Source of the DNA: Limisphaerales bacterium | GTDB lineage: Bacteria > Verrucomicrobiota > Verrucomicrobiia > Limisphaerales > AAA164-E04 | Direction: 5' to 3' | Assembly: GCA_024761205.1 (NCBI GenBank) | Contig: JAMASS010000004.1 | Coordinates: forward strand, 558,001-622,000 | Length of the DNA: 64,000 bases | Shown: piece by piece, positions 1-64,000 of the stretch | Layout of the letters: every line of letters begins with the position of its first letter | How positions within the stretch are numbered: position 1 is the stretch's first letter | Position numbers and translations under genes: made by a program | Notes under the pieces: generated by a model | Databases searched by the model: none | Told to the model about the DNA's origin: nothing | Seen by the model: only the letters and a program-made list of their open reading frames with translations

Positions 1-2184
1 ATGATCGGAAACCGAGCGGGATCGTGTTGGGCCCTGCTGTTTGGCTTTTTTGTTTTTTTGGTGGCCGTTCGTCCTTGTCAGGCCCTTCAGTTCGATGTGT
101 TCATCGGTTATGGCGGGATTGTGCGAGAGGTGGGTTGGTTTCCCGTTTCTTGCGAGGTGATGAATGATGGCGCGGCGTTTACCGGGACGATTGAAATTAC
201 GGGGACGTATTTGGGATCGAAGCAGCGCCGCAGGGTGACTCTCGAATTGCCGACTAACACTCGAAAGCGAGCCGTCATCCCCGTCTTTTATCGTGGCGGT
301 GGTCTGCCAAGTTGGGATGCTCGACTCTATGACGAAAACGGTAAATTGCAGGCGGAACAGTCCGGTGTTCGGGTAAAAGAAGTAGCCTGGGAGGGGGTGC
401 TCATGGGTTCGGTTGCTCGGACTTTTGCCGGTACGCCCAAGTTTCCAGAAATCAAAATCGGTTCCACCGTGCAGCCAGAGGTTGGTTGGATACCTCCGGA
501 ACAGTTTCCGGATACGGCGATTGCCTTGGAAGGTTTGTCGTCCATTTATTTGAATTCGGAACAGGCTCTCAAGTTCGTCAATGACCAAGTGGACGCCTTG
601 AATGGGTGGGTTGCGTTTGGCGGACATTTGATTTTGGCCATTGAGCAACCTGTAGACGTGCTGGCGACGCCGTGGCTCCAGCCCTTGTGTCCATTCCGTC
701 CGGATGGGCTGGGGCAGATTAAGGTTGGAACGGCTTTCTTCGATTGGTTGGCGAACGGTTCCCCTAGTTCCGTGCCGAGCAAGACGCCTAGTTCGATAGT
801 CCGAAATGTAGTGGATGGGGAGCAGGGCGTTTTGTCATCGGTTGCCGGGTTCGGTTATTCGCAAATACCCAGAGAGTTGGATTTTGAGAATGAGGAAATG
901 CCTATCGTTACCGGGCGACAGATTGACGGCGAGGTGCTCTTGGCGACCGAGGACGGCATTCCATTGATGATTTCCGCGAATCGTGGTCGTGGGCAGGTCA
1001 CCGTTTTGACTTTTAGTCCCGAACGAGAACCCTTTCGATCGTGGAAGAGTAAGACGTGGTTTTGGGCGAAGCTGAATCGGGTTCCTTTCGAGTGGTTTGA
1101 AGCCACTGATTTTTTTAATACGGGGGGAGAGAGTTTGGACGGTGTGTTTGGATCCTTGATTGAGAGTCGACAGGTTCGGAAGTTGCCCGTGGGTTGGCTC
1201 CTCCTGTTGTTAGTGGTCTATTTGATTATGATTGGGCCGTTTGATCATTGGTGGCTGAAAAAGATCAACCGCCAGATGCTGACTTGGATTACCTTTCCGG
1301 CTTATGTCATTTTGTTTTCGCTGCTTATCTACTTCATTGGCTATCGATTGCGCGCCGGTGAGTCGGAATGGAACGAGCTTCATATCGTCGATGTCATCAA
1401 TAGGGGAGAAGCCGCGAAAATGAGAGGCCGATCTTATGCGGCGATTTATTCGCCATTGAATGCGCGCTATGATGTCCAGTGTCCGTTGCCGGGGGCGAGC
1501 TTTCGCTCCGAGTTCCTGGCCTCCGGGGGTGGCGGACCTGAGGCTGGTGATAGCGTGATTTTGCTCTCGAATTCCGGGATGAACTCGCGAATTTTCGTTC
1601 CCGTTTGGACCAGCCAATTGTACGTGGCGGATTGGTTTCATACAGCAGAGACACCGTTTACCGTGAAGGCGACTAGTGTCCCGGACGGGATTACCGTGCA
1701 CCTTCAGAATCAGGGATCGCAGACCGTGGAATCGATTGGCGTTGCGGCAGGAGGGAAATTTTACCAACTAGCGGGCTTAGGACCTGGTGAATCGCGGATC
1801 GAGACTTTGCATCCCGCGGCCGGCCAATTCTTGAATCAGTTTGTTGACCGGCATAGCAGGAACTATTTGCCAGCGCTGACTACTCGCAAACAGGCACTGG
1901 GGACCACCATGCGAATCCATGGCGTGGGCCAAAACTCAATGGTATCGGCTTTTATCTCCCAATACAGGAGAAATCACTCCAGAGGAAATCGCTCGAGCAC
2001 TCGGGGCTTTGTGTATCCCTCTGGAATGGAATTGACTCCGGCATTGGACCGAGGTGAGGTGGTCATTTTGGCCTATTATCCAAATTATTCGCTGATTCCT
2101 TGGCTGAACGGCTTTGAGGTTGCTCGGAGCAATCGCAACACGCTGTTGAGACTGGTGGTGACGCCAACCTCAACTAGTGAGTGA
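1..2184 (+). CDS. Large membrane-anchored protein of unknown function
   Basis: A 727-residue protein. Residues 1-28 form a signal peptide (hydrophobic run LLFGFFVFLVAV, then an A-L-A-like cleavage context). A long extracytoplasmic region follows. Two hydrophobic helices lie around residues 397-415 (WLLLLLVVYLIMIGPF) and 430-447, and a second soluble domain reaches the C-terminus. I do not recognise a named family. The layout (exported N-terminal half, two central helices, C-terminal beta-rich half) is seen in proteins encoded next to ABC exporters of the Gld/Nos type. The ABC ATPase begins 52 bases downstream on the same strand, so co-transcription is likely. The signal peptide supports the ATG at base 1 as the true start, though the upstream context is cut off. 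Confidence 0.8.
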   Translation: MIGNRAGSCWALLFGFFVFLVAVRPCQALQFDVFIGYGGIVREVGWFPVSCEVMNDGAAFTGTIEITGTYLGSKQRRRVTLELPTNTRKRAVIPVFYRGGGLPSWDARLYDENGKLQAEQSGVRVKEVAWEGVLMGSVARTFAGTPKFPEIKIGSTVQPEVGWIPPEQFPDTAIALEGLSSIYLNSEQALKFVNDQVDALNGWVAFGGHLILAIEQPVDVLATPWLQPLCPFRPDGLGQIKVGTAFFDWLANGSPSSVPSKTPSSIVRNVVDGEQGVLSSVAGFGYSQIPRELDFENEEMPIVTGRQIDGEVLLATEDGIPLMISANRGRGQVTVLTFSPEREPFRSWKSKTWFWAKLNRVPFEWFEATDFFNTGGESLDGVFGSLIESRQVRKLPVGWLLLLLVVYLIMIGPFDHWWLKKINRQMLTWITFPAYVILFSLLIYFIGYRLRAGESEWNELHIVDVINRGEAAKMRGRSYAAIYSPLNARYDVQCPLPGASFRSEFLASGGGGPEAGDSVILLSNSGMNSRIFVPVWTSQLYVADWFHTAETPFTVKATSVPDGITVHLQNQGSQTVESIGVAAGGKFYQLAGLGPGESRIETLHPAAGQFLNQFVDRHSRNYLPALTTRKQALGTTMRIHGVGQNSMVSAFISQYRRNHSRGNRSSTRGFVYPSGMELTPALDRGEVVILAYYPNYSLIPWLNGFEVARSNRNTLLRLVVTPTSTSE

Positions 2185-2236
2185 GCGGCGAGGTTGAAAC
2201 CGAGCACTTTTGACAGGTTCCAGACACACTATCCAC

Positions 2237-3208
2237 ATGGAAAAAACAGATGCCACCGAGAGCCGTTCGGTCGAGTCGCCAGCGGTCGAGACCACGAAAT
2301 TGACCCGGCGGTATGGAACCATGACGGCCTTGTCGTCGTTAAGTCTGAGAGTGGAGCGCGGCGATCTCTTTGGCTTCATCGGTTCCAATGGGGCGGGAAA
2401 GACCACGACCCTCCGGATTCTCGCAACCTTTCTGACGCCGAGTGAGGGTTATGCCAAGGTTTTGGGGCACGACGTCGTTCGCGATGCTGACTCAGTGCGC
2501 CATATGATTGGTTACATGCCTGACTTTTTCGGGGTTTATAAGGACATGGAGGTGACCGAATATTTGGATTTCTTTGGTGCCTGCTACAAGATTCCCACAA
2601 AGCAGCGGGAGACCACGGTCAAGGACGTGCTCGAATTGGTGGGATTGACAGAGAAACAAGGGGCGTTGATTGGCGCGCTCAGCAGGGGAATGCAGCAACG
2701 TCTCGGATTGGCTCGCGTGTTGATTCACGATCCGAAATTGCTTCTCTTGGACGAGCCCGCGAGTGGGCTTGATCCGCGGGCTCGAATTGAAATGATGGCC
2801 ATTCTGCAGGAACTGCAACGAATGAATAAGACCATCATTATTTCATCCCACATTCTCAGCGAGCTGCAGAATCTTTGCAATCGGGTGGCGATTATTGAGA
2901 AAGGCGAATTGATTTATAGCGGCTCAGTAACCGGAGTCGCTGACCAGATGAAGTCGGAGGTGATCGTGTGGGCCAAGGTCGCGACGGATTCTGCAGCCGC
3001 GATTGCAGCGTTGAAGAGGCGGTCTGAAATTGCCGATGCCGAGGAGGCGGAAGGACGAATTCGGGTCACCATGTCGCCCTCTGCCGCCGATATCAGTTGT
3101 GTGGCCGAAATCTTGGTTCATAGCGGCGCCAAGTTAACGGAATTGCGGGAAGACACGTTGGGGCTTGAGGAGGTCTTTCTCCGAGTGACGAAAGGCGAGA
3201 CGCAGTGA
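2237..3208 (+). CDS. ABC transporter ATP-binding protein
   Basis: A 323-residue nucleotide-binding subunit. It has Walker A (GSNGAGKTTT) near residue 49, the ABC signature (LSRGMQQR) in mid-domain, Walker B with the catalytic Glu (LLLLDEPASG) and the switch His (SSHILSEL). The C-terminal extension of about 90 residues after the ABC domain is typical of the CcmA/NatA/GldA class of exporter ATPases. A TTG-initiated extension back to 2210 is possible, but the ATG at 2237 places the ABC domain normally. No permease follows; the partner is probably encoded upstream of the window or is the membrane protein before it. ATP-driven export is expected; the substrate is unknown. Confidence 0.95.
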   Translation: MEKTDATESRSVESPAVETTKLTRRYGTMTALSSLSLRVERGDLFGFIGSNGAGKTTTLRILATFLTPSEGYAKVLGHDVVRDADSVRHMIGYMPDFFGVYKDMEVTEYLDFFGACYKIPTKQRETTVKDVLELVGLTEKQGALIGALSRGMQQRLGLARVLIHDPKLLLLDEPASGLDPRARIEMMAILQELQRMNKTIIISSHILSELQNLCNRVAIIEKGELIYSGSVTGVADQMKSEVIVWAKVATDSAAAIAALKRRSEIADAEEAEGRIRVTMSPSAADISCVAEILVHSGAKLTELREDTLGLEEVFLRVTKGETQ

Positions 3209-3510
3209 GTTGCGAATCCGACAGACCTCGATGTGCGGCAATCATTGATCGCCGCTCGCTGCTTGTTGGGGACTGTCTACCAAGACGCATTTCATTCCGG
3301 AGTTTGAAATCACGGATAACGAGATGACACCGATCATTTCCTTAATTCGTGCAGTTCGAGTATCCGTGGTCAGAAGTAACCTCGGTCGCCGAGCCGTTCA
3401 GCTAGAAACGATTCCTCTGTGCTTCGTCCTCACGAGCCGATCTTAACTAATTGCTGTTTTCGCAAGGAGACAGTACCTAAGGAGGCGCTCAATTTTGTGT
3501 TCTGGGATTC
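3209..3510 (+). other. Intergenic region, no gene seen
   Basis: About 300 bases between the ABC ATPase and the next ORF. Both strands carry stops. A purine-rich AAGGAGG stands at about 3478-3484, some 26 bases before the ATG at 3511. That is too far for an ordinary ribosome binding site for that ATG, so the downstream gene may start at a CTG at 3502 or use this site poorly. Confidence 0.5.
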
Positions 3511-4113
3511 ATGAACGATTGGAAGATTCGTACTCGTTCGACTAAATGTCAGGCTTGTAGCGTTGTTTTCTCGAACGGACAGGTCTATCACACGTTGCTC
3601 GTTGATGAGCGGCATGAGTATCACCGAATTGATGTTTGTCAGGGTTGCTGGAATGGTCAGTATGGCCATGGCACCAGTGACTGCAAGGGGTTCGTCTCTC
3701 ATTGGCAGGCCAAGTTCATGCTGCCGCCACCGCCACCACCTGAGCCGATTCAAAGAGAGACGGCTGAATTGGCCTTGCGAAAACTGACCGATCTAAACGA
3801 TCGCGCCTATCGTCCAGCGTGTTTTATTCTATCAGCCATGTTGGAGCGAAAGCGAATGCTGAAGGTCCGCGAGCAGATTACCAATAAAGACGTTCGGACG
3901 TTTGTCTACGAACATGTGAAGACCGGTGACGTTTTTACCATTCACGATCCCAATCTCAAACTCAACGAACTGGAGGATATACAACGTGATGTGGCCAAGT
4001 TGCTCGAGAGCGGTGTCGACGAGTTTCTGAATTCCCGTGATGTCGATAAGGAAGACAGAGGGGCTCGAAGGGATCGCATTAGATCAAGCGAACCTGGGGC
4101 AGGAAGTTCCTGA
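3511..4113 (+). CDS. Hypothetical protein with N-terminal zinc-ribbon-like cysteines
   Basis: A 200-residue soluble protein. Two CxxC pairs (CQAC near residue 14 and CQGC near residue 44) and a further Cys near 59 suggest a treble-clef or ribbon zinc site. A proline run (seven Pro at about 71-77) separates this from a helical, charged C-terminal half that includes a KLNELEDIQRDVAKLLESG segment. No signal peptide or membrane helix. It lies 59 bases upstream of rnc on the same strand, which suggests co-expression with RNA metabolism. I do not recognise the family well enough to assign a function. The final 20 residues are unusually polar and could reflect a late frameshift. Confidence 0.75.
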   Translation: MNDWKIRTRSTKCQACSVVFSNGQVYHTLLVDERHEYHRIDVCQGCWNGQYGHGTSDCKGFVSHWQAKFMLPPPPPPEPIQRETAELALRKLTDLNDRAYRPACFILSAMLERKRMLKVREQITNKDVRTFVYEHVKTGDVFTIHDPNLKLNELEDIQRDVAKLLESGVDEFLNSRDVDKEDRGARRDRIRSSEPGAGSS

Positions 4114-4172
4114 AAGCGAGGAAAACGGAGGGACGGGAACGGTGGAGCGACTGTGGAATATACTAGGCGAGC

Positions 4173-4874
4173 ATGTCAAGCGGAAGCAGCAAAGATCAAT
4201 GGGATCGCCTGGCGGGGATCCTTGAGTATCGGTTTCAAGATCAAGATCTCCTGAAGCTTGCCCTGACTCATCCCTCCGTGGTTCAGGAGGATGAAGGGTT
4301 TTCCCAGCACAATCAACGTCTCGAGTTTCTTGGGGATGCCGTGCTGCAGGTCATCATCACCCATGATCTCTATGAGAATTTTCCGGATGCGGGTGAAGGC
4401 CCGTTGACCAAAGCCCGCGCACGACTGGTCAATCGGAGATCGCTCGCCGTCCACGCCCGTCGGTTGGGCTTGGGGGAGTATCTGCGGATCAGCCGAGGGG
4501 AGGAGATGAGCGGGGGCCGAGATCGGCAGTCCGCACTTGGGGATGCCTTTGAGGCGTTGGTGGGCGCAATCTATCTGGATTCCGGATTCGATGCTGCGTA
4601 CCGCCTGATTCGTCGCTTATTTCAGCCCGAATTGAGCGAAATCGAGTTGATCCCGAGTTTCGACAATCCGAAAGGGGAACTTCAGGAGATCCTCCAGGCC
4701 CAGTCCTCGACTCCGCCTCAGTATCAGCTCGAAGCGGTTTCCGGGCCGGATCATGATCGCCAGTTTGTTTGCGCAGTGTATCACAACGGGCGGGAACTCG
4801 GACGAGGGATTGGAAAAAGCAAGAAGGAGGCCGAGGGGCAGGCAGCACTGACGGCTTTGACGTCCCTTAGATGA
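4173..4874 (+). CDS. rnc: Ribonuclease III
   Basis: A 233-residue double-strand-specific endoribonuclease that processes rRNA precursors and structured mRNAs. The RNase III signature (RLEFLGDAVL, residues about 49-58) contains the catalytic Glu and Asp, and a second acidic patch is in LGDAFEALVGAIYLD. The C-terminal double-stranded-RNA-binding domain (about 160-230) ends with the conserved GxGxSKKEAEGQAA helix. Length is normal for the family. It is the last gene of the leading plus-strand group; a perfect palindrome lies about 70 bases downstream. Confidence 0.97.
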   Translation: MSSGSSKDQWDRLAGILEYRFQDQDLLKLALTHPSVVQEDEGFSQHNQRLEFLGDAVLQVIITHDLYENFPDAGEGPLTKARARLVNRRSLAVHARRLGLGEYLRISRGEEMSGGRDRQSALGDAFEALVGAIYLDSGFDAAYRLIRRLFQPELSEIELIPSFDNPKGELQEILQAQSSTPPQYQLEAVSGPDHDRQFVCAVYHNGRELGRGIGKSKKEAEGQAALTALTSLR

Positions 4875-5640
4875 GTGCTAGGCAATTGTGGTGTTCGGCT
4901 TGAAAAGACCGCGAAATGGACCGTTTGGGACCACCCGTGTGTGAATTTCACGCATTGTGCGTGAAATTTGTCACAGCACCCCAGATCTCAGCTCGGATTT
5001 GCCGGATTCTGGTGAATTAGCCGAGCACCGGGCTTCGTGTCGGGGAAATTCAACGATTGGCACGAAATAAGCTTTACACTGTAATGTAAGATTTCCGGTG
5101 GCATGAATGGCCTGTGTAACTGATAAGGTTTCAACGGTAGTTCGGCTCGACCACGCTGGCCAATCGAGCTGGATCGGTGGCTTTCGTGCCACCGGGTCTG
5201 TTTTTCTGAAATCTTAAAATCTGGCTCGTTAGCGAGAGGTGGTGCGATGGGCATCGTTCTCTTATTACGCCAAACGGATGATCTTGCAACTAGATGGGGT
5301 TAATCTCCACAAAGGGTACGAAGTTCGGGGTTCCAGGTTTAAAAAAACGCTGGGGAAAACGGGATTCTCAGGGTTTACGCTGTAGAATTTGCTGGTAGGC
5401 AGCGTATGCTTCGAGTCGCTCAAGTAGTCAACGATGGAAAATCCGAACACTAGAAGCTGACGAACTCAGTCGACGTTTCTGCTGCAAAGTCCTGAGTATA
5501 TATAATCCGCGGTTTTTTCTCCTCAGGGGTTAAGAATCGGACAGATGCGAATCGTTGCTGTGAGCGGATGATAGAAAGAGTCTTTATCCGCAGAAGACCC
5601 AGGCGAGCAAGCCATTTATTTCACTAGGGGAAGAATCGCC
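4875..5640. other. Long non-coding stretch between rnc and an accessory patch
   Basis: About 765 bases with no convincing ORF on either strand. It contains the palindrome listed separately. A TATAAT hexamer lies at 5501-5506, about 135 bases before the small ORF at 5641, without a convincing -35 partner at the standard spacing. The rest shows nothing I can name. Confidence 0.5.
4944..4968. repeat. Perfect 11-bp inverted repeat with 3-base spacer
   Basis: AATTTCACGCA and its exact reverse complement are separated by TTG. There is no T-tract on either strand, so it is not a canonical Rho-independent terminator. It could be a hairpin at the 3' end of the rnc transcript or a two-fold operator. 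Confidence 0.7.
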
Positions 5641-5793
5641 ATGAACGATGATACAACCAAAAAGTTGAACAAGGTAGTCCACATGAATGAATGGGAATTT
5701 TCGGATCACTTAGCGGTAAGACAGGAAAGTAGAAGAGCCCCTGAACCAAATCCCGATGCCGAAGCTGACGCACTAACCGAGGCTAGTCTTTGA
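5641..5793 (+). CDS. Small acidic hypothetical protein, 50 aa
   Basis: ATG at 5641 with a purine-rich AGGGGAAGAA seven bases or so upstream; stop TGA at 5791-5793. The 50-residue product begins MNDDTTKKLN and ends in an acidic, Ala-rich tail with no Cys and no membrane segment. It sits between rnc and the recombinase and could be a small regulator of the accessory patch or a chance ORF. The ribosome binding site and hydrophilic composition are the only support. Confidence 0.35.
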   Translation: MNDDTTKKLNKVVHMNEWEFSDHLAVRQESRRAPEPNPDAEADALTEASL

Positions 5794-5850
5794 ACGGGAT
5801 GCGGGTTGCTCGCCAACAGACGTAACACATTAGCGGGTCTATCATTAACC

Positions 5851-6810
5851 CTATAGGAAGTTTTGGCCTGCGTGGTCTTTGAATCTGTTTTGGTCGCGGA
5901 TGTATTTCATGACAGTAGCGGTGTTGGTGTGCCGGGTGACTTCCATGATTTTGTCTAGGCGGGCATTGTGCACGGCGGCGCTGGTGACGAAGCCCGCCCT
6001 CAAGCTGTGGGCAGCATATTCCTTGGGGTTTAGCCCTATCATCTCAGCATATTTCTTGACTGTCCGGGCGACATCATCGTGATGTAATTTATCTCCTCGC
6101 AAAGCTCCGTTCCGGCGCAATGTTCGGAACAGATACCCGTTTTTGATGCCTGCTTTTTTCATCCAACGGCGCAGGTGTTTGGCGGGTTGGATGTATTTTC
6201 CTTTGGGGATAGCTACTTGTTGTCCTTTGGCTTCCTGGTCTGTCTTGGACTTGCAGATGTTCACGATCAAGCCGCCACCGTCTTCTTTGGGTAGAAACTC
6301 TATGTCATCTACTTTGAGCGCACAGATTTCACTGCGGCGCAGGGCGGCTGAGAAACCTAGGGCAAGAACGGCTGCGTCCCGCAGACCTATCGTTGTGGTG
6401 CCGCAAGCCTTTATCATCTCTCGTATTTGCCTTTCTCTCAAAGCTTTTACCCGGCGGGGTGGTCGTCCCAGCTTCCGGCGCAGTCCGTTCAGGATCATCT
6501 TCACCTTGGGATGATCTGTCGGAGACGCCTTCTCGTGGTCTTTGTAACGCCGGTTAATGGCGCAGCAGATGACTGAAACTGTCCCTACCGAGAGCGGTTT
6601 GCCCGTTTCAAGGCTGGGTTTGGTGGCCTTCTCAATCAGGCAATTCGCTACAATATCCGGCGGTGCAAGCAGGGGCTCGACATTATGCCGGTTACAATAA
6701 TCAACAAAGTCTCGCCACGCTTTATCATAAGCCAACCGAGTGCTCTCGGATATAGCAGCAATCAAATACTCCTGCTGATAATCTTCTGTGCTGAATGAGT
6801 TGTCTGTCAT
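5851..6810 (-). CDS. Tyrosine recombinase (phage integrase family)
   Basis: A 319-residue site-specific recombinase. The N-terminal SAM-like core-binding domain covers residues 1-95, with a TRLAYDKAWRDFVDYC segment. The catalytic domain carries Arg158 (AALRRSE), a Lys in the beta-hairpin (KSKTD), His268-x-x-Arg271 (HSLRAG), His294 (TRHTN) and the nucleophile Tyr303 (KYIRD). All catalytic positions are present, so it may be active. Its neighbours are broken genes and small ORFs rather than phage structural or conjugation genes, so it appears to be the survivor of a decayed island. No adjacent tRNA was found to act as its attachment site. Confidence 0.95.
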   Translation of the reverse strand: MTDNSFSTEDYQQEYLIAAISESTRLAYDKAWRDFVDYCNRHNVEPLLAPPDIVANCLIEKATKPSLETGKPLSVGTVSVICCAINRRYKDHEKASPTDHPKVKMILNGLRRKLGRPPRRVKALRERQIREMIKACGTTTIGLRDAAVLALGFSAALRRSEICALKVDDIEFLPKEDGGGLIVNICKSKTDQEAKGQQVAIPKGKYIQPAKHLRRWMKKAGIKNGYLFRTLRRNGALRGDKLHHDDVARTVKKYAEMIGLNPKEYAAHSLRAGFVTSAAVHNARLDKIMEVTRHTNTATVMKYIRDQNRFKDHAGQNFL

Positions 6811-6886
6811 GCCTTTTTCTAACTCCCATTGAAAGGATCATCATGGACAATGCAGACTAGCAGGACGCCGCTGTAAGATCGGGGTT

Positions 6887-7270
6887 ATGGAATATGCGCG
6901 TCAAAAGTGGCAGTGTGCTGATCGGCGCCGAGGTCTTGAAAGGACCGTGCAGCGACTTCTGGAGAAAGTTCAGACCATCATTTCTCGGGAAATGAAAACG
7001 CTGGAGTCCGGCGATTCATTACCATCCGGCTTTCCGAGCGACGCCGTACCGTTCATTTGTGGTCTTGCATCCATCGGCGCCAAGAAATCCAGCAATGGCA
7101 CACATGTTGGAATTTGGGTTAGGCGAGACCAACATGAATTTGGCGACAAACTTCATAGCACGGCAAAAGCAGCTGATGCAGATTACGATAAAATCGGTTC
7201 CGTGGAAGGAAGATCGTCCATAATTAGTGAAAGAGGCGACCTCCATTTCAAAATTTACAATGCCATTTAG
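6887..7270 (+). CDS. Uncertain ORF in the decayed patch
   Basis: A 127-residue ORF divergent from the recombinase, starting 77 bases from its start codon. It is rich in Arg, Lys and Ser, with no signal peptide, membrane helix or motif that I recognise. The region around it contains proven pseudogenes, so it may be a relic or a chance ORF. Confidence 0.25.
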   Translation: MEYARQKWQCADRRRGLERTVQRLLEKVQTIISREMKTLESGDSLPSGFPSDAVPFICGLASIGAKKSSNGTHVGIWVRRDQHEFGDKLHSTAKAADADYDKIGSVEGRSSIISERGDLHFKIYNAI

Positions 7271-7474
7271 GACAAATCCGTAAAATGCAATATCCCAGAA
7301 AACTTAATCGACTGAGCAATGGAGTTTTGGGCAAGAGACTGATGGCGGACGGCGTGGCCCGCTATAACGGAAGCAGTGTTCCAACCAAGAATTGGGGCCG
7401 AGAATATAAATGTGTTTCCAAATGACAAGGACTTCTCAACCGTGGATGATTGTCAGGGGAAGCCTTGATTTGTC

Positions 7475-7896
7475 TTGAATGCCGAGCGTCGATATTGGGA
7501 TTCAGATTGTTTTCTCGGCTAGCTGCAAGAGGAGCATAGAAAGGCGGATTCGTGCGATCAATTTCTTAGGCATGCCAAGGCTGGAAAAATTGTAATAATA
7601 ACAGCTACATTGGCCCTAGCCGGGGTGTTGCATTTGAAAGGCAAGGAGAAAATCGATGCGGATCGCAAGGGAAAGATCGTCAACTTTTTTAAGCAGCCAT
7701 GTATCAAACCAGTTTCGGCCACATGAACAATCGTGAAAAACAGCAGGGATTTAATTGGGATCATGGCATTAAACCAAAGGACACGATTCATATAGCGACT
7801 GTTGCCCACGTTAAAGTAACGAATACATTTGATAAGGCTTTTATCGCTAAAAATCAGGAAAGAGGCAATCCGTTGATGACTATTAAACCATCTTAA
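7475..7896 (+). pseudogene. Broken PIN-domain (VapC-like) ribonuclease gene
   Basis: Read in frame from 7475, the sequence gives YWDSDCFLG, a PIN-domain first strand with its conserved acidic residue. An in-frame TAG at 7520-7522 stands where Trp is expected. It continues LQEEHRKADS...FLRHAKAGKIVIITA...HLKGKEKIDADRKGKIVNFF to a stop at 7724-7726. The protein resumes in another frame from about 7730 with WDHGIKPKDTIHIATVAH and FDKAFIAKNQERGNP, the C-terminal PIN strands and conserved Asp positions. One nonsense mutation and one frameshift therefore inactivate a VapC-type toxin gene. No antitoxin ORF was recognised upstream. Confidence 0.75.
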
Positions 7897-8061
7897 GTAA
7901 ATCAACTGGATTTCTTATAATTATGGCATGCTATTCTAGCCTAGTTCCTTCTGTTTAAGACAGTGATGATCCATCATCTCACCAATAGCTCGCACACGAT
8001 CATCAATGTGAAACAACGTGAAAAGTCACGGCAGTATCCCAGCGTGTAATGCAAGTCTTCT

Positions 8062-8430
8062 TCATGGCTTTCCTACGAAGAGTTCGCGGCACCCATTGAT
8101 CACCTGAGGATGCTCCTGGAAATTCGGCGAGGTATAAACCATTTCCAGAAGTTTGATCATGGCCTGAAAACGGTTGAGGTTTCTCTGCTGAGCCCGAAGG
8201 GTGGCGAGAATGGTGAGGACGGCTTGACGGGCGGCATTTTTACCGAACTCAAGATTAACCTCAGCGCCGACTTTCCCCGTGATCAGTGTACCCATCCGGT
8301 CGCAACGGCTCATGGCCGGAGACGGGGGGCAAGATTCCCGACTGATGACGAGGGGCTTGTAGGCCCTGACTGACTTCGGTGCGGGAGGAAGTTTTAGTCT
8401 GAGTGCCGTAAGTTTTGCTTCTGCATTCAT
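8062..8430 (-). pseudogene. Degenerate RidA/YjgF-family gene
   Basis: The N-terminus (AEAKLTALRLKLPPAPKSV, then YKPLV) and the middle (GTLITGKVGAEVNLE, KNAARQAVLTILATLRAQ) match RidA-family enamine/imine deaminases. The missing strand, ILPPVSGHEPLRPDGY, is found in the overlapping frame at about 8300-8370, so two compensating frameshifts interrupt the gene. The product stops after EHPQVINGCRELF, where the family normally continues about 35 residues to the GxLPxxxxVEI end. Truncation plus frameshifts make it non-functional. Confidence 0.75.
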
Positions 8431-8771
8431 TGGTATATCTGGTTCGGGGATTGAAGTGGGTGGGTAACGGGCCGTTCAAGACAGAAAGCCGCGATTGATG
8501 ATCGCAGCTTTCTGTGAAGTGACGTTTCGTGAATATTCTGGTGCTGGCGCTTAGTCTTCCTTGAGGCCCTTATGGCAGGCCTTACTTTCTCCAATTGGAG
8601 GTATATGCCAATCAGGTCTTTAAGTTCAGCCTCCGAAGCATTTTCTTCGCGCAGTTTGGCGACGATGGAGGTCTTGCCCTTGTGTCTCTTCTTCATGATC
8701 GAGGAAATGTTGTCCTCGTCCTTCTCATGATGATCGGCGCCAAGATTGGGCGCTAGGCGCGATGCCGTCAA
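8427..8771 (-). CDS. Uncertain ORF upstream of the RidA relic
   Basis: 114 residues, Lys/Arg-rich. An internal MKKRHKGKTSIVAKLREEN segment is faintly like the N-terminus of IS3-type OrfA transposases, but the similarity is too short to claim. Its stop overlaps the ATG of the RidA relic by four bases. It may be a relic itself; nothing else in it is recognisable. Confidence 0.25.
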   Translation of the reverse strand: MTASRLAPNLGADHHEKDEDNISSIMKKRHKGKTSIVAKLREENASEAELKDLIGIYLQLEKVRPAIRASRKTKRQHQNIHETSLHRKLRSSIAAFCLERPVTHPLQSPNQIYQ

Positions 8772-8921
8772 CGAGTGTTGTGGTGAGAGTGATCGGGAAC
8801 CAGAATATCTCTTTTCATGAAACTGGTTTGTTGACTTACGTTTGGTTAAGCACTGAAATTGACGCGGGAACTATAAGATCATTGAAGGTAGGTCAATCCT
8901 GTCGCCGGTCCAGATGGATAT

Positions 8922-9716
8922 CTAGGGTTGTGTTTGCAGCCGTTGGATCTGACTCTTTTGCAGCCAACCTACCCGTTGTTGTGGGTCTCGGATTTGATGC
9001 CATCCTTCCTTGTCATCAAGGATCTCAACCTCAACGCCGTCGATAAGATTGTGACTGCTCTTAGACTCTTCGAACGGTCCGAATCGAACGACGGCTTCGC
9101 CACTAGTGACAACGGCATATTGCTTTCCGAATCGTTCGTTGGCAGCGAACAGCAAGAGAATACCGGTAAAAAGAAATGCGAGGCCCATGAGCTTAGAGAG
9201 CGTCGACAGCAGACCTCCCTTGGCCGTCAAGAGGAGCGCGCACGCGCCGCAAGCCATCCAAGCCCAGAACGGAATGAGGGCAAGAAGCGTCCATTCGTTG
9301 AGGGTCAATTGAAGGAGAAACTGACGCCAGAAGTTTGTCGGGATGCTGGTGTTGGGACCAAGTTTTTCTCGGGCAAACTGGACATTCGCCAAGATATCTG
9401 GATCCCTTGGCGAGCGGTACAGCGCCTCGTAATACTGCGCGATTGCGTGTCCGATTTGTGATGATTGGTAGAGGGCGTTTCCGAGATTAAATCGGATAAC
9501 CGCGGAATCCGTGCCGCCGTCGATGAGCTGGCGATAGGCGTTTACGGCGGCTAGATACTCGCCTTGTTCGTAGAGAATGTTGGCGTCATTGAACTGAGTT
9601 TTCGGATCCGCAAGCACAGCTCCTGTGCCTGAGAGAATGAGACAGGAGAGGAGAGTGGTCTTTTGTATGACGACGAGGACCGGACGCCCGATAGTTACCG
9701 ACGCTCTTGAGATCAT
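8922..9716 (-). CDS. batE: BatE-like TPR and SH3 domain membrane protein
   Basis: 264 residues. A signal-like segment (about 18-36) is followed by TPR repeats (about 40-110: NDANILYEQGEYLAAV, NLGNALYQSSQIGHAI, YYEALYRSPRDPDIL). Two transmembrane helices lie around 140-190, then a bacterial SH3-type domain (about 200-258, VRFGPFEESKSS...GWHQIRD...VGWLQ). This order is the BatE architecture. Its start codon overlaps the batD stop as ATGA, indicating translational coupling. It is the last gene of the MoxR/Bat operon, which is thought to act in envelope stress or protein maturation; direct function is unproven. Confidence 0.88.
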   Translation of the reverse strand: MISRASVTIGRPVLVVIQKTTLLSCLILSGTGAVLADPKTQFNDANILYEQGEYLAAVNAYRQLIDGGTDSAVIRFNLGNALYQSSQIGHAIAQYYEALYRSPRDPDILANVQFAREKLGPNTSIPTNFWRQFLLQLTLNEWTLLALIPFWAWMACGACALLLTAKGGLLSTLSKLMGLAFLFTGILLLFAANERFGKQYAVVTSGEAVVRFGPFEESKSSHNLIDGVEVEILDDKEGWHQIRDPQQRVGWLQKSQIQRLQTQP

Positions 9717-11542
9717 CGTGCCGTTGAATCGGGGAGATTCTGTAATGTAACGAGAGCACGCTCCGCTCGTTCGGTAAGTTTAACTAATTCTTCGCTGGAA
9801 TTGACCGACGCGTAGCGGGACTGGTTGCAGATTTGAAATAATTGGTCAAGGGCGTTTCTGGTCTCCGAATCAAGACCGTGATTGCGAAGTTTCGTTTCGA
9901 TGACGGCTTCGGTGATCGCATTCGCAGGGAGATCCAATCGTTCTCCAATCTGTTCCTGCAAAAGTCGGAATAGAGTGGCGAAGAATTCGCTGGACTGATT
10001 TCGGGCAGCCATATCTCGGAGGTCTCTGAGGCTTCTTTCGACGACAGTTTTCACTCGTTTTTTGCGTAGGGCTCGAGGGTTGCGATTGAGGGTGTTGCGT
10101 CGTGTCCGGTAGACGTAGCTGGCAATCCAGGCGGCCAAGGGAATGACTTGTAACCAAAGGAAAGCGGGTTGCCGTAGCCAGGGAGGACTGACGGTGCTGA
10201 TGGTGTCGAGGCGCGGTTTGATATGCACAATGTTGGTGGCGATATTTAGGGGGGGCTGGTTGGGGCCGGCATTGGCGACGATGGTCGGCTGAGTCGCGGT
10301 GGTGAGGTTGGGTTTTACGACTAATGGAATAGGTGGTTGGGTCAATGTTTTGTAGCGCTCCTCCAAAGGATCAAAAAAGCTGAGCTCGATCTCAGGCAGG
10401 CTTTCGATTTCGGCATTGTTGGGAATGACGATCTTTTCAAAGGTTTTTATGCCGCTGAGCCCGAGTTTGTCGGTAGGGGTTACGGTGGCGGTTTCGGGGT
10501 ATTGCTTGAACTCTCGCCAAGACTCGAAAGACGGCATTTGCAACGCTTCGAGCGCTCCTCTGCCCCGGATTCTCATGGTGATGGTGATCGGGTCACCGGC
10601 CGTGACGTCCGTGGGAGAGGCTTGTACATCCATGGTGAACTTACCGACGCCCCCGTTAAAGCTGTCCGGTTGACCTTCCTCGGGAAGGGGCTTCACATTC
10701 AAACTGGCCGGCTCGTATTCAAGGGTCACATCGCGTCGCACGGTCGAACCGAGATCGACGAAGCCTGGGAAGAACGAATTAAACGCCCCTCTCTGGCGAC
10801 GTGCGGAGTTGTTGCGTAAGTATAGAGGGACTTTCCACGTAACCGGACCGATGGAGAGCTCTCCGGTTTTGACAGCGCGAACGAGGTAATGGAACGTCAC
10901 TCGGTCATAAATACTGTTTCCGACTTGCGTTCGGGATTGGCTGGGCTGGCCGACTTCATCAATGACGAATCCATCCGAGGGAATCACCGGCTTCTCCTCC
11001 AGCTTGGCGTTTAACTCGAAGAGTTCGACAGCCATTTGGAACACCTCCCCAACGTAGACCTCCTGCTTAGAAATCTGCACCCGGATAAAGGCATATTGGC
11101 TGTAGTCCCGGCCCTTTGACGCGGTCAAACGAAGGGCTCTGGTCGTGTAGGTTTTTCCCTGAATCTTGGATTCAATGGCTGGGATGGTGTAGGTCCCGAC
11201 TTTTTCGGGCACGATGTTGAATTGGTGAATCACGGAATGGGTTTCCGTGCGGCGACCATTGACAATGCTGATGTTCGAACTGCTTAAGGGGCCCTCATAG
11301 GTCACCGTCAAACCGTCAATCTCCGGTATGGTCGGGGGGGTGTCGGGCTTGCAATTCGTGTAGCGGAGTTGAAGGATGACCGGTTCCCCCATGGGCACTG
11401 AGTTCGCCGTCAAGGCCGCGTTGTACATGTGTCGGGCGGTTCCGGGATTCAAGGGATGTTGCCCTTGGCCGCTCATGGCAATTGCCAGCATTGCCGTCAA
11501 AACCAAATCAGGCCAACAAGGATTCTTCCGATTGATATTCAT
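9713..11542 (-). CDS. batD: BatD (oxygen-tolerance type) membrane protein
   Basis: 609 residues. An N-terminal export signal (LVLTAMLAIAMSG) is followed by a long periplasmic region with tandem beta-sandwich repeats (for example GEPVILQLRYTN, VGEVFQMAVELFE, AGDPITITMRIRG). A transmembrane helix lies near residues 468-485 (FLWLQVIPLAAWIAS), then a cytoplasmic helical tail of about 110 residues. This matches BatD, the large partner of BatA/BatB vWA proteins. It lies between a small membrane ORF and batE on the minus strand with almost no spacing, consistent with one transcript. Confidence 0.9.
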   Translation of the reverse strand: MNINRKNPCWPDLVLTAMLAIAMSGQGQHPLNPGTARHMYNAALTANSVPMGEPVILQLRYTNCKPDTPPTIPEIDGLTVTYEGPLSSSNISIVNGRRTETHSVIHQFNIVPEKVGTYTIPAIESKIQGKTYTTRALRLTASKGRDYSQYAFIRVQISKQEVYVGEVFQMAVELFELNAKLEEKPVIPSDGFVIDEVGQPSQSRTQVGNSIYDRVTFHYLVRAVKTGELSIGPVTWKVPLYLRNNSARRQRGAFNSFFPGFVDLGSTVRRDVTLEYEPASLNVKPLPEEGQPDSFNGGVGKFTMDVQASPTDVTAGDPITITMRIRGRGALEALQMPSFESWREFKQYPETATVTPTDKLGLSGIKTFEKIVIPNNAEIESLPEIELSFFDPLEERYKTLTQPPIPLVVKPNLTTATQPTIVANAGPNQPPLNIATNIVHIKPRLDTISTVSPPWLRQPAFLWLQVIPLAAWIASYVYRTRRNTLNRNPRALRKKRVKTVVERSLRDLRDMAARNQSSEFFATLFRLLQEQIGERLDLPANAITEAVIETKLRNHGLDSETRNALDQLFQICNQSRYASVNSSEELVKLTERAERALVTLQNLPDSTAR

Positions 11543-11545
11543 GAA

Positions 11546-11869
11546 TTATTCGCACGCCTCCCAAGCGTCACAAGATATCCTTAGCTCGACTCGTATATTA
11601 TCGTTGGAGATTAAATCATGCTGATTGACGCCGCGTACTGTCTTCAACCATTCAACCGCGTCTTCGGTCCCGGGGCGGTCCGTATCAATTTGGTCTTTCG
11701 GAACGCCGGGGCAGTTTTTGGCCGGTAAAAATATGGCCAACCGAGTCTTGCTGACAGCGGCGGCGATGGCGTTAGCGTTCCAAAGCATTACCACCAGGAG
11801 CAAGAGCAAGCCGACGAAGGGACCGGGGCAATGGAGTAAACCTAAACAGAAATGGCGATAGAGCCGCAT
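11546..11869 (-). CDS. Small single-pass membrane protein within the bat operon
   Basis: 107 residues from the ATG at 11869; a TTG at 11893 would extend it by eight. One hydrophobic helix (about residues 8-40, LLLLLVVMLW) precedes a soluble C-terminal domain with two Cys (NCPGVPKD and SCDAWEACE). It fills the gap between batC and batD with 3 bases to batD and 17 bases to batC, so it is probably translated. I know no standard Bat component of this shape, and the function is unknown. Confidence 0.6.
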   Translation of the reverse strand: MRLYRHFCLGLLHCPGPFVGLLLLLVVMLWNANAIAAAVSKTRLAIFLPAKNCPGVPKDQIDTDRPGTEDAVEWLKTVRGVNQHDLISNDNIRVELRISCDAWEACE

Positions 11870-11886
11870 TGTTTTGTGACAGGGGT

Positions 11887-12732
11887 TTACCAATCCTTGA
11901 ACGCGTTTCTAGGGAGGCGTTTCTGGGGCGGACGGAAGATCATGGCTCGAGCTTGATCGCGCTCAGCATCGAGCAGTTGCTTGGCTTGCTCCGGTGTCAT
12001 TTTTCCGGGAGAGGGTTCTGTCGCATAGGAATCTTTTTTGTCCTCGCCACTCTGTTGGGCTTCGGAAGGTTGAGAGTCCTGTTGCTTGGGCTCATGCTGC
12101 TGTTCCGATTCGTTCGGTTGCGGTTGGGATTCTTGTTCTTGTTCCTGGTTTTGATCTCCGGATGGTTCCTGCGGCTTTTGCTGGCCGTTGTTCTGTTGCT
12201 GTTGTTGGAGCTCTTCGAGGCGCCGCTTGACGAAGTCCAGATTCTCCTGAGCCAGGGTGTCGGCTTCATTGATGGTGACCGCGTGTTGATAGCGTTGAAT
12301 GGCCTGTTTCCAGGCGGCCATCTTTTGTTCCGGATCGGCAGCGGATTCGCCCAAACGAAACAGCGAGTTGCCCATGTTGTAGTGAGCTTGTTGTTGCAGT
12401 TTGAGGTCGGGTGCGAGTGAGGCAGCGTCAAATTGCTCGACCGCATCAGTCATTTGTCCGGCCCTGTAGGCTGCGACGCCCGCGTTGTAGGTAAAGCGCG
12501 GGTCATCTGGGTTCTCAAGCGAAAGGTAGCGATAAATCTCCAGGGCGTCTTCATAGCGGCCTTCCTGGAAATAGCGCTTGGCCTCCCCGGCTGAGTCAGC
12601 ATGAGATTTGGTGGCGGTTTCGGCGAAGAAAAGGGTGAGCAGCAGCAGCCAGCTGATCCGCTGCATTTGCCTAAATGCCACCGAAATCTCTCGGTGAGAT
12701 GCAAGGTCAGTCTTCATTCTCTTCCTAGGCAT
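11887..12732 (-). CDS. batC: BatC-like TPR protein
   Basis: 281 residues from the ATG at 12732, which overlaps the batB stop as TAATG. An upstream extension to 12855 lies inside batB and is rejected. A signal segment (ISWLLLLTLFFAE) is followed by four TPR-like repeats (AKRYFQEGRYEDALEIYR, YNAGVAAYRAGQMTDAVEQF, YNMGNSLFRLGE, AIQRYQHAVTINEADTLAQE). A Gln/Glu/Pro-rich low-complexity tail then ends in a conserved basic motif (FRPPQKRLPRNAFKDW). The order TPR then charged tail is typical of BatC, a periplasmic scaffold partner of the Bat vWA proteins. Confidence 0.87.
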   Translation of the reverse strand: MPRKRMKTDLASHREISVAFRQMQRISWLLLLTLFFAETATKSHADSAGEAKRYFQEGRYEDALEIYRYLSLENPDDPRFTYNAGVAAYRAGQMTDAVEQFDAASLAPDLKLQQQAHYNMGNSLFRLGESAADPEQKMAAWKQAIQRYQHAVTINEADTLAQENLDFVKRRLEELQQQQQNNGQQKPQEPSGDQNQEQEQESQPQPNESEQQHEPKQQDSQPSEAQQSGEDKKDSYATEPSPGKMTPEQAKQLLDAERDQARAMIFRPPQKRLPRNAFKDW

Positions 12733-13799
12733 TAATTGACATGTTCTCTTAGGACGGTTGCCGATCGAATCGGTCCGTCCGGACGTTTGACTTGTCTTTG
12801 GTCGACGACGAACAGCTCCGCCAAAAGGCATAGGATGGCCAAAGCTAGCGGCCATTGAAATCGCTCGTGATATTGCCTCGTCAGCCGCGACGATAATTCA
12901 CCTTTGGGTAGTGGTTCCAGTCCGCTTTCATAAAGCATTTCCAATGATTTCGTATCTCTTAGGTGAATATACGATCCTTGTCCAGCCGTTGCCACTTGGC
13001 GGAGGAGGGCTTCATTGAGGCTGGATTTGACAACGTTCCCTTGATTGTCTTTAAGGTAGGTGATTTGGCCGTTATCGTCGGTAATTTTAAGGAGTTCTCC
13101 AGAAGTGGTACCGACCCCGACGGTGAAAACCCGGTAGCCCTGAGCGGCCGCGATCTCGGCGGCCTCTACCATACCTTCTTCGTGATCCTCGCCGTCGGAA
13201 ATGATGATGATGGCGCGGTAGTTGTCATTCGACGCATCGAACGCCTTTTTGGCTGTTTCCAAAGCTTCCTTTAAGGCAGTGCCACCCTGCGGAATGATTT
13301 CTGTGCTGAGTGCGTTCAGGCTTTGCCGAAAAGCCTCATCGTCCAGCGTTAGCGGGCATTGGAGGAAGGCGGTCCCGGCGAAAGCGACCAATCCAAGGCG
13401 ATCCCGGCGGGCGAGGGCCATCAGGTCAAAGGCGGCCAGGCGGGATCGTTCCAAACGATTGGGAGCGATGTCTGCAGCCAACATGCTTTTGGACGTGTCA
13501 ATCGCAACGACGATGTCGAGCCCTTTCTGACGGACTTCTTCCCAATGGAACCCGTATTGAGGTCGGGAGAGGGCGACGAGTAGAAGGCCTACGGCGATCG
13601 TGAGGAGTCCCATTCTGACGAGCTGACGTTGATGGGAGACCCCCACAGTCAAGGCGGCCAAGAGTCTGGATTTGACAAAGACATTGATGAGCTTCTGGTG
13701 CTTTCGCCTCGACCAGCGAAAGAACCAGGCGAGCAGACAGATAACCACTGGCACAAGCCAGAGGATTTGCGGATGCTCGAATCTCAGAAAAGTGTCCAT
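12732..13799 (-). CDS. batB: BatB vWA-domain membrane protein
   Basis: 355 residues. Two N-terminal transmembrane helices (about 13-28 and 62-80) precede a von Willebrand A domain with the MIDAS motif DTSKSM (near residue 98), a conserved Thr in the GTAFLQCPLTLDD loop and Asp in ISDGEDHEEG. A C-terminal transmembrane helix (LALAILCLLAELFVV) is typical of BatA/BatB. It is encoded two bases after batA. Metal-dependent protein binding in the periplasm is expected. Confidence 0.92.
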   Translation of the reverse strand: MDTFLRFEHPQILWLVPVVICLLAWFFRWSRRKHQKLINVFVKSRLLAALTVGVSHQRQLVRMGLLTIAVGLLLVALSRPQYGFHWEEVRQKGLDIVVAIDTSKSMLAADIAPNRLERSRLAAFDLMALARRDRLGLVAFAGTAFLQCPLTLDDEAFRQSLNALSTEIIPQGGTALKEALETAKKAFDASNDNYRAIIIISDGEDHEEGMVEAAEIAAAQGYRVFTVGVGTTSGELLKITDDNGQITYLKDNQGNVVKSSLNEALLRQVATAGQGSYIHLRDTKSLEMLYESGLEPLPKGELSSRLTRQYHERFQWPLALAILCLLAELFVVDQRQVKRPDGPIRSATVLREHVN

Positions 13800-13800
13800 T

Positions 13801-14799
13801 TCAGGGCAGGCGGCGCCAAACTGTGTGATTCAAAATGGTTTCCAAGAGGATGAGCACGAATCCCGGCAGCAGAAACCAATGAAAGATCTCTTCATAGTTC
13901 TGGTATTCGGTGATTTCGACCTCTGATTTCTCAAGTTGATCGATTTCTTCGTAGATTTCAATCAGTGTATCGGTGTTGTCCGCCCGGTAATATTTTCCGT
14001 TGGTGATCTTGGCGATTTCCGTAAGCGTGTCCTCGTCGATATTGACCTCCACTTGGGCATAAACTTTTCGACCGAAGGGGCCTTGTTGGGGAAATGGTGC
14101 GGGCCCACGCTTGCCGACACCGATGGTGTAGATCTTGACGTCGAGGCTCTCGGCGGCTTCGGCAGCGGTTAGCGGAGGGACTTTTCCGGCGTTGTTTTGG
14201 CCGTCCGTCATCAGGATCATGATGCGGCTCTTGGAGACGATATCCCGCAGGCGATTGAGACCGGCCGTCATTGCGGAGCCGATGGAGGTGCCATCTTCAA
14301 TGGTGCCGAGATTCAGACGCTCCAGATTTTGCAGCAGAAAATCGTGATCGAGTGTCAGCGGCGCGGCGATGTAGGCGCGTCTGGCGAATGCGACGAGTCC
14401 GATGCGATCGTTGCGGCGTTTGTCGATGAACTCCTTAAGCACGTTTTTGGCAGCCGCCAGGCGATTGACGCGGTTGCCGAGGATTGTGAAATCTTCCGCG
14501 GCCATGCTTCCTGACAAATCCAAGGCTACCACAATATCAATGCCGCTGGCGGTGATGGCGGTTTCTCCCTCGCCGAGGCGGGGGCGCGCCAGAGCAATGA
14601 TACAAAGTGCGAGCGCCAGCCAGCGAAGCTTCGTGCTTATGCCACCGGCTTGGGAGCGCCTGAGGTTGATGATCCCTTCCACGATTTTTACGGAGGAATA
14701 GAGGAATGCCGCGCCACGACTTCGCCTGCCTCGGATCCACGCCAGAATGGGCAGGAACAGAAGGAGTATGAGCATGTAGGGGTGGACGAAGCTAAGCAT
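13801..14799 (-). CDS. batA: BatA vWA-domain membrane protein
   Basis: 332 residues. It has an N-terminal hydrophobic segment, a second helix (WLALALCIIALARP), then a vWA domain with MIDAS DLSGSM, the downstream Thr loop (RAYIAAPLTLDHD) and the Asp of MTDGQNNAGKVPP. A C-terminal transmembrane anchor (FHWFLLPGFVLILLETIL) closes it. It is the paralogue of BatB and directly precedes it in the operon. Confidence 0.92.
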   Translation of the reverse strand: MLSFVHPYMLILLLFLPILAWIRGRRSRGAAFLYSSVKIVEGIINLRRSQAGGISTKLRWLALALCIIALARPRLGEGETAITASGIDIVVALDLSGSMAAEDFTILGNRVNRLAAAKNVLKEFIDKRRNDRIGLVAFARRAYIAAPLTLDHDFLLQNLERLNLGTIEDGTSIGSAMTAGLNRLRDIVSKSRIMILMTDGQNNAGKVPPLTAAEAAESLDVKIYTIGVGKRGPAPFPQQGPFGRKVYAQVEVNIDEDTLTEIAKITNGKYYRADNTDTLIEIYEEIDQLEKSEVEITEYQNYEEIFHWFLLPGFVLILLETILNHTVWRRLP

Positions 14800-14827
14800 G
14801 AAATTCAGTCGCAGGCCAAGGGCGGGA

Positions 14828-15460
14828 TCATTGTGGTTCTTGCGGTTGATTCGTGGGCTGCCGGGGATCCGCTTGGGCGGTCGGCTGGGGCTCTGGTGTT
14901 GGCGATTCCATCAGTGAGGGTTCTGTTTCGCTAACGAGCCGGAAGGCCGCTCTATGAAGCTGTTTAAGTTCGTAGGCTTCCGGCTCGGACTTTGCGAATT
15001 TCACCAGGTCGCATTCATTTAGAAAATTGGCCAACAACTGCTTGTGCTCGTCGGAAAGGTGGCGGCTGCCTCTGAGTTCCTCCAAAAATTCTTCGGTGGT
15101 TCGCTCCGGGGCGTGGAGGTCGAATCGATCTTCCAAGTATCCGCGAATCGCATCCGAAACCATCACGCAGAACCGTTCCGGATCGTGCAGATGTTCCAGG
15201 GCGGTTTCTAGCCGCTTTCGAGCGAGTTCGTGTGGCGACTCCTTGGGTTGGGCTTTTTCCTTGGGAGTTTCTTGCTGGCGTTTTTTCCAATAGCGATAGG
15301 CCCAGTAAGCCAAGGCGAGAACGGCAAGGACAAGGAGCACCCACCACAACCCAGCCCAGGAGGAGGGTAGGTCGACAACGGAGCGGATATCATGAATGTC
15401 AGAGAGTGTACTCTGATCTTCCGTAGACGGCACGACAAGGGCGGAGTTGGTCGCTTCCAT
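14828..15460 (-). CDS. DUF4381-like membrane protein of the MoxR/Bat operon
   Basis: 210 residues. A short N-terminal region with IHDIRSVVDLPSSW is followed by one transmembrane helix (LWWVLLVLAVLALAYWAYRYW), then a cytoplasmic helical domain (residues about 75-175, with YLEDRFDLHAPERTTEEFLEEL) and a Pro/Gln-rich tail. This is the layout of the DUF4381-type protein found between DUF58 and BatA genes. Its ATG overlaps the DUF58 stop (TGATG), so the two are translationally coupled. Confidence 0.85.
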   Translation of the reverse strand: MEATNSALVVPSTEDQSTLSDIHDIRSVVDLPSSWAGLWWVLLVLAVLALAYWAYRYWKKRQQETPKEKAQPKESPHELARKRLETALEHLHDPERFCVMVSDAIRGYLEDRFDLHAPERTTEEFLEELRGSRHLSDEHKQLLANFLNECDLVKFAKSEPEAYELKQLHRAAFRLVSETEPSLMESPTPEPQPTAQADPRQPTNQPQEPQ

Positions 15461-16413
15461 CAGCGGTACCGTCGTTTTTCTCGATTCTCGAAGAATCGGC
15501 TCAATGCGGTGATGTAGGGTTGGTCTGTTCGGAGTTGGATACCGTCGATTCCGGCAGATCGGAGGAGTCGGTCCAGTTCGTCATGAGCTTTCTTTTGTCG
15601 GGTGACAAATGCAGCTCGTTTTTTGGCGTCTCCCGTATCGACTTCGACAACATGACCGGTTTCCGCATCCTTGAGGACGATCTTGCCGATGTTAGGCAGG
15701 CTCATCTCGAACGGATCGGTGATCTGAACGGCGACCAAGTCATGCTTTCGTTTCGTTTGGCGGAGGGATGTAAGGGAGGCCTGCCTCAGGCCATCTGACA
15801 TCACGACGCGTCGCCGGAGGTGTGCTTCGATCTCTTGGCGCGTGGCTTCCGTCTGGCCGAGAAAATCGGAAATGAGCACGACGATGGCACGTTGATTAGT
15901 GATCCGAAAAAGGAATTCAAGGGCAGTGTTAAGGTTGGTTCCTCGGCGGCTCGGTTCGAAAAACAGGATATCCCGAATGACCCGCAGGGCATGAAAGCGG
16001 CCTTTGCGGGGAGGGATGAATTTCTCGACTATGTCAGTAAACAAAAGCAGACCGACTTTGTCATTATTCTTGACTGCTGAAAATGCAAGTATTGAGGCGA
16101 TTTCTGCTGCTAGCTCTCGCTTGGATTGTTCTCCGGAACCGAACAACCCCGATCCGCTAAGGTCGACCAGGAGCATGACGGTCAGCTCCCGCTCTTCGAC
16201 GAACTTCTTGATGAAGGGATGATTCATCCGGGCAGTGACGTTCCAGTCGATCGTTCGAACATCGTCACCCGGCTGATATTCGCGAACTTCATCGAAGTTC
16301 ATGCCTTGTCCCTTAAAGACGCTGTGGTAATGCCCAGCTAGCGACTCGGAAACCAGCCGATTGGTCCGAATCTCGATTTGGCGAATCTTCTTGATGATTT
16401 CGCGAGGGATCAT
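15460..16413 (-). CDS. DUF58 protein
   Basis: 317 residues, cytoplasmic. It has the DUF58 core motif (FDEVREYQPGDDVRTIDWNV) near residues 38-57, followed by a vWA-like fold with DLSGSG replacing a full MIDAS (final Ser changed to Gly). The C-terminal half carries LVAVQITDPFE and the terminal FFENREKRRYR. DUF58 proteins are obligate neighbours of MoxR ATPases. It lies between moxR (34 bases upstream) and the DUF4381-like gene. Confidence 0.93.
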   Translation of the reverse strand: MIPREIIKKIRQIEIRTNRLVSESLAGHYHSVFKGQGMNFDEVREYQPGDDVRTIDWNVTARMNHPFIKKFVEERELTVMLLVDLSGSGLFGSGEQSKRELAAEIASILAFSAVKNNDKVGLLLFTDIVEKFIPPRKGRFHALRVIRDILFFEPSRRGTNLNTALEFLFRITNQRAIVVLISDFLGQTEATRQEIEAHLRRRVVMSDGLRQASLTSLRQTKRKHDLVAVQITDPFEMSLPNIGKIVLKDAETGHVVEVDTGDAKKRAAFVTRQKKAHDELDRLLRSAGIDGIQLRTDQPYITALSRFFENREKRRYR

Positions 16414-16447
16414 ACGCCCGGGAGACTTTCCTGCGCCTCAATGAAGA

Positions 16448-17437
16448 TCATGGCACTGGCAGTTCGTCGAAGATTTTTTGGATGATGGATTCCGACGTTT
16501 GTTCTTCGGCTTCCGCCTCGTAGGTAATCGCCACGCGATGCCTAAGGACATCCATGCCAGTGCTTTTCACATCTTGCGGCGTGACGTAGCCGCGGCCGCG
16601 AAGGAAGGCGTAGGCTTTGGCGGCCAAGGTAAGGGCGATGGTCGCGCGGGGTGATGCGCCGAGTTGGATGTACTCTGCGACCTTGATTCCATAAGCCTCT
16701 GGTTGCCGCGTGCAGCAGATGAGGTCGACGATGTAATCTTTGACTTTGTCGTCGATGTAGATGTCGTTGAGCACCTTTTTGGCGGCTATGATTTGGTCCG
16801 GCGAGACGACGGGTTGAGCTTCGGGCGACGGTGCAGTTTTGGCCATTAGATCGAGAATTTGCCGTTCTTCATTCTTGGCGGGATACCCGACCTTGAGCTT
16901 GAGCATGAAGCGATCGACTTGCGCTTCGGGGAGCGGGTAGGTCCCCTCTTGCTCAATGGGATTCTGAGTGGCTAAGACGAGGAAGGGTTCATCAAGGTTG
17001 CAACTTTGGTTGCCGATGGTCACTTGGCGCTCTTGCATGGCTTCCAACAACGCGCTTTGAACCTTAGCCGGCGCTCGATTGATTTCGTCCGCCAAAACTA
17101 GGTTGGAAAAAATCGGGCCTTTGCGGGTGGAAAAATCCCCCGACTGAGGGTTGTAGATTTGGGTGCCGATGACGTCCGCTGGGAGCATATCGGGCGTGAA
17201 TTGAAGCCGAGAGAACCCCACGTTGATGCAGGCGGCAAGCGATTTGACTGAGGTCGTCTTTGCGAGTCCGGGAACGCCCTCAAGCAATACGTGCCCGTTT
17301 GCCAGCATGCCAACGATAAGGCGTTCAATCAGATATTTTTGCCCGATGACAACTTTGTTAATTTCGGTCAAGAGCGGCTGTACGAAAGCACTCGCTTCCT
17401 GCACTTCTGCATTAATTGCGGTAATTCCTGCGTTCAT
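16448..17437 (-). CDS. moxR: MoxR-type AAA+ ATPase
   Basis: 329 residues from the ATG at 17437 (MNAGITAIN); a longer reading to 17512 adds 25 residues not typical of the family. Walker A is GVPGLAKT, Walker B LADEINRAP, then the sensor region ATQNPIEQEGTYPLPEAQ with the VDRF arginine-finger neighbourhood. The C-terminal lid contains GASPRATIALTLAAKAYA. MoxR ATPases act as chaperone-like motors with DUF58 and vWA partners, which follow here in the same operon. It is the promoter-proximal gene of that operon. Confidence 0.96.
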   Translation of the reverse strand: MNAGITAINAEVQEASAFVQPLLTEINKVVIGQKYLIERLIVGMLANGHVLLEGVPGLAKTTSVKSLAACINVGFSRLQFTPDMLPADVIGTQIYNPQSGDFSTRKGPIFSNLVLADEINRAPAKVQSALLEAMQERQVTIGNQSCNLDEPFLVLATQNPIEQEGTYPLPEAQVDRFMLKLKVGYPAKNEERQILDLMAKTAPSPEAQPVVSPDQIIAAKKVLNDIYIDDKVKDYIVDLICCTRQPEAYGIKVAEYIQLGASPRATIALTLAAKAYAFLRGRGYVTPQDVKSTGMDVLRHRVAITYEAEAEEQTSESIIQKIFDELPVP

Positions 17438-17549
17438 CTTTGTCTCAATCAAGGCGCTTAAAGCCCTTGCAGTCGGTATTAAACAGTTATGGCCAGCAAT
17501 TTCCAGAATCAACCGACAAATTCAACGGGTGCGAAGTTCAAAATTCGTT

Positions 17550-18518
17550 CTATCCGGCACTGACGGCTACAGGTTCCGTTCTTGATGGTTGCGAGAGGAA
17601 TTGTCTCGCTGTCCTGATATCTTGTTTAATTTGGTCTTGGAGGGCTGCGAGCGAAGGGAACTTTTGTTCCCCTCGGATTCGTTGAAGCGGACGAACCTCA
17701 AGATACTTGTCATAAAGGTTCTCGTGGAAATCGAAGAGATGAACCTCCGCCGTTCGGAGGGTGCTCGACTGATTGATGCTGGGGCGATGGCCAATGTTCA
17801 TCACGCCGTTCACCGTTCTTCCGGAAATACTGGCGATGACCGGATAAACTCCGTTTGGCGGCAGGGCAAGGGCGGTCGTGTCTATATTGGCGGTCGGAAA
17901 GCCGATGCTGCGTCCGACTTCTTTTCCTCGGACCACCTGACCGCAGATTTCATAATTCCGGCCCAAGCGATGACTAGCCTCATCGAGTTTGCCCTCGGTG
18001 ATCAGATTTCGAATTGCAGTGCTACTGACTTCGCCTCCTTGGTGTTTCACCGGGATGATTTCGGGAAGCTCGTAGTCTAGTGACGAGGCACGGTCACGGA
18101 GTAGCTGTGGGTCGCCCGATCGTTTGTGGCCAAAGTGAAAGTCTGGGCCCACGCAGATGTAGCAGAGAGGGCTCAGCCACTTGGTGATCCGTTCCAGAAA
18201 TTCGTTTCCTGGAATCTCGCTGAACTGCCTATCAAAGGGGATGATCCAGACGAAGCTAAAATTGGACGCCTCTAAGAGGGCACGTCGTTTGCTCAGCGGG
18301 TAAATCATCGCTGGGGCCCGTTCCGGTGCAACGATCCTTGCCGGATGTTGATCAAACGTAATAGCGATTGAAATACCGTCGGCCTGCTGAGCGCGGTGAA
18401 TCGTCTGTTTGATGACATGCTGGTGCCCCAAGTGGAGGCCATCAAACATCCCGATGGTGCAGAAGGTCGCTTTGTGCAACGGATTCTCAAACTCCCCGAG
18501 TTGGCGAATGATTTTCAT
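17550..18518 (-). CDS. ribF: Bifunctional riboflavin kinase / FAD synthetase
   Basis: 322 residues. The N-terminal nucleotidyltransferase domain has the GMFDGLHLGHQHVI motif (near residue 24) and the substrate loop FHFGHKRSGD. The C-terminal kinase domain has RSIGFPTANID and NGVMNIGHRPS. It converts riboflavin to FMN and FAD. It is the last gene of the nusA-infB-rbfA-nrnA-truB cluster, with a 71-base gap after truB. Length is usual for RibF. Confidence 0.95.
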   Translation of the reverse strand: MKIIRQLGEFENPLHKATFCTIGMFDGLHLGHQHVIKQTIHRAQQADGISIAITFDQHPARIVAPERAPAMIYPLSKRRALLEASNFSFVWIIPFDRQFSEIPGNEFLERITKWLSPLCYICVGPDFHFGHKRSGDPQLLRDRASSLDYELPEIIPVKHQGGEVSSTAIRNLITEGKLDEASHRLGRNYEICGQVVRGKEVGRSIGFPTANIDTTALALPPNGVYPVIASISGRTVNGVMNIGHRPSINQSSTLRTAEVHLFDFHENLYDKYLEVRPLQRIRGEQKFPSLAALQDQIKQDIRTARQFLSQPSRTEPVAVSAG

Positions 18519-18589
18519 GCGGCTGAACTTGCCGACTCTCGGTGGCTCGTCTTTGTTGAAAGCAGGAGATCCATGGGAAGCGATGTGTC

Positions 18590-19297
18590 CTATTGAGGGC
18601 GAGTGAGTTCAGGTATCGGAATCACATGCTTGGCAAGTTGCGCTGGAGACATCTTCGTGATCGCATCGATGGTCAGCGCCTGAGCAACGTCGAATGAACC
18701 GGAGCGGGTTCGACGCAACTGCTTGAGGTGCGCCCCGCAGCCGAGGTTGGCGCCCAATTCATGAGCGAGGCTACGCACGTAAGTGCCCTTGGTGCAGGCA
18801 ATCTTAAATGTTCCATCGGGCTTCATGTAGTCCGTAAACTTGTAACGGTAGATGTGAACCAAACGAGGCTTTCGCTCGACGGTCTTTCCTTTGCGGGCCA
18901 ATTTGTACAGCGGGACCCCATCGACCTTGATTGCCGAGATCATTGGAGGCTCCTGAAGAATATCACCGACGAAGGCTTTTGCTTCCTCATTGAGACTCTC
19001 CAGCGTCATGGGGGGCACCGGACTTGTGGCCGTAATGTTGCCGTCCGCGTCGTAACTGTCGGTGGTTTCCCCAAACCGAACGATCCCTTCGTAGAACTTG
19101 TCCTGCTCCATGAGACGTTCGGAAAGTTTGGTCGCTTTGCCGAGAACCACCACGAGGAGACCTATGGCATTGGGATCGAGGGCGCCGCAGTGGCCAACCT
19201 TCTTGACCTTACAGTGGCTGCGGACCCGGGCGACGATGTCGTGCGAGGTCCATCCGGTTCCTTTATCGATCAGGAGGGCGCCGTCGATGTCAGTCAT
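18590..19297 (-). CDS. truB: tRNA pseudouridine-55 synthase
   Basis: 235 residues. The catalytic Asp41 lies in GALDPNAIG. The family consensus is G-T-L-D-P-x-A-T-G, so Thr to Ala and Thr to Ile substitutions flank the intact Asp. Other TruB motifs are present: FYEGIVRFGETTDSYD, QEPPMISAIKVDG and the KGTYVRSLAHELG segment. The protein is shorter than the usual 290-310 residues and appears to lack a C-terminal PUA domain. It overlaps nrnA by eight bases, indicating coupled translation. The activity expected is Psi55 formation in the T-loop of tRNAs. Confidence 0.93.
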   Translation of the reverse strand: MTDIDGALLIDKGTGWTSHDIVARVRSHCKVKKVGHCGALDPNAIGLLVVVLGKATKLSERLMEQDKFYEGIVRFGETTDSYDADGNITATSPVPPMTLESLNEEAKAFVGDILQEPPMISAIKVDGVPLYKLARKGKTVERKPRLVHIYRYKFTDYMKPDGTFKIACTKGTYVRSLAHELGANLGCGAHLKQLRRTRSGSFDVAQALTIDAITKMSPAQLAKHVIPIPELTRPQ

Positions 19298-20300
19298 TGG
19301 GCTTGTCTAAATCCGCCTGTTTCCCGGCGGCGAGCTCTGCGCGAATGGCTTTGACGACGCGACGCTGAATGGTCATAGGCCGTCCCTTGATGCGAGCTCC
19401 GGCCGCTGCCTTGTGGCCTCCGCCTCCGAACTGTTTGGCTATGTCGTTGACATTAATATTCGGACTTTTACTTCTTAAGCTGAGACGGATGACCTCAGTC
19501 TCCAGTTCTTCAAAGAGGCAGGCGACAATGACCGGGGCGATGTCTCGAATATGATCAATGAGCCCTTCAGTATCCTCGCGAGTGGCTCCGGTGCGCTGAT
19601 AGTCGGCGGGCCTCAACCAGAAGTAGGCAATCTCGTTATCGTTGGTGAGTTTAAAGTGATTGTAGACGTGTTTGAGCAGCTTGACCCGAGAGAGCGGATA
19701 GGATTGGTAGACCTCGTCACAGATCACTGCGAGATTGGCGCCTTTATCCACCAAGTCTCCTGCGATTTCATAGGTAGAGGGACGAGTAGTCGGGTATTGG
19801 AATGAACCCGTGTCAGTGGAAATTGCGGTGAATAGACAATCGGCAATGTCCGGTTTGATCACCCAGCGAGCAGCTTTTAGGAGGCGGTAGATGAGCTCGC
19901 CGGACGAGGGCACGCTGGGCGCCACCCAATTGATATCCGCGTAACGAGTATTGCTCGCGTGATGATCGATGTTGATGAGGACTTTCCGGTCTTGGATGAA
20001 TTGCTCAACTTCACCAGTGCGGTCGAGACTAGCTGAATCCACCGCGATGACACAGTCAAAAGATTGCGCCCATTCAGGGTGAGTGAAGACTTTTTGGGTG
20101 TCAAGAAACACCAGTTTTTGTGGAATCGTATCCTGGTTCCAGCAGGTGACTTGGTATCCTTCGTTGCGGAGCGCCAAGGCGAGGGCGATCTGGGAGCCCA
20201 CACAATCACCATCCGGTCTTTGGTGGCCGATCACGCAAAAAACCTTATGGCTGCGGATTGCCTCGATGATGCGGGTGATGATCTTCGGGGCGGTTTTCAT
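19290..20300 (-). CDS. nrnA: DHH/DHHA1 phosphoesterase (NrnA-like oligoribonuclease)
   Basis: 336 residues. Motifs include GHQRPDGDCVGS (motif I), VDSAS (motif II), NIDHHASN (the DHH motif itself) and the C-terminal DHHA1 glycine-rich loop GGGGHKAAAGARI. These are the metal ligands and substrate loop of NrnA-type bifunctional nanoRNase/pAp phosphatase. Its ATG overlaps the rbfA stop by four bases. The location between rbfA and truB is the common genomic context of this family. Confidence 0.93.
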   Translation of the reverse strand: MKTAPKIITRIIEAIRSHKVFCVIGHQRPDGDCVGSQIALALALRNEGYQVTCWNQDTIPQKLVFLDTQKVFTHPEWAQSFDCVIAVDSASLDRTGEVEQFIQDRKVLINIDHHASNTRYADINWVAPSVPSSGELIYRLLKAARWVIKPDIADCLFTAISTDTGSFQYPTTRPSTYEIAGDLVDKGANLAVICDEVYQSYPLSRVKLLKHVYNHFKLTNDNEIAYFWLRPADYQRTGATREDTEGLIDHIRDIAPVIVACLFEELETEVIRLSLRSKSPNINVNDIAKQFGGGGHKAAAGARIKGRPMTIQRRVVKAIRAELAAGKQADLDKPND

Positions 20301-20662
20301 TCCGACGAATCTGATGGCTCCGATCTTTCGAGTTTTTCAATGATCTCGAGAACTCGATTGCCTCGCTCAAGCGAGGCATCCAAAACAAAGCGGAGACGGG
20401 GTAGGTGCTTCAGAATCACGCGAGAGGCAACCTCTTGCTGAATGGCGGCTTGATCCTTTTGGAGTCGACGAATCGCGGCTCGTTTCTGGGATTTTTCACC
20501 GATGATACCGATAAAGACCCGTGCGGATTTCAGATCGTTTCCCATCTGAATATCGACCGCGGAGATAAGGCCGTATTGATCGATCGAGTAATTCTGACGA
20601 ATGATCTCGCCAATCTCGCGCTTCAAGAGTTCACGAACTCTTTCGTGCCTGAGAGGAGCCAT
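20297..20662 (-). CDS. rbfA: 30S ribosome-binding factor A
   Basis: 121 residues, the normal RbfA length. It is a single KH-type domain with the N-terminal RVRELLKREIGEIIRQ helix, the ARVFIG strand and the LRFVLDASLERGNRVLEIIEKL C-terminal segment. It acts in late 30S maturation. It is encoded 24 bases downstream of infB and coupled to nrnA. Confidence 0.95.
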   Translation of the reverse strand: MAPLRHERVRELLKREIGEIIRQNYSIDQYGLISAVDIQMGNDLKSARVFIGIIGEKSQKRAAIRRLQKDQAAIQQEVASRVILKHLPRLRFVLDASLERGNRVLEIIEKLERSEPSDSSE

Positions 20663-20686
20663 GTCAGACGGATGTTTGAGTTCAGA

Positions 20687-23128
20687 CTACAGCTCTTGAG
20701 CGACTTCTTCGAGGGAGTAGCTCTCGATGGTGTCGCCTTCTTTAAAGTCATTGAAGTGGTCCAATCGAATACCACATTCCATGCCCGACCGCACTTCGTT
20801 AACCTCGTCCTGAAATCTCCTGAGAGATTGAGTCGCACCTTCGTAAATCATATTGCCATCTCGGTAAACGCGCGCTTTGCCACGCTCAAATTTTCCTTGA
20901 GAAATGACACATCCGGCAACTTGCCCCCCTTTGGATATTCCAAAGATTTTTCGGATTTCGGCGATGCCATTAATGCTGTCTTTGGTGACGGGATCCAACA
21001 GCCCGGCCATCGCTTCCCTGATTTCATCGATCAGTTCGTAGATAATCGAATAGAGTTTGATTTGGACGCTTTCTCGTTTGGCGATTTCTGAGACGCCGGT
21101 GTCCAGCCGAGTATGAAATCCGATGACCACGGCATTGGAGGCTGAGGCTAGCATGACGTCACTCTCCGTCAAGGAGCCGACCCCATTGTGAATAACCTCG
21201 AGATTCACCTTCTTGGAGTCGATTTTCTTCAGGGAATCGACAATTGCTTCCACGGACCCTTGAGTGTCTGCTTTAACGACGACCTTCAAGGTCTTTACGG
21301 AATCTGATGAAAGCGTGTCAAATAGATTCTCCAAGGTGACGGCGTTCCGTCGCTCGGCGATTTCTTGACGGGTTTGTTGAGCGCGTTCTTCCGCGAGTTT
21401 TCTCGCCTGTTTTTCGTTGGGCAGAATATTGAACTCCAGACCGGCTTCGGGGGCACCATTGAGTCCAAGGACTCGAACGGCGACGGAAGGTCCGGCTCGC
21501 TTGAGCCTTTTGCCGTCTTCGTTGATGAGTGCCTTAATGCGGCCCCAGTTGAAGCCGCACAACATAGCGTCGCCGATTTTGAGCGTGCCTTTCCGAACCA
21601 AGACCGTAGCGATAGGACCGCCCTGCTGCATGCCGGATTCGATTACATTCCCCACGGCAGGACGATTCGGATTTGCTTGGAGTTCGAGCACTTCGGATTG
21701 AAGTAAGACCATTTCCAGAAGCGTGTCGATACCCTTCACTTTTAGAGCGGAAACGTCGACAAAGATCGTGTCACCCCCCCATTCCTCACACACGAGGCCG
21801 TAATCTTGCAATTGCTGGCGAGTGTTCAGTGGGCTGGCGCTGGGGAGATCGATCTTGTTAACGCCGACGATGATTGGCACGCGGGCCGCTTTTGCGTGGT
21901 TAAGTGCTTCGATGGTCTGTGGTTTAACGCCGTCGTTGGCAGCGACCACCAAGATGACCAGATCGGTAATGTTGGCGCCTCGCGCTCTCATCGCACTGAA
22001 AGCTGCGTGACCCGGGGTATCCAGAAAGGTGATTTGTTGAAGTTCGCTGGAACGTTCCGGATGCGGAAAATGAATCGTATAGGCTCCGATATGCTGCGTG
22101 ATGCCACCGGCCTCTCCAGACACGACGTTGGACTTCCGAATGACGTCGAGCAGGGTCGTCTTGCCATGGTCGACGTGCCCCATGATCGTAACCACCGGCG
22201 GGCGGGTGATGAGGTCCCCTTCCTTGTCATCGACATCCAGGTCCACCGTGTCGAGCTGGCGCGTGACACCGGCTCCCTTTTCTCGTTTTTCAATCTCGAA
22301 GCGGAAGCCGTGCTTGGCGCAGATTTGTTTGGCGGTGAACTCATCAATCGCCTGATTGACGGTGGCAAAGACGTTCAACTCCATGAGGTCGGCGATCAAC
22401 TGAAACGGTTTCCGATTCAATACCTTCGCCAAATCTCGGACAATGATCGGTTGCTTGAGAGATAGCAACTTGGCATCGAGAGGAGCGACGTATTTTGGTT
22501 TAGGCCGAGCTGGCTGGCTGATAGATTCTTCGGTTGAAAGAGTTGTTTTGTGGGCGTCGGTGCTTCCTCGAGGATCCTTGCGGTGGCCTTTGCGCCCGGA
22601 ATTCTGTTTGTCCCGCCCTTTACCATCCGCCCGCGACCTCCCCTGCATGCCTTTCGGGAGATGAATGAATCCGACTTTGGCGCCCAGGCCGAGCTCATCA
22701 GGTTTCAAGTCGTTGGCAGTCTCGGCCACAACGGAATCTGAGGCATGGTCTTCTCCCGCATCGCTGTCCGTGGTCGCATCCGCTTCGGCAGTGCCGGATG
22801 CGGTGGCTTCAGCTGGTGTGAGGGCGGTGGCCTCGGCCGTCTCCGATTGATCAGCCGCTACCGTCTCTGCCGATGTTTCCGCGGCTGGCTCTTCTTCTGG
22901 GGCCGTAACAATGACGATTCCTTCATCCGCCGGGGTTTCGGCTGTCGCCGAGACGACTTCGGATTCTGGCGGGCCGGCGATTTGCTGTTCGAGATACTCG
23001 GCGGTGATTTTATCCAGAGAGCTGGAGGGAACCCGTGCATTGGTGATCCCGAGATCCTTGGCCCGGGCAATCACTTCCTTATTTGTTATTCCAAGTTTCT
23101 TGGCGATGTCGTATATGCGGACGGGCAT
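20687..23128 (-). CDS. infB: Translation initiation factor IF-2
   Basis: 813 residues. The N-terminal IF2N domain ([20 protein letters not shown]) is followed by an Ala/Glu/Thr-rich linker (about 55-165) and a second IF2N-like domain (about 225-290). The GTPase domain carries G1 GHVDHGKT (about 317-324), G3 DTPGH, G4 NKID and G5 VSAL. The remaining domains II, III and C2 end with the strand [14 protein letters not shown] and the C-terminal beta-barrel that binds fMet-tRNA. All GTPase motifs are intact. Confidence 0.97.
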
Positions 23129-23213
23129 AGGGGGCTGGTTTTAGGCTATCTGCTGATGCATCCTGATCATGGAGGAGGGTGGCGTCTCCATTCGTCTCAA
23201 TGGGTGGTCCGTT

Positions 23214-24485
23214 TTACTGCGTTTCTTCAAGTTTCAACAAGCGCCGGGTCGACTCTGCCTTGGCGGATTCGAGAATCTGGGCCGCACTGTCTCCGATTTC
23301 GGGGATCTCCTGGAGATCGGCCAAATCGACCTGCAGCAAGTCCTCCAGGGTGTGAAAGCCAATGTTCACGAGAGTGTTGGCCTGTTTTTCAGTGATGCCG
23401 GCGATGGTTGCAAAGGCGCGCACGGCCTGGGCCACTTTTTCTTCAAAGCCCATTTCGGTGACTTCTTGTGCTTGGATATCGATGTGACAGTCGCAGAGTT
23501 TCGAAGTTAACCGGGCATTTTGGCCGCGCTTGCCGATTGCTAGGGAGAGTTGATCGGGTTCCACTAAGACTTTGATTCGGTGACCGCCTTCTTCGGGTTC
23601 GAACGCCAATAGCTTAGCCGGAGAAAGGGCATTGGCGACGAAGGTACGTTGATCATCACTCCAGGGGATGATATCGACCTTTTCGTTGTTGAGTTCCCGA
23701 ACGATATTTTTTACTCGCTGACCGCGGAGGCCCACACAGGCTCCTACGGGGTCAACCTTGGAGTCGTGCGAATGAACCGCTAATTTCGTTCGGTAACCAG
23801 CCTCGCGGGCGATGGACTTGATTTCGATTGTGCCATCGTTGATTTCGGAGACTTCGACCTGAAACAGTTTGATAACGAAGTTGGGGTCGGAGCGCGAAAG
23901 GATGATATCTGGGCCGTGGGGGCCGTACTCTACAGCCTTCACAAAACACCGAATCCGTTCGCCGATTTGGTACTCCTCCGTGGGGACACGCTCGTGGTTC
24001 GGGAGAATGGCTTCAAACCGCCCCAGATCAAGGAAGACGTCTGATCGGTCGAAGCGGCGAACAACACCACTGACGATATCGCCGGTCCGATCCTTGAATT
24101 CTGAATAGATGAGTTGTTTTTCGACGCGACGCAATTGCTGCATGATTGCCTGTTTGGCAGCCTGTGAGGCGATTCGGCCAAAATTGGTTGGCGTGACCTC
24201 AATTTCTACCTCATCACCTAGTTCGGCGTCTTTTTTGGTTTTCCGAGCGTCGGGGAGCGAGATTTCGTCGTGCTGTGAGGTGACCTCCTCGACAACAAGC
24301 CGCTTTGAAAATGTCCGAATATCGCCTGTTTTGGGATCAATCGATACTCGAAGGTCTCGCGCGGGGTTGATGGCTTTCTTAGCAGCCGATACCAGTGCTT
24401 CTTCTACAACTTCGAAAAGGGTATCCTTGCTGATACCCTTTTCGCGTTCCCAAAAGTCCAATGTTGCTAATAGATCGGCGTTCAT
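23214..24485 (-). CDS. nusA: Transcription termination/antitermination factor NusA
   Basis: 424 residues from the ATG at 24485 (MNADLLATLDFWER). A reading back to 24530 would run through the hairpin described separately and is rejected. The RNA-polymerase-binding N-domain (1-130) precedes an S1 domain (GDIVSGVVRRFDRSDVFLDL). KH1/KH2 follow (GACVGLRGQRVKNIVREL and LAIGKRGQNARLTSKL). A C-terminal helix-hairpin-helix region is at about 375-410 (AGITEKQANTLVNIGFHTLEDLL). rimP, which often precedes nusA, is absent; rpe lies upstream instead. Confidence 0.95.
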   Translation of the reverse strand: MNADLLATLDFWEREKGISKDTLFEVVEEALVSAAKKAINPARDLRVSIDPKTGDIRTFSKRLVVEEVTSQHDEISLPDARKTKKDAELGDEVEIEVTPTNFGRIASQAAKQAIMQQLRRVEKQLIYSEFKDRTGDIVSGVVRRFDRSDVFLDLGRFEAILPNHERVPTEEYQIGERIRCFVKAVEYGPHGPDIILSRSDPNFVIKLFQVEVSEINDGTIEIKSIAREAGYRTKLAVHSHDSKVDPVGACVGLRGQRVKNIVRELNNEKVDIIPWSDDQRTFVANALSPAKLLAFEPEEGGHRIKVLVEPDQLSLAIGKRGQNARLTSKLCDCHIDIQAQEVTEMGFEEKVAQAVRAFATIAGITEKQANTLVNIGFHTLEDLLQVDLADLQEIPEIGDSAAQILESAKAESTRRLLKLEETQ

Positions 24486-24514
24486 AATCGCTGTCTCTGT
24501 TCTGTGTTGAGAAC

Positions 24515-24539
24515 AAAAAAGCCGGCTCAAATCGCCGAC
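24515..24539 (-). terminator. Intrinsic terminator-like hairpin in the nusA leader
   Basis: On the minus strand GTCGGC pairs with GCCGGC (one G-T pair) across a seven-base loop and is followed at once by TTTTTT. The T-tract ends 30 bases before the nusA ATG at 24485. That leaves too little room for a separate promoter between hairpin and gene, so nusA transcripts probably start upstream and pass through it. Confidence 0.65.
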
Positions 24540-24761
24540 TTGACCTGCCTCTGCAACACAGCTTTCAAGTAGATTAGGTTGAAACCGTAAAACTTGGCTA
24601 CTGAGGCGTCAAGCCTGATTTGAGGTTACACGGCTACCTGAGCTGCCTGTGGCGGAGGGAGGCGGGTTTGGGACTATTCCTCTGATTTTAGGGTATTTTG
24701 AGGGAATCGGTCTCGGTGCTCTGGTTATCAAATAACCGTTAAGTCATTGGAAATGAACCGG

Positions 24762-25436
24762 TTAATGAGTGCTGGCTTTTCGAAGGTGGCTAACGGCTGC
24801 GCGTAAGTTTGGCTTACTGAACAGGGAGGAACCGGCCACCAGGGTATCCGCACCAGCCTGGGTGCACTGTGAACCGGTGTTGGGATTAATGCCTCCGTCG
24901 ACTTCGATTCTGAATTTCAGGCCTTTTTCTTGCCGCCACTTCGCGGCCGTTTGAATTTTCGGCAGCATTTCCGGAATGAACTTCTGCCCTCCAAATCCCG
25001 GATTGACGGTCATAATGAGGAGTAAATCAATTTGCTTCAGGTAGGGGCGGGCGACCTCCATCGAGGTTGGCGGGTTGACGGCGAGTCCGGTCTTGACGTT
25101 ACGGGATTTGATCTGCCAGAGGAGATCCTTGACCCGGAACCCAAGTTCTGCATGAACGGTGATGGATTCCGCACCAGCGGCGTGAAACGGATCAATCAAT
25201 ATCTCAGGACATTCGCACATGAGGTGAACGTCCATGAATAAGAAGGTCATCGGACGCAGTGTTTTGGCCATTTCAGGGCCAAAGCTGAGGTTCGGTACGA
25301 AGTGACCATCCATGATGTCGAGGTGGATCCACTCGGCACCAGAGCGGTTCGCGCGTTGGATTTCTCGATCTAAGCGAGAGAAATTTGCGGCCAGGAGCGA
25401 AGGGGCGATGATGAGATTCCGCGCGGACTTTAACAT
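24762..25436 (-). CDS. rpe: Ribulose-phosphate 3-epimerase
   Basis: 224 residues, a TIM barrel. Family motifs are SLLAANFSRLDREI, HLDIMDGHFVPNLSFGP (metal ligands His and Asp), MDVHLMCECPE, VNPGFGGQKFIPE and VDGGINPNTG. It interconverts ribulose 5-phosphate and xylulose 5-phosphate in the pentose phosphate pathway. It lies 69 bases downstream of ftsH on the same strand. The 230-base interval to nusA contains the hairpin listed separately. Confidence 0.97.
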   Translation of the reverse strand: MLKSARNLIIAPSLLAANFSRLDREIQRANRSGAEWIHLDIMDGHFVPNLSFGPEMAKTLRPMTFLFMDVHLMCECPEILIDPFHAAGAESITVHAELGFRVKDLLWQIKSRNVKTGLAVNPPTSMEVARPYLKQIDLLLIMTVNPGFGGQKFIPEMLPKIQTAAKWRQEKGLKFRIEVDGGINPNTGSQCTQAGADTLVAGSSLFSKPNLRAAVSHLRKASTH

Positions 25437-25505
25437 ACGCTTGAGGGAACTTGTTATGGCAGCACCGGCGAGCGTGGCTGGCGTTTTCCTTCGTCCCAGG
25501 ATTGG

Positions 25506-27545
25506 CTAGGCCGTTGCTGGCGCAGTTCCCTCGAAGCCAGGATTCATTTCAATATCTGGCGACTTTGATTCTTCAGATCGTTTTTGTGGCTTCTCCTTTT
25601 CTGAAAGGGCTGGGTCCGGACTGTCGCCGGGTGGTGTAAAATCACCGGTTTTGATGATTTCCGCCACCTGTGACCCATCCAAAGTCTCGTATTCAAGCAA
25701 GGAGTTGGCGATTTTCTCCAACTTATCTCTGTTCTCCGCAATGATTCGACTCGCTCGTTCATAGCCCTCGTCGATGAGGCGTTTGACTTCACGGTCGATC
25801 TCCTGAGCAGTGCTTTCGCTGTAATCTTTGCTTCGGATCATCTCTTTGCCGAGAAAGACGTAATCGCTATCTTCACCGTATTGCACCATGCCGAGGCTTT
25901 CGCTCATACCAAATTGACAGACCATGGCACGGGCAATGTTGGTGGCCTGCTGGATGTCACCGGCTGCGCCCGTAGAAAAATCGTGACTCACGAGTTCTTC
26001 CGCAATTCGACCACCCATAGTGACGGCGATCATGTCTTCCATTTCTTTTTTGCGCCGATTGAGCACGTCTTGCTCCGGCAGAGACATGGTCGATCCCAGG
26101 GACTGGCCCCGCGGAATAATGGTCACTTTGTGAAGAGAGTGGGTATGCTCCAGGATAACATTGATGAGGGCGTGGCCTGCCTCGTGCCAAGCCGTAATCT
26201 TCTTGTCCTCGTCGGACATAGCTAGGCTGCGTCGCTCACGTCCCCACCGCACCTTGTCGCGCGCTTCTTCGAGCTCAGACATGCCGATCGCTTTTCGGTT
26301 GGCGCGCGCTGCGAGTAACGCCGCCTCATTCAAAAGATTGGCTAGCTCAGCGCCAGAATAACCCGGAGTGCCCCGGGCAATCACGGCGAGATCCACGTTG
26401 GCCGCGAGTTTCACGTTGCGAGCGTGTACTTTTAGGATGGCTTCCCGACCGCGAATATCTGGAAGATTGACGGTGATTTGGCGATCGAATCGACCCGGCC
26501 GAAGAAGGGCAGGATCGAGGACGTCGGGGCGATTGGTCGCAGCGATGATGATAATCCCTTCTTGGGTATCGAAACCGTCCATCTCAACCAATAGCGCGTT
26601 GAGCGTTTGTTCGCGTTCATCGTTGCCACCGCCGAGTCCATGGCCGCGGCTCCGCCCAACTGCGTCGATCTCGTCAATGAAGATGAGGCAAGGCGTATTC
26701 TTACGGGCTTGGTCGAACATATCCCGGACGCGACTGGCGCCGACACCCACAAACATCTCCACAAAATCCGATCCGCTAATGCTGAAGAAAGATGCGTCCG
26801 CTTCGCCTGCAATGGCTTTTGCCAGGAGGGTCTTCCCTGTTCCAGGCGCCCCAATCATGAGGATACCTTTGGGAATCTTGCCCCCGAGCTTTTGAAATTT
26901 CTTAGGGTCCTTGAGGAACTCGACGAGTTCCGAGACCTCTTCTTTGGCTTCTTCGACCCCGGCAACGTTTTTAAACGTTGTGCGATTCTTATCTTTTGCC
27001 AGCATCCGTGCCTTGCTCTTGCCAAAGCTCAGCGCTCCTTTGCCGGCCATCTTGATTTGACGGATCAGGAAGAAGTAGATTAATGCCGCAATAATGATGA
27101 AAGGAAGGATGGAATAAAGAAAACCAATCAACAGGGTGTTGGGTTCGTCGGCCTGGAATTTATTAGAGCGCCACACCGCTTCCTCAAGGTCCGGGAGCAG
27201 GGGAATCTTAAGCTTGAAGGAGACTCCCGCCTGGCTGCCTTCCGTAGCCGTGATCGTGCCGTCGGGGTTCTTGGTGAACTCTTTGTGTTTGCCTGTGATT
27301 TCCTTCAACTCCGATGATTGGGGGTTATAGGTAATCTTGCCGGAGATCACTAGGTCGTTAGTGACGATGTAGGCAAAATCGTTGTAGGTGAGCTGCTGCC
27401 GCCCGGACATCTTGTCCTCGTTATGGAGGAACATCACCAGGGGAACGATACCGAGAATGGCGGTCCAAACTAATAGGGTGCGAGGAGGGACTTTCATATC
27501 GCCTCCTTTGTTCTCGTTTTCTGGATTTTCGTTCTTATCAGACAT
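25506..27545 (-). CDS. ftsH: ATP-dependent zinc metalloprotease FtsH
   Basis: 679 residues. Transmembrane helices at about 24-40 and 137-161 flank a small periplasmic domain. The AAA module has Walker A GAPGTGKT (232-239), Walker [11 protein letters not shown], the pore loop [10 protein letters not shown] and the second region of homology ([20 protein letters not shown]). The peptidase domain has the zinc motif HEAGH at 454-458. It degrades membrane and short-lived cytosolic proteins. The acidic, Pro-rich C-terminal tail after residue 640 is of variable type. Confidence 0.97.
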
Positions 27546-27722
27546 TAACGCTTAAGTCAAGTTACACGCTTCCTTGGTGGAAGGCAACATGGTTTGGTGG
27601 TAGGCCCCACTTCAATGGTTGTCCGGCTAAAATGTGATTGATTACGGCGGACGTCTTGAGATATCCGATTGTTTTCGTCGAATGAATGGGGGTCAGACCT
27701 CAGCCATGCCGATGCCAAAGCA

Positions 27723-29894
27723 CTAAGACAGATTTGAGTCGGGGCGGCTTGGCGGTGACTCTTTCAACGCCTTGATGTAGTCGGAGAGGATGTTTAGTGC
27801 TTCGCTGAGGTGAGGGTCGAATTTTCTAGAGGCTTCGTTCTCTCCATCTTCGCCAGCGGACTCCGATGAAATCGCCGGATCCGGCTTAACGTCTTCCTTT
27901 GCATCCTCTGGTTCGGCGGCAGCGAGGTAGGGGAGTTGAACGAGCGGGCCGCCTTCGTTGGTTGTGTCGAGAGTCAACAGGAAGACAGACTCCTTAGGCA
28001 GTGGCCGATTTTCACGTTCTTGTTTGCGTGCTGCTTTCCTGGCTTTTTCCTGTTCGTTATCAGCGATTCTCTTGCTTACGTTCAGCGAGATGGATTGGCG
28101 TCCTTTGAGTTCCAAGTAGCGATCGATATCCTCTCGCACGCAGGCAAAATCTTGGTCCTGTGCGACGCGAGCTTTGGAGGCATCTATTAAGTTGGGGATG
28201 TATTTCTTCGTGTGATAGAGTTGGGTGTATTCGGCAGCTCTGATTTTGTCGGGCTCTAGGCTGTTCGGGAGATGTTCCTCACCGATTTCCATGTAGTCGT
28301 AGATGGACGGCAAGACGATGTCCGGTTGGACGCCATACTTTTGGGTGGTTTTGCCTCCGACACGATAGAAGGTGGAAATGGTGTATTTGAGCATACCGGA
28401 GTCTTTAGGCCAGGCGCCCAGTCTTCGGCGCATGAATTGATTGAGATTCTGCAAGGTTTGTACGGTGCCTTTGCCGTGGGTGGATTGATCGCCGATGATA
28501 ATCGCGCGGCCGTAATCCTGGAGAGCGGCGGCGGTAATTTCGGAGGCGGAGGCACTTGACCGGCTGACCAAGACAACCAGCGGACCATCGTACGCTGTCC
28601 GCGGATCACCATCGGAGAGAACGGTGACGGAGTCTTGGAAGTCGCGAACTTGGACCACTGGACCCTTCGGGAAAAACAAACCGGTGAGTTTTACTGCCTC
28701 GTCCAAGATCCCACCGCCGTTCTGTCGGAGATCCAGGACAATGCCATCAACTCCCTCGAGTTTCAGACGATTGATGATCAGGTGAACATCACGGGCGGAA
28801 TCGTCATAGTACTGCGGGAGATCAATCACCCCGAGCTTGTTTTGCTGACCGTTTTCACTGGGCCTTTCAATGATCTTGGCACGGACTTGCTGATCCTTGA
28901 GTTCGATGACATCACGGATGAGCGGAATCACTTTGAGTTCGGATCCGTCTGCTGAGGAGGCGGGAATCACGGTTAGGCGGACTTCCGTGCCTCGCTCACC
29001 TCGAATCATCTCAACCACCTTGTTGATTTTCACTTCGATCACGTTGATCGGTTCACCGTCTGCTTGGGCGACGGCGACAATGCGATCGTTTGGTTTGAGC
29101 TGTTCACTCAATTCCGCAGGACCGCCTGGGACCAATCTGACGATTTTGCAGTAACCGTCCTCAGAGCGAAGAAGGGCGCCGATCCCGGTGAGCTCGAGTT
29201 TGACGTTGTGGATCTCGAAATTTTTAGCTGTGGAAGGGCCCATGTAAGCCGAGTGGGGGTCGTAGGCACTGCCGATCGCCGTCAGGTAGATTTCAAGAAT
29301 TTCATCTGGTTCAAGTTCATCCATTGTCTTCAATAGTCGGGTGTAACGTTTGGTGAGCCGTTCTTGCACGGGTTTGAGCAGCTCTTTGTTGAGTCGCCCT
29401 TGAAGGAGATCGGATTTGATGCGTTTTCTCCAGAGCTCGTTGGCCTCTTCAGTGGTTGAAGGCCAGGGTTTTTCCGAGCGTTTGAGTTCGAGATCTTCAT
29501 CGATTTGAAAATCGTGCTCTGCTTGGAGGAGCGACGCAACTTTGCCGACTCGCTCTCGGAGTCGGGTCAAGTAGCGGTTGTAGATTTCAAATGCTGGGGC
29601 AGCGTTTCGGTCCCTGAGGGTCAGGTTGTCGAGTTCAGTGGCGTACTTGTCTCGGAATTCTTTGATGTCCGAGCTCAAGAAAACCTGATGATTGACGTCC
29701 AGAGCATTGAAGTAGTTGTCGAGGGACAGTTCGGAGAGGCGATCGTTGAAGGCCTCCTGCCGCAAATGGTTGCTGCTGAGGATTTGGCCGACCAATTGGG
29801 AAATTCGCCCGGATCCGCTTGTGGAGAGATTGACAGCGGATCCCGGATAGGCAAGGGCAAGTAGCAGTGATAAAGTGAGGAACCGACGTTTCAT
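27723..29894 (-). CDS. prc: Tail-specific (carboxy-terminal processing) protease
   Basis: 723 residues. After the signal peptide (LTLSLLLALAYPGSA), an N-terminal helical domain of about 200 residues precedes a PDZ domain (about 235-310, VPGGPAELSEQLKPNDRIVAV). The S41 peptidase core has the catalytic Ser in SSASASE (about 446-452) and the general-base Lys in HGKGT (about 475). A C-terminal Prc-type extension with a Lys/Arg-rich helical stretch follows, then an acidic tail. Length and domain order fit Prc rather than the shorter CtpA group. It acts in the periplasm. Confidence 0.95.
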   Translation of the reverse strand: MKRRFLTLSLLLALAYPGSAVNLSTSGSGRISQLVGQILSSNHLRQEAFNDRLSELSLDNYFNALDVNHQVFLSSDIKEFRDKYATELDNLTLRDRNAAPAFEIYNRYLTRLRERVGKVASLLQAEHDFQIDEDLELKRSEKPWPSTTEEANELWRKRIKSDLLQGRLNKELLKPVQERLTKRYTRLLKTMDELEPDEILEIYLTAIGSAYDPHSAYMGPSTAKNFEIHNVKLELTGIGALLRSEDGYCKIVRLVPGGPAELSEQLKPNDRIVAVAQADGEPINVIEVKINKVVEMIRGERGTEVRLTVIPASSADGSELKVIPLIRDVIELKDQQVRAKIIERPSENGQQNKLGVIDLPQYYDDSARDVHLIINRLKLEGVDGIVLDLRQNGGGILDEAVKLTGLFFPKGPVVQVRDFQDSVTVLSDGDPRTAYDGPLVVLVSRSSASASEITAAALQDYGRAIIIGDQSTHGKGTVQTLQNLNQFMRRRLGAWPKDSGMLKYTISTFYRVGGKTTQKYGVQPDIVLPSIYDYMEIGEEHLPNSLEPDKIRAAEYTQLYHTKKYIPNLIDASKARVAQDQDFACVREDIDRYLELKGRQSISLNVSKRIADNEQEKARKAARKQERENRPLPKESVFLLTLDTTNEGGPLVQLPYLAAAEPEDAKEDVKPDPAISSESAGEDGENEASRKFDPHLSEALNILSDYIKALKESPPSRPDSNLS

Positions 29895-30231
29895 AATAAT
29901 CTTTTCTTTTTGAAGTGTGCACCGTTTTGAAACAGAATCAACCCTCTTTGTTCACTTCGCAGCAAGCGGGTTGCGGGTGCATTTTTGACCAATGCAAGTC
30001 TTGATAGAAGGGAAAGCGGGGGAAGATTACTGCACTCCAGGGCCGGACGCTACTGCGTGATTGGAGGGGGCATGAGATGCCGTCAGGTTCTAGTTTTGTA
30101 TTGGAGTAAACTCCCTAGGGCGCATCGGTCCCGCCTTGTTTTGGGTGCAGGTGTTCGGAGCCTCGTCAGCTTGCGGCGGCAGCCAAAATGGCTGTTGAAA
30201 ATCTGGTCTCGAGAATCTAGGTTGGACTCGG
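29895..30231. other. Divergent intergenic region between prc and the rhomboid gene
   Basis: About 335 bases separating a minus-strand and a plus-strand gene, so promoters in both directions are expected here. I could not identify convincing -35/-10 pairs. No RNA gene or ORF with support was seen. Confidence 0.5.
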
Positions 30232-31137
30232 ATGTTGGATGATCGCCCTTACATGAAGAGCGTCTCTTTCGGGCCTGTTTGGTCGGCGACGAAAGTGATC
30301 TTGGTTGCAAACACGGTGCTGTTTGTGTTGCAGAGTATTCTCGAACGATGGTCCAATGTTCCGATCCAAAAATACTTTTACTTGAGCACGGCAGGGATAT
30401 CTAATGGCTATGTTTTCCAGCTGGTCACCTATCAGTTCCTCCACGGAGGCGTGTTGCATCTGCTGTGCAATCTCCTGGTGATCTACTTTTTCGGTAAGGA
30501 ACTGGAGATAGTTCTGGGACGGAATGACTTTTTGATGCTGTATTTCACTGGAGGCGTCGTGGGCGGCGTTTTTCAGATTACGCTCGCCTGGGCGTTTCCC
30601 AACATCTTCAACGCCACGTTTATCAGCGGCCAGCCGGTTGGCGTGGTTGGCGCTTCGGCTTGTGCTTTTGGGCTGGTAGCGGCCTTTGCTTTGATGTATC
30701 CGGATCGGGTCATCACGCTATTGCTCTTCTTTGTATTTCCGTTTTCGCTGCGGGCACAAACGTTGTTGTGGATCGCGCTGGCGTTGGCGGTTTTTGGTAT
30801 CTTGGTGCCTACGGACAGTATCGCCCACGGCGCTCATTTGGGAGGGATTTGTGTGGGAGTGAGTTATGTGCATTTTGTCATTCGCAACAGTTGGCGATTC
30901 CGTATGCCCTCGTTTTCCCGATTGTTCCCGCAGAAGGTGCGAGCGGGAGGCGGTGGTGGAAAGCGGTGGGCGGCGAATGATCGGGACAGGGGCAAAAAGG
31001 AACCGAGCAGCACCGATTTTATTAGTCGAGAGATTGATCCGATCCTCGAAAAGATTTCTGAGCAGGGTATTCATAGCCTCACCGAGAAAGAGCGGAAGCT
31101 TCTGGAGAATGCTCGTTCGAGGATGGGCCGAAGCTGA
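30232..31137 (+). CDS. Rhomboid-family intramembrane serine protease
   Basis: 301 residues with six hydrophobic helices. The catalytic Ser142 is in the GASA motif and His202 in AHGAHLGG; the conserved HGGVLHLLCN with the oxyanion-side His and Asn lies near residue 70. The C-terminal soluble tail (about 230-301) is Arg/Lys-rich and ends with IHSLTEKERKLLENAR, the linker seen in many bacterial rhomboids. It cleaves transmembrane substrates within the membrane. purB starts about 100 bases downstream. Confidence 0.93.
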   Translation: MLDDRPYMKSVSFGPVWSATKVILVANTVLFVLQSILERWSNVPIQKYFYLSTAGISNGYVFQLVTYQFLHGGVLHLLCNLLVIYFFGKELEIVLGRNDFLMLYFTGGVVGGVFQITLAWAFPNIFNATFISGQPVGVVGASACAFGLVAAFALMYPDRVITLLLFFVFPFSLRAQTLLWIALALAVFGILVPTDSIAHGAHLGGICVGVSYVHFVIRNSWRFRMPSFSRLFPQKVRAGGGGGKRWAANDRDRGKKEPSSTDFISREIDPILEKISEQGIHSLTEKERKLLENARSRMGRS

Positions 31138-31239
31138 GTTCTCCTGGAGCAGGGGATGAACAGACGGGGGGCATGGTTGCAAAACGCGGGAGAAATCTTT
31201 TCTTTTTTCATCGGGCGATATTCTGTTTCCTGGTCTCTT

Positions 31240-32556
31240 ATGATTGAGCGTTACTCTCGGCCAGGGATGCGGGACATTTGGTCGGAGCGAAGGAAACTGG
31301 AGCTTTGGCTGGAGATTGAGTTATTGGCTCTGGAGTCGCTGGTGCAACAGGGGACGGTGCCGGATGCGGATTTTCAATTGATAAAGGAGAGGGCGGCGTT
31401 TTCTGTTGAGCGGTGTCGAGAACTTGAAGGGAAGGTGCATCATGATGTGCTGGCTTTCACGCTAAATGTGGCTGAAAGCATCGGTTCGCCGGCGAGTCGT
31501 TGGTTTCATTTTGGTCTGACGAGCAGCGACGTTGTGGATACGGCGTTTGCGGTGCAGATGAGGGAGGCGACGGATGTGTTGCTGGAGGGGTTGAAGGCAT
31601 TGCGAAAGGTTATTGCGAGGAAGGCGCTGGATCATCAGTTCACTCCGATGATGGGGCGTAGTCACGGGGTTCACGCAGAGCCAATCACGTTTGGTTTGAA
31701 GCTGGCTGTGATGTTCGATGAGTTTAGCAGAGCATTGACTCGGTTGATAACGATGCGCCGGCGGGTGGCGGTGGGGAAGCTAACCGGTGCGGTGGGGACG
31801 AATGCTTATTTGCCGACTGAGACGGAGGGCTTTGTGTGCGAGCGTCTGGGTTTGAGTCCGGCGAAGGTAGCGACGCAGGTGATTCAGCGAGATATTCATG
31901 CAGATTTCATTTCGTGTCTGGCTTTGATCGGTTGCAGTGTGGAGCGTTGGGCGACGGAGTTTCGGCATCTTCAAATGACGGAGGTGCTGGAGGTGGAGGA
32001 GTTTTTTTCAAAGGGACAGAAGGGTTCGAGCGCCATGCCTCACAAGCGGAATCCGATCACGGGGGAGCGTCTGTGCGGGTTGTCCCGGGTTTTGCGGGGG
32101 AATGCGACGGCGGCTTATGAGAATGTGGCGCTTTGGCACGAGCGGGATATTAGCCATAGTTCGGTGGAGCGGGTGATTTTCCCTGATTCATGTATGTTGC
32201 TGGATTACATGCTGGACAAGTTGCGGCAATTGACGGCGGGTTTGACGGTGCACAAGGGTAATATGGCGCGGAATATGAAAAAATCTCTCGGACTGTGGAG
32301 TTCGCAAGCGGTGCTGCTCGAATTGATCCGGCAAGGGTTATCTCGGGAGCAGGGTTACGAGTTGGTGCAGCGAAATGCGATGAAGACTTGGCAAGCGAAG
32401 AATGACGGGGATGTGGGGGACGGTTTCAGGGAGCAGTTGCTTTCTGATCCAGAGGTCAGGAAGTATTTGGATCAGGAGCGGTTGGATGAACTCTGCGACC
32501 CTGAGTTCCATTTCCGACATGTTCGGGAGAGGTTTCGGAGGGTGGGCATCGAATGA
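31240..32556 (+). CDS. purB: Adenylosuccinate lyase
   Basis: 438 residues from the ATG at 31240 (MIERYSRPGM); the upstream reading to 31156 is not family-like. Key features are the FHFGLTSSDVVDTA region, GRSHGVHAEP with a catalytic His, and the superfamily signature GSSAMPHKRNP. The enzyme acts twice in purine synthesis (SAICAR and adenylosuccinate cleavage). Its stop overlaps the SDR gene start by four bases (ATGA). Confidence 0.97.
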   Translation: MIERYSRPGMRDIWSERRKLELWLEIELLALESLVQQGTVPDADFQLIKERAAFSVERCRELEGKVHHDVLAFTLNVAESIGSPASRWFHFGLTSSDVVDTAFAVQMREATDVLLEGLKALRKVIARKALDHQFTPMMGRSHGVHAEPITFGLKLAVMFDEFSRALTRLITMRRRVAVGKLTGAVGTNAYLPTETEGFVCERLGLSPAKVATQVIQRDIHADFISCLALIGCSVERWATEFRHLQMTEVLEVEEFFSKGQKGSSAMPHKRNPITGERLCGLSRVLRGNATAAYENVALWHERDISHSSVERVIFPDSCMLLDYMLDKLRQLTAGLTVHKGNMARNMKKSLGLWSSQAVLLELIRQGLSREQGYELVQRNAMKTWQAKNDGDVGDGFREQLLSDPEVRKYLDQERLDELCDPEFHFRHVRERFRRVGIE

Positions 32557-33332
32557 GTGTCCTCACGGGTAAAGGGATTGTCGTGCTGGGCGGTACGACT
32601 GGTTTGGGGATCTCCGCAGCCTCAGCGTTTGTTGACGCTGGTGCGGGGGTGGTGGTGGTGGGACGAAACTCCGAGAATCTTGACAAGGCGACCAAGCGTT
32701 TGGGGGATCGGGTGGCGGGCTTGGCTGGTGACGCCCGCCACTCGGATACAGCTGGACGGGCCATCAAGAAGGCGGTTCAGATGTTTGGCGCTTTTGATGG
32801 TCTCTATCATGTTGCCGGTGGATCCGGACGACGAATGGGAGATGGTGCTCTTCACGAGCTCACTGATTCAGGTTGGGACGAAACCTTGGCGCTGAACTTG
32901 AGCTCGGTATTTTATTCGAACCGGGCGGCTGTCAGGTGGTTTCGTGACCAATCCCGAGGGGGGACGATTTTGAACTGCGGCTCGGTGTTAGGATTCTCAC
33001 CGGCACCTCGATATTTCGGCACGCATGCGTATGCGGCAGCTAAGGCTGCCATTATTGGGTTCACGAAGTCATGTGCCGCAAGTTATGCCAAGGAAGGCAT
33101 CCGATTTAATGTCATCGCCCCGGCGCTGGTGGCCACGCCAATGTCACAAAGAGCGCAGGTGGATGATGCGATAGTCAAATATGCCAAAGCGAAGCAGCCG
33201 TTGGCTCCGAACGGGATTGCCGACGCTTCAGATGTCGATGGCATTGCGGTTTATTTTATGTCGGATGCCTCGCATGGCGTGACCGGTCAAGTTTTTGCTG
33301 TGGACTGGGGCTGGTGTGTTTCTGAGGGTTAA
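32553..33332 (+). CDS. Short-chain dehydrogenase/reductase
   Basis: 259 residues, classical SDR. The nucleotide-binding motif GGTTGLGIS (near residue 12) is followed by VVVGRNSENLDKA, an NCGSVLG catalytic Ser region and the Tyr-x-x-x-Lys motif (YAAAKAA, Tyr near 157). The C-terminus carries the usual GVTGQVFAVDWGW. The Arg at the end of beta-2 suggests NADPH preference. The substrate cannot be told from sequence. It is coupled by ATGA to purB, but a role in purine synthesis is not implied. Confidence 0.93.
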   Translation: MSVLTGKGIVVLGGTTGLGISAASAFVDAGAGVVVVGRNSENLDKATKRLGDRVAGLAGDARHSDTAGRAIKKAVQMFGAFDGLYHVAGGSGRRMGDGALHELTDSGWDETLALNLSSVFYSNRAAVRWFRDQSRGGTILNCGSVLGFSPAPRYFGTHAYAAAKAAIIGFTKSCAASYAKEGIRFNVIAPALVATPMSQRAQVDDAIVKYAKAKQPLAPNGIADASDVDGIAVYFMSDASHGVTGQVFAVDWGWCVSEG

Positions 33333-33484
33333 AAGGCGAGCATCCGGGTGCTTTTGCGTCTGCTGGAACGTGGAGGTCTATGGCAGAAGGGTGAGACGTG
33401 GCGTCTAGGGTGGCGGTCAGTAGTTTAATTCGGAAGATGAAGACTTTCTTGGAAATCGAGCAAGGGATGGTTTGTTGTAGGAAT

Positions 33485-35656
33485 ATGAGACGATGGCTGA
33501 ATCGAGCATTCCTTGGCGTGCTGGCTCTGTGTCCCTTGGTCAGTTGGGGTGCGGCGACAACCAAGGTGGAGTTGCTTTTGAGTGCGGATCAGAGTCGCTC
33601 AGGAGAAACAGTTTGGGCTGGTGTGCGCTTTGAACTGGCAGATGAGTGGCATACCTATTGGCGTTACGGTGGTGAAGCAGCACAGCCACCTGAAATCATA
33701 TGGCAGCTGCCGGAGGGAGTCACGGCCGGTGAAATTCAATGGCCCGCACCGGAGAAGCTCAATCAGCAGGGCATTTACTCCTATGTCTACCATCATGAAA
33801 CAACCCTATTGGTCCCGCTCAGCATCTCGTCCCCGGAGGGAACCTTGGACATCAAGGCCCGAGTCAAATGGCTTGAATGCAAGGAGGCCTGCGTTCCTCG
33901 CGAGGCGGACGTCAGTGCGACCTTGGTGGTCGGAGATTCAAGTGCTCATTCGGATGCAGCAAATCTCATTGATCAGTGGAGGGCGAAGATACCCCGTGTT
34001 GATGCCGAGTTGCCTCTCAAAGTGGCATGGGCCGGCGAAGGTGCGGGAGACGAGCGTGGTTTCGTGGTGTTCCCGGGAGAGGCGCAGGATTGGGAGCTAA
34101 AGGATTTCTATCCGCATGCTTACGATGATTTTGAAGTCACTGGGGAAACGGTCCCTTGGCAAGGTGAAGGGGGGCAAGAGGGAATTTGTAAAACAGTATT
34201 CAAGTATGATGGGGCGTGGCCTAATCAGATTGCTGGCCTCGTCGCGATTCAGAAGGAAGCTGGAGAGGAACCGGAACTTGTCGAAACCGTGCTGGCCTTT
34301 GGCAGCGCCTTGAAGGGCCTTGGGGGTGTGGTGCCGGGGGGGGGAGATGGAGTGGGCCGCTCAAGTCCGACCGATGTTGGACGGATGGTTCAGATGCTTG
34401 TGTTTGCTTTTATTGGCGGGTTCATTCTGAATTTTATGCCCTGTGTGCTTCCGGTGATTGCGCTCAAGATTCTGGGTTTTGTGAACCAGAGCAAAGAGTC
34501 GCCCGGAATGGTGAAGCATCTCGGTCTGTTCTATGCCTTAGGTGTTCTGGTATCGTTCGTGATTCTGGCGGGCGTTGTGATTGGCGTGCAGCAGGCGGGC
34601 CGCCTGGCTAGTTGGGGCCTGCAATTTCAAAACGTTGAGTTCTTGGTTCTGATGATGATATTGATGACTTTGGTGGCCTTGAACTTCTTCGGAGTGTTTG
34701 AAATCAATCTCGGAGGGAAGGCGATGGGGGCAGCGGGCAAGTTTTCCGGGAAAGAGGGCTATTCGGGTGCGTTTTTCAACGGCGTGTTGGCGACGGTACT
34801 GGCGACTCCTTGCACGGCGCCATTTTTGGCTCCGGCATTGGGATTTGCTTTTGACCAGCCGGCGGCGTTGGTCCTTTTGTTTTTTATTACGATAGCCTTG
34901 GGTTTGGCTTTTCCTTATGTGGTGTTGAGTTGGAATCCGGCATTGATAGCCTATCTGCCGAAGCCAGGGCCGTGGATGGAACGGTTCAAGGTTGCGATGG
35001 GGTTTCCTATGATTGCTACTGCGGTTTGGCTGTATTCGGTCGCCCTGGCGCACTTTTCTCCTGGAGCCGAGTTTTGGTTGGGACTTCTGTTGGTGGTCGT
35101 TGCTCTGTCAGCCTGGATTTGGGGGCGATTTGTGCAACAGGTCACGGTACGACGGCCGTTGTCGATGGGCATTGCGTTGCTGGTTGGTGTGGGGGGATTT
35201 ATTTGGATTTTAGAGGGCGAACTGAAGTGGCGAGCGCCACAGGTTGGTGCGAGTGATGCCGGTGACTCCATTGTCGAAAAGGGGATTGAATGGCGGTTTT
35301 GGTCACATGCAGCTGTGATTGAGGCACGGGCGGCAGGGCACCCGGTACTGGTGGATTTCACTGCAAAATGGTGTCCAAACTGTCAGTGGAACAAGCGATT
35401 CAGCATTGAGGTCAATCCCGTCCGAGAAAAGTTGAAAGCGATTGGTGCCGTGACTTTTCGGGCTGATTTTACTCATTACGATCCCAAGATCGCCGAAGAG
35501 TTGGAACGCTACGAGCGGGCTGGCGTGCCGTTGGTCCTGGTATTTTCGCCCGACGCGAACACTCCGGTGCAGACGCTGCCTCCCTTGTTGACAGCGCAGA
35601 TCGTTTTGGATGCTCTCGATAAGGCGGCGAATGTCAGGGAAATCGTGTCAAATTGA
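33485..35656 (+). CDS. dsbD: DsbD-like thiol:disulfide interchange protein
   Basis: 723 residues from the ATG at 33485, which has a TAGGA site just upstream and opens a signal peptide (MRRWLNRAFLGVLALCPL). The N-terminal periplasmic domain (about 25-250) resembles the DsbD/DsbC-interacting type with WLECKEACVPRE. Eight or so transmembrane helices follow, with the paired cysteines in FMPCVLPV and ATPCTAPF. The C-terminal thioredoxin-like domain has the redox motif KWCPNC (Cys630/Cys633). It moves electrons from cytosolic thioredoxin to the periplasm. Confidence 0.94.
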   Translation: MRRWLNRAFLGVLALCPLVSWGAATTKVELLLSADQSRSGETVWAGVRFELADEWHTYWRYGGEAAQPPEIIWQLPEGVTAGEIQWPAPEKLNQQGIYSYVYHHETTLLVPLSISSPEGTLDIKARVKWLECKEACVPREADVSATLVVGDSSAHSDAANLIDQWRAKIPRVDAELPLKVAWAGEGAGDERGFVVFPGEAQDWELKDFYPHAYDDFEVTGETVPWQGEGGQEGICKTVFKYDGAWPNQIAGLVAIQKEAGEEPELVETVLAFGSALKGLGGVVPGGGDGVGRSSPTDVGRMVQMLVFAFIGGFILNFMPCVLPVIALKILGFVNQSKESPGMVKHLGLFYALGVLVSFVILAGVVIGVQQAGRLASWGLQFQNVEFLVLMMILMTLVALNFFGVFEINLGGKAMGAAGKFSGKEGYSGAFFNGVLATVLATPCTAPFLAPALGFAFDQPAALVLLFFITIALGLAFPYVVLSWNPALIAYLPKPGPWMERFKVAMGFPMIATAVWLYSVALAHFSPGAEFWLGLLLVVVALSAWIWGRFVQQVTVRRPLSMGIALLVGVGGFIWILEGELKWRAPQVGASDAGDSIVEKGIEWRFWSHAAVIEARAAGHPVLVDFTAKWCPNCQWNKRFSIEVNPVREKLKAIGAVTFRADFTHYDPKIAEELERYERAGVPLVLVFSPDANTPVQTLPPLLTAQIVLDALDKAANVREIVSN

Positions 35657-35826
35657 AACTGCCGATCCGGTTTCACCATTTCGATCTGCGAGCTTTGCGG
35701 CAGGACAAATGGTCGATTTAGTTGATGATTTTTTTCTCGGCCCGCAGCCAGTTGGTTGATTACCGGTTTTTGAAGAGCATCCTGTTCGTGGCGCATATTT
35801 GAAGAGTCTGCTGACCGGTTATTACT

Positions 35827-36771
35827 GTGAAAGTCTTTAGTGGCACCTCTAATCTCTTGCTGGCCCAAGCTATTAGCAAGTACATTGATATTCCTTTAGG
35901 GAAGTCCACCGTTTCGGCATTTCCGGACGGTGAAACCTTCGTGAAAATTGAGGAAAATGTGCGGGGCGAGGATACCTTCGTCGTTCAGTCGACCTGTCCG
36001 CCGACCAATCATCACTTGATGGAGCTATTTATCATGATCGACGCGTTGCGCCGATCCAGCGCTTCAAGGATTACGGCGGTATTGCCCTTTTACGGTTACG
36101 CCCGTCAGGATCGCAAGGACCAACCGCGGGTACCGATCACCGCCAAGTTGGTGGCGAACCTCTTGGTAGCGTCGGGGGCGAACCGAATGTTGACGATGGA
36201 TCTCCACGCACAGCAGATTCAGGGGTTTTTCGACATTCCGGTGGATCATCTATATGCGGCCCCCGTCATGTATGAGTATCTGAAGACCAAGGAATTCGAC
36301 AAGCTGGTGGTGGTCAGCCCGGACGTGGGTGGCATCAAGATGGCACATGCCTACGCCCAGGTCTTGGGTGCCGACTTAGCGATTGTGGCCAAACGGCGAA
36401 AGAGCCCTACCGAGATCGAGTCCATGTCGGTGATTGGGGAGATTGAGGGGCGGACAGCCCTTTTGGTCGATGATTTGACCGAAACCGCCGGTACGCTAAC
36501 ATCCGCGGCGCAGACCTTAAAGGAGAAAGGAGCATCGCAGATTTTGGCCTGCGTTTCTCATGCACTACTCAGCCAAAAAGGAGTTGAAAGATTATGCGAA
36601 TCAGATATTGACGAGTTGATCACGACTGATACAGTCCTTCGCTCTGCTGTTGAGGGGATCAACGTGACGACCTTATCGGTAGCAGGGTTACTTGGGGAAG
36701 CGATCAAGCGGATTAATAGTAATTCCTCGGTTACATCGCTGTTTCGATTTAACGGCGGGATGACGAGTTGA
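35827..36771 (+). CDS. prs: Ribose-phosphate pyrophosphokinase
   Basis: 314 residues with a GTG start. Motifs are the FPDGETFVKI region, the flexible-loop segment GYARQDRKDQPR, the MDLHAQQIQGFF metal-binding helix, VSPDVGG and the PRPP-binding loop VDDLTETAGT (usually VDDxxDTAGT, so Asp to Glu here). It makes PRPP for nucleotide and His/Trp synthesis. It starts the plus-strand group prs-rplY-pth-rpsF-ssb-rplI. Confidence 0.96.
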   Translation: MKVFSGTSNLLLAQAISKYIDIPLGKSTVSAFPDGETFVKIEENVRGEDTFVVQSTCPPTNHHLMELFIMIDALRRSSASRITAVLPFYGYARQDRKDQPRVPITAKLVANLLVASGANRMLTMDLHAQQIQGFFDIPVDHLYAAPVMYEYLKTKEFDKLVVVSPDVGGIKMAHAYAQVLGADLAIVAKRRKSPTEIESMSVIGEIEGRTALLVDDLTETAGTLTSAAQTLKEKGASQILACVSHALLSQKGVERLCESDIDELITTDTVLRSAVEGINVTTLSVAGLLGEAIKRINSNSSVTSLFRFNGGMTS

Positions 36772-36810
36772 TGGCCCTTTTGGCGTTTATCAATACAGTT
36801 TGATTGAATC

Positions 36811-37428
36811 ATGAAAGCAGTTCCACTTAGTGCAGAAACTCGCAGCGTTTTCGGAAGGAATCGCGTAAAGAAAATCCGAGCGAACGGACGGATTCCCAGT
36901 GTGCTGTATGGAAAGGGCGAGGAGCCCGCTGTCATTGATATCTCTGAGAAAGACTTCGAGCGTTTGGTCTATCATTCGGTATCTGAGAACGTCTTGGTCG
37001 ATCTCTCGATCGAAGGCGATCAAGCGGGGAAGCATTTGGCGATGATCCAGGAGGTCGATCATCATCCCCTGAGTGGCAAGGTGCTCCATGTGGACTTTCA
37101 CAAAGTTTCGGCCGATGAGCCGGTGACCATCACCGTGCCGATTGAAACCAAGGGTGAGGCTGTGGGGGTCAAGACCTCGGGTGGCACCCTTGAGCATGTG
37201 TTGTTCCGTGCCAAGCTAAAGGCGCTCCCCGAGGATTTGCCGGCGGTGATTACGATTGATGTCACAGAAATGCAGGCGGGTGAGATTCTTCACCTCGGTG
37301 AGGTGCCGTTGCCTGAAGGCGTCGAAATTTTGGGTAATGCGAGCATTCCAGTGATTACCATTACCGCACCTCGGGTCAAAACCGATGCCGCTGAAGCAGA
37401 GGGCGAAGACGGAAAAGAGAAGAAGTAA
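36811..37428 (+). CDS. rplY: Ribosomal protein L25/TL5/Ctc
   Basis: 205 residues: the N-terminal L25 domain that binds 5S rRNA (NRVKKIRANGRIPSVLYG) plus the C-terminal TL5 domain (about 95-185). The tail is acidic (AEAEGEDGKEKK). It follows prs by 39 bases and precedes pth, a widely conserved gene order. Confidence 0.96.
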   Translation: MKAVPLSAETRSVFGRNRVKKIRANGRIPSVLYGKGEEPAVIDISEKDFERLVYHSVSENVLVDLSIEGDQAGKHLAMIQEVDHHPLSGKVLHVDFHKVSADEPVTITVPIETKGEAVGVKTSGGTLEHVLFRAKLKALPEDLPAVITIDVTEMQAGEILHLGEVPLPEGVEILGNASIPVITITAPRVKTDAAEAEGEDGKEKK

Positions 37429-37506
37429 AGCCGCTGATTGAAATCAATCAGTTGGGTGGGGATGGGCGCATGGCGGTTGCCCGGTGGCCTGATCAACCAT
37501 TACCGA

Positions 37507-38097
37507 ATGCAAGGCGCTTATTTAGTGGCCGGGTTAGGCAATCCCGGAGCAGCTTATGCCAACACGCGTCATAATGCCGGATTTCTGGCAGTCGAGCGGT
37601 TGGGTGGGCGAGTGGGTGGTGAGATACAGCCGGAGCGGAAATTTGAGGCCTGTATCGGGAGGGGAATTCTAGCGGATAGGGAAGTCCTCTTTTGTCAGCC
37701 GCAGACGTTTATGAACCTTAGCGGACGATCGATCTCAAGGATCCTCTCGTTCTACAAGATCGAGATCAGCCATTTATTGGTCTTGGTGGACGATGTTGAT
37801 TTGGAATTGGGTGTGATTCGCTTGCGGCGTCGAGGCAGTAGCGGCGGCCATAACGGTCTCAAATCGGTCGCAAAGGAACTAGGGACGGAACAATATGCCC
37901 GACTCAAGATCGGGATTGGCCGCCAGGGATCAGGATCGGTTCACGGGTATGTCCTGGGCCGGTTCGCAGATTTCGAGAACGAGCTGTTGACCGAGGTTTT
38001 GGATCGGGTCGCGGATCAGGTTTACACCGCGGTAACTGAAGGATTTGAAGCAGCGATGAATCGCTATAACGGGTTGGTAACGAAAGCAGTAGACTAA
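37507..38097 (+). CDS. pth: Peptidyl-tRNA hydrolase
   Basis: 196 residues from the ATG at 37507 (MQGAYLVAGLGNPG); a TTG reading from 37438 is not family-like. Conserved features are GLGNPG, the catalytic His in NTRHNAGF, PQTFMNLSG and the GGHNGLKS helix. It rescues peptidyl-tRNAs released during aborted translation. Confidence 0.96.
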   Translation: MQGAYLVAGLGNPGAAYANTRHNAGFLAVERLGGRVGGEIQPERKFEACIGRGILADREVLFCQPQTFMNLSGRSISRILSFYKIEISHLLVLVDDVDLELGVIRLRRRGSSGGHNGLKSVAKELGTEQYARLKIGIGRQGSGSVHGYVLGRFADFENELLTEVLDRVADQVYTAVTEGFEAAMNRYNGLVTKAVD

Positions 38098-38107
38098 AGA
38101 GTAGATC

Positions 38108-38431
38108 GTGAAACAATACGACGGACTATTTATCCTGAACAGTGTCGGGCATGAAGATAGTGTCGACGAGATGATTGATGGTGTTACCTCTTGCATCTCG
38201 GATGCGGGGGGCAAGGTGGAGTTGGTCGAACGAATGGAAAGCAAGCCGTTTGCTCGAGTTGCCAACAGTAAATATAAGAGCGGGTTCTACTTTTCCGTCC
38301 TTTTTAAAATCTCCGTGGGAGGGCTGCAGCAGGTGCAGGCTGCGCTACGAGACAATGACAATGTCTTTCGTTCGTTGATCAGCCTAGCGAAAAAACGCCC
38401 GCCCCTTGCGGCGAATGTCACCACGGAATAG
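38108..38431 (+). CDS. rpsF: Ribosomal protein S6
   Basis: 107 residues with a GTG start. The S6 fold has the N-terminal YDGLFILN strand and a YKSGFYFSVLFKI strand. It binds the central domain of 16S rRNA beside S18. It is in the usual operon with ssb and rplI; no rpsR is present between ssb and rplI. Confidence 0.92.
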   Translation: MKQYDGLFILNSVGHEDSVDEMIDGVTSCISDAGGKVELVERMESKPFARVANSKYKSGFYFSVLFKISVGGLQQVQAALRDNDNVFRSLISLAKKRPPLAANVTTE

Positions 38432-38448
38432 TAACACTACCGCACTAT

Positions 38449-38907
38449 ATGGCATCTTTTAACAAAGTTATTCTAGTAGGAAATCTGACACGGGACCCTG
38501 AATTGCGGTACACCCCGTCTGGGACTGCGATTGCCAGGATTGGACTGGCAGTGAATCGAACCTGGCGGACCGAGACGGGTGAGAACCGCGAGGAAGTGAC
38601 CTTCGTGGATATCGATGCTTTTAGCAAACAGGCGGAGACCATTGCTCAGTATCTCCGCAAGGGACGTCCCATTTTAGTCGAAGGTCGGCTGCGGCTGGAT
38701 CAGTGGGACGACAAACAAACAGGGCAGAGGCGGAGCAAATTGGGCGTTGTGCTGGAGAGTTTCCGGTTTTTGGATTCGAGACAGGGAAGAGAGGACAGTT
38801 CTTCCGCCCCCTCTTCCTATGGTTCGGCTCCGTCCAGCTCACCACCTCGAAGCAGTGCTGGAGCAGGTTCCAGTCCGCCGCCTGAAGATGATGACGTACC
38901 TTTTTGA
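38449..38907 (+). CDS. ssb: Single-stranded DNA-binding protein
   Basis: 152 residues. The OB fold (1-108) has FNKVILVGNLTRDPELRYT and VDIDAFSKQAETIAQYLRKG. A Ser/Pro-rich linker leads to the acidic tip (PPPEDDDVPF) through which SSB recruits repair and replication proteins. Confidence 0.97.
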   Translation: MASFNKVILVGNLTRDPELRYTPSGTAIARIGLAVNRTWRTETGENREEVTFVDIDAFSKQAETIAQYLRKGRPILVEGRLRLDQWDDKQTGQRRSKLGVVLESFRFLDSRQGREDSSSAPSSYGSAPSSSPPRSSAGAGSSPPPEDDDVPF

Positions 38908-38963
38908 TTCGGGGGTGGCGTTAAAACGAGAGAAAAGAGAATTTTGCGCACACGTTCGAGACT

Positions 38964-39482
38964 ATGGCAAAAATTGAAGTTGTTTTGGTGAAACCCATTA
39001 GTGGGTTGGGTAAGGAATCGGACCAGGTCCAGGTGGCTGCTGGTTACGCCCGCAACTATTTGATCCCTGAAGGCTTCGCCATTCCGGTGACAGAGGCGAA
39101 CAAGCGGCAACTCGCGGTGCTGAAGATGCGTCAGATAGCTCGTGAATCCCGTGAACTCAACGCAGCAAACGAGTTGGTGGCAAGTCTTTCCAAGCTGCTT
39201 CTGACGCTCAAGGTCCGCACGGGTGAGAACGGCCGGCTCTTTGGGTCGGTGACAGCGGCCAATATTTCCACGGAGCTCAAACAGCAGTTTGATGTGGATG
39301 TCGCTCGCCGCAAAATTCATTTGGAGAATCCCATCAAGAAGCTTGGTGAATACGTTGTCGAGCTGCGATTGCATGGTGAGATTACCGCTGAGTTGCGAGT
39401 GAAGGTCGAAAGCATCAATCAAGCCGCCGTCGGAGAGGCGGCAAACACCGCCGAAGCATCGATAAAGGCTAAGCCAGCTTAA
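38964..39482 (+). CDS. rplI: Ribosomal protein L9
   Basis: 172 residues. The N-terminal 23S-rRNA-binding domain has the L9 signature (GLGKESDQVQVAAGYARNYL), followed by the long connecting helix and the C-terminal domain. An Ala-rich tail extends beyond the usual 150 residues. It is the last gene before the terminator. Confidence 0.97.
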   Translation: MAKIEVVLVKPISGLGKESDQVQVAAGYARNYLIPEGFAIPVTEANKRQLAVLKMRQIARESRELNAANELVASLSKLLLTLKVRTGENGRLFGSVTAANISTELKQQFDVDVARRKIHLENPIKKLGEYVVELRLHGEITAELRVKVESINQAAVGEAANTAEASIKAKPA

Positions 39483-39516
39483 TGACGCAGGGATTCCTGA
39501 CCCTAATTTGCTCGAA

Positions 39517-39548
39517 CCCCGATCGAAACGAATCGATCGGGGTTTTTT
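39517..39548 (+). terminator. Rho-independent terminator after rplI
   Basis: A perfect 10-bp stem (CCCCGATCGA / TCGATCGGGG) closes a six-base loop and is followed by TTTTTT. It lies 35 bases after the rplI stop and ends the prs-rplI transcript. Confidence 0.93.
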
Positions 39549-39588
39549 GTTGCTTTTGATCGGGTCGCGCTTTAAGCGTAAATCGGTT

Positions 39589-39665
39589 GCGCGCGTAGCT
39601 CAATTGGATAGAGCGTCGGCCTCCGGAGCCGAAGGTTGTGGGTTCGACCCCCGCCGTGCGTACCA
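39589..39665 (+). tRNA. tRNA-Arg (anticodon CCG)
   Basis: A full cloverleaf can be drawn: acceptor GCGCGCG with CGTGCGT, D-arm GCTC/GAGC, anticodon stem TCGGC/GCCGA around the loop CTCCGGA (anticodon CCG), T-arm GTGGG-TTCGACC-CCCGC, discriminator A and an encoded CCA. Acceptor pairs include two G-U wobbles. It reads the Arg codon CGG. Accessory DNA begins directly after it, so it may mark an island boundary. Confidence 0.95.
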
Positions 39666-40535
39666 CTTCGTCGCCTCACAATTCCCTACTGCCGATCAGA
39701 ACCAAAGTAGTCAAATGCCTGTCAGGAGTGAAGACAGGTAAAGGAGTTGCTCGAAGGTGTGTTGATGGATTTTTTGAATCATCAGCTTTCCCATAAGAAT
39801 TCCCAATCCCGGCAGGAACGCAAAGTCCAGAAGCAGGGCTTTGCCGGTTGATCTGTGGAGACCAGCCATCAGCGGCGTTCTGAGCAGGTTATCAACAGGA
39901 AGCATCAAGCCCCAATGCCGAGGAACTGAGTTTTAGTGAAACAGTTCACCAAGGCATAGAGCGAATAGGCTGGTGCGGCGGCATTCGCGAGAACTGTTCC
40001 TCCTCGTCATGCCCCCTGGCATGATCGATGGCCTCGCCGGGCCAACAGGCGGCGGGAAGGGTTCTTTCTAGCGTCGGAGATCAATCGGGCGGACCGCAAC
40101 CACTTCCCGAGACGGAAGCTTCGGTACCGCGCAAAGCGCGTTCAGCCCTGAACTCAGCTTCGGCGCAACATCATAGAACGATCTCAACGAAAATATCGCG
40201 ATCGCAAAATTCACTCACAGCGGTTCCCAAATCACCGCGATTAGACGCCGGAAGGCAGCATGGCCCTAGGCGAACAAATCGCCCGAAGCTACCCGGAGCA
40301 GCGAAGATACTCATTGGCTTACAAACATGGATAGACAAGACTATGGAGGAATCATCATTCGTGCCCCGTTCTTACCCTCATAAAACGCCAACGTTAGTCA
40401 CTCAACAAATGCCTCTCCCGAGAAACCATCAAGCGGCTGCCCCAAAAGCTAGCGCTTTCCGTGCCGCCGACGCCCGCCATGTTAAAGGAATTGGTATGCG
40501 GCGGCCCAATCCGTTATCGTATGCCGTATTGAACA
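39666..40535. other. Non-coding stretch between tRNA-Arg and hsdM
   Basis: About 870 bases. ORFs of 65 codons (minus strand, 39711-39908) and 171 codons (plus strand, 40028-40543) exist, but both read as random composition with no motif, and the second runs into hsdM in another frame. Short runs look like frame-shifted coding relics without a nameable family. No direct repeat of the tRNA 3' end was seen here. Confidence 0.5.
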
Positions 40536-42203
40536 ATGCCTGACAACACACAACAGTTTCTCAACGACCTCGATAAAAAGCTTTGGAACGCCGCAGACCG
40601 GCTCCGCGCTTCCCTAGACGCCGCCGTCTACAAGCATGCCGTCCTCGGCCTCATCTTCCTCAAATACATCTCCGACGCCTTCCGCATGCGCCAGGACGAG
40701 ATCAAGTCCCTTTTCCAAACCCCCGGCCACGAGTATTTTCTCAACCCCGCCGACTACACCGACTATGCCAAGGCCATCCGCACCGAACTCGAAGACCGCG
40801 ACTACTACGAGGAAGAGAACGTCTTCTGGGTCCCCCCTCTCGCCCGTTGGAAGACCATCCAAGACAACGCCAAGCTTCCCCCCGGCGCGGAAATCGAAGT
40901 CACCAACGGCAAAAAGGAAACCTACCACATCAAATCCCTCGGCCGCTTCATCGACGACGCCCTCGAAGCCGTCGAACGCGAAAACCCCAGACTCAAGGGC
41001 TTCATCGAAAAAAACCGCTACGCCCGCCTCGAACTCCCCCAAGACAACCTCGGCGGCCTCATCGACCTCATCGCCACCATCCCCTTTGAGCATGCCGACC
41101 TCCACGCCAAAGACATCCTCGGCCACGTCTACGAATACTTCCTCGGCCAATTCGCCCTCGCCGAAGGCAAGAAAGGCGGCCAATACTTCACCCCCAAGTC
41201 CATCGTCTCCCTCATCGTCGAGATGCTCGAGCCCTGCCAAGGCCGCGTCTACGACCCCGCCATGGGCTCCGGCGGCTTCTTCGTTCAGAGCGAGAAATTC
41301 ATCAAGGAACACGGCGGCAAGCTCGGCAACCTCTCCGTCTACGGCCAGGAATCCAACCCCACCACCTGGCGCCTTGCCGCCATGAACATGGCCATCCGCG
41401 GCATCGACTTCAACTTCGGCAAAGAACCCGCCAACAGCTTCACCAATGACCAACACCCCGACCTCCGCGCCGACTACGTCATGGCCAATCCCCCCTTCAA
41501 CATCAAAGAATGGTGGGACGGCAAACTCGAAGGCGACCCCCGCTGGAAATACGGCACCCCACCCAAAGGCAACGCCAACTTCGCCTGGGTCCAGCACATG
41601 CTCCACCACCTCGCCCCCAATGGCTCACTAGCCCTCCTCCTCGCCAACGGCTCCATGTCCTCCAACGCCGGCGGCGAAGACAGCATCCGCAAAAACCTCC
41701 TCCAAGCCGACCTCGTCGAATGCCTAGTCGCCCTTCCCGGCCAACTCTTCGCCAACACCCAAATCCCCGCCTGCATCTGGTTCCTCACCAAAAACAAAAA
41801 AGGCGGTTCACCGAACCGTGTGCCCCTTCGCAACCGCTCCGGTCAAGTCCTCTTCATCGACGCCCGTAACCTCGGTTACATGAAAAACCGCGTCCTGCGC
41901 GACTTTACCCCCGAAGACATCAAGAAAATCGCCGGCACCTTCCAAAAATGGAAACGCAGCGACGGCTACGAAGACAAAGCCGGCTTCTGCAAATCCGCCA
42001 CCCTCCAAGAAATCGCCCAACACGGCCATGTCCTCACGCCCGGCCGCTACGTCGGCGCAGCAGCGCAGGAAGAAGACAGCGAACCATTCGCGGACAAAAT
42101 GGAGCGACTGGTTGCAGAGCTGGAAGAACAACAGGCCGAAGGTGCAAAACTGGACGCCGCCATTGCCGACAACCTGAAATCCCTGGGGTTTGGAAAAAAT
42201 TAA
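40536..42203 (+). CDS. hsdM: Type I restriction-modification DNA methyltransferase subunit
   Basis: 555 residues. The N-terminal HsdM helical domain (1-150, LDKKLWNAADRLRASLDAA) precedes an N6-adenine methyltransferase domain with the SAM-binding motif DPAMGSGGF (240-248) and the catalytic motif NPPF (318-321). The C-terminal helical region contacts the specificity subunit. It modifies one adenine on each strand of the recognition site. Codon use is strongly C-ending, unlike the chromosomal genes to its left. Its stop overlaps the fic start (TAATG). Confidence 0.97.
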   Translation: MPDNTQQFLNDLDKKLWNAADRLRASLDAAVYKHAVLGLIFLKYISDAFRMRQDEIKSLFQTPGHEYFLNPADYTDYAKAIRTELEDRDYYEEENVFWVPPLARWKTIQDNAKLPPGAEIEVTNGKKETYHIKSLGRFIDDALEAVERENPRLKGFIEKNRYARLELPQDNLGGLIDLIATIPFEHADLHAKDILGHVYEYFLGQFALAEGKKGGQYFTPKSIVSLIVEMLEPCQGRVYDPAMGSGGFFVQSEKFIKEHGGKLGNLSVYGQESNPTTWRLAAMNMAIRGIDFNFGKEPANSFTNDQHPDLRADYVMANPPFNIKEWWDGKLEGDPRWKYGTPPKGNANFAWVQHMLHHLAPNGSLALLLANGSMSSNAGGEDSIRKNLLQADLVECLVALPGQLFANTQIPACIWFLTKNKKGGSPNRVPLRNRSGQVLFIDARNLGYMKNRVLRDFTPEDIKKIAGTFQKWKRSDGYEDKAGFCKSATLQEIAQHGHVLTPGRYVGAAAQEEDSEPFADKMERLVAELEEQQAEGAKLDAAIADNLKSLGFGKN

Positions 42204-43321
42204 TGGCACCCGTCTACTACCACGATGGCAAATTCCCGCCCGCCGCGCGGCTGGATTGGCCGCGGTTGATTCCATTGCTCGGCCCCGCAGCAGCGGCCGT
42301 CGCACGCTATGACGGCATGCTCGTGAGCATCCCGAACCCGGGCGTTCTGCTGGCGCCTCTAACGACCCAAGAAGCCGTGCTTTCCTCACGCATCGAGGGC
42401 ACACAAGCCACCATGGGCGAGGTGCTTGAATTCGAGGCCGGACATATCCCGGAATCGCCCGCGCGTACCGAGGACATCCGCGAAGTACTCAACTACCGCA
42501 GCGCCATGCGGCAGGCGGAAAAAATGCTGAAAGAACTCCCGCTTTGCCAACGGGTCATCCGGGAAGCACATTCAACATTGCTGGCCGGCGTGCGCGGCGA
42601 GAACAAGACACCGGGCGACTATCGACGCGGTCCCAACTGGATCGGCCCGCTTCGCTGCACCATCGACAACGCCAAGTTCGTACCCATCGGAGCGGACAAG
42701 CTCCCCGATGCGATGAGCGCGTGGGAGAGCTACATCCACGAGGACACCCTCGACCGGCTGGTGCAACTCGCGATTCTGCATGCCGAGTTCGAGGCCCTTC
42801 ACCCGTTTCAGGACGGCAATGGCCGCATAGGTCGCATGCTGGTGCCCTTGTTTTTATGGCAACACAAGCTCATCCGGGCACCCACATTCTACATCAGCGC
42901 CTATTTTGAGGCTCGGCGTGACGCTTACTACGATGCTCTGCTCGCCGTCTCCCGTGACGACGACTGGACCGGCTGGTGCCAATTCTTCCTTGAAGCGTTA
43001 CGCGCCCAAGCTGAAGATAACCTGGCTAAGACCCAGGGCATCCTTAACCTGTACAACGACATGAAGAGCCGAGTGGCGAAACTCATTCGTTCTCAGTACG
43101 CAATCCTAGCCCTTGATTGGATATTCCAGAAGCCGTGCTTCGTCAGCACCCATTTTGTAGCCACAGCAGGCATACCCGAGGCGACCGCGCGCCGGATTCT
43201 TCGCACACTCCGTGACGGCGATATTCTGAAGAAGGTTATCTTCCCGAATCTCAGCCACCGAGGAACGTTTCTCATGTTCCCCAAACTCCTGAATATCGCA
43301 GAAGGCGCGGACTTATTTTGA
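42203..43321 (+). CDS. fic: Fic-domain protein (probable AMP transferase) inside the hsd operon
   Basis: 372 residues. The N-terminal helix carries the autoinhibitory class II motif SSRIEG (Ser61, Glu65, Gly66). The Fic core has HPFQDGNGRIGR (200-211) with the catalytic His. The C-terminal winged-helix-like domain (about 290-372, IPEATARRILRTLRDGDIL) suggests DNA binding or autoregulation. The ATG overlaps the hsdM stop, so the two are translationally coupled. Both the catalytic and inhibitory motifs are intact. Fic proteins usually transfer AMP to a target protein; the target is unknown. A longer reading from 41948 lies within hsdM and is not real. Confidence 0.95.
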   Translation: MAPVYYHDGKFPPAARLDWPRLIPLLGPAAAAVARYDGMLVSIPNPGVLLAPLTTQEAVLSSRIEGTQATMGEVLEFEAGHIPESPARTEDIREVLNYRSAMRQAEKMLKELPLCQRVIREAHSTLLAGVRGENKTPGDYRRGPNWIGPLRCTIDNAKFVPIGADKLPDAMSAWESYIHEDTLDRLVQLAILHAEFEALHPFQDGNGRIGRMLVPLFLWQHKLIRAPTFYISAYFEARRDAYYDALLAVSRDDDWTGWCQFFLEALRAQAEDNLAKTQGILNLYNDMKSRVAKLIRSQYAILALDWIFQKPCFVSTHFVATAGIPEATARRILRTLRDGDILKKVIFPNLSHRGTFLMFPKLLNIAEGADLF

Positions 43322-43346
43322 GACTCATTTATGAACCACAACGTAA

Positions 43347-43382
43347 TTTGGCGATCACTTTTTCGAAAAAATGATCGCCAAA
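43347..43382. repeat. 36-bp near-perfect palindrome after fic
   Basis: TTTGGCGATCA at 43347-43357 pairs with TGATCGCCAAA at 43372-43382. The inner CTTTTTCGAAAAAA also pairs apart from one C/A mismatch. It lies 25 bases after the fic stop. Confidence 0.85.
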
Positions 43383-43387
43383 TGCTG

Positions 43388-43411
43388 TTGACGATCATGG
43401 GTGATCGTCAA
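43388..43411. repeat. Second palindrome with a related half-site
   Basis: TTGACGATCA at 43388-43397 pairs with TGATCGTCAA at 43402-43411 around TGGG. Its half-site shares the core CGATCA with the palindrome five bases to the left, giving four related half-sites in 65 bases. Confidence 0.85.
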
Positions 43412-43432
43412 AATCCCAACGAGGAGAACGAA

Positions 43433-43793
43433 GTGAGACTTGATCTGTATACGACGACACCTGCCCGATGTCGAAGTTTGAGCCTACGGCCTCCGCCTGA
43501 ACGGGCGGAGCCACGACGGCAGCGACCTCGACCTAGTGCTGCGCGGGCCGAGGCTAACGAAGATTCCGCGCAACCAACAGCGGGATTTCGAAGAGGCGGT
43601 GCGGGAGTCGACCATCCCGTTTCTGGTAGAGGCGAGGGACTGGGCGCGATTGCCGGGGCGGTTTCGCCGGGAGATTGAGCGGGGTTGCGTGGTGTTGGTG
43701 AGGAGCGATGGACGGCGGATGATTGCAGAAGCAGACAGGCTGCGGATCAGGGCACAGATTACAATACCGACGGAAACTCAATGCCACGCCTAG
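43433..43793 (+). pseudogene. Broken nucleotidyltransferase (MNT-type) gene
   Basis: A GTG at 43433 opens VRLDLYT. The reading must then shift one base to give RHLPDVEV, an in-frame TGA at 43479-43481 where Trp is expected, AYGLRLNGRSHDGSDLDLV, LRGPRLTKIPRN and RFRREIE. The pattern G-S-R-x-N-G-x-x-x-x-x-S-D-L-D-L is the nucleotidyltransferase core. Here the Ser after Gly is Leu, but both Asp remain. Frameshift, nonsense and motif change indicate inactivation. It lies between fic and hsdS, where it was probably a further accessory gene of the locus. Confidence 0.8.
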
Positions 43794-43805
43794 GTAACTT
43801 CGTTT

Positions 43806-45092
<1,287 letters not shown>

Positions 45093-45099
45093 CTTTAAT

Positions 45100-45963
45100 G
45101 TGGAAACACTAATGGCTTTCATACCACCCCATTTTCTCAATACAGTTGTTGCGTTAGGATTACCGTCACAAGATGGGAAAATTCAATACACCGCAACAGG
45201 TTTTCTATACGGTTCCCCTACCGGCGCCACTGATGAGAGTGGAAATATGAGATATCACATCTTTCTCGTAACCAATCGGCACGTTTTCAAAGATATATTT
45301 AAAAATAGTGATACGCTCTGTGCCAGATTTAATAAGCCCATGAACACCGGTGCGCATGTATACTCTATACAAAAGGAAGAATCCAGTTTGGCTGTTCATT
45401 CCGATGTTGATGTTGCGGTCTTGGGAATCGATCACAATGTACTAGATTCCAGTGGTATTGAATACTCTTGTTTTGCGGGCGACACGCAAGCTTTTAGGTT
45501 GGAGCAAGCCCTTACCAAGGAGATCAGCGAAGGAGATGGGGTTTTTGTTTTAGGTTTTCCACTAGGTCAAGCCGGAGATGAACGGAATTATGTAATTGTG
45601 CGACACGGAATCATTGCTCGGATTCAGGATTGTCTAAAAGGGGATGCGCGCACATTCTTGATCGATTCCTCTATTTTCCCGGGAAACAGTGGTGGTCCGA
45701 TCCTTCTTAAGCCTGAGATTTCTTCAATTCGAGGGACAAAACCTAATTCTCAATGTGTTCTGATTGGTATGATTTCTTCTTACCTGCCTTATCAGGAAGT
45801 CGCCGTTAGTGAACAAACTGGGCGAAGAAGGATGGTATTTGAGGAAAATTCAGGTCTTGGCGTAGTAGTACCGATTGACTTAATACAAGAGACTGTCGAT
45901 ATCTTAGTTAGGAAACTTGAACTAGGAGAATCGGCTGATTCTGACACTCAGGGGGCGGATTGA
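45100..45963 (+). CDS. Trypsin-like serine protease
   Basis: 287 residues, no signal peptide, so cytoplasmic. The catalytic triad is visible: His61 (VTNRHVF), Asp104 (DVDVAVLG) and Ser197 (FPGNSGGPIL). The fold is the trypsin/HtrA type without a PDZ domain. It begins eight bases after the hsdS stop, in A+T-rich DNA like its upstream neighbour's recognition domain. Intracellular trypsin-like proteases occur in defence islands as effectors; that role here is inference from location. Confidence 0.9.
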   Translation: METLMAFIPPHFLNTVVALGLPSQDGKIQYTATGFLYGSPTGATDESGNMRYHIFLVTNRHVFKDIFKNSDTLCARFNKPMNTGAHVYSIQKEESSLAVHSDVDVAVLGIDHNVLDSSGIEYSCFAGDTQAFRLEQALTKEISEGDGVFVLGFPLGQAGDERNYVIVRHGIIARIQDCLKGDARTFLIDSSIFPGNSGGPILLKPEISSIRGTKPNSQCVLIGMISSYLPYQEVAVSEQTGRRRMVFEENSGLGVVVPIDLIQETVDILVRKLELGESADSDTQGAD

Positions 45964-46005
45964 GAAGTTTTACTTATACGCCAACCGGCAGGCAAAGGCT
46001 GTAGT

Positions 46006-46200
46006 ATGACCCGTGTTCCCGTAAATCCTGAACTTCTCCGCTGGGCACGCGAACGCGCTGGGCGAGCGCAAGAAGATTTGGCACTCAGGTTCAAGAAGCT
46101 CCCGGATGAGCGGATTCGGTTAAATATCGCAGAGTCCCGCACCCTCTCCGCATTACGGGATGCGCTGCTGCCGCGGCTGATGCTGGCGGGAGGGTGTTGA
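46006..46200 (+). pseudogene. Chimeric scar: antitoxin-like N-terminus joined to an HsdS tail
   Basis: The 64-residue ORF begins MTRVPVNPELLRWARERAG and EDLALRFKKLP, the start of XRE/ImmA-type proteins. It then switches to IAESRTLSALRDALLPRL, the C-terminal spacer of HsdS subunits. Such a join cannot be an intact gene and marks a past recombination between an hsdS gene and a neighbouring ImmA/IrrE-type gene. Confidence 0.7.
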
Positions 46201-46220
46201 ACTAGGACGGCTAAAGGAAA

Positions 46221-47210
46221 ATGAAATCATTGTTAAAGGAGTTGTTAGATCGTGCGGTGCTGGCAATGGTGGCTGCCATCGAAATTTACAATAAACCCGG
46301 ATTTTCGTACAGGAATGAGTCGTTCACTATTCTGGCCATCAATGGCTGGGAACTTCTCCTGAAAGCCAAATGGCTAGACATGCATGACAACGATAAACAG
46401 AGTCTTTATGTTCATGAGACACATAAGACGGCAACTGGAGAAAATAGCAAGAAACCCCCCATTAAGAAAACTCGATCGGGAGTACCGTTCACCCTCAAGA
46501 TACGTGACTTGGCCACAAAATTGTCCGGTAAACAGGTTCTTAATCACTCCGTATCTAAAAACATAGAAATACTATTGGATTTTCGAAATTCTGCCACGCA
46601 TTTTTATAATGAAGATCCAAAATTTCATACTCGTCTTTATGAAATAGGCGCTGCGTGTGTCAAAAATTTTGTGAATGCAGCCCACGAATGGTTCGAGTTG
46701 GATATTACGAAGTTCGATGTGCACTTAATGCCACTCACATTTAGATCTCTTCCAACTAACATCGAAGGTTCGTTACTCAACGCTGAAGAAAAGAAATTCC
46801 TAGCATTCTTGGATAGTGTCATTGATTATGATGCTGATCCGAACTCTCCTTATTCGGTAAGTGTGAATGTCGAACTCAAATTCACTAAATCAGCATCTAG
46901 TAATGCGTTTCTTGTAAAGGAAACAAACGACCCTGCGGCATTGCCAGTCACACTAATCGAAGAAGATATTCTGAAAAGATACCCTTGGGACTATGCGAAG
47001 CTCACCGCTAAGTGTAGAAAACGCTACGATGGTTTCAAGATGAACGGAAAGTATCACAAAATTCGGAAGGGTCTTGAAACTGACAAACGATTTGCACACT
47101 CTCGCTTTCTCGATCCAAAAAACATCAAAAGCTCCAAGAAGACTCTCTATAGTCCCCAAATCATGGAGGGGCTGGACAAACACTACACCAAGAAACAATC
47201 TACACCATGA
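46221..47210 (+). CDS. DUF3644-like protein
   Basis: 329 residues, soluble and Lys-rich. The N-terminal region (LLDRAVLAMVAAIEIYNKPG, SYRNESFTILAINGWELLLK) matches the DUF3644 type of protein often found in defence and restriction loci. The C-terminal part (about 235-329) looks like a small helical nucleic-acid-binding domain. It lies between the HsdS scar and the hsdR relic, with A+T-richer codon use than hsdM and hsdR. Function is unknown. Confidence 0.75.
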   Translation: MKSLLKELLDRAVLAMVAAIEIYNKPGFSYRNESFTILAINGWELLLKAKWLDMHDNDKQSLYVHETHKTATGENSKKPPIKKTRSGVPFTLKIRDLATKLSGKQVLNHSVSKNIEILLDFRNSATHFYNEDPKFHTRLYEIGAACVKNFVNAAHEWFELDITKFDVHLMPLTFRSLPTNIEGSLLNAEEKKFLAFLDSVIDYDADPNSPYSVSVNVELKFTKSASSNAFLVKETNDPAALPVTLIEEDILKRYPWDYAKLTAKCRKRYDGFKMNGKYHKIRKGLETDKRFAHSRFLDPKNIKSSKKTLYSPQIMEGLDKHYTKKQSTP

Positions 47211-47228
47211 CCACAAGCACCGAGACTA

Positions 47229-47438
47229 ATGGTTGAGCGGGTGGCACATGGGCCAGACGTCGCGCTGGGTATGCTTAATGCGGAGCGCGACGACTACGGG
47301 CAGGGCGTGCTGGAGCAGCGGTTGAGGGATGCCCTCGTCATACTCAACCCAGACCTTCCCGCCGAGACGTTGGACGACACCTTCCGCCGGCTGACCCGCC
47401 CGGAAGGTGCAAGGTTTGTGCTGGGGCTTGCTGAATGA
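47229..47438 (+). pseudogene. Relic of the 5' part of a second hsdR
   Basis: The 69-residue reading AHGPDVALGMLNAERDDYGQ and EQRLRDALVILNPDLPAETL aligns with residues about 28-75 of the intact hsdR that follows (NAEREDYRQ, RRLRDALASHNPNLPAKTL). The two are similar but clearly diverged. The relic ends as the intact gene starts. Confidence 0.8.
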
Positions 47439-50400
47439 TCGGGATATCGGAATCCACCGTTGAACAGGCAGCCCTGGCTTGGCTGGAAGCAGCAGACTGG
47501 AGCGTTGCCCACAACCGCGACATCGCCCCTGGTACCTCGAACGCCGAGCGCGAAGACTACAGGCAAGTCGTGCTGGAGCGGCGGTTGAGGGATGCCCTCG
47601 CCAGCCACAATCCAAACCTTCCCGCCAAGACGTTGGACGACACCTTCCGGCAGCTGACCCGCCTGGAAGGCGCGACGCCGGAAGCCCGCAACCGCGAGTT
47701 TCACCGGATGCTGGTGAACGGCGTGATGGTGGAGTACTGGGCGGATGACAGCGCTACTCGCGGCGCGCAGGCTCAGGTCATTAACTTCACCGATCCGTCG
47801 GCCAACGACTGGCTTGCCGTCAACCAGTTCACGGTTAGGGAGAACAAAAACAACCGCCGGCCTGACGTCGTGCTCTTCGTGAACGGTTTGCCTCTGGGCA
47901 TCATCGAGCTCAAGAACCCGGCCGACGAGGACGCCACCATCTGGACCGCCTGGCAGCAACTCCAGACCTACAAGTCAGAGCTGCCGACGCTCTTCTCCAT
48001 GAACGAAATACTCATAGTTTCGGACGGACCTCAGGCGCGCATCGGCTCCCTCACCGCGGGGCGGGAATGGTTCAAGCCCTGGCGCACCATTGCAAACGGG
48101 GACGACAAACCGAAGCTCGAATACCAACTCGAAACTCTCATCCGCGGATTCTTCGAACCCGCCCGACTCCTTGAATACCTCCGCTACTTCATCCTCTTCG
48201 AACAGGACGGCGACCGGCTCATCAAGAAAATCGCCGGCTACCACCAGTTTCACGGCGTCCGCAAAGCCGTCCGTGTGACCCTCACCGCCTCTCAGAAAGT
48301 CGACAACGAAAACAAACTCAAAGAACCCCGCGCCCCCTACGGGAAGGGAGGCGTTCCCGGCTCGAAGAAAGCCGGCGTCTTTTGGCACACCCAGGGATCA
48401 GGCAAGAGCATCTCCATGGCCTGCTACGCCGGCCTGCTCGTCCAGCAGCCCGAGATGAACAACCCTACCCTTGTCGTCGTCACTGACCGGAACGACCTCG
48501 ACGGCCAGCTCTACCAACAATTCTGCTCCGCCAAAGACCTCCTCAAACAAAATCCCGAACAAGCCGACAGCCGCGAAGAACTCCGCCGGAAGCTCAGCGA
48601 ACGGCAATCCGGAGGCATCATCTTCACCACCGTCCAAAAGTTCTCCCTCCTTGGAGGCGAAGAACGCCACCCTCCGCTCTGTCAACGCCACAACCTCGTC
48701 GTCATCTCCGACGAAGCCCATCGCAGCCAATATGGCCTCACCGCCCGCCTCGACAAGAAGAAGGGTGTCTACAAATTTGGCTACGCCAAACACATGCGCG
48801 ACGCCCTGCCGAACGCCTCCTTTATTGGCTTCACCGGCACGCCCATCGAACTCGAGGACAAAGACACCCGCGGCACCTTCGGCGACTACGTCAGCATTTA
48901 CGACATTCAGGACGCCGTCGACGACGGAGCCACCGTGGAGATATTCTACGAAAGCCGCCTCGCCAAACTCGACATCAACCGCGCCGAGATCGAAGCCCTT
49001 AACCGGGAGGTCGAGGAAGTCATCGAAGACGAGGAAGACATCGCCGCCCGTGAGAAAACCAAGGGAAAATGGGCTGAACTAGCCAAGCTCGTCGGGGCCG
49101 AAAAACGCCTCAAAGAGATTGCCGCCGATCTCATCCAACACTTCGAGACCCGCATCAAATCCCTTGAAGGCAAGGCCATGATCGTCTGCATGAGCCGTGA
49201 CATCTGCGTTTCCCTCTTCAACGAGATCATCGCACTCCGCCCCGGCTGGACCGGCACCCGCCGCAAGAAGCAGGGTCAAGACAGCGGTTACAACCCTGAA
49301 AATGGCACCATCCGCATTGTCATGACCGGCAACGCCACGGATCGGAAAGCGCTCCAAGACCACGGCTACACGAAACAGGAGAAGCGGCGCCTTGAACAAC
49401 GCTTCAAAAACCCCGCCGATCCGCTCAAACTCGTCATTGTCCGCGACATGTGGCTCACTGGCTTTGACGCCCCCTGCTGCCACACCATGTACATCGACAA
49501 ACCCATGCGAGGCCATAATCTCGCCCAGTCGATCGCTCGCGTGAACCGTGTCTTCAAAGACAAGCCCGGCGGCCTCATCGTCGACTACATTGGGATCGCC
49601 GGAGACCTCAAACGCGCCGTCAAGACCTACACCGACGCCAAGGGCAAAGGCCAACCCACCGTCAAAGCCCAGAATGCCCTCGACATCCTACTCGAGAAAA
49701 TGGAGGTCGTCCGGAACATGTATCACAATTTCGACTACTCCGCCTACAGGACCAAGCCCCTTGAAGTCCTCATCCCGGCCGCCAACCACATCCTCGGTCT
49801 CAAAGACGGCAAAAAACGCTACGCCAACGTCATGGCCAGCATCACCAAGTCTTATTCCCTTTGCAGCACCCTCGACGAGGCCGCCGCATGCCGCAAAGAG
49901 ATCGCCTTCTTTTCCGCTGTCCGTGCCGTCATTATCAAGGACGCTACCGCCAAAACCGGACCGGCTCGCAAGACCAAAGACTCCGTCCTCAAACAAATCC
50001 TCAACCACGCCGTCCTCTCTCAAGGTGTCGTCGACATCTTCAAACTTGCCGGTCTAGACAAACCCACCATCAGCCTCCTCTCCGATGAGTTCCTTGATGA
50101 CGTCAAGAAGCTCCCGACAAAGCACCTCGCCGTCGAACTCCTCGAACGTCTCATTCGCGATCAAATCCGCTCTCGCGCCCTCACCAACATCGTCCAGCAA
50201 AAGAAGTATAGCGACCGCCTTCTTGAAACTCTCCGCAAATACCACAACCGCGCCATCGAAACCGCAATGGTGATCGAAGAACTCATCGCCACGGCAAAAG
50301 ACTTCCAAGCCGCACTCAAACGTGATGAAGAGCTCGGGCTAACCCCGGACGAAGTTGCTTTTTACGACGCTCTCGCCGAGCGCCCCGAGGTTCTCGAGGC

Positions 50401-50623
50401 CATGGGCAACGAGACTCTCAAATCCCTCGCGGCTGAACTCACTGAAAAACTCCGCAACAGCACCACCATCGACTGGCAAGTTCGTGGAAACGTCCGCGCC
50501 AAAATGCGCCTCCTCGTCAAACGCCTCCTGCGGAAATATAAGTACCCGCCCGAAGGCCAAGAAGAATCGATTGCCCGCGTCATCGAACAAGCCGAAGCCC
50601 TCACAAATTCGTGGTCGTCATGA
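47435..50623 (+). CDS. hsdR: Type I restriction endonuclease subunit
   Basis: 1062 residues. The N-terminal nuclease domain has the PD-(D/E)xK elements (RRPDVVLFVNG ... GIIELKNP, residues about 148-170). Two RecA-like motor domains carry Walker A (HTQGSGKSI, about 318-326), the DEAH box (ISDEAHRSQ, about 424-432), motif III (FIGFTGTPIE) and motif VI (QSIARVNRVF). A C-terminal helical domain contacts the methyltransferase core. It translocates and cuts unmodified DNA. Codon use is C-ending, as in hsdM. Confidence 0.97.
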   Translation: MIGISESTVEQAALAWLEAADWSVAHNRDIAPGTSNAEREDYRQVVLERRLRDALASHNPNLPAKTLDDTFRQLTRLEGATPEARNREFHRMLVNGVMVEYWADDSATRGAQAQVINFTDPSANDWLAVNQFTVRENKNNRRPDVVLFVNGLPLGIIELKNPADEDATIWTAWQQLQTYKSELPTLFSMNEILIVSDGPQARIGSLTAGREWFKPWRTIANGDDKPKLEYQLETLIRGFFEPARLLEYLRYFILFEQDGDRLIKKIAGYHQFHGVRKAVRVTLTASQKVDNENKLKEPRAPYGKGGVPGSKKAGVFWHTQGSGKSISMACYAGLLVQQPEMNNPTLVVVTDRNDLDGQLYQQFCSAKDLLKQNPEQADSREELRRKLSERQSGGIIFTTVQKFSLLGGEERHPPLCQRHNLVVISDEAHRSQYGLTARLDKKKGVYKFGYAKHMRDALPNASFIGFTGTPIELEDKDTRGTFGDYVSIYDIQDAVDDGATVEIFYESRLAKLDINRAEIEALNREVEEVIEDEEDIAAREKTKGKWAELAKLVGAEKRLKEIAADLIQHFETRIKSLEGKAMIVCMSRDICVSLFNEIIALRPGWTGTRRKKQGQDSGYNPENGTIRIVMTGNATDRKALQDHGYTKQEKRRLEQRFKNPADPLKLVIVRDMWLTGFDAPCCHTMYIDKPMRGHNLAQSIARVNRVFKDKPGGLIVDYIGIAGDLKRAVKTYTDAKGKGQPTVKAQNALDILLEKMEVVRNMYHNFDYSAYRTKPLEVLIPAANHILGLKDGKKRYANVMASITKSYSLCSTLDEAAACRKEIAFFSAVRAVIIKDATAKTGPARKTKDSVLKQILNHAVLSQGVVDIFKLAGLDKPTISLLSDEFLDDVKKLPTKHLAVELLERLIRDQIRSRALTNIVQQKKYSDRLLETLRKYHNRAIETAMVIEELIATAKDFQAALKRDEELGLTPDEVAFYDALAERPEVLEAMGNETLKSLAAELTEKLRNSTTIDWQVRGNVRAKMRLLVKRLLRKYKYPPEGQEESIARVIEQAEALTNSWSS

Positions 50624-50851
50624 ACCCGAAAGCCGAATATGCCATTACAAACCCCGCCCATGCCGCTGGCAGAGCTCCCCCAGCGCAGCCGCACTGCGGT
50701 CCATGCCTGAGCATCTCACCAAGGATAGATTCCAAGAAACACGTCCTGGCACAAAGCGCGGAATGCAAACCCTGACCAGCACTTCGAAGCGCATCGGCTC
50801 TCAACAAACTTCCCACCGGGCCAGGTCGCCCGCGTGAGGGCATTGGGTCTG

Positions 50852-51690
50852 ATGCAACGATTCTTCGATTAAAATGACCGGAACCAGGATGGCTACCTCG
50901 ACCAAGAGGAACTGCGGCTGCTCGCCTAGCGACAAGCGGCCAATTAATCTCCCAACCGTTCCAATAACAATTGCACCTATCCCTCCGGATGCCGCGATCG
51001 CGATACTGTCGCAAGTGCCGGGAAGGGGTTGAGATCAAACTCAACATTGCCTATCGCGAAGGCAACAAAACCTGACAACTTGAGTTGGCGAAATCTAAGG
51101 CGCCCTCATCATCGCCCCGCAATCATCTTCATCCATGGCGGTGGCTGGCGGAGTGGCGACAAACGAACGGCTAATTTCACCGGACCGGCACTGCAATACG
51201 CCGGCAAGGGCTACGTGACTATGCCGGTGAATTATCGACTCGGCTGCGAGATTTTGCCATGCGTGCAAGATGCCAAATGCGCGGTTCGCTGGCTTCGAGC
51301 CCACGCCGAGCAATGCAACATCGATTCCCAACGCATCGGCGCCTACGGTAATTCCGCCGTAGCCCACCTCGTGACAATGCTCTGCCTCTCGCCGCACCCA
51401 TGACTTATGTTTCTGCGGACGCACCCTGCAATGCTGCTTTTCCACGACGCGCGGATCGAACTGTGTCCGTCAACAACACCGATGAATCCGTGAAAGCGGC
51501 TGAAAGCCGCTGGGGGGCCAAGGACATCACCTACAAACGATACACTAACAACTCCGGTCACAGCGTCTTTCAACACAACGCGAAGGAAACACATCCCCTG
51601 ATGGAGACTTCTTCGCCCGCACATTGCAAACACCCACGTCTCGTAACGCAAACGCTCAAGCAAAGACATGTCCGTCCCGTTCAATCAGAG
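50852..51690 (+). pseudogene. Wrecked EF-hand / alpha-beta-hydrolase gene
   Basis: Reading from 50852 gives MQRFFD, a TAA, then NDRNQDGYLDQEELRLL, a complete EF-hand loop, then another stop. Further on come NIAYREGNKT (stop), LELAKSKAPSSSP and, from about 51110, AIIFIHGGGWRSGDK with the oxyanion HGGGW. CVQDAKCAVRWLRAHA and RIGAYGNSA follow (nucleophile Ser present, next Gly changed to Val). After frame changes, TYKRYTNNSGHSVF carries the catalytic His region. At least two nonsense codons and several frameshifts are present. The original was an exported EF-hand esterase of the BD-FAE type. Confidence 0.75.
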
Positions 51691-51865
51691 TGAGTTATTT
51701 CATGCCGCTCTTCAAAAAGCGGACTTCAAGTCGCGCCTCCACCGTGTCGAGGGCGCCGGTCACGGTTTTCTCGATGCCATCAGGGACACACCGGAATCGT
51801 TGTTTGAAATGTCCGCCGCCTTTTTCGACCAACATCTCAACCCTGAACACAACAAAACGAAATAA
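51668..51865 (+). pseudogene. C-terminal fragment of another alpha/beta hydrolase
   Basis: 65 readable codons: VPFNQSELFHAALQKADF, then HRVEGAGHGF with the catalytic His, and FFDQHL. It is the last third of a hydrolase with no N-terminal part attached. It overlaps the end of the preceding relic in another frame, so two related genes seem to have collapsed together. Confidence 0.65.
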
Positions 51866-52031
51866 CCATGCGCCCTTTGATTCAATGCTCCGACCCCACG
51901 CCGCCATTCGCCAAGGTAGCGGAGATCACCGAGGAACTCATCGATTCAGTGCCAGAAAAGCGTTGCTTTCCTGAGTCCTCCGATATCGAGATCGGCAACC
52001 GAGAGAACCGGTCGGCAATCTCGGCACCGTT

Positions 52032-52529
52032 CTTGAGTTGATCGACACCGTGTTGATGAAACAGTTTAAGATCACCCCTGATCGTGTCTACTGTCTTGGC
52101 CACTCCATGGGCGGGGGCGGTACCTTCACAGGCCATCTATCAGCACCCGAATCGGTTCGCAGCCGCGACACCACCGACGGCATGCTCCCTCCGCGGCGTG
52201 ATGCTTTGCGCATCAAGGATGTCTCAGCTAGGCTTGCCATGGTGCAACCCAACCGTTCCTCACGAAGGCACCGCGTTCGTTTTTAACAAGCTCAAAGCCA
52301 TCGCAGCAACATGAAATTCACCACCCTCAAAGGCATCAAACACGCCACCGTCACGCCCGCCTTCAGCTACACAGGAGACGACCCCGCTAAGGGATTTACT
52401 ACGGTCCACACCTCAGACCAAACGGACAAGACCAACGATGTTTGGGATTGGTTATTCCCGCAGAAACGGAGAGAGGTTTTAATCCCTGCTCCGTTGACTA
52501 TTGATCCAATGCAATGCCGATGTGAAGCG
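52032..52529 (+). pseudogene. Third hydrolase relic (esterase/depolymerase type)
   Basis: LIDTVLMKQFKITPDRVYCL and GHSMGGGGTF give the nucleophile elbow. Frame changes then lead through HPNRFAAAT, ALRIKDV and PHEGTAFVFNKLKAI to KFTTLKGIKHATVTPAF and DVWDWLFPQKR, the C-terminus. At least three frames are needed for one protein. Confidence 0.65.
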
Positions 52530-52532
52530 TGA

Positions 52533-53870
52533 CATTACTACCCACAAACGTGTGGCGAGTCTTCGCGCTCGTGATCTCTTCTAGCCATACCAGCATCGGC
52601 GACGAAGCGCTCCACGACTAGTTGGATTGGCACCATCAAAACGTTTCCAGCCAAGCGCCGGAACTCCCCTACTCCAACCATCATCGAAAGGCTTCGAAGT
52701 GGTCTCAAACATGGCGACCCTCCATTTCGATCTAGTCGCACCCACGGTTGGGTCTCAGAGCCATTCACCTTCCAGAAGAAGCAAAGAGCTTGGTGATTCC
52801 CGGTTCTCCCAACCTCCAAATGATAACAATCGACGATAGAGAGCCTACGAAACGCGAGCATCAATCTTTTCAGCCACGGCCCTCGCTGCATTCAATCTCA
52901 CGTTTTTGATCTGATTCCTACGGATGATCAGCGCCAAACGATTCCAACAAAGGGCGAACTTATGTTTCATATCTGGGCGACCAAGTTTTACGTGGAGGCG
53001 AAAATCCACGCGGTTGAACAAACCACGATCACAACCGTGACGCTCACCATTGATTTAATCAAGGAGGTCACTCAAAACCTCAAGGGAAGCGGAAGGCACC
53101 ATCACTCGCCCAATCCTGATGCGCGCCGCCAAGCGCACGGGCAATGAAGGCATCGCTATTGCCGGCAAAGGGGAGATTTTTGGTAACTCCTTTCCCTCTC
53201 CCAAAGGGACTGAGGCTATCATCTTCCATCGCACCCGTGATCGTTTTCGACTCCAACAATGTTCCAACCTCAGCAAGGATGGCGCCCTTACCTCCGGTCA
53301 GCCCAAATCCGTCGCGATGCGCCTTCACATCATGGAGAAAACCGCACTAGACGAGATCGCCAGTGCAGTCACCGTCGAGGCCGAACCTTTGACCAAAGCA
53401 GCCTTCAAAATCGGAGCCGGCTTTATACCATTGGAACCGCGCGCCCAGAATCCTTGCGTTGGTTTTACGAATATCCGGAGACGACCTCAACGGCATCAAT
53501 CACCGCCGGAACCGTGGCGAACCGGGAGTTATCGCAATTTGCCACAGGAACACCGGCACCGGCGGCCGACTTGACCTAGCATCATGACCGATGGCGACGG
53601 CCACTCATTGCCGCTCCTAGTTCAAAACAGCAGAAACTTCTCCGGCGAAAACGAAAAGCTTTTTTACGATCCCAAGAATCTCAAATACAACGAGAGCTTC
53701 ATTTTGCCCATGTGGGCGCCGAGGAATCTCTCCATATCAAGAGCCCTCTCACCTTTCAAAGTTGTGGTAATCACCCCATCAAGCAGCTTTGCTCCCTCCA
53801 AGCGTAGATGCACTACTATCAAATGTCTCTCAGTGTCACCGAAACGACTTGTCACGTACCATTGATTTAT
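52533..53870. other. Degenerate stretch without a recognisable gene
   Basis: ORFs of 60-150 codons occur in several frames. Some have protein-like runs (for example AIAGKGEIFGNSF near 53160 and ENEKLFYDPKNLKYNESF near 53655), but none shows a family motif I can name. It looks like continued decay of large plus-strand genes. Confidence 0.45.
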
Positions 53871-53872
53871 TG

Positions 53873-54613
53873 CTAAGGTTCCACAGGCGGTTGATTCTTG
53901 GATTCTGTCCAAGAAATAAACTCCTGCATATGTCCTCCTCTCCTGTTGGTGAATCGAAAAGGAATTGCCTCCAGGACCTTTCCATTTCCATAGATCGGGC
54001 AAGCATTCTGTAATCTTGCCCTTGCCTTTTTCTCCGCTTCCTCGATGCGCTTACTGATCCAATCTTCGTTTTCGGTCTCAAGCGGTATTCCGAGGGCAAG
54101 GGCGGTTTCATTGATCCATTCGACATGATCGGCGTGCCAGTGGGGGCTTCGGGGCGGCCTTCGTTTAGTTCGCGCTCGGAGTCCGTGCGGAGTTTGTTCA
54201 GGTAATCGGCTGCGGTGCGCCAATCCCTTTTCCTTGCCTTGTCCCATTTGATGGTTTGCAAAGCTTTTTCGGCATTCACTTCATCATAGGTGGCAAAACT
54301 AGCGGGCATTTTCTCAAGGAAATCTTTTCCCGTCTGAATTTTCCCGATGCGGCTGCTTCCCTAAGTGCCTCGGCTTCTCGCTTCCGTTCTTTTCTCGATA
54401 TATCTCTGCCTTGGCTTCCTTCTCTGTCTGCTTCGGTCTCGAAGCGGTGAATTTCTGAAAGGTACTTGGCATTTCGATTATCTCTGTATTGTCGGGCTTC
54501 CGTTGTTCGCTGCTTTCATTGGCAAAGTTCGGCGGGGTTTCGCCTCCAAGCCAAAGAGTGAAGGCGACTGCCAAGACTCCCTCTCCGATAATGATTGAAG
54601 GTTTTTTCAGCAT
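53873..54613 (-). pseudogene. Multiply frameshifted gene of unknown function
   Basis: It starts MLKKPSIIIGEGVLAVAFTL (signal or membrane anchor, ATG at 54613) and continues with a charged segment (RPKQTEKEAKAEIYREK). It then changes frame to REAEALREAAASGK and again to FLEKMPASFATYDEVNAEKAL and TDSERELNEGRPEAP. It changes once more to HADHVEWINETALALGIPLE and RRGGHMQEFISW before its stop. Three frameshifts join into one continuous protein of about 240 residues. The family is unknown. Confidence 0.65.
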
Positions 54614-54636
54614 GTGGATTTCCGTTGAGCATTTAG

Positions 54637-55050
54637 CTCTCTCCATCTAAACAAGCCTCGTAACGAGCGAGTGATTTTCCTCTCAAGTAGTTGAAAGGAT
54701 AGTGATATGCTAAGCCCAATAATATCCGTGCCTTTTCTTTCGTATCGTCGATCGCCTTATACAATGCGTCGATTCTGTTCAGTAATGCGTCGACCTTTCC
54801 ATTGCTTTTAATAATTTGGCCTCTCCTTCAACTTTTCGGTCTTTCCGGCGAGTTAAAGGTCTGTCATTTGATCGGTGAGACTGTTGTTCTGCGCCTCCAG
54901 TTCCCCTATTTTGTCATGAGCCGCATTGATCTGGGCTTCGAGAGAATGCGATTGTCCTCACCATCCAATCGCTTATTTCCGAAGCACATTTTTCGTATTC
55001 GTCGTTTATTACTCCCTGCTCGGCTATCAGAGCGGCATCGTGACCTGCCA
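54637..55050 (-). pseudogene. Coiled-coil gene relic upstream of the previous one
   Basis: Minus-strand reading gives EAQINAAHDKIGELEAQNNS with a heptad-like pattern, a stop, then after a frame change VDALLNRIDALYKAIDDTKE and YPFNYLRGKSLARYEACL. It ends in TAA just before the MLKKPSI start, so the two were probably one operon. No family recognised. Confidence 0.5.
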
Positions 55051-55072
55051 AAACAGATGAAGGCTAATTATC

Positions 55073-56270
55073 CCTAAGATATAGGGAGTTATATTTAGGC
55101 AGTTTAGCGCGCCGTCTTGGATTTGCTGCTACTTCGGACATGGAATGAGGAGAATCCACCGGGGTAGAACACCGGGAAAAGGGATACCGCCAAGAGTGTC
55201 ACGGTCATCGAGCTGATGAATATGTCCACCCACTTGAGACAGCGGCCGCCAAGTGTGTTTGAAGCGCAAGACTCCCATCGCCAAGCCGGTGCCCTACTAA
55301 TGCCCGCAGATTGCCGAAGCGACCTCAGCGTGCGCACCGGCACGGCCTTGGAGCGTTCCAAAGTGCGCCGCAAATGGGCAATCGCCGTTACCTGTGTTTG
55401 ACCGAGCCTCAAGGGCGGGGTGAGCATGAAACCGCACCGAGAATATCGGCGTCAGCCAAAAGACCGCCTGCTTCAGGCTTGGGCCGCGCGAAGGCAAGGA
55501 CGCCTCGTTCTCCGGCCCGGGCTGAGGCGGATGAAACTTACTTTAGCGGGAAACATGCCAACATGAGCAACGCTCGCCGAAGGCCGCTTAAAGGCACCGG
55601 ATGCGGGCACCGTGAGCAAAAGAGAGGGAGGGGGGCGGCGGGAAAGTTTTGCGCTCGGTTAGGAACCCGGAACCGCCAAGGGCGGGCGCCGTGGGCAAGA
55701 GGGCGGCGGGAAAGACCGGACGAGGCAGCGGCTTATGCGGGATTCGCCCATGAAGGAGATCAATCACTCCGAATACGTGTGCGGCACGGTGCACCCGAAC
55801 GGTGTGGAATCCTTCTGGCCCATGCTGAAACGGGCATATAGGGGCACGTTTCACAAAATCTCCCCTAGGGACCTGAATCAGTGCATTCAAGAATTTTCGT
55901 CGGCAAGCTCGGGGCTTCGCCAAGCGGACACGCTGGCGCAAATGACTGCGCTGGCCGTCGGCCTTGTTGGCCGTCGGCACGGCCCTTTCATCGCTGATAA
56001 CGGACTGCCTCTCGGGAAGGGGGGGCATGAGCAGAGTCCACGCTTCAAGGGCGCGACGCCCGAGGGCATTGATGCGAGCAGCCATCCGATTGGGAACCTT
56101 TCCAGCGTCGGCTTGATCGGGCCTTGCCGAAGCTCTAATGGAACGACCTAGCTGCCGTTGGATGATTACCCCACCCCCGAGGTGATGGCGAGAAACCGAG
56201 TGGACAATGCCCTCTATCCCGCAAAGACTTTTGCCGCTAAATCAAGTGTATAATTCCCAAATCTTTAGCC
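55073..56270 (+). mobile_element. IS1595-type insertion sequence, degenerate
   Basis: Imperfect terminal inverted repeats bracket a wrecked transposase. The left end reads CTAAGATATAGGGAGTTATA (from about 55075) and the reverse complement of the right end reads CTAAAGATTTGGGAATTATA (to about 56268). Both are followed inward by a TTTAGCG element (55103 and 56239). The length of about 1.2 kb suits the family. No clear target duplication is left. Confidence 0.65.
55160..56000 (+). pseudogene. IS1595-family transposase, frameshifted
   Basis: Fragments in different frames follow the family order. First come a zinc-ribbon remnant and SVRTGTALERSKV and RKWAIAV, then CLTEPQG. Next is EADETYFSGKHANMSNARRR with the DDE Asp, at about 55520-55580. 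Then come the YVCGTVHPNGVESFW region with the Asn and FWPMLKRAYRGTFHKIS, ending RQADTLAQMTALAVGL. At least three frameshifts are required, so it cannot be expressed intact. Confidence 0.8.
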
Positions 56271-56408
56271 CGTGAGAGGACAGGCAATACCGGCGAGGAT
56301 GGCGATGACCACCAACAATTCGATCAACGCAAAAGCGGCTCTTTTTTTCAGTATAAGCTTGGATGAGCTTACTATGCCGAGCTTCTCATCGGCATCAAGC
56401 TCGATCAT
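56265..56408 (-). pseudogene. Prepilin gene 5' fragment cut by the insertion sequence
   Basis: 47 codons from the ATG at 56408: MIELDADEKLG..., KKRAAFALIELLVVIAILAG. The AFALIELLVVIAILAG stretch is the type IV prepilin cleavage and methylation motif, with Ala where Gly is common before the site and Ala where Phe often is. The ORF stops at a TAA that lies in the terminal repeat of the insertion sequence, so the rest of the pilin gene was severed there. Confidence 0.75.
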
Positions 56409-56934
56409 GCCTGCGATGGATCAAGATTCCTTGGGACGCAATGGATGCCCGCGAATAGTGTGGCCATCATGGATTTATCAGATGAACATGAATCTAGGCG
56501 CTGTAAATGACCTCTCTCGGTCTTTCCTGACGATTCACGGCCCGAAAGCTCGGACAACAGATGCTTTTGGTTCGTGCGAATAGACTGGCAAAGGTTATGT
56601 AAGACGATTTGCTACCCCTCGGGAGATCAGTGGATATCATCGGGGTAATAAGTGCCCCTTGTTCCGCCGCTTCCCGCAAATCAGGAGGCAAATCCAGAAA
56701 CTCAATCTCGTGGGAGAGTTCGGACGATCGCTGGCATAGTTGTTACGGAAGATGATTCATCGTCCAGGGTTGAGCCTCAGAAGCTGCGTTAAATTGGCAG
56801 ATGTCGGCGTGAACCCTGAACTTCGTGGGAGCGAAAACCACAATCAGGGTGATTCTTTCTTTTCGGCATAGGTTGTTTGCCGCTTCAAGTATTGAAACGG
56901 TGGTGTTCAATGCTGCGAAATCTCGGGTGACAGT
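56409..56934. other. Stretch with no supported gene
   Basis: A minus-strand ORF of 65 codons (56494-56691, PPDLREAAEQGALITPMIS) reads protein-like but has no recognisable family and no upstream part. Nothing else was seen. Confidence 0.4.
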
Positions 56935-57374
56935 TCACGGCTTGGATATTTGAACCACGTCTGTCTGGGGCTCTTGGTTGGCGGAAGCATCCCGAAATAT
57001 CAGGGTGGTGTGCAGTTTATTTTCCGAAACGACGTTTGCCTCGACAAATGAATCGCCCACGACGATGCAATTCGCCGTTGAATAGTGGACTCGGTTGCGG
57101 AATCTATTGTGACCGTTACGAATGTCATAGTCCCAAAAGGTTGTCGATGTTGCATTAATCCAACGGACTAGGGCATCACCATTCATTCTGTTGCGACTGT
57201 GACAGTGCCGATGAAATGTGGATCGGATCCCGGGTGGTCAAATTCCGTGTGTTTTCTCAGGAATCCACCGGTCTCCCCGAAAAGATGCCGGTAGTCAATC
57301 ACCTCGAATAACGAGCACGCTTCAGCGATGGTGATCGCTATCAATAAGGGCATGTTGAAGGCAATAAAACGCAT
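56935..57374 (-). pseudogene. Split and truncated SGNH-hydrolase-like gene
   Basis: The first part (57374-57183) encodes a membrane anchor and IDYRHLFGETGG, ending in TGA. The second (57186-56935) continues in the next frame with FWDYDIRNGHNRFRNRVHYS and CIVVGDSFVEANVVSE, whose GDS is the SGNH nucleophile block. It then ends soon after HTTLIFRD. Intact relatives that I recall are over 300 residues in one frame. A frameshift at 57183-57186 plus C-terminal loss is therefore likely, although the ATGA overlap could mimic two coupled genes. Confidence 0.6.
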
Positions 57375-57606
57375 TACCTTCTGGCGTCGATTGATGGCCG
57401 ATACTCAGAAATAGCCAACCCAGCAAGCTGGGACAGGTAAAGGCCGTGAGGATCAGCATTTGCAGCGGAGATGCCCTGCTCGCGCCTCATAGTCAAATCG
57501 TGCCTGCCAGGAGAGATCAATCCAATGCGGCAACGGTCGGCCAGGTTTGGGGACATCCGCGGGAGTGGTGTGCCAGAGTTTTAACGAGGTTCGCTGCCGA
57601 TTGATC
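57375..57606 (-). other. Short region downstream of the vWA gene
   Basis: A minus-strand run (LPHWIDLSWQARFDYEARAG at about 57470-57530) looks like a coding relic, but no start or family could be assigned. Confidence 0.3.
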
Positions 57607-59721
57607 TCATCCGGTGACGGACGGTCGGCGGGAGAGGATCGCGGAGGATCCGGTTTCCAGCGTGGCGAGGATGAGCGCGGCGAGGACCATCCAACGCCAG
57701 AATTTTTGGCTGCTTTCGATTTCAGTGGCTTTGAGTTTGCTCTGGGCTTCTTCAACGATCGGATTGACTTTCTCTGACGCCTTGGTTTGTCCCATCGGGA
57801 TACCTAATCCGAGTAGTGTCTCTTCGAGGATCGGGGCTGTTGAACTTTCGGAGGGATGCAAATTCACGGCGAAGCGAATCGGTGAATTGGCAGTCTGAAT
57901 GGTATAGATGCCGGGTTCGGAAGTGTCTCGAAAGAGAAGGTTGTCGCCGAGATCAATCGTTGTGTTTTCCGGCGTTTGGATCAAAAGCTCCGCCTCGCTG
58001 GTGAGCGAAGTGAGATCGACCTCTTGGCCCACAAAGTAGTGGGATTTGACTTCGTGAATGCCGTCGCCAAAATCCAGCAGAGCGTAGAGAAAAGGAACGA
58101 ATTTCGTGGACAAGGCGAACTGACTGCGCTGGGGTTGCCACCCAAAGGCGGTGACAAAGAGGGAGCCCGAGCCTCGTGGGAATTGGACGATTGCCGGGAG
58201 GCCGTTGTCGAACTGGGCAATAATTCGAGCAGTTTCGCAGCTTTCGATATCGAGCGTGTGATGGGTCCAAAATCGGATTTTTGTGAAGTCACTGAAGCGG
58301 GGATCGGCAAAGCTGACGAAGAGGGGATGTTGGAAGTCGATCTCACCAAAGAGGGCGTAGCGCTGCGAGGCGGAGGGGGTGGCGCGGATCGTTGTGTCTT
58401 GGACGAGTGATTGAAGGGTGGGCTCCAAACCGTCTTGATGCAGCGCCAGCAGACCGGTTGTCCCAGCTTCAATGACGCGACCGACCTGGTCCGCCAACTC
58501 AGCGCTGAGGGGTTCGCTGATGACGATCAAACGAGCGTCTTGGAGCGCCTCTTCCAGCAGTGGTTGATTCGGAGGGAACACGGCCGCGGAAACGACGTGG
58601 CGTTGGGTCTGTTGGAATGCTTTGTCCAGATAGAAGAGTAATCTTTCCGGGTTGTTTTCCGCTGGCCAGCCCAAGTAGATAACCTTACTTTCGCGCGCTC
58701 GCAACGGAACACGCCACACGGTATTGTCAAAGTCATGGTCATCACCACTGATCTTCAGAATGTCTGGCGGAAAATCCGTGGGCTCACCCGGAGCGTCCAA
58801 TACGCGACTTTTTCCCGGCGGGATATAGACCTCTGTTTGAGAAGCCATTTGATCTGCGGTCTCGTCCCGAACCCAGCCGAAACGAAATGTTTCCGCTTCG
58901 GATGAAGTTGCGTTGGAGATTCGGATCCGCACGCTCTCGTGTTCCACCAGGCTGGCGTATGCCGCCAAACTCGGGACCGCATGGATGCCGACGTTGGTGT
59001 CGCCGTCAACGTCCACGGCATGAAATTGAACCACGCATCCTTTCGGCCATTCAAAGCCCTGAATGCCGTCCAACAACATGCCGGACTGGAGATCACCAAT
59101 CACCATGACCCGCCAATCCAGATTTTCTTTGTCGTGTTCCCCGATCCGGGTGGATTCTTCCAGGAGATCCACAGCGGTGAGAATCGCCTTGCCTAAATGG
59201 GTCGCCTTCCAAGTCGGTTGGCGCTCACCAGCCTGATTGATGATTTGAATCGCGCGATCTGCGGTCGGCGCGCTGTCCCATTGTTCGAAGGTGACAATGG
59301 GATGCAGCTGCGTGTCAAAGGTATAGGCCGACACTAGGGCGTTGGAATCGAGCCGATTAACCTCACGCGATAAAATGGTTTGGGCTTCATTCCACGCCTG
59401 GCCACGTCTCATGCTGGCACTGGCGTCGAGCAGGATAATATTGCGCTGGGGATTCTCAGCCGCCGCCGTGGGATCCAACGCTCGCTTGATGTAGGGGCGA
59501 GCAAAAGCCAGGGCGAGTAAAAGTAAAATCAAGCACCGCAGCAACAGCAGCCACAAGTGCTCGAAGCGGCTTTTTCGGGTCAAACGAGGCGGCGAGGGTT
59601 CGAGGAATCGGATGGTGCTAAACGAAACCTTATTCCGAGTGGACCGTCGGATGAGATGGAAGATAACCGGGAGCACAATGGCGAGTGATCCAGCAAGAAA
59701 GAGGGGATAGAGAAAATTCAT
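57607..59721 (-). CDS. Large BatA-like vWA membrane protein
   Basis: 704 residues. The N-terminus is a BatA-type double hairpin: MNFLYPLFLAGSLAIVLPVI helix, a basic loop, then LLLLRCLILLLLALAFARP. A vWA domain follows with LDASASM as MIDAS (near residue 98). A long periplasmic region (about 260-660) contains a ThuA/GATase-like segment (RLIVISEPLSAELADQVG). A C-terminal helix (about 680-700, MVLAALILATLETGSSAIL) anchors it. It follows the DUF58 gene by 12 bases. It is a second, differently built vWA/DUF58 pair, beside the classical bat operon at 8.9-17.4 kb. Confidence 0.88.
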   Translation of the reverse strand: MNFLYPLFLAGSLAIVLPVIFHLIRRSTRNKVSFSTIRFLEPSPPRLTRKSRFEHLWLLLLRCLILLLLALAFARPYIKRALDPTAAAENPQRNIILLDASASMRRGQAWNEAQTILSREVNRLDSNALVSAYTFDTQLHPIVTFEQWDSAPTADRAIQIINQAGERQPTWKATHLGKAILTAVDLLEESTRIGEHDKENLDWRVMVIGDLQSGMLLDGIQGFEWPKGCVVQFHAVDVDGDTNVGIHAVPSLAAYASLVEHESVRIRISNATSSEAETFRFGWVRDETADQMASQTEVYIPPGKSRVLDAPGEPTDFPPDILKISGDDHDFDNTVWRVPLRARESKVIYLGWPAENNPERLLFYLDKAFQQTQRHVVSAAVFPPNQPLLEEALQDARLIVISEPLSAELADQVGRVIEAGTTGLLALHQDGLEPTLQSLVQDTTIRATPSASQRYALFGEIDFQHPLFVSFADPRFSDFTKIRFWTHHTLDIESCETARIIAQFDNGLPAIVQFPRGSGSLFVTAFGWQPQRSQFALSTKFVPFLYALLDFGDGIHEVKSHYFVGQEVDLTSLTSEAELLIQTPENTTIDLGDNLLFRDTSEPGIYTIQTANSPIRFAVNLHPSESSTAPILEETLLGLGIPMGQTKASEKVNPIVEEAQSKLKATEIESSQKFWRWMVLAALILATLETGSSAILSRRPSVTG

Positions 59722-59733
59722 GGCTGGTGGCGG

Positions 59734-60663
59734 CTAGCGAGCAATAACTTTGCTCCGGGACATTCGGGCTTTGAGAAAATCGAATAGCTGCAACTCCAGC
59801 GGTTGCTCGGTGGTGAGAAAATGGTAGCCGATACCGTTCTTGTTACAAATAGACTCCACGGTCGCAAGGTGTTTCTCAAGTCTTTCGAGGTAGCCTTTAC
59901 GCGCCTGATTAGGGTCTACATAGACCTCTTTCCCAGACTCCACATCCTGAAAGAAATTGGCTTGATCGAAAGTAAAGCGGCGTTCGGCTGGGTCGAGAAG
60001 CTGGAACACCTGAACTTCGTGCCCGCAGGCCCGAAGCAAACGCAGGCGATTTTCCAAGGCCTCAATAGGCGCCAACAGGTCTGAAATCAACACCACCAGC
60101 CCGCGCCTGCGAACCAACTCGACGATTCGCTGCAGCGGGCTTTCAAGATCGGTTGAAGCGCCACTCGGCGGCTTCTCCAGAGCGAGCATGATTCGCCGGA
60201 GATGACCGCTGCGGTTTCGCGCGGGAAGGAAGTCATTGATCTTGTCCGCAAACGATAGCAGCCCCACCGCATCGCCTTGCTGGAAGAGAAAATAACCCAG
60301 GGTGGCTGCCAGTGTGTTGGCGTAGTGGTATTTTGTATAGTCCCGGCTGCCATACTCCATTGACCGACTTTGATCCACCAGCAGATGACATCGGAGGTTG
60401 GTCTCATCCTCAAACTTTTTGATGTAGTAGCGATCACTCCGAGCATAAAGCTTCCAATCGAGGTAACGGGGATCATCTCCCGGCGAATATTGTCGATATT
60501 CGCTGAACTCGACGGAAAAGCCATGGAAAGGACTGCGATGGAGCCCGTTCCAAAAACCCTCGACGATCACCTTCGCCCGCAGTTCAAGGTTTTTGACAGC
60601 CATGAGGGCTTGGGGACTGACGAACCCCTGCTGACCCAAGACACTCTTTCCTTCTCTTGCCAA
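59734..60663 (-). CDS. DUF58 protein, second copy
   Basis: 309 residues. The DUF58 core motif FSEYRQYSPGDDPRYLDWKL lies near residues 52-71, followed by a vWA-like fold with LVDQSRSMEYG and, later, GLVVLISDLLAP. Compared with the copy at 15460-16413, the metal-site loop is more complete (Asp-x-Ser-x-Ser kept as DQSRS). No MoxR gene lies upstream; the adjacent upstream DNA is the cassette array. It could share the MoxR of the main operon. Confidence 0.93.
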   Translation of the reverse strand: MAREGKSVLGQQGFVSPQALMAVKNLELRAKVIVEGFWNGLHRSPFHGFSVEFSEYRQYSPGDDPRYLDWKLYARSDRYYIKKFEDETNLRCHLLVDQSRSMEYGSRDYTKYHYANTLAATLGYFLFQQGDAVGLLSFADKINDFLPARNRSGHLRRIMLALEKPPSGASTDLESPLQRIVELVRRRGLVVLISDLLAPIEALENRLRLLRACGHEVQVFQLLDPAERRFTFDQANFFQDVESGKEVYVDPNQARKGYLERLEKHLATVESICNKNGIGYHFLTTEQPLELQLFDFLKARMSRSKVIAR

Positions 60664-60723
60664 ATGAAACCCGCTTCCCTTGAAATTGCCTTCCCCGAGA
60701 AACTACCCACGATTCCCCGCCAA

Positions 60724-60817
60724 GCAAACAAAAACGCCCACCCCGGAAAAGCGGAGCGGGCGAAGCGGGCGCAGAAGAAAAGGCGGTTGCCGCAAGGCCA
60801 GCCCTCAGCCGATGCCG
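60724..60817. repeat. About 94-bp repeat, copy 1 (contains a minus-strand terminator)
   Basis: The segment from GCAAACAAAAACGCCC to CAGCCGATGCCG recurs with few changes at 61242-61338. Read on the minus strand, CGCCC...GGGCG forms a hairpin followed by TTTTTG (about 60730-60762), so it can terminate the array transcript before the DUF58 gene. Confidence 0.8.
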
Positions 60818-60818
60818 C

Positions 60819-61151
60819 CTAATAATCAAACACCTTATATCCGGCGCGGAGCAACAAACTAAGGGCAGTTCCCCCGGAAAGAAACAACAGGAACGCCGCT
60901 CCCAGCAGGACCGGAACTCGCTGCCGCCGACTGCCCCACACCGCCACCGGAAGCAACATGACCGCGTTTAGGAGAGTCAGAAACACAACGACCAAACCTA
61001 GGCACGCCTCTGCAAGCGAAAATCCGGACAAAGCTGGAAGGCAAAAATCAAAGAAACCAAAAACAACAGCGACCACAAAGATCGCCCGTGCCCACCAAAG
61101 CCGCTTTGTCAAGCATTTCTGATTGGGGACAAAGTAGGTTTTCAAGTCCAT
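60819..61151 (-). CDS. Small membrane protein of the cassette array, copy 4
   Basis: 110 residues from the ATG at 61151 (MDLKTYFVPNQKCLTKRL). A reading from 61211 includes a relic of the upstream tail and is rejected. Three hydrophobic segments are present, with VMLLPVAVWGSRRQRVPVLL in the middle. It is a close homologue of the gene at 61326-61658 and more distantly of those at 61722 and 62293. Shared marks are an N-terminal [YI]F[LIV] motif with a basic patch and the LPVxxWG motif. Function unknown. Confidence 0.7.
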   Translation of the reverse strand: MDLKTYFVPNQKCLTKRLWWARAIFVVAVVFGFFDFCLPALSGFSLAEACLGLVVVFLTLLNAVMLLPVAVWGSRRQRVPVLLGAAFLLFLSGGTALSLLLRAGYKVFDY

Positions 61152-61168
61152 GCCTGCGCATCCTTTCA

Positions 61169-61237
61169 TCAGCGTCGTTCGTTGCGCCCGTCTCTCGTCA
61201 GATCCCGGCAACCGTAAATCTTAAAGCTATCCATCCC
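61169..61237 (-). pseudogene. Relic of the B-protein tail before copy 4
   Basis: Reads GMDSFKIYGCRDLTRDG then stops at 61169. It corresponds to the last residues of protein B (GIESWQIYGCADLQRNGP). It sits between the repeat at 61242 and the start of the small membrane gene. Confidence 0.7.
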
Positions 61238-61241
61238 GCCG

Positions 61242-61338
61242 GCAACAAACAAAAAACCCGCCCCGGAAAAACCGAGGCGGGCGAAGCGGGCGCAGGGGAA
61301 AAGGCGGTTGCCGCAAGGCCAGCCCTCAGCCGATGCCG
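61242..61338. repeat. About 97-bp repeat, copy 2
   Basis: Matches 60724-60817. It follows the 110-residue membrane gene whose stop (61326-61328) lies inside the repeat. Confidence 0.8.
61251..61281 (-). terminator. Intrinsic terminator within repeat copy 2
   Basis: On the minus strand CCCGCC pairs with GGCGGG, extended by three inner pairs after one mismatch, and is followed by TTTTTT. It ends the transcript of the small membrane gene at 61326-61658. Confidence 0.8.
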
Positions 61339-61658
61339 TAACGTGCGGCGCGGTCCAATAAACTAAGGGCTTGCATCCAGAAACCGTATAACAGGAACGC
61401 CACTCCCAGCAGGGCCGGAACCCTTTGCCGCCAACTGCCCCACACCACCACCGGAAGCAAAACGACAGCATTCAGGAGCATCAGAAAGTCAAAGGCCAAA
61501 CCAAAGCATGCCTCTGCAAGCGAAAATCCAGACAAAGCCGCATTCTCAAACATACTAATTACATTAGCAAATACAACGATTGCCAGAGCAGTGTATAACC
61601 GCTTGGTCAAAGCGGACTGCTCCGGTATGAAGTAATGTCTGATTTTGTCTTTGTCCAT
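61326..61658 (-). CDS. Small membrane protein of the cassette array, copy 3
   Basis: 110 residues, starting MDKDKIRHYFIPEQSALTKR with AGGAG upstream. It has three hydrophobic segments, SGFSLAEACFGLAFDFLMLL in the second and VVLLPVVVWGSWRQRVPALL in the third. The SGFSLAEAC stretch and LPVxVWGS.RQRVP are shared with copy 4, so the two come from a recent duplication. Function unknown. Confidence 0.72.
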   Translation of the reverse strand: MDKDKIRHYFIPEQSALTKRLYTALAIVVFANVISMFENAALSGFSLAEACFGLAFDFLMLLNAVVLLPVVVWGSWRQRVPALLGVAFLLYGFWMQALSLLDRAARYGIG

Positions 61659-61683
61659 TTTCTCCTGTCCGTTCTTCTTAGGG

Positions 61684-61737
61684 TCAGGGCGCGTCGGGAG
61701 GGGGCGGAGGGTCGGTCCGCCTTAAATCCCGGCAATC
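61684..61737 (-). pseudogene. Relic of the B-protein tail before copy 3
   Basis: Reads DCRDLRRTDPPPPPDAP and then stops. The CRDL core matches the YGC(A/R)DL tail of protein B. It overlaps the 3' end of the 99-residue membrane gene in a different frame. Confidence 0.5.
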
Positions 61738-62021
61738 CATTCAAAAAATATACTCACCCAAAAAACCAGAGGGACGACGGACAGCAACCATGCCAGCCGC
61801 TTCTGCCGACCGATTCCCCATATCGCAACGGGAAACAAGAAAAACGGGATGGCACACATACAGGCACCGAAAAAATCAAGTAATAAGGGATTCGGGCGGG
61901 GAGAGGAAACGATAGCCAAGATCCATGCCAAATAAACGAACAGTGACCCAATCAGCCGGTGTTTCACTTTGCCGAACCGTCTGCCAAGGAAGTATTCCTT
62001 GAAGTTAAAATTTCGCTTCAT
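61722..62021 (-). CDS. Small membrane protein of the cassette array, copy 2
   Basis: 99 residues. The basic N-terminus with FKEYFLGRRFGKVKHRLI is followed by hydrophobic segments near 22-40, 46-68 and 77-95. It has FLFPVAIWGIGRQKRLAWLL, the family LPVxxWG-type motif with a basic patch. Homologous to the other three small membrane genes but diverged. Function unknown. Confidence 0.7.
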   Translation of the reverse strand: MKRNFNFKEYFLGRRFGKVKHRLIGSLFVYLAWILAIVSSPRPNPLLLDFFGACMCAIPFFLFPVAIWGIGRQKRLAWLLSVVPLVFWVSIFFEWIAGI

Positions 62022-62046
62022 ATTTCATCCTCTCCCCGCCTCAAGG

Positions 62047-62190
62047 TTACGGCCCATTTCTTTGCAGGTCCGCGCATCCATAGATCTTATAATTTTCCAT
62101 GCCCTCGAACCCATGCTCCAATGCCTTAGTTTTGAAAGCTTCCATGCATGTATTCAACGGCCGGTTCGCCATTCGGTTGGAAAAAGGCAA
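62047..62190 (-). pseudogene. Relic of the B-protein C-terminus before copy 2
   Basis: About 47 codons: PFSNRMANRPLNTCMEAF, KALEHGFEGMENYKIYGC and ADLQRNGP, ending in TAA. It aligns end to end with the last 47 residues of protein B (MANQPLYECMRLF, KALEHGFEGIESWQIYGC). No start codon or upstream part remains. Confidence 0.85.
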
Positions 62191-62214
62191 TCGAGGCGAT
62201 CAATTAGTCGATGC

Positions 62215-62526
62215 CTAACGAAACCATGATATCAGGGCTGCTACCAGAGTCGCTAACGGAGGAATAGACAACAAGACCGCCGCGATCTTTTGTCAGCGTT
62301 TTCCCCATAAGATCACCGGAAGCATGACAACCAAGCCCACAAGAAGTATGGAGTATCCGATCATGTCCCGAGGATGGCTGCGTTCACCACTGAATCTCAG
62401 AGAAGGCATGAACACTCCACTCAAAAGATAAGCCGCGAGTGCCCATAAAAGACGCCAATAGAAACTATTGAAACGTTTGCCAAGAAAGATTTTTCGGTAA
62501 TCCCGTTTCACTGTCCTGCCTTTCAC
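62215..62526 (-). pseudogene. Small membrane protein of the cassette array, copy 1, with in-frame stop
   Basis: Starts at 62526 (MKGRTVKRDYRKIFLGKRF), seven bases after the B-protein stop. It runs to VVMLPVILWGKR, where a TGA at 62293-62295 ends a 77-residue product. The same frame continues QKIAAVLLSIPPLATLVAAL to a TAG at 62215-62217. That matches the third hydrophobic segment of its homologues, where Arg stands at the TGA position. A single CGA to TGA change explains the truncation. Confidence 0.75.
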
Positions 62527-62532
62527 TTGTGG

Positions 62533-63022
62533 TTAAGGACCGTTGCGCTGCAAGTCCGCGCATCCGTAAATTTGCCAACTTTCTATTCCCTCGAATCCAT
62601 GTTCCAGAGCCTTATCGGTGAACAACCGCATACATTCATACAGAGGCTGGTTCGCCATCCAGTTGTTAAAGAAAACGCCTAGGGCTTCCGCCATTTCGTT
62701 GTGTTTAGTTCCCCCGTAGGTAAGATTGTTTATTGTAATCAAAGGGTGAAGATACCAAGGACCTTCGGAACCTCTCGGCACTGAAATTGTTTCTGACCAC
62801 AGCACGATGGCTCGGGGTTGGCGTCCCGCCCTTTGATACTCCGCCCCGGTGCTGGTCACTTGCGGAATGCCGAAGGCGTCGCACCACTCTTTCCCGGCGG
62901 TATTGCAGCCCATGAGGATGACGAGGCGGTAGGGATACTGGTTCACGTTTTCGCTGTCGGACGGAGCCGACGGTGGCCACAGACTGCGCCCCGAACTCCT
63001 GATTGATCTGAACGGCGTTCAT
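62533..63022 (-). pseudogene. Array protein B, caspase/CHAT-like, frameshifted
   Basis: Starts at 63022 with an ATGA overlap on gene A (MNAVQINQEFGAQSVATV). After a one-base shift near 62965 it continues SAPSDSENVNQYPYRLVILM and GCNTAGKEWCDAFGIP. The strand-GC motif resembles the catalytic Cys block of caspase-like and CHAT peptidases, but no paired His motif was placed with confidence. The C-terminus is KALEHGFEGIESWQIYGC. The readable 3' part alone (137 codons from a GTG at 62946) could still be translated. Closely followed by a small membrane gene, as expected of a two-gene cassette. Confidence 0.65.
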
Positions 63023-63693
63023 GAGGTTTCGGGCGGCGGCGGGCGGAAGGCGCGAGCGTCGATGCACTGCGGGATGTTCTCCGTGGCCGGATCGAAACCC
63101 ACCAGGGGCTTGCCCTCCCAGTTTTCAAATTGAATGATGCAGTCGCCGTCCGGCCGGCCATCCTCCAAAAAACCCATCCAAACATAAGGAGCATCCGGAA
63201 GACAATTTCCGCCGTTCGGATAATCGTCAACACTTCCCTGCACCCGTTCTTTGTATTCCTCCCAGGTCTCGGTGAGATACCAGTAAGTGCCATAATCATC
63301 ACCGGTGGCACACAGTTCGGCGTAGGCATCCCGGTCCGGGTTCAGGTCGTTGCGTTCCCCGCCCACCACGGCGTTGCGGGCGTTGCACGCCGAGCGAAAC
63401 CAGATCGGTTGAGGTTTGTAACGGAACCCCAGACCCAGAGCACCGAGACCGATGATTTCCCCTTCTTTTGAGTGGATCGGCTCAATCTCATCCATAATCT
63501 CACAACGCTTTTCCTGCTGATACAACCGCCATGGATGGTAGAGTTTTCCCTGCCAATGTGCAGGCCATTGATGGTAGAAGAAACTATAGAAATATCCCCC
63601 TTTTCCCGGGGACAGAATGGCTGCCGCCTTTATCCGCCGGGAGGGCGGGTCGTAAAACATATACCAGTCTTTGTCCGGAGATTTGATCTCCAC
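63019..63693 (-). CDS. Array protein A, unknown function
   Basis: 224 residues with a GTG start (VEIKSPDKDWYMFYDPPSRR) and a GGAGGG site upstream. The protein is rich in aromatic residues and Gly/Asp, without a signal peptide or membrane helix. It ends DARAFRPPPPETS. Its stop overlaps the start of gene B. The C-terminal 22 residues recur at the right edge of the window in a second copy, and its N-terminus recurs at 63717-63806. I do not recognise the family. Confidence 0.7.
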   Translation of the reverse strand: MEIKSPDKDWYMFYDPPSRRIKAAAILSPGKGGYFYSFFYHQWPAHWQGKLYHPWRLYQQEKRCEIMDEIEPIHSKEGEIIGLGALGLGFRYKPQPIWFRSACNARNAVVGGERNDLNPDRDAYAELCATGDDYGTYWYLTETWEEYKERVQGSVDDYPNGGNCLPDAPYVWMGFLEDGRPDGDCIIQFENWEGKPLVGFDPATENIPQCIDARAFRPPPPETS

Positions 63694-63716
63694 AAGCCCT
63701 CCTTTCGTTACAATAG

Positions 63717-63806
63717 CTATGTTTGTCCTTGCAATGCGGAATGACCGCCGCTTTCATCCACCGGGAGGGACGGGTCGTAAAAGGCATACAAGCTCTCGAT
63801 TGCCAT
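63717..63806 (-). pseudogene. N-terminal relic of a second protein A
   Basis: 29 codons from the ATG at 63806 with AAGGAGAG upstream: MAIESLYAFYDPSLP, then out of frame and a TAG. At DNA level the stretch continues to match the first 80 bases of gene A (TTTTACGACCCG..CCTCCCGG), so it is a truncated duplicate. Confidence 0.7.
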
Positions 63807-63823
63807 CGACGTCTCTCCTTTGC

Positions 63824-63931
63824 TTACGGCGCCAGAGCTTTCCAGACGGGGAAGCGTAGCCCCACTAGGTTGGCGCAGGCGGTAACCACAGCCTGCGCCC
63901 CGGACTCCTGATTGATTCGAACGATGTTCAT
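63824..63931 (-). pseudogene. N-terminal relic of a second protein B
   Basis: 35 codons from the ATG at 63931: MNIVRINQESGAQAV matches MNAVQINQEFGAQSV of the longer copy. The similarity then ends at TACANLVGLRFPVWKALAP before a TAA. Confidence 0.75.
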
Positions 63932-64000
63932 GAGGTTTCGGGCGGCGGCGGGCGGAAGGTGCGGGCGTCGATGAAGGGCTGCGGGAGGTTCTCCGTAGCC
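63928..64000 (-). CDS. C-terminal end of a second protein A, cut by the window edge
   Basis: Reads ATENLPQPFIDARTFRPP and PPETS to a TGA that overlaps the next ATG, the same junction as in the complete A-B pair (ATENIPQCIDARAFRPPPPE). The rest lies beyond base 64000. Confidence 0.75.
   Translation of the reverse strand, partial: ATENLPQPFIDARTFRPPPPETS

Follow-up and report, generated by a model that had tools for sequence, protein, structure and literature searches.

A conserved terminator-like hairpin in the nusA leader of Limisphaerales, a candidate rimP-less variant of a known attenuator

NusA promotes intrinsic termination. The closest described counterpart of the element studied here is the rimP-leader (RF01770), a short terminator in the leader of rimP-nusA-infB that is marked by an unusual, conserved stem, GGGc..gCCC (Naville and Gautheret 2010, PMC2965389). 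In its general form, as that paper describes it, the leader is without an antiterminator and lies 4-130 nt from the gene; NusA is favoured over RimP there as the best candidate for the sensor, and which of the two reads the conserved stem was left open (PMC2965389). For the rimP-nusA leader of Streptococcus agalactiae, RNA-seq shows two transcripts that share a start, one short and one long, the leader RNA terminating 31 nt past that start at a predicted intrinsic terminator, and negative feedback by NusA was proposed (PMC4448216). In E. coli, NusA has been reported to lower the expression of its own operon, metY-nusA-infB (Plumbridge 1985, Nakamura 1985, Bylund 2011). In the literature listings searched we found no report on a nusA leader in Verrucomicrobia, and the supplementary species list of PMC2965389 may include cases.

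The window, by which we mean the whole 64,000-nt stretch that was analysed (contig JAMASS010000004.1 of the Limisphaerales assembly GCA_024761205.1), carries ftsH, rpe, a 276-nt gap, nusA, infB, rbfA, a DHH-family gene and truB in this order, all on the minus strand (Table 1). A preliminary description had given the coordinates of the rpe-nusA gap correctly and had pointed to a GC-rich stem followed by six T shortly before the nusA ATG, which our analysis bears out. The stem, AAGTCGGC-GATTTGA-GCCGGCTT at 24541-24519, has eight pairs, among them five G-C and one G-U. It is followed by a six-T run at 24520-24515, the first two T of which pair with the AA at the stem foot, leaving 29 nt between the last T and the ATG at 24485. 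The local fold at the hairpin reaches -22 kcal/mol (z -3.3), a stability equalled in 0 of 200 shuffles, and the whole gap folds with a z of -4.4. In a scan of 2.5 kb nine terminator-like sites turned up where 3.5 (sd 2.0) were expected; a single such site is thus unremarkable, and the case for the hairpin rests on comparison with relatives.

Table 1. Features of the nusA leader and neighbouring genes, in window positions
Feature	Positions	Strand	Basis
rpe, upstream neighbour, outside the element	24762..25436	-	Pfam Ribul_P_3_epim
-35 element TTGACG of predicted nusA promoter	24607..24612	-	TTGAC conserved in relatives
-10 element TACGGT, spacer 17, predicted start near 24575	24584..24589	-	two-element promoter conserved
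P1 hairpin position, GCTGG..CCAGC in most relatives, degenerate in window	24547..24562	-	alignment A1
Predicted leader intrinsic terminator, stem AAGTCGGC/GCCGGCTT plus T-run	24515..24541	-	sequence, fold, conservation
CAACACAG, able to pair with CTGTGTTG (24561-24554), enclosing the terminator in read-through RNA	24502..24509	-	sequence
nusA, first gene of predicted operon	23214..24485	-	Pfam NusA_N, S1, KH_5
infB (IF-2)	20687..23128	-	Pfam IF-2
rbfA	20297..20662	-	Pfam RBFA

Relatives were collected by two NusA searches. The first gave a match in 54 of 58 genomes, the window's own included, from which 30 loci were fetched, and the second gave 80 named contigs, the best 80 of 549, whose titles were mostly Verrucomicrobia (several of them Pedosphaera, Limisphaerales or subdivision 3) with a few Akkermansia, Omnitrophota and Proteobacteria. 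We took 111 loci as belonging to the window's order, genome loci by their kinship column and contigs by a NusA identity of 63-87%, which is an assignment and not a tree; 94 of these loci, the window among them, are distinct in their last 250 bases. All 94 distinct leaders carry the hairpin and T-run, as scored with a regular expression composed after viewing and with one alternative for L083, and the stem starts 51-84 nt upstream of the ATG. A neutral hairpin-plus-T detector, run on the leaders of the window's group, was positive for 100 of 103; of the control windows taken from these loci, 15 of 941 were positive. These data confirm that the hairpin before nusA in the window is genuine, and it probably stops transcription.

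In alignment A1 (94 rows, 92 of them distinct), the terminator stem is paired in 99.5% of cells of the distinct rows and is nearly invariant in sequence, AAGTCGG/CCGACTT, with its GTCGG/CCGAC part changing almost only to G-U, and the T-run directly 3' of the stem is invariant. RNAalifold predicted this terminator together with the hairpin P1, which is paired in 95.9% of cells and shows changes on both sides at five of five pairs, that is, covariation; in the window row, read by hand, P1 has at most four of its five pairs, two being G-U. P3, a CCCC..GGGG hairpin, is paired in 72.6% of cells and was not predicted by RNAalifold on A1. In transcripts ending at the T-run the stem probability is at least 0.9 in 89 of 92 cases, and in the low-probability leaders L073, L083 and L101 the stem folds in another register.

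The promoter is conserved as well. We aligned 330-base upstream regions from 92 loci, two of the 94 distinct leaders being too short, and obtained CTTGACg as the consensus, followed after about 17 nt by TA...T and farther downstream by the hairpins. Every one of the 92 leaders has TTGAC 64-79 nt upstream of the stem, versus 66 of 1,840 control zones; CTTGAC occurs in the same zone in 91 of 92 versus 11 of 1,840, and TTGAC with a correctly spaced TA...T in 90 of 92 versus 12 of 1,840. A consensus promoter scan of the window called no promoter, because the window copy agrees with the consensus at just 8 of 12 letters. The predicted start implies a leader of about 90 nt. Because the predicted promoter falls inside the rpe-nusA gap, the predicted leader proper (about 24576-24486 only) is shorter than that gap, and because the conserved promoter element sits upstream of the stem, the hairpin would lie within the predicted nusA transcript. 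A transcription start between 24515 and 24485 had been named in the preliminary description as evidence against a leader hairpin; the start predicted from the promoter lies upstream of that interval.

Within genomes the element is nearly unique. The covariance model R1 gave one strong match in the window's own genome (43.8 bits, the next being 16.1) and matched 134 of 146 order genomes at E <= 0.01 and 130 at E <= 1e-4, many of which overlap the training set. The nusA leaders fetched from two of the 12 missed genomes, G001 (L145) and G041 (L146), both show the hairpin by eye, and in L146 a few bases set the T-run off from it. Conservation of the hairpin upstream of nusA in relatives, proposed as a check in the preliminary description, was thus found both in the distinct leaders and with R1. 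The exact pattern AGTCGG..CCGRCT6 occurs at 53 places in 52 of the 58 order genomes, and its backwards control at 3 places. Of the 53, 45 lie directly before nusA, five overlap R1 matches and are counted apart from the 45 with a confirmed nusA coordinate, one is at a contig end and two are elsewhere. One occurrence away from a nusA match is at G046:C58:22673-22691, and one away from an R1 match is at G062:C612:11419-11451. Across the phylum, R1 matched 68 of 240 genomes at E <= 0.1, the window's own included. Because matches outside the order were mostly weak and rarely at nusA (of 29 loci retrieved on account of such matches, L116-L144, two, L117 and L127, contained nusA, and two further matches, in G244 and G247, adjoin nusA by coordinates), we regard R1 as largely order-specific.

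Related leaders occur elsewhere in Verrucomicrobiota. The sample outside the order comprised the best-matching loci of two further searches, L117 and L127, and hand-picked stretches, and gave 66 distinct nusA leaders. A hairpin with a T-run was found in 56 of them versus 18 of 550 controls; a related stem is present in 59 (GTGGG in 47, GCGGG in 7, GTGGA in 4 and GTGGC in 1), and the stem signature is absent from the other 7. Most of the sampled leaders have AGTGGG..CCCACT plus T. Of 115 phylum genomes, 60 carry the pattern GTGGG..CCCRCTYTTTT, at 69 places in all. Fifty of these places, in 50 of the 111 genomes outside the order for which a nusA match was available, lie 20-255 nt upstream of that match on the same strand, and 19 lie away from nusA; the backwards control gave 28 places. 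AGTGGG/CCCACT and AGTCGG/CCGACT differ by the swap of one pair from G:C to C:G, a compensatory change between clades: the pair is C:G in 91 of 92 leaders in the order; outside it, 54 of 59 have G:C and five are scored G:T.

Several further observations were made on these loci. The stem variant GTGGA(AA)..(TT)TCCAC was seen in four of them (L171, L177, L180 and L205). L160 (G207) and L161 (G186) come from very small, 0.9-Mb genomes of the class and are without the leader signature, as if leader control had been lost with genome reduction in these two. In family f64, the nusA matches of G155, G201, G219 and G255 each contain one in-frame TAA, which may reflect alignment past the natural stop. 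Over 423 positions of NusA, eight differ between the clades, and six of these cluster at residues 176-220, between the end of S1 and the first KH domain; that this cluster, noticed post hoc, changed together with the stem is a lead only.

We considered several ways in which such a leader might be read. In transcripts truncated before the 3' arm, the mean probability that the 5' arm is paired somewhere is 0.62, with values above 0.5 in 68 of 92 leaders, and no recurrent alternative partner of the 5' arm is conserved, the best column pair reaching 13.4 of 92. Transient alternative pairings are thus predicted by the folding model, though no single conserved one, and we rejected an antiterminator since no partner is conserved across the 92 leaders. 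A leader peptide was also rejected, as an ATG precedes the hairpin in just 6 of 92 leaders and no frame length is conserved. A known small RNA, riboswitch, T-box or r-protein leader was rejected as well: Rfam at gathering thresholds identified only tRNA in the window, and the relaxed search of the leader gave at best 15.1 bits against a 41-bit threshold. The rimP-leader model RF01770 (gathering threshold 47 bits) had no match in the window or in 19 loci and was over its cut-off in 0 of 115 phylum genomes; this model is narrow, being over cut-off in just 1 of 14 control genomes. RimP (PF02576) was not found in the window's own genome. Of 93 genomes of the class, six have a PF02576 match at E <= 0.01, only one of them over the cut-off and that one within a 1,087-aa open frame, an absence limited by the sensitivity of a single Pfam model, which was positive in 10 of 14 control genomes. 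Because the leader is kept while rimP is undetected, NusA is favoured over RimP as the sensor.

Like the rimP-leader as described in PMC2965389, the window leader has an intrinsic terminator, here by sequence only, in the 5' UTR of nusA-infB, an unusually conserved stem sequence without a visible antiterminator (transient pairing being predicted here) and a signature that is rare in other terminators, with 2 of the 53 places of the order pattern lying elsewhere, and 19 of 69 for the GTGGG pattern of the phylum. Unlike in that leader, nusA is the first gene of the operon, with no rimP there; the stem is AAGTCGG/CCGACTT (GTCGG..CCGRC in the window and its group) instead of GGGc/gCCC, and an extra hairpin, P1, which covaries in relatives, lies between promoter and terminator. 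The GGG/CCC core of the published rimP-leader is shared by the AGTGGG..CCCACT leaders of the phylum, with GTGGG or GCGGG in 54 of 66. The S. agalactiae leader, on the account given in PMC4448216, is likewise a short leader with a terminator before the nusA operon for which NusA feedback was proposed, but it belongs to a Firmicute, has rimP first and ends at 31 nt, whereas a length of about 60 nt is predicted here from the sequence. The E. coli metY-nusA-infB leader differs from that of the window, and the likeness consists in the control that NusA is reported to exert on its own operon. Because the window leader resembles the rimP-leader in its working but failed on two defining features, we filed it as a variant and not as a member, an attenuator of a known kind in a rimP-less form with a changed stem signature.

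Our preferred reading, to which we give a probability of about two in three, is that the hairpin is the terminator of an attenuator in the nusA-infB-rbfA leader on which NusA feeds back. The data show how the leader is built, that promoter and hairpin are conserved, that the element is almost unique within the genome and that it does not depend on the upstream gene; the action of NusA on the terminator is argued by analogy, and termination itself and the sign of the effect are inferred. Transcription would start at the conserved sigma-70-type promoter near 24575, and RNA polymerase would make about 60 nt and then either stop at the T-run or read into nusA. The level of read-through would most likely be set by a protein, because neither a conserved antiterminator nor a conserved leader peptide can be seen and the stem is nearly frozen. 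NusA, which promotes termination and is encoded just downstream, would be the best candidate, and more NusA would mean more termination and less nusA-infB mRNA, a negative feedback.

The preliminary description had offered NusA autoregulation or a terminator of rpe. The former is retained, with the action of NusA argued from PMC2965389 and PMC4448216 as far as these describe comparable leaders, and the latter falls as a sole role. In the window, the stem does follow the end of rpe by 220 nt on one strand with it, and transcription running on past rpe would likewise meet the hairpin; the hairpin is, however, separated from rpe by a conserved promoter, and the element is independent of the gene upstream. 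In 91 loci with at least 500 nt of upstream sequence, for which only the longest ORF per strand was considered, Rpe was recognised at two, the window and L003. Ten hand-chosen upstream ORFs were checked against Pfam, seven of them on the strand opposite to nusA, and five of these seven divergent genes had a match (histidine kinase in L073, CotH in L102, enolase in L058, aminotransferase in L083 and peptidase S49 in L096); those of L042 and L069 had no Pfam family match. A divergent gene is unable to use the hairpin as a terminator, because it reads away from nusA. On the strength of the intervening promoter, the rarity of Rpe and the five divergent genes, we rejected a terminator for rpe alone, which is hardly credible; a secondary role as rpe terminator is possible.

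It is also conceivable that the terminated RNA of about 60 nt is a trans-acting small RNA whose stem is kept for target pairing, as the discrete promoter-to-terminator unit and the combination of a covarying hairpin with a frozen stem might suggest. However, the letters conserved most strongly are those of the stem, as opposed to an exposed loop or a single-stranded part, and of the 53 places with the motif, 45 are confirmed to lie directly before nusA, so we think this very improbable. That the structure acts on the full-length mRNA (its stability or translation start), for example through an enclosing helix, and not by termination, strikes us as very improbable. The CTGTGTTG/CAACACAG helix in the window is not significant (p 0.21); a similar enclosing pairing, in which one pair is G-U, is seen in L145, from the same genus, and enclosing helices reach p <= 0.035 in L193, L194, L197, L198, L152 and L153, all outside the order. 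Permutation across loci gave 0 of 2,000 in both groups, but it ignores composition; against dinucleotide shuffles, the excess pairing of upstream with downstream segments is clear outside the order (0 of 200) and marginal within it (8 of 200), and for the latter reason we do not build upon the enclosing helix. An invariant T-run right after the stem would, moreover, be unneeded by a structure acting on the mRNA. A different proposal accepts a real leader terminator and lets read-through be set by some other signal, such as another elongation factor like NusG, a ribosomal protein or nucleotide supply, or be a fixed fraction. Its anatomy would be identical, and what the frozen stem suggests is only that its sequence is read by something; another protein or some function in trans could account for it. 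Yet leaders of this kind on nusA operons have been attributed to NusA in the described cases (PMC4448216, PMC2965389), and the element is tied to nusA within genomes. We therefore consider control by another signal unlikely, and feedback by NusA remains our preferred reading.

A wider and more tentative proposal is that Verrucomicrobiota lost rimP and kept an ancient attenuator on nusA, and that the order swapped the G:C pair to C:G and added a second hairpin; this is possible, though we would lean against it. If it is true, the stem would be read sequence-specifically by NusA, or by a partner, that changed together with it in the order, and RimP would never have been the sensor. Retention of the terminator in a clade without detectable RimP is a natural experiment in favour of NusA, and the clade in which one base pair is swapped offers a ready test of sequence-specific recognition. 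For the order itself, R1 provides a compact, searchable model of a regulatory RNA.

What the first reader, a model, noticed from the sequence alone, without database searches (positions are those of the whole stretch)
60724..64000. Tandem cassette array of A, B and small membrane protein genes
Seen directly: one A-B-membrane unit, a second partial A-B pair at the right edge, and four homologous small membrane genes, all on the minus strand with overlapping starts and stops (ATGA at both A/B junctions, 6 bases from B to the membrane gene). Small membrane partners that multiply behind a decaying larger gene resemble immunity genes of polymorphic toxins or abortive-infection pairs. B has a GCNT block like caspase/CHAT proteases. 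I know of no described system with this composition; the toxin/immunity reading is inference.
Basis: partly seen in the sequence, partly recalled or inferred. Interest (0 to 1): 0.78.

Follow-up and report, generated by a model that had tools for sequence, protein, structure and literature searches.

The report
Toxin-immunity gene graveyard in Verrucomicrobiota
The repeated genes at the end of this window are most likely a stockpile of bacterial "antidote" genes, each still carrying a scrap of the toxin gene it once sat behind, left by repeated swapping of toxin modules; the principle is known, but these toxin and antidote families appear undescribed.

Summary
The array is real and runs about 5 kb beyond the window. 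It is not one A-B-membrane system but two toxin-immunity series joined end to end. "A" is the putative immunity gene of a secreted toxin whose intact gene (598 aa, signal peptide, PPC-like domains) lies just right of the window, followed by five tandem A genes. "B" is not a gene: it is the 3' remnant of a second secreted toxin with a C-terminal caspase/CHAT-like domain, and it lacks the catalytic-His half. The four membrane genes are putative immunity genes of that second toxin. The repeating unit is [toxin 3' tip + immunity gene]: 12 of 13 membrane genes carry the caspase tip IYGCxDL directly upstream, and A genes carry the other toxin's tip. Two PPC genes share their N-terminus and switch abruptly to unrelated C-termini; a third shares the PPC part. 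The caspase/small-membrane linkage recurs in two other Verrucomicrobiota genomes. Sister genomes lack the insert between moxR and DUF58. Toxicity and neutralisation are inferred, not shown.

The parts
60819..61151 (-). small membrane gene m1 (110 aa, 3 predicted TM segments), putative immunity gene of the caspase-like toxin; ORF can be read from a TTG at 61211
   Evidence: profile match (C34:618840-619151); hydropathy; sequence
61169..61219 (-). 3' tip of a caspase-like toxin gene (IYGCRDLTRDGRNERR*) directly upstream of m1
   Evidence: motif; sequence
61326..61658 (-). small membrane gene m2 (110 aa, 3 TM)
61684..61738 (-). partial caspase-toxin 3' tip (MDCRDLRRTDPPPPPDAP*) upstream of m2, overlapping the end of m3
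61722..62021 (-). small membrane gene m3 (99 aa, 3 TM)
62047..62190 (-). 3' remnant of a caspase-like toxin gene (last ~47 codons) upstream of m3
   Evidence: (C34:620050-620190, 62% identity)
62293..62526 (-). small membrane gene m4, truncated by an in-frame TGA; homology continues down to about 62212
62533..62997 (-). 'B': 3' remnant (about 140 codons, Cys half only, no start codon) of a PPC-caspase-like toxin; full-length relative on contig C11
62943..63022 (-). 3'-tip remnant of toxin 1 (MNAVQINQEFGAQSVAT...), fused into B in another frame; its ATG overlaps the A stop (ATGA)
63019..63693 (-). A5, putative cytoplasmic immunity gene of toxin 1 (224 aa, no TM or signal)
63717..63806 (-). 5' fragment of another A gene (MAIESLYAFYDPSLP...)
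63824..63931 (-). 3'-tip remnant of toxin 1 (35 codons) between A4 and A5
63928..64000 (-). 3' end of A4 (251 aa; continues outside the window, L009:3929-4684)
59734..60663 (-). flank: DUF58/von Willebrand-type gene (named from knowledge of the family), normally adjacent to moxR; marks the left edge of the insertion
   Evidence: adjacent to moxR in sister genomes G002, G003 and in G010

Best explanation
The region is the 3' (older) half of a polymorphic secreted-toxin locus inserted between the host genes moxR and DUF58. A constant 5' module (promoter, signal peptide, PPC-like beta domains, about 300 codons) is joined to interchangeable C-terminal toxin modules, each followed by its own immunity gene. 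When a module is replaced or duplicated by homologous recombination, the displaced immunity gene stays behind with the last codons of its former toxin, so strings of [toxin 3' tip + immunity gene] build up. Here two such strings abut. One is the A series: soluble proteins, expected to neutralise the 598-aa toxin and its variants in the cytoplasm. The other is the small membrane-protein series, expected to protect the cell envelope against a C-terminal caspase/CHAT-fold toxin of which only the 3' end (B) is left in this window. The retained immunity genes would protect against sibling or competitor strains that still carry the other toxin versions. Shown: anatomy, homologies, remnants, shared N-termini, fold of the caspase-like family, conserved linkage with the membrane gene. 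Inferred: toxicity, delivery to other cells, neutralisation, current expression.
For: (1) The C34 toxin (L009:7168-8964) and the C11 toxin (L012:1258-4077) are 91-97% identical in DNA over promoter and N-terminal half and then diverge abruptly at about codon 298. C45 shares the PPC part (up to 94% DNA identity locally) with a third C-terminus containing DUF3238. N-termini match the NCBIfam family NF038127 (above cut-off for C11 and C45; 26.8 against 29 for C34). (2) Each C-terminus is followed by its own duplicated gene family: A x5, membrane x3-5, HEAT-like x2. (3) 12 of 13 membrane genes carry the caspase 3' tip directly upstream; the same motif occurs 7 times in 444,712 control codons. The 13th has a partial tip. 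(4) Toxin-1 tips stand between A genes; C24 holds one still joined to the toxin-1 WGNS segment. (5) A and membrane paralogues stay open although A frames would survive comparable neutral divergence in about 0-3% of simulations. (6) Caspase-like gene plus small membrane gene recur in L109 and L108; these two ORFs are the top profile hits among 2368 ORFs, E 4e-4 and 2e-3. (7) Fold: AlphaFold model of homologue L109, pTM 0.78; best PDB matches SAVED-CHAT, legumain, caspases; His and Cys motifs conserved. (8) Empty site in sister genomes. (9) Published logic: strings of immunity genes at toxin 3' ends as remnants of former cassettes, and C-terminal caspase toxins (PMC3482391); tspA 3' fragments inside the tsaI immunity cluster (PMC9484751).
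Against: No toxicity, export or neutralisation was or could be tested. The toxin-1 C-terminus has no recognised fold and only two weak matches elsewhere. The A fold could not be predicted (pLDDT 33). In most Verrucomicrobiota the caspase-like protein is a single gene followed by a different secreted partner, not by an immunity array, so the family as a whole need not be toxins. The C11 caspase gene has a frameshift in its first PPC copy. The genome has 92 contigs, so small sequence errors are possible. dN/dS near 1 in some pairs also fits relaxed constraint.
Confidence: 0.74

Rival explanations
1. The caspase-like protein and the small membrane protein form a protein-processing, sorting or regulated-death module inside the producing cell. 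A secreted or surface peptidase is restrained by a membrane partner, and its duplication has nothing to do with competition.
For: Most relatives are single-copy secreted caspase-like proteins with a conserved secreted partner gene, as expected of a physiological protease-regulator pair. CHAT and caspase relatives often act within the cell (SAVED-CHAT is the best fold match).
Against: Here the N-terminus is shared with two proteins of unrelated C-terminus, and the membrane partner is multiplied in units with toxin tips, which is the polymorphic-toxin pattern. It does not explain the A and HEAT-like series.
Confidence: 0.14
2. The array is mere debris: tandem duplication and gene conversion around a decaying toxin locus, with no function left in the A and membrane copies.
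For: B is a fragment, m4 and several A pieces are broken, the C11 toxin gene is frameshifted, and the C24 locus has no intact toxin gene. Some dN/dS values are near or above 1.
Against: Seven full-length A genes and at least nine full-length membrane genes remain open, most at synonymous divergences of 0.4 or more, where neutral decay would leave about 0-3% of A frames open per lineage at 0.2-0.3 substitutions per site. The intact 598-aa toxin heads the C34 array.
Confidence: 0.08
3. A, B and the membrane gene are one three-gene defence or abortive-infection system.
For: The A-remnant-B-membrane order occurs twice, in C34 and C24 (73.5% DNA identity across the join).
Against: B is a remnant without a start and without the His half. 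Membrane genes follow the caspase gene without A directly in front in C11, L108 and L109. Five A genes follow another toxin without B. No defence-family match. The shared A-B join is one ancestral junction inherited by both copies.
Confidence: 0.02
4. Silent cassettes for antigenic variation of a surface protein.
For: Conserved blocks and variable stretches in the A copies, and exchange between loci (476 bp at 100% identity between C11 and C24).
Against: Each A and membrane copy has its own start and stop. A proteins have no signal or TM segment. No expressed recipient gene sharing their sequence was seen.
Confidence: 0.02

Closest known systems
Polymorphic toxin systems (Zhang, Aravind and co-workers, PMC3482391)
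   Same: Constant secreted N-terminus, swapped C-terminal domains, adjacent immunity gene, strings of immunity genes downstream as remnants of former cassettes; Tox-Caspase as C-terminal domain; HEAT-repeat immunity proteins are listed there.
   Different: The PPC-like chassis, the A family, the 3-TM membrane family, the toxin-1 domain and this caspase-like family match no Pfam, NCBIfam or PADLOC model except the generic PPC-like part.
Staphylococcal EsaD/EsaG and TspA/TsaI immunity arrays, streptococcal TipC (PMC9484751)
   Same: Tandem non-identical immunity paralogues behind a polymorphic toxin, conserved blocks with variable cores, multi-TM immunity proteins (TsaI), a toxin 3' fragment inside the immunity cluster.
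   Different: No type VII secretion seen. Here virtually every immunity copy keeps its own toxin tip, and two unrelated immunity series are joined in one locus.
Homogeneous polyimmunity loci (PMC3482391)
   Same: Four or more tandem paralogues in the same orientation with short spacing.
   Different: That paper says they are never interrupted by toxin cassettes; here toxin remnants lie between the genes, and the series has a parent toxin. Several such loci exist in this genome.
CHAT / caspase clan CD peptidases
   Same: Predicted fold and conserved His and Cys motifs in the parent domain.
   Different: No sequence-level match to Pfam or PDB families. The window copy lacks the His half.

Membership tests
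Polymorphic toxin system | Same N-terminal trafficking part with different C-terminal-most domains | tested here: met
   C34 versus C11 versus C45; abrupt end of identity at about codon 298
Polymorphic toxin system | Immunity-type gene directly downstream of the toxin gene, with remnants of former cassettes | tested here: met
   A1 starts about 15 bases after the toxin-1 stop; toxin tips before the A and membrane genes. Gene order only.
Polymorphic toxin system | Signal for export | tested here: met
   N-terminal hydrophobic segment at residues 10-28 of the 598-aa protein, signal-peptide-like by inspection; route to the target cell unknown
Polymorphic toxin system | C-terminal domain is toxic and the neighbour protein neutralises it | not testable with these tools
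   needs expression experiments
Homogeneous polyimmunity locus | Tandem immunity paralogues, same orientation, short spacing | tested here: met
Homogeneous polyimmunity locus | Never interrupted by toxin genes or cassettes (PMC3482391, section 39) | tested here: not met
   toxin 3' tips between nearly all copies, so not filed as such
CHAT/caspase clan CD peptidase (parent of B) | Caspase-like alpha/beta fold | tested here: met
   model of homologue L109, pTM 0.78; SAVED-CHAT E 2.7e-7, caspase-8 and legumain E about 2e-4
CHAT/caspase clan CD peptidase (parent of B) | Catalytic His and Cys | tested here: met
   GHG and (N/D/M)GC motifs conserved in the C11 protein and relatives
CHAT/caspase clan CD peptidase (window copy B itself) | Complete domain with both catalytic residues | tested here: not met
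   only the Cys half is present and no start codon
Abortive-infection / anti-phage system | Match to a known defence family | tested here: not met
   PADLOC: no match for A, the membrane proteins or the G000 toxins

The most novel reading that the evidence does not exclude
A family of secreted CHAT/caspase-fold toxins used between Verrucomicrobiota cells and countered by a dedicated three-helix membrane immunity protein, in loci where the conserved toxin 3' tip serves as the recombination site that collects immunity genes one after another, keeping a readable record of past toxins.
Probability: 0.35. Interest if true: 0.68.

Novelty: new variant of a known kind. Interest (0 to 1): 0.5.

Why it matters
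If right, it adds undescribed toxin and immunity families to a phylum where interbacterial conflict is little studied, including a caspase/CHAT-fold effector with a small membrane partner. It also gives an unusually legible record of how immunity arrays form, because almost each immunity gene still carries the tail of the toxin it came with. That makes the cassette-displacement model directly testable by comparing strains.

Tried and rejected
A single three-gene A-B-membrane system: rejected, because B is a remnant and the partners segregate. Housekeeping or phage origin of A: no Pfam, NCBIfam or PADLOC match, no plasmid or phage match, no viral-contig relative, none confirmed in the GTDB collection by pattern plus tblastn, and a single weak relative in one sister species that aligns at start and end. 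Fold of A: single-sequence AlphaFold failed (pLDDT 33). PDB sequence search for A and for the caspase family gave nothing significant. Viral-contig search for the caspase domain found nothing. The toxin-1 domain against 285 other class genomes gave two weak hits. Intergenic repeat as a mobile element: 14 copies, mostly within these arrays, not pursued.
Full report
Where it lies. The window is C34:558001-622000 of a 4.94 Mb, 92-contig genome. Relatives named in the GTDB collection are nearly all Verrucomicrobiota, including subdivision 3, so the phylum guess is right; the order is probably Limisphaerales (inference). The array does not end at the window edge. L009 (C34:618000-637000; window position = L009 position + 59999) shows the rest.

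Anatomy of the C34 locus, in transcription order (minus strand). moxR (L009:10159-11163); an unrelated 262-aa gene; toxin 1 (L009:7168-8964, 598 aa: signal-like N-terminus, PPC-like domains, unique C-terminus); then A1 to A5 (L009:7152 down to 3020). After A5 comes a toxin-1 tip fused out of frame to B, then m4, a B tip, m3, m2, m1, and DUF58. In sister genomes G002 and G003, and in G010 of the same family, moxR and DUF58 are neighbours, so about 9.5 kb is inserted here.

What A is. Seven full-length A genes exist in this genome: five in C34, one in C24, one in C11, plus fragments. They are 203-251 aa, 43-87% identical to one another, with no TM or signal segment in the copy tested. Conserved DNA blocks at the start, the inside and especially the 3' end alternate with variable stretches, the pattern reported for EsaG and TipC (PMC9484751). 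[quoted passage not shown]

What stands between A genes. Each A stop overlaps an ATG (ATGA) that opens a ~35-codon frame, MNxVxINQEFGAQSVATACANLVGVRF... On C24 the same sequence is the direct continuation of toxin-1-like sequence (TFVIWGNSDTHAAEFERAFREYANG...DQEFGAQSVATACANLVGVRF). This pairs with the toxin-1 segment VLFAVWGNSGATAERFEAAFRDYARD (E 0.0037). The small frames are therefore read as toxin-1 3' tips.

What B and the membrane genes are. B matches residues 79-220 of a 220-residue query from the C-terminus of the 939-aa protein on C11 (57% identity). That protein has the same PPC N-terminus as toxin 1, then a TSP3-like stretch and a caspase-like domain with FFWFGHGH and LVILMGCET motifs. 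Four membrane genes of the same family follow it. Upstream of 12 of 13 membrane genes in C34, C24 and C11 the caspase 3' tip (IYGCxDL) is readable; the control rate is 7 in 444,712 codons, and the 13th has a partial tip. The unit is thus [caspase-toxin tip + membrane gene].

Independent support. A sequence search finds the caspase-like domain in 17 other genomes of 384 in the class, and a profile-guided scan finds it in 17 loci of the GTDB collection, mostly Verrucomicrobiota, as the C-terminal end of large secreted proteins. In most, a different secreted gene follows. In L109 a 116-aa membrane protein lies between the caspase gene and that partner, and in L108 a 121-aa membrane protein lies after the partner. 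Those two ORFs are the best matches of the window's membrane family among 2368 ORFs of 29 loci (E 4e-4 and 2e-3; next best 1.4). A wider search adds nothing comparably strong. The caspase domain of L109, aligned with 14 relatives and the window fragment, gave pTM 0.78; its best PDB matches are SAVED-CHAT, legumain and caspases. This shows the fold for the family, not for the window fragment, which lacks half of it.

Polymorphism. C34 and C11 are 91-97% identical in DNA from about 150 bp before the start codon to about codon 298 and then unrelated. C45 has a third protein with PPC repeats and a DUF3238 C-terminus (score just above Pfam's cut-off), followed by two tandem HEAT-like paralogues (70% identical) with a signal and a C-terminal TM segment. 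Exchange between loci is recent: 476 bp are 100% identical between C11 and C24, and 469 bp of the DUF58 flank are 98.9% identical between C34 and C24.

Selection. Pairwise dN/dS among A genes is 0.34-1.15 and among membrane genes 0.22-1.36. In simulation without constraint, A frames would survive 0.2-0.3 substitutions per site in about 0-3% of cases. So the frames are kept while the protein sequence changes fast, as expected of immunity proteins; relaxed constraint in some copies is not excluded.

Mechanism, and what is inferred. The best reading is a polymorphic secreted-toxin locus whose displaced immunity genes have piled up behind the active toxin, as described in general terms by Zhang et al. 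(PMC3482391: single recombination at the toxin 3' tip brings toxin and immunity together; strings of immunity genes are remnants). It should not be called a polyimmunity locus in their strict sense, because toxin remnants interrupt it. Toxicity, target, delivery and neutralisation remain untested. That A acts in the cytoplasm and the membrane proteins at the inner membrane is inferred from sequence alone.

Verdict. The sequence observation is good, and the immunity idea is right in kind. The composite A-B-membrane unit and the existence of B as a gene are not. Novelty lies in the families and in the legibility of the tip-plus-immunity units, not in the principle.

Noticed in passing
L022 (C45:36000-48000), 1735-7173: Third PPC-type secreted gene with a DUF3238 C-terminus, followed by two tandem HEAT-like paralogues; probably another toxin/immunity set.
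   Followed up: partly
L010 (C24), 3513-3800 and about 5009-5480: Two partial 5' copies (about 98-99% identical) of the DUF58 gene that flanks the array in C34; one is fused in frame to a toxin-1 3' end.
   Followed up: partly
window 60717-60822 and 13 other places: About 100-bp intergenic repeat, mostly between membrane genes of these arrays, with short copies on C45, C27 and C7; perhaps a terminator or recombination hot spot.
   Followed up: partly
L012 (C11), about 3600-4400: Frameshift in the first PPC copy of the C11 caspase-like gene; decay, phase variation or assembly error not distinguished.
   Followed up: no
L108-L124, L092-L103: A widespread Verrucomicrobiota family of large secreted proteins ending in a caspase/CHAT-like domain, paired with a secreted partner gene; no Pfam model. 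Locus L118, with two such domains, is labelled Bacteroidetes.
   Followed up: partly
L144 (G001), 8381-8938 and 11420-12478: A lone distant relative of A in a sister species, about 3 kb from an RHS/YD-like fragment on the other strand.
   Followed up: partly
L011 (C11), 6157-6900: Methyltransferase-like gene directly upstream of a toxin-1 tip and an A gene.
   Followed up: no
L009, 9217-10005: 262-aa gene of unknown family inserted together with the toxin locus between moxR and DUF58; no Pfam match.
   Followed up: no

Follow-up and report, generated by a model that had tools for sequence, protein, structure and literature searches.

Orphan tails of a predicted caspase-fold gene among small membrane genes in a Limisphaerales bacterium: a putative polyimmunity-type array

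In S. aureus, the T7SS toxin gene tspA is followed by 2 to 16 divergent polytopic membrane immunity genes (tsaI), and in many strains tspA fragments matching its 3' part are found inside the tsaI cluster (PMC9484751). Orphan effector pieces with partner genes are also known from CDI and Rhs systems (PMC3150448), and the authors of the CDI work raised the question of why any toxin pieces persist. In addition, Tox-Caspase polymorphic toxins and polyimmunity loci have been described (PMC3482391). Here, we analyzed a locus of a Limisphaerales bacterium that resembles each of these systems in part. The window, i.e., the whole stretch of DNA analyzed, comprises 64,000 nt of contig C34 (C34:558001-622000) of a genome in 92 contigs.

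On its minus strand, the window carries A genes, followed by B, the membrane gene m1, and three further membrane genes (m2, m3, and m4), each preceded by an orphan tail of B, and then the DUF58 and BatA genes (Table 1). The original prediction, which placed three start-less B tails in front of these membrane genes, was confirmed, and the stop of each tail lies 17-25 nt ahead of the next membrane-gene start. The similarity of the tails to B is also above chance. Tail 1 shares 70-71% amino acid identity with the C-terminus of B over 45 aligned residues (tblastn E 9e-17) and scores 79.5 bits with an HMM of the B C-terminus built from three long copies, and tail 3 scores 16.9 bits with the same HMM; by comparison, the best score among 200 dinucleotide shuffles of the region, with any match in 184, was 3.8 bits. 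Tail 3 moreover shares 88% DNA identity with a tail of contig C11, along a stretch of about 93 nt. Tail 2 is the weakest of the three against B itself and gives no protein score, because its frame is broken just upstream; it shares 86% DNA identity over 51 nt with a tail on contig C24, GCRDLRRTDPPPLPDAP followed by a stop (score 77, shuffle maximum 24).

Table 1. Features of the tail and membrane-gene region, with positions counted within the window.
Feature	Position	Strand	Description
Second copy of type-1 spacer	63872..63973	-	Repeat, ahead of A5
A5	63019..63693	-	A family member; partner-like genes of first head type
Repeated spacer ahead of B	62963..63064	-	Repeat family D3; reads as type-1 head C-terminus relic
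B	62533..62946	-	C-terminal part of caspase-fold (clan CD) domain; large relic, not whole gene
m1	62293..62526	-	Membrane gene adjoining B, truncated
Orphan B tail 1	62047..62190	-	47 codons, without good start
m2	61722..62021	-	Intact small membrane gene, 99 aa
Orphan B tail 2	61684..61737	-	Short; CRDLRRTDPPPPPDAP, then stop
m3	61326..61658	-	Intact small membrane gene, 110 aa
Terminator-like hairpin (intrinsic type) between m3 and tail 3	61256..61282	-	Inside 93-nt repeat 61246-61338
Orphan B tail 3	61169..61237	-	GMDSFKIYGCRDLTRDGRNERR, then stop
m4	60819..61151	-	Intact small membrane gene, 110 aa
Terminator-like hairpin (intrinsic type) after m4	60735..60762	-	Inside 93-nt repeat 60725-60817
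DUF58 gene	59734..60663	-	Downstream border of insertion

B had been taken for a complete gene, which did not hold. A search of the genome with B revealed two further B arrays, on contigs C11 and C24. On C11, the B sequence forms the C-terminus of a 939-aa open frame, referred to as the head, to which B in the window is 57-62% identical. The C11 frame continues upstream through the other half of the domain, including the sequence NFFWFGHGH, whereas B in the window and on C24 starts after this sequence. Thus, B has lost its upstream half on both C34 and C24, and B in the window retains the GC cysteine motif but not the N-terminal half of the domain with the GHG histidine.

The full domain is a caspase-fold domain of clan CD, as judged from the fold matches of a structural model and a conserved His/Cys pair. 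An AlphaFold model of the relative L094, computed from a 16-sequence alignment that included B of the window, reached a pLDDT of 91.5. Compared with solved folds (VIA), it matched SAVED-CHAT (Z 15), gingipain RgpB (Z 13), and separases and caspases (Z about 11-12), and Foldseek gave an E of 9e-9 to SAVED-CHAT. In the alignment, the expected catalytic pair is kept, with the GHG histidine in 15/15 and the GC cysteine in 16/16 sequences, and the YGC-DL motif of the tails corresponds to the last strand of the domain. Searches of the PDB by sequence gave no match for B or the wider domain. An assignment to peptidase family C25 (gingipain) was rejected, as Pfam Peptidase_C25 was matched by 2/11 members with a best E of 0.028, and the score of member 1, 13.2 bits, fell short of the cut-off (23).

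The pairing of tails and membrane genes extends beyond the window to the C11 and C24 arrays, and the A genes are in turn separated by apparent relics of a second C-terminus type. A membrane-gene profile identified 16 copies in the genome, all within the C34, C11, and C24 arrays, of which 13 are stop-free. The damaged copies are m1, whose homology runs on through in-frame stops to about 62214 (seen in a profile match with 2 stops and in the translation), and two other remnants, also with stops. At all 13 junctions measured, including that of m1, a tail stop lies 4-27 nt ahead of the membrane start, with a distance of 17-27 nt in 11 of the 13. A model of m3 consists of three long helices (pLDDT 78.8), and searches of Pfam and NCBIfam with the membrane genes gave weak matches, none of them significant. 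Behind both m4 and m3 lies a 93-nt repeat containing a strong terminator-like hairpin, suggesting that each cassette may carry its own terminator.

The genome thus holds 13 intact membrane genes against one full B domain among about 16 B pieces. This is in line with the original proposal that the small partner was selectively retained, as are the orphan tails in three other genomes described below. Such retention is not universal, however, since m1, the direct neighbor of B, has decayed. That the membrane genes travelled as B-membrane units is supported as well, as the tails are remnants of B that evolved under constraint: the long tails show dN/dS values of about 0.1-0.3 with dS near saturation and differences mostly at third codon positions, compared with dN/dS values of 0.3-1.4 for the membrane genes (all rough values from short sequences). 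This third-position divergence indicates that the tails diverged as coding sequence and originated in different full-length B proteins.

Between C11 and C24, a block of 476 bp is 100% identical, extending from the last part of one tail, across a membrane gene and the spacer, into the first part of the following tail. The identity collapses inside the tail at both ends of the block, suggesting that cassettes recombine there if the assembly is right. Provided that it is, this block shows directly that cassettes have been exchanged by recombining within tails, although identical repeats in an assembly could be mis-joined. The adjoining C11 cassette is 89% identical to one on C24, and the order differs.

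MoxR and DUF58 genes are adjacent in the congeners G006 and G007 and in the family members G002 and G005, and the C34 insertion is missing from the congeners, which were compared for presence or absence only. In locus L015 (C34:612000-631999), the head and arrays, about 9.5 kb, lie between MoxR and DUF58 (6664-16159). On C24, the 5' part of DUF58 occurs again with 98.9% identity, fused to a type-1 tail, which suggests either recent movement between the two places or a mis-join in the assembly. Specifically, locus L017 (C24:28000-47999) carries near-identical copies of the DUF58 5' part and of the region upstream of it (9009-9504 and 7407-7569), one of them fused in frame to the type-1 tail. 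Elsewhere in the window (55735-56151), fragmented frames resemble, by eye, the C-terminal part of an IS1595-type transposase.

The head proteins place the arrays in a broader context. The C34 array starts, beyond the window, with a head of 598 aa, whose N-terminal part is 95% identical to that of the C11 head, although their C-termini are unrelated. In the C11 head, a small length difference near the N-terminus shifts the frame. The heads have a signal-peptide-like start, weak PPC/DVUA0089-type domain matches, and PPC-like and Ig-like repeats. A third head, in locus L045 (C45:30000-49999, 7735-13173), has the common N-terminal domain and a weakly DUF3238-like C-terminus, and two tandem HEAT+TM genes lie behind it, the first overlapping the head stop. 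Thus, a separate tandem family lies behind each of the three head C-terminus types, namely A genes, 3-TM membrane genes, or HEAT+TM genes. A constant N-terminal region with varying C-termini, and a partner family directly downstream of each type, often in tandem, is a polymorphic-toxin architecture (PMC3482391) as judged from the gene layout.

Behind the C34 head, five A genes stand in tandem (L015, 9020-13152). The repeated sequences between them look, when read in frame, like relics of the last part of the type-1 head C-terminus. Compared singly with the C34 head C-terminus, these type-1 spacers score above shuffles only in the A2-A3 spacer and the C24 fusion; the remaining spacers are linked to it only via the near-identical C24 fusion frame. 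A2 and A3 are 87% identical with a dN/dS of about 1.15. No relatives of the A family were found in 320 genomes of the order (single sequence) or 387 genomes of the phylum (profile), and A proteins gave no match of weight in the PDB by sequence.

Single-sequence searches with B of the family genomes and of 387 genomes of the phylum matched only the own genome, and a first scan of genome contigs gave no match; relatives were reached only by a three-sequence profile. When 320 genomes of the order were searched by profile (E 0.1 or better), the caspase-fold domain was found in 43 genomes, this one included, mostly at the C-terminus of frames of 650-1700 aa. According to the records, the domain-bearing loci belong to Limisphaerales and other Verrucomicrobiota. 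Directly downstream of the domain in nearly every relative locus are 1-3 copies of a gene for a ~290-aa protein family that has no Pfam, NCBIfam, or plasmid match and that none of the arrays of this genome was found to contain. Up to three tandem divergent copies stand behind the candidate effector in L088 (2688-5007), L100 (6777-9601), and L103 (2637-4466). Homology of the A genes to this family was unsupported (hhalign prob 0.1). A 3-TM gene is also found downstream in four loci (L074, L075, L076, and L079), and the profile of these relatives matches the membrane genes of the window (hhalign prob 93.9, E 1.6e-7). PADLOC found no system.

Orphan B tails are present in three other genomes. In L079, an orphan tail is followed by a broken ~290-aa gene and then an intact 3-TM gene, in L080 an orphan tail accompanies an intact ~290-aa gene, and in L100 a tail separates the first ~290-aa copy from the second (score 76 against a shuffle maximum of 40). 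Retained partners are also seen in unrelated genera, and in L079 and L080 no effector accompanies them. A tail at every tandem partner was ruled out, as ~290-aa tandems without tails occur in six loci (L087, L088, L090, L092, L103, and L109). Complete effector-partner units in tandem are found in L077, L106, and L110, and this is the ancestral state required if, as originally proposed, later units displaced most of B while keeping the membrane gene. That proposal gains from these loci but not from B in the window, which is itself a relic.

Taken together, we consider it probable (roughly 0.6), from gene architecture and a modelled fold, that this region holds the polyimmunity-type array of a secreted, polymorphic, interbacterial effector. 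The caspase-fold domain would be a proteolytic effector against other bacteria and the membrane proteins its putative immunity partners, a role suggested by architecture only. Evolving in a relaxed or diversifying manner, the partners would be kept to protect against effector variants of the past or of foreign origin. For the growth of the array, we infer recombination at the conserved 3' end of the effector gene, where an incoming tail-membrane cassette is inserted, so that the new partner lands behind the effector and the old partner is pushed downstream behind an orphan tail. The tails may therefore mark where cassettes were inserted by homologous recombination, and no full B would then be needed at each spot; growth of this kind predicts tails where no full B formerly stood and would in part replace the earlier displacement scheme. 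More tentatively, Limisphaerales may share an undescribed effector/partner system across the order, with immunity cassettes docking by homology at the very 3' end of the effector gene and the tails forming a countable record of insertions. Several findings weigh against an immunity array: in other genomes the ~290-aa family, rather than the membrane genes, is the most frequent partner, m1, directly behind the longest of the B remnants, is truncated, the frame of the C11 head is shifted, and the tails are not constant among the relatives.

The main rival explanation, which we regard as unlikely, is that the caspase-fold domain is a peptidase for processing, i.e., for maturation or surface release, of a secreted adhesin-like protein. 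The membrane and ~290-aa proteins would then be maturation partners or inhibitors amplified for dosage, and the tails mere leftovers of duplication and 5' deletion. A processing or signalling role is also possible for a clan CD domain, and clan CD peptidases in secreted proteins frequently have processing functions (PMC3482391); the PPC-like and Ig-like repeats of the heads and the partner directly downstream in nearly every locus would also fit. However, the three head C-termini are followed by families unrelated to one another, which is not what this explanation leads one to expect, the copies are divergent rather than uniform, with dN/dS often 0.6-1, and the partner copies kept without an effector in L079 and L080 fit poorly to dosage or maturation.

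It is more doubtful that the tails are kept as start signals of the membrane genes (promoter or ribosome-binding context), or as mere homologous docking sites, with their protein ancestry incidental. The spacing of 17-27 nt between tail stop and membrane start at 11 of the 13 junctions, the terminator-like hairpins ahead of short tails, and the ends of the 476-bp block inside tails would all be explained in this way. Against it, no sigma-70-like promoter was found in the region (a weak test outside proteobacteria), the longer tails show clear codon-level constraint, and tandem partners elsewhere do without tails; the docking part is compatible with the immunity array preferred here. Neutral decay, i.e., a dying duplication cluster in which membrane genes survive by chance, being short, is very improbable, since the damage to m1 and the two other membrane remnants, the decapitation of B on C34 and C24, and the frameshift of the C11 head are set against 13/16 stop-free membrane copies versus one full domain among the B pieces, several pairs with dN/dS near 0.3-0.6, and partner retention that recurs in unrelated genera.

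As a candidate immunity array, the locus resembles TspA/TsaI in that 3' effector fragments lie among divergent membrane partner genes. However, TspA is a membrane-depolarizing toxin of Firmicutes, whereas the putative effector here is a caspase-fold domain; a tail stands at nearly every membrane gene here, unlike in TspA/TsaI; and tail-bounded exchange is evident here, whereas tsaI genes showed little recombination (PMC9484751). The TspA/TsaI class has a DUF443 partner and an LXG-type toxin, and neither the membrane genes nor the heads gave a DUF443 or LXG match. As in CDI and Rhs systems, start-less 3' effector pieces, each with a small partner, are arrayed downstream of the main gene and shuffled between loci. 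In CDI and Rhs orphans, however, the toxic C-terminus is as a rule preserved, and the sequence ahead of it is homologous to the main gene (VENN), while the tails here are mostly cut to 15-50 codons at the extreme 3' end, with the catalytic residues absent, and so cannot reload a toxin.

Like Tox-Caspase proteins, the large, putatively secreted proteins described here have variable C-termini and tandem partners, and they carry the caspase fold, with its His and Cys, at the very C-terminal end. By contrast, the Tox-Caspase partners in PMC3482391 are Imm36 and Imm57, whereas the 3-TM, ~290-aa, and A partners have no significant Pfam or NCBIfam match, and the phyletic spread of Tox-Caspase given there does not include Verrucomicrobia. 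The exchange also recalls the EsaG and TipC arrays of Firmicutes, in which immunity paralogues recombine via short conserved blocks (PMC9484751), although those blocks lie inside the immunity gene and the ones here in a remnant of the effector gene. Compared with the literature and libraries searched, the partner families, the phylum, and tails cut to the extreme 3' end as recombination sites appear, as far as shown, to be new.

Overall, orphan toxin/immunity arrays have mainly been described for CDI, Rhs, and T7SS, and the present one would add a phylum in which few such systems are on record. It also contributes families that databases do not name, the 3-TM and ~290-aa partners and a caspase-fold effector. 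If the tails are docking sites, an identical tail-bounded block is expected in two loci, and one was found. As marks of past exchange events, the tails would make the growth of immunity arrays testable and, if docking at the effector's 3' end is true, cells would add or swap immunity genes while leaving the weapon unchanged.
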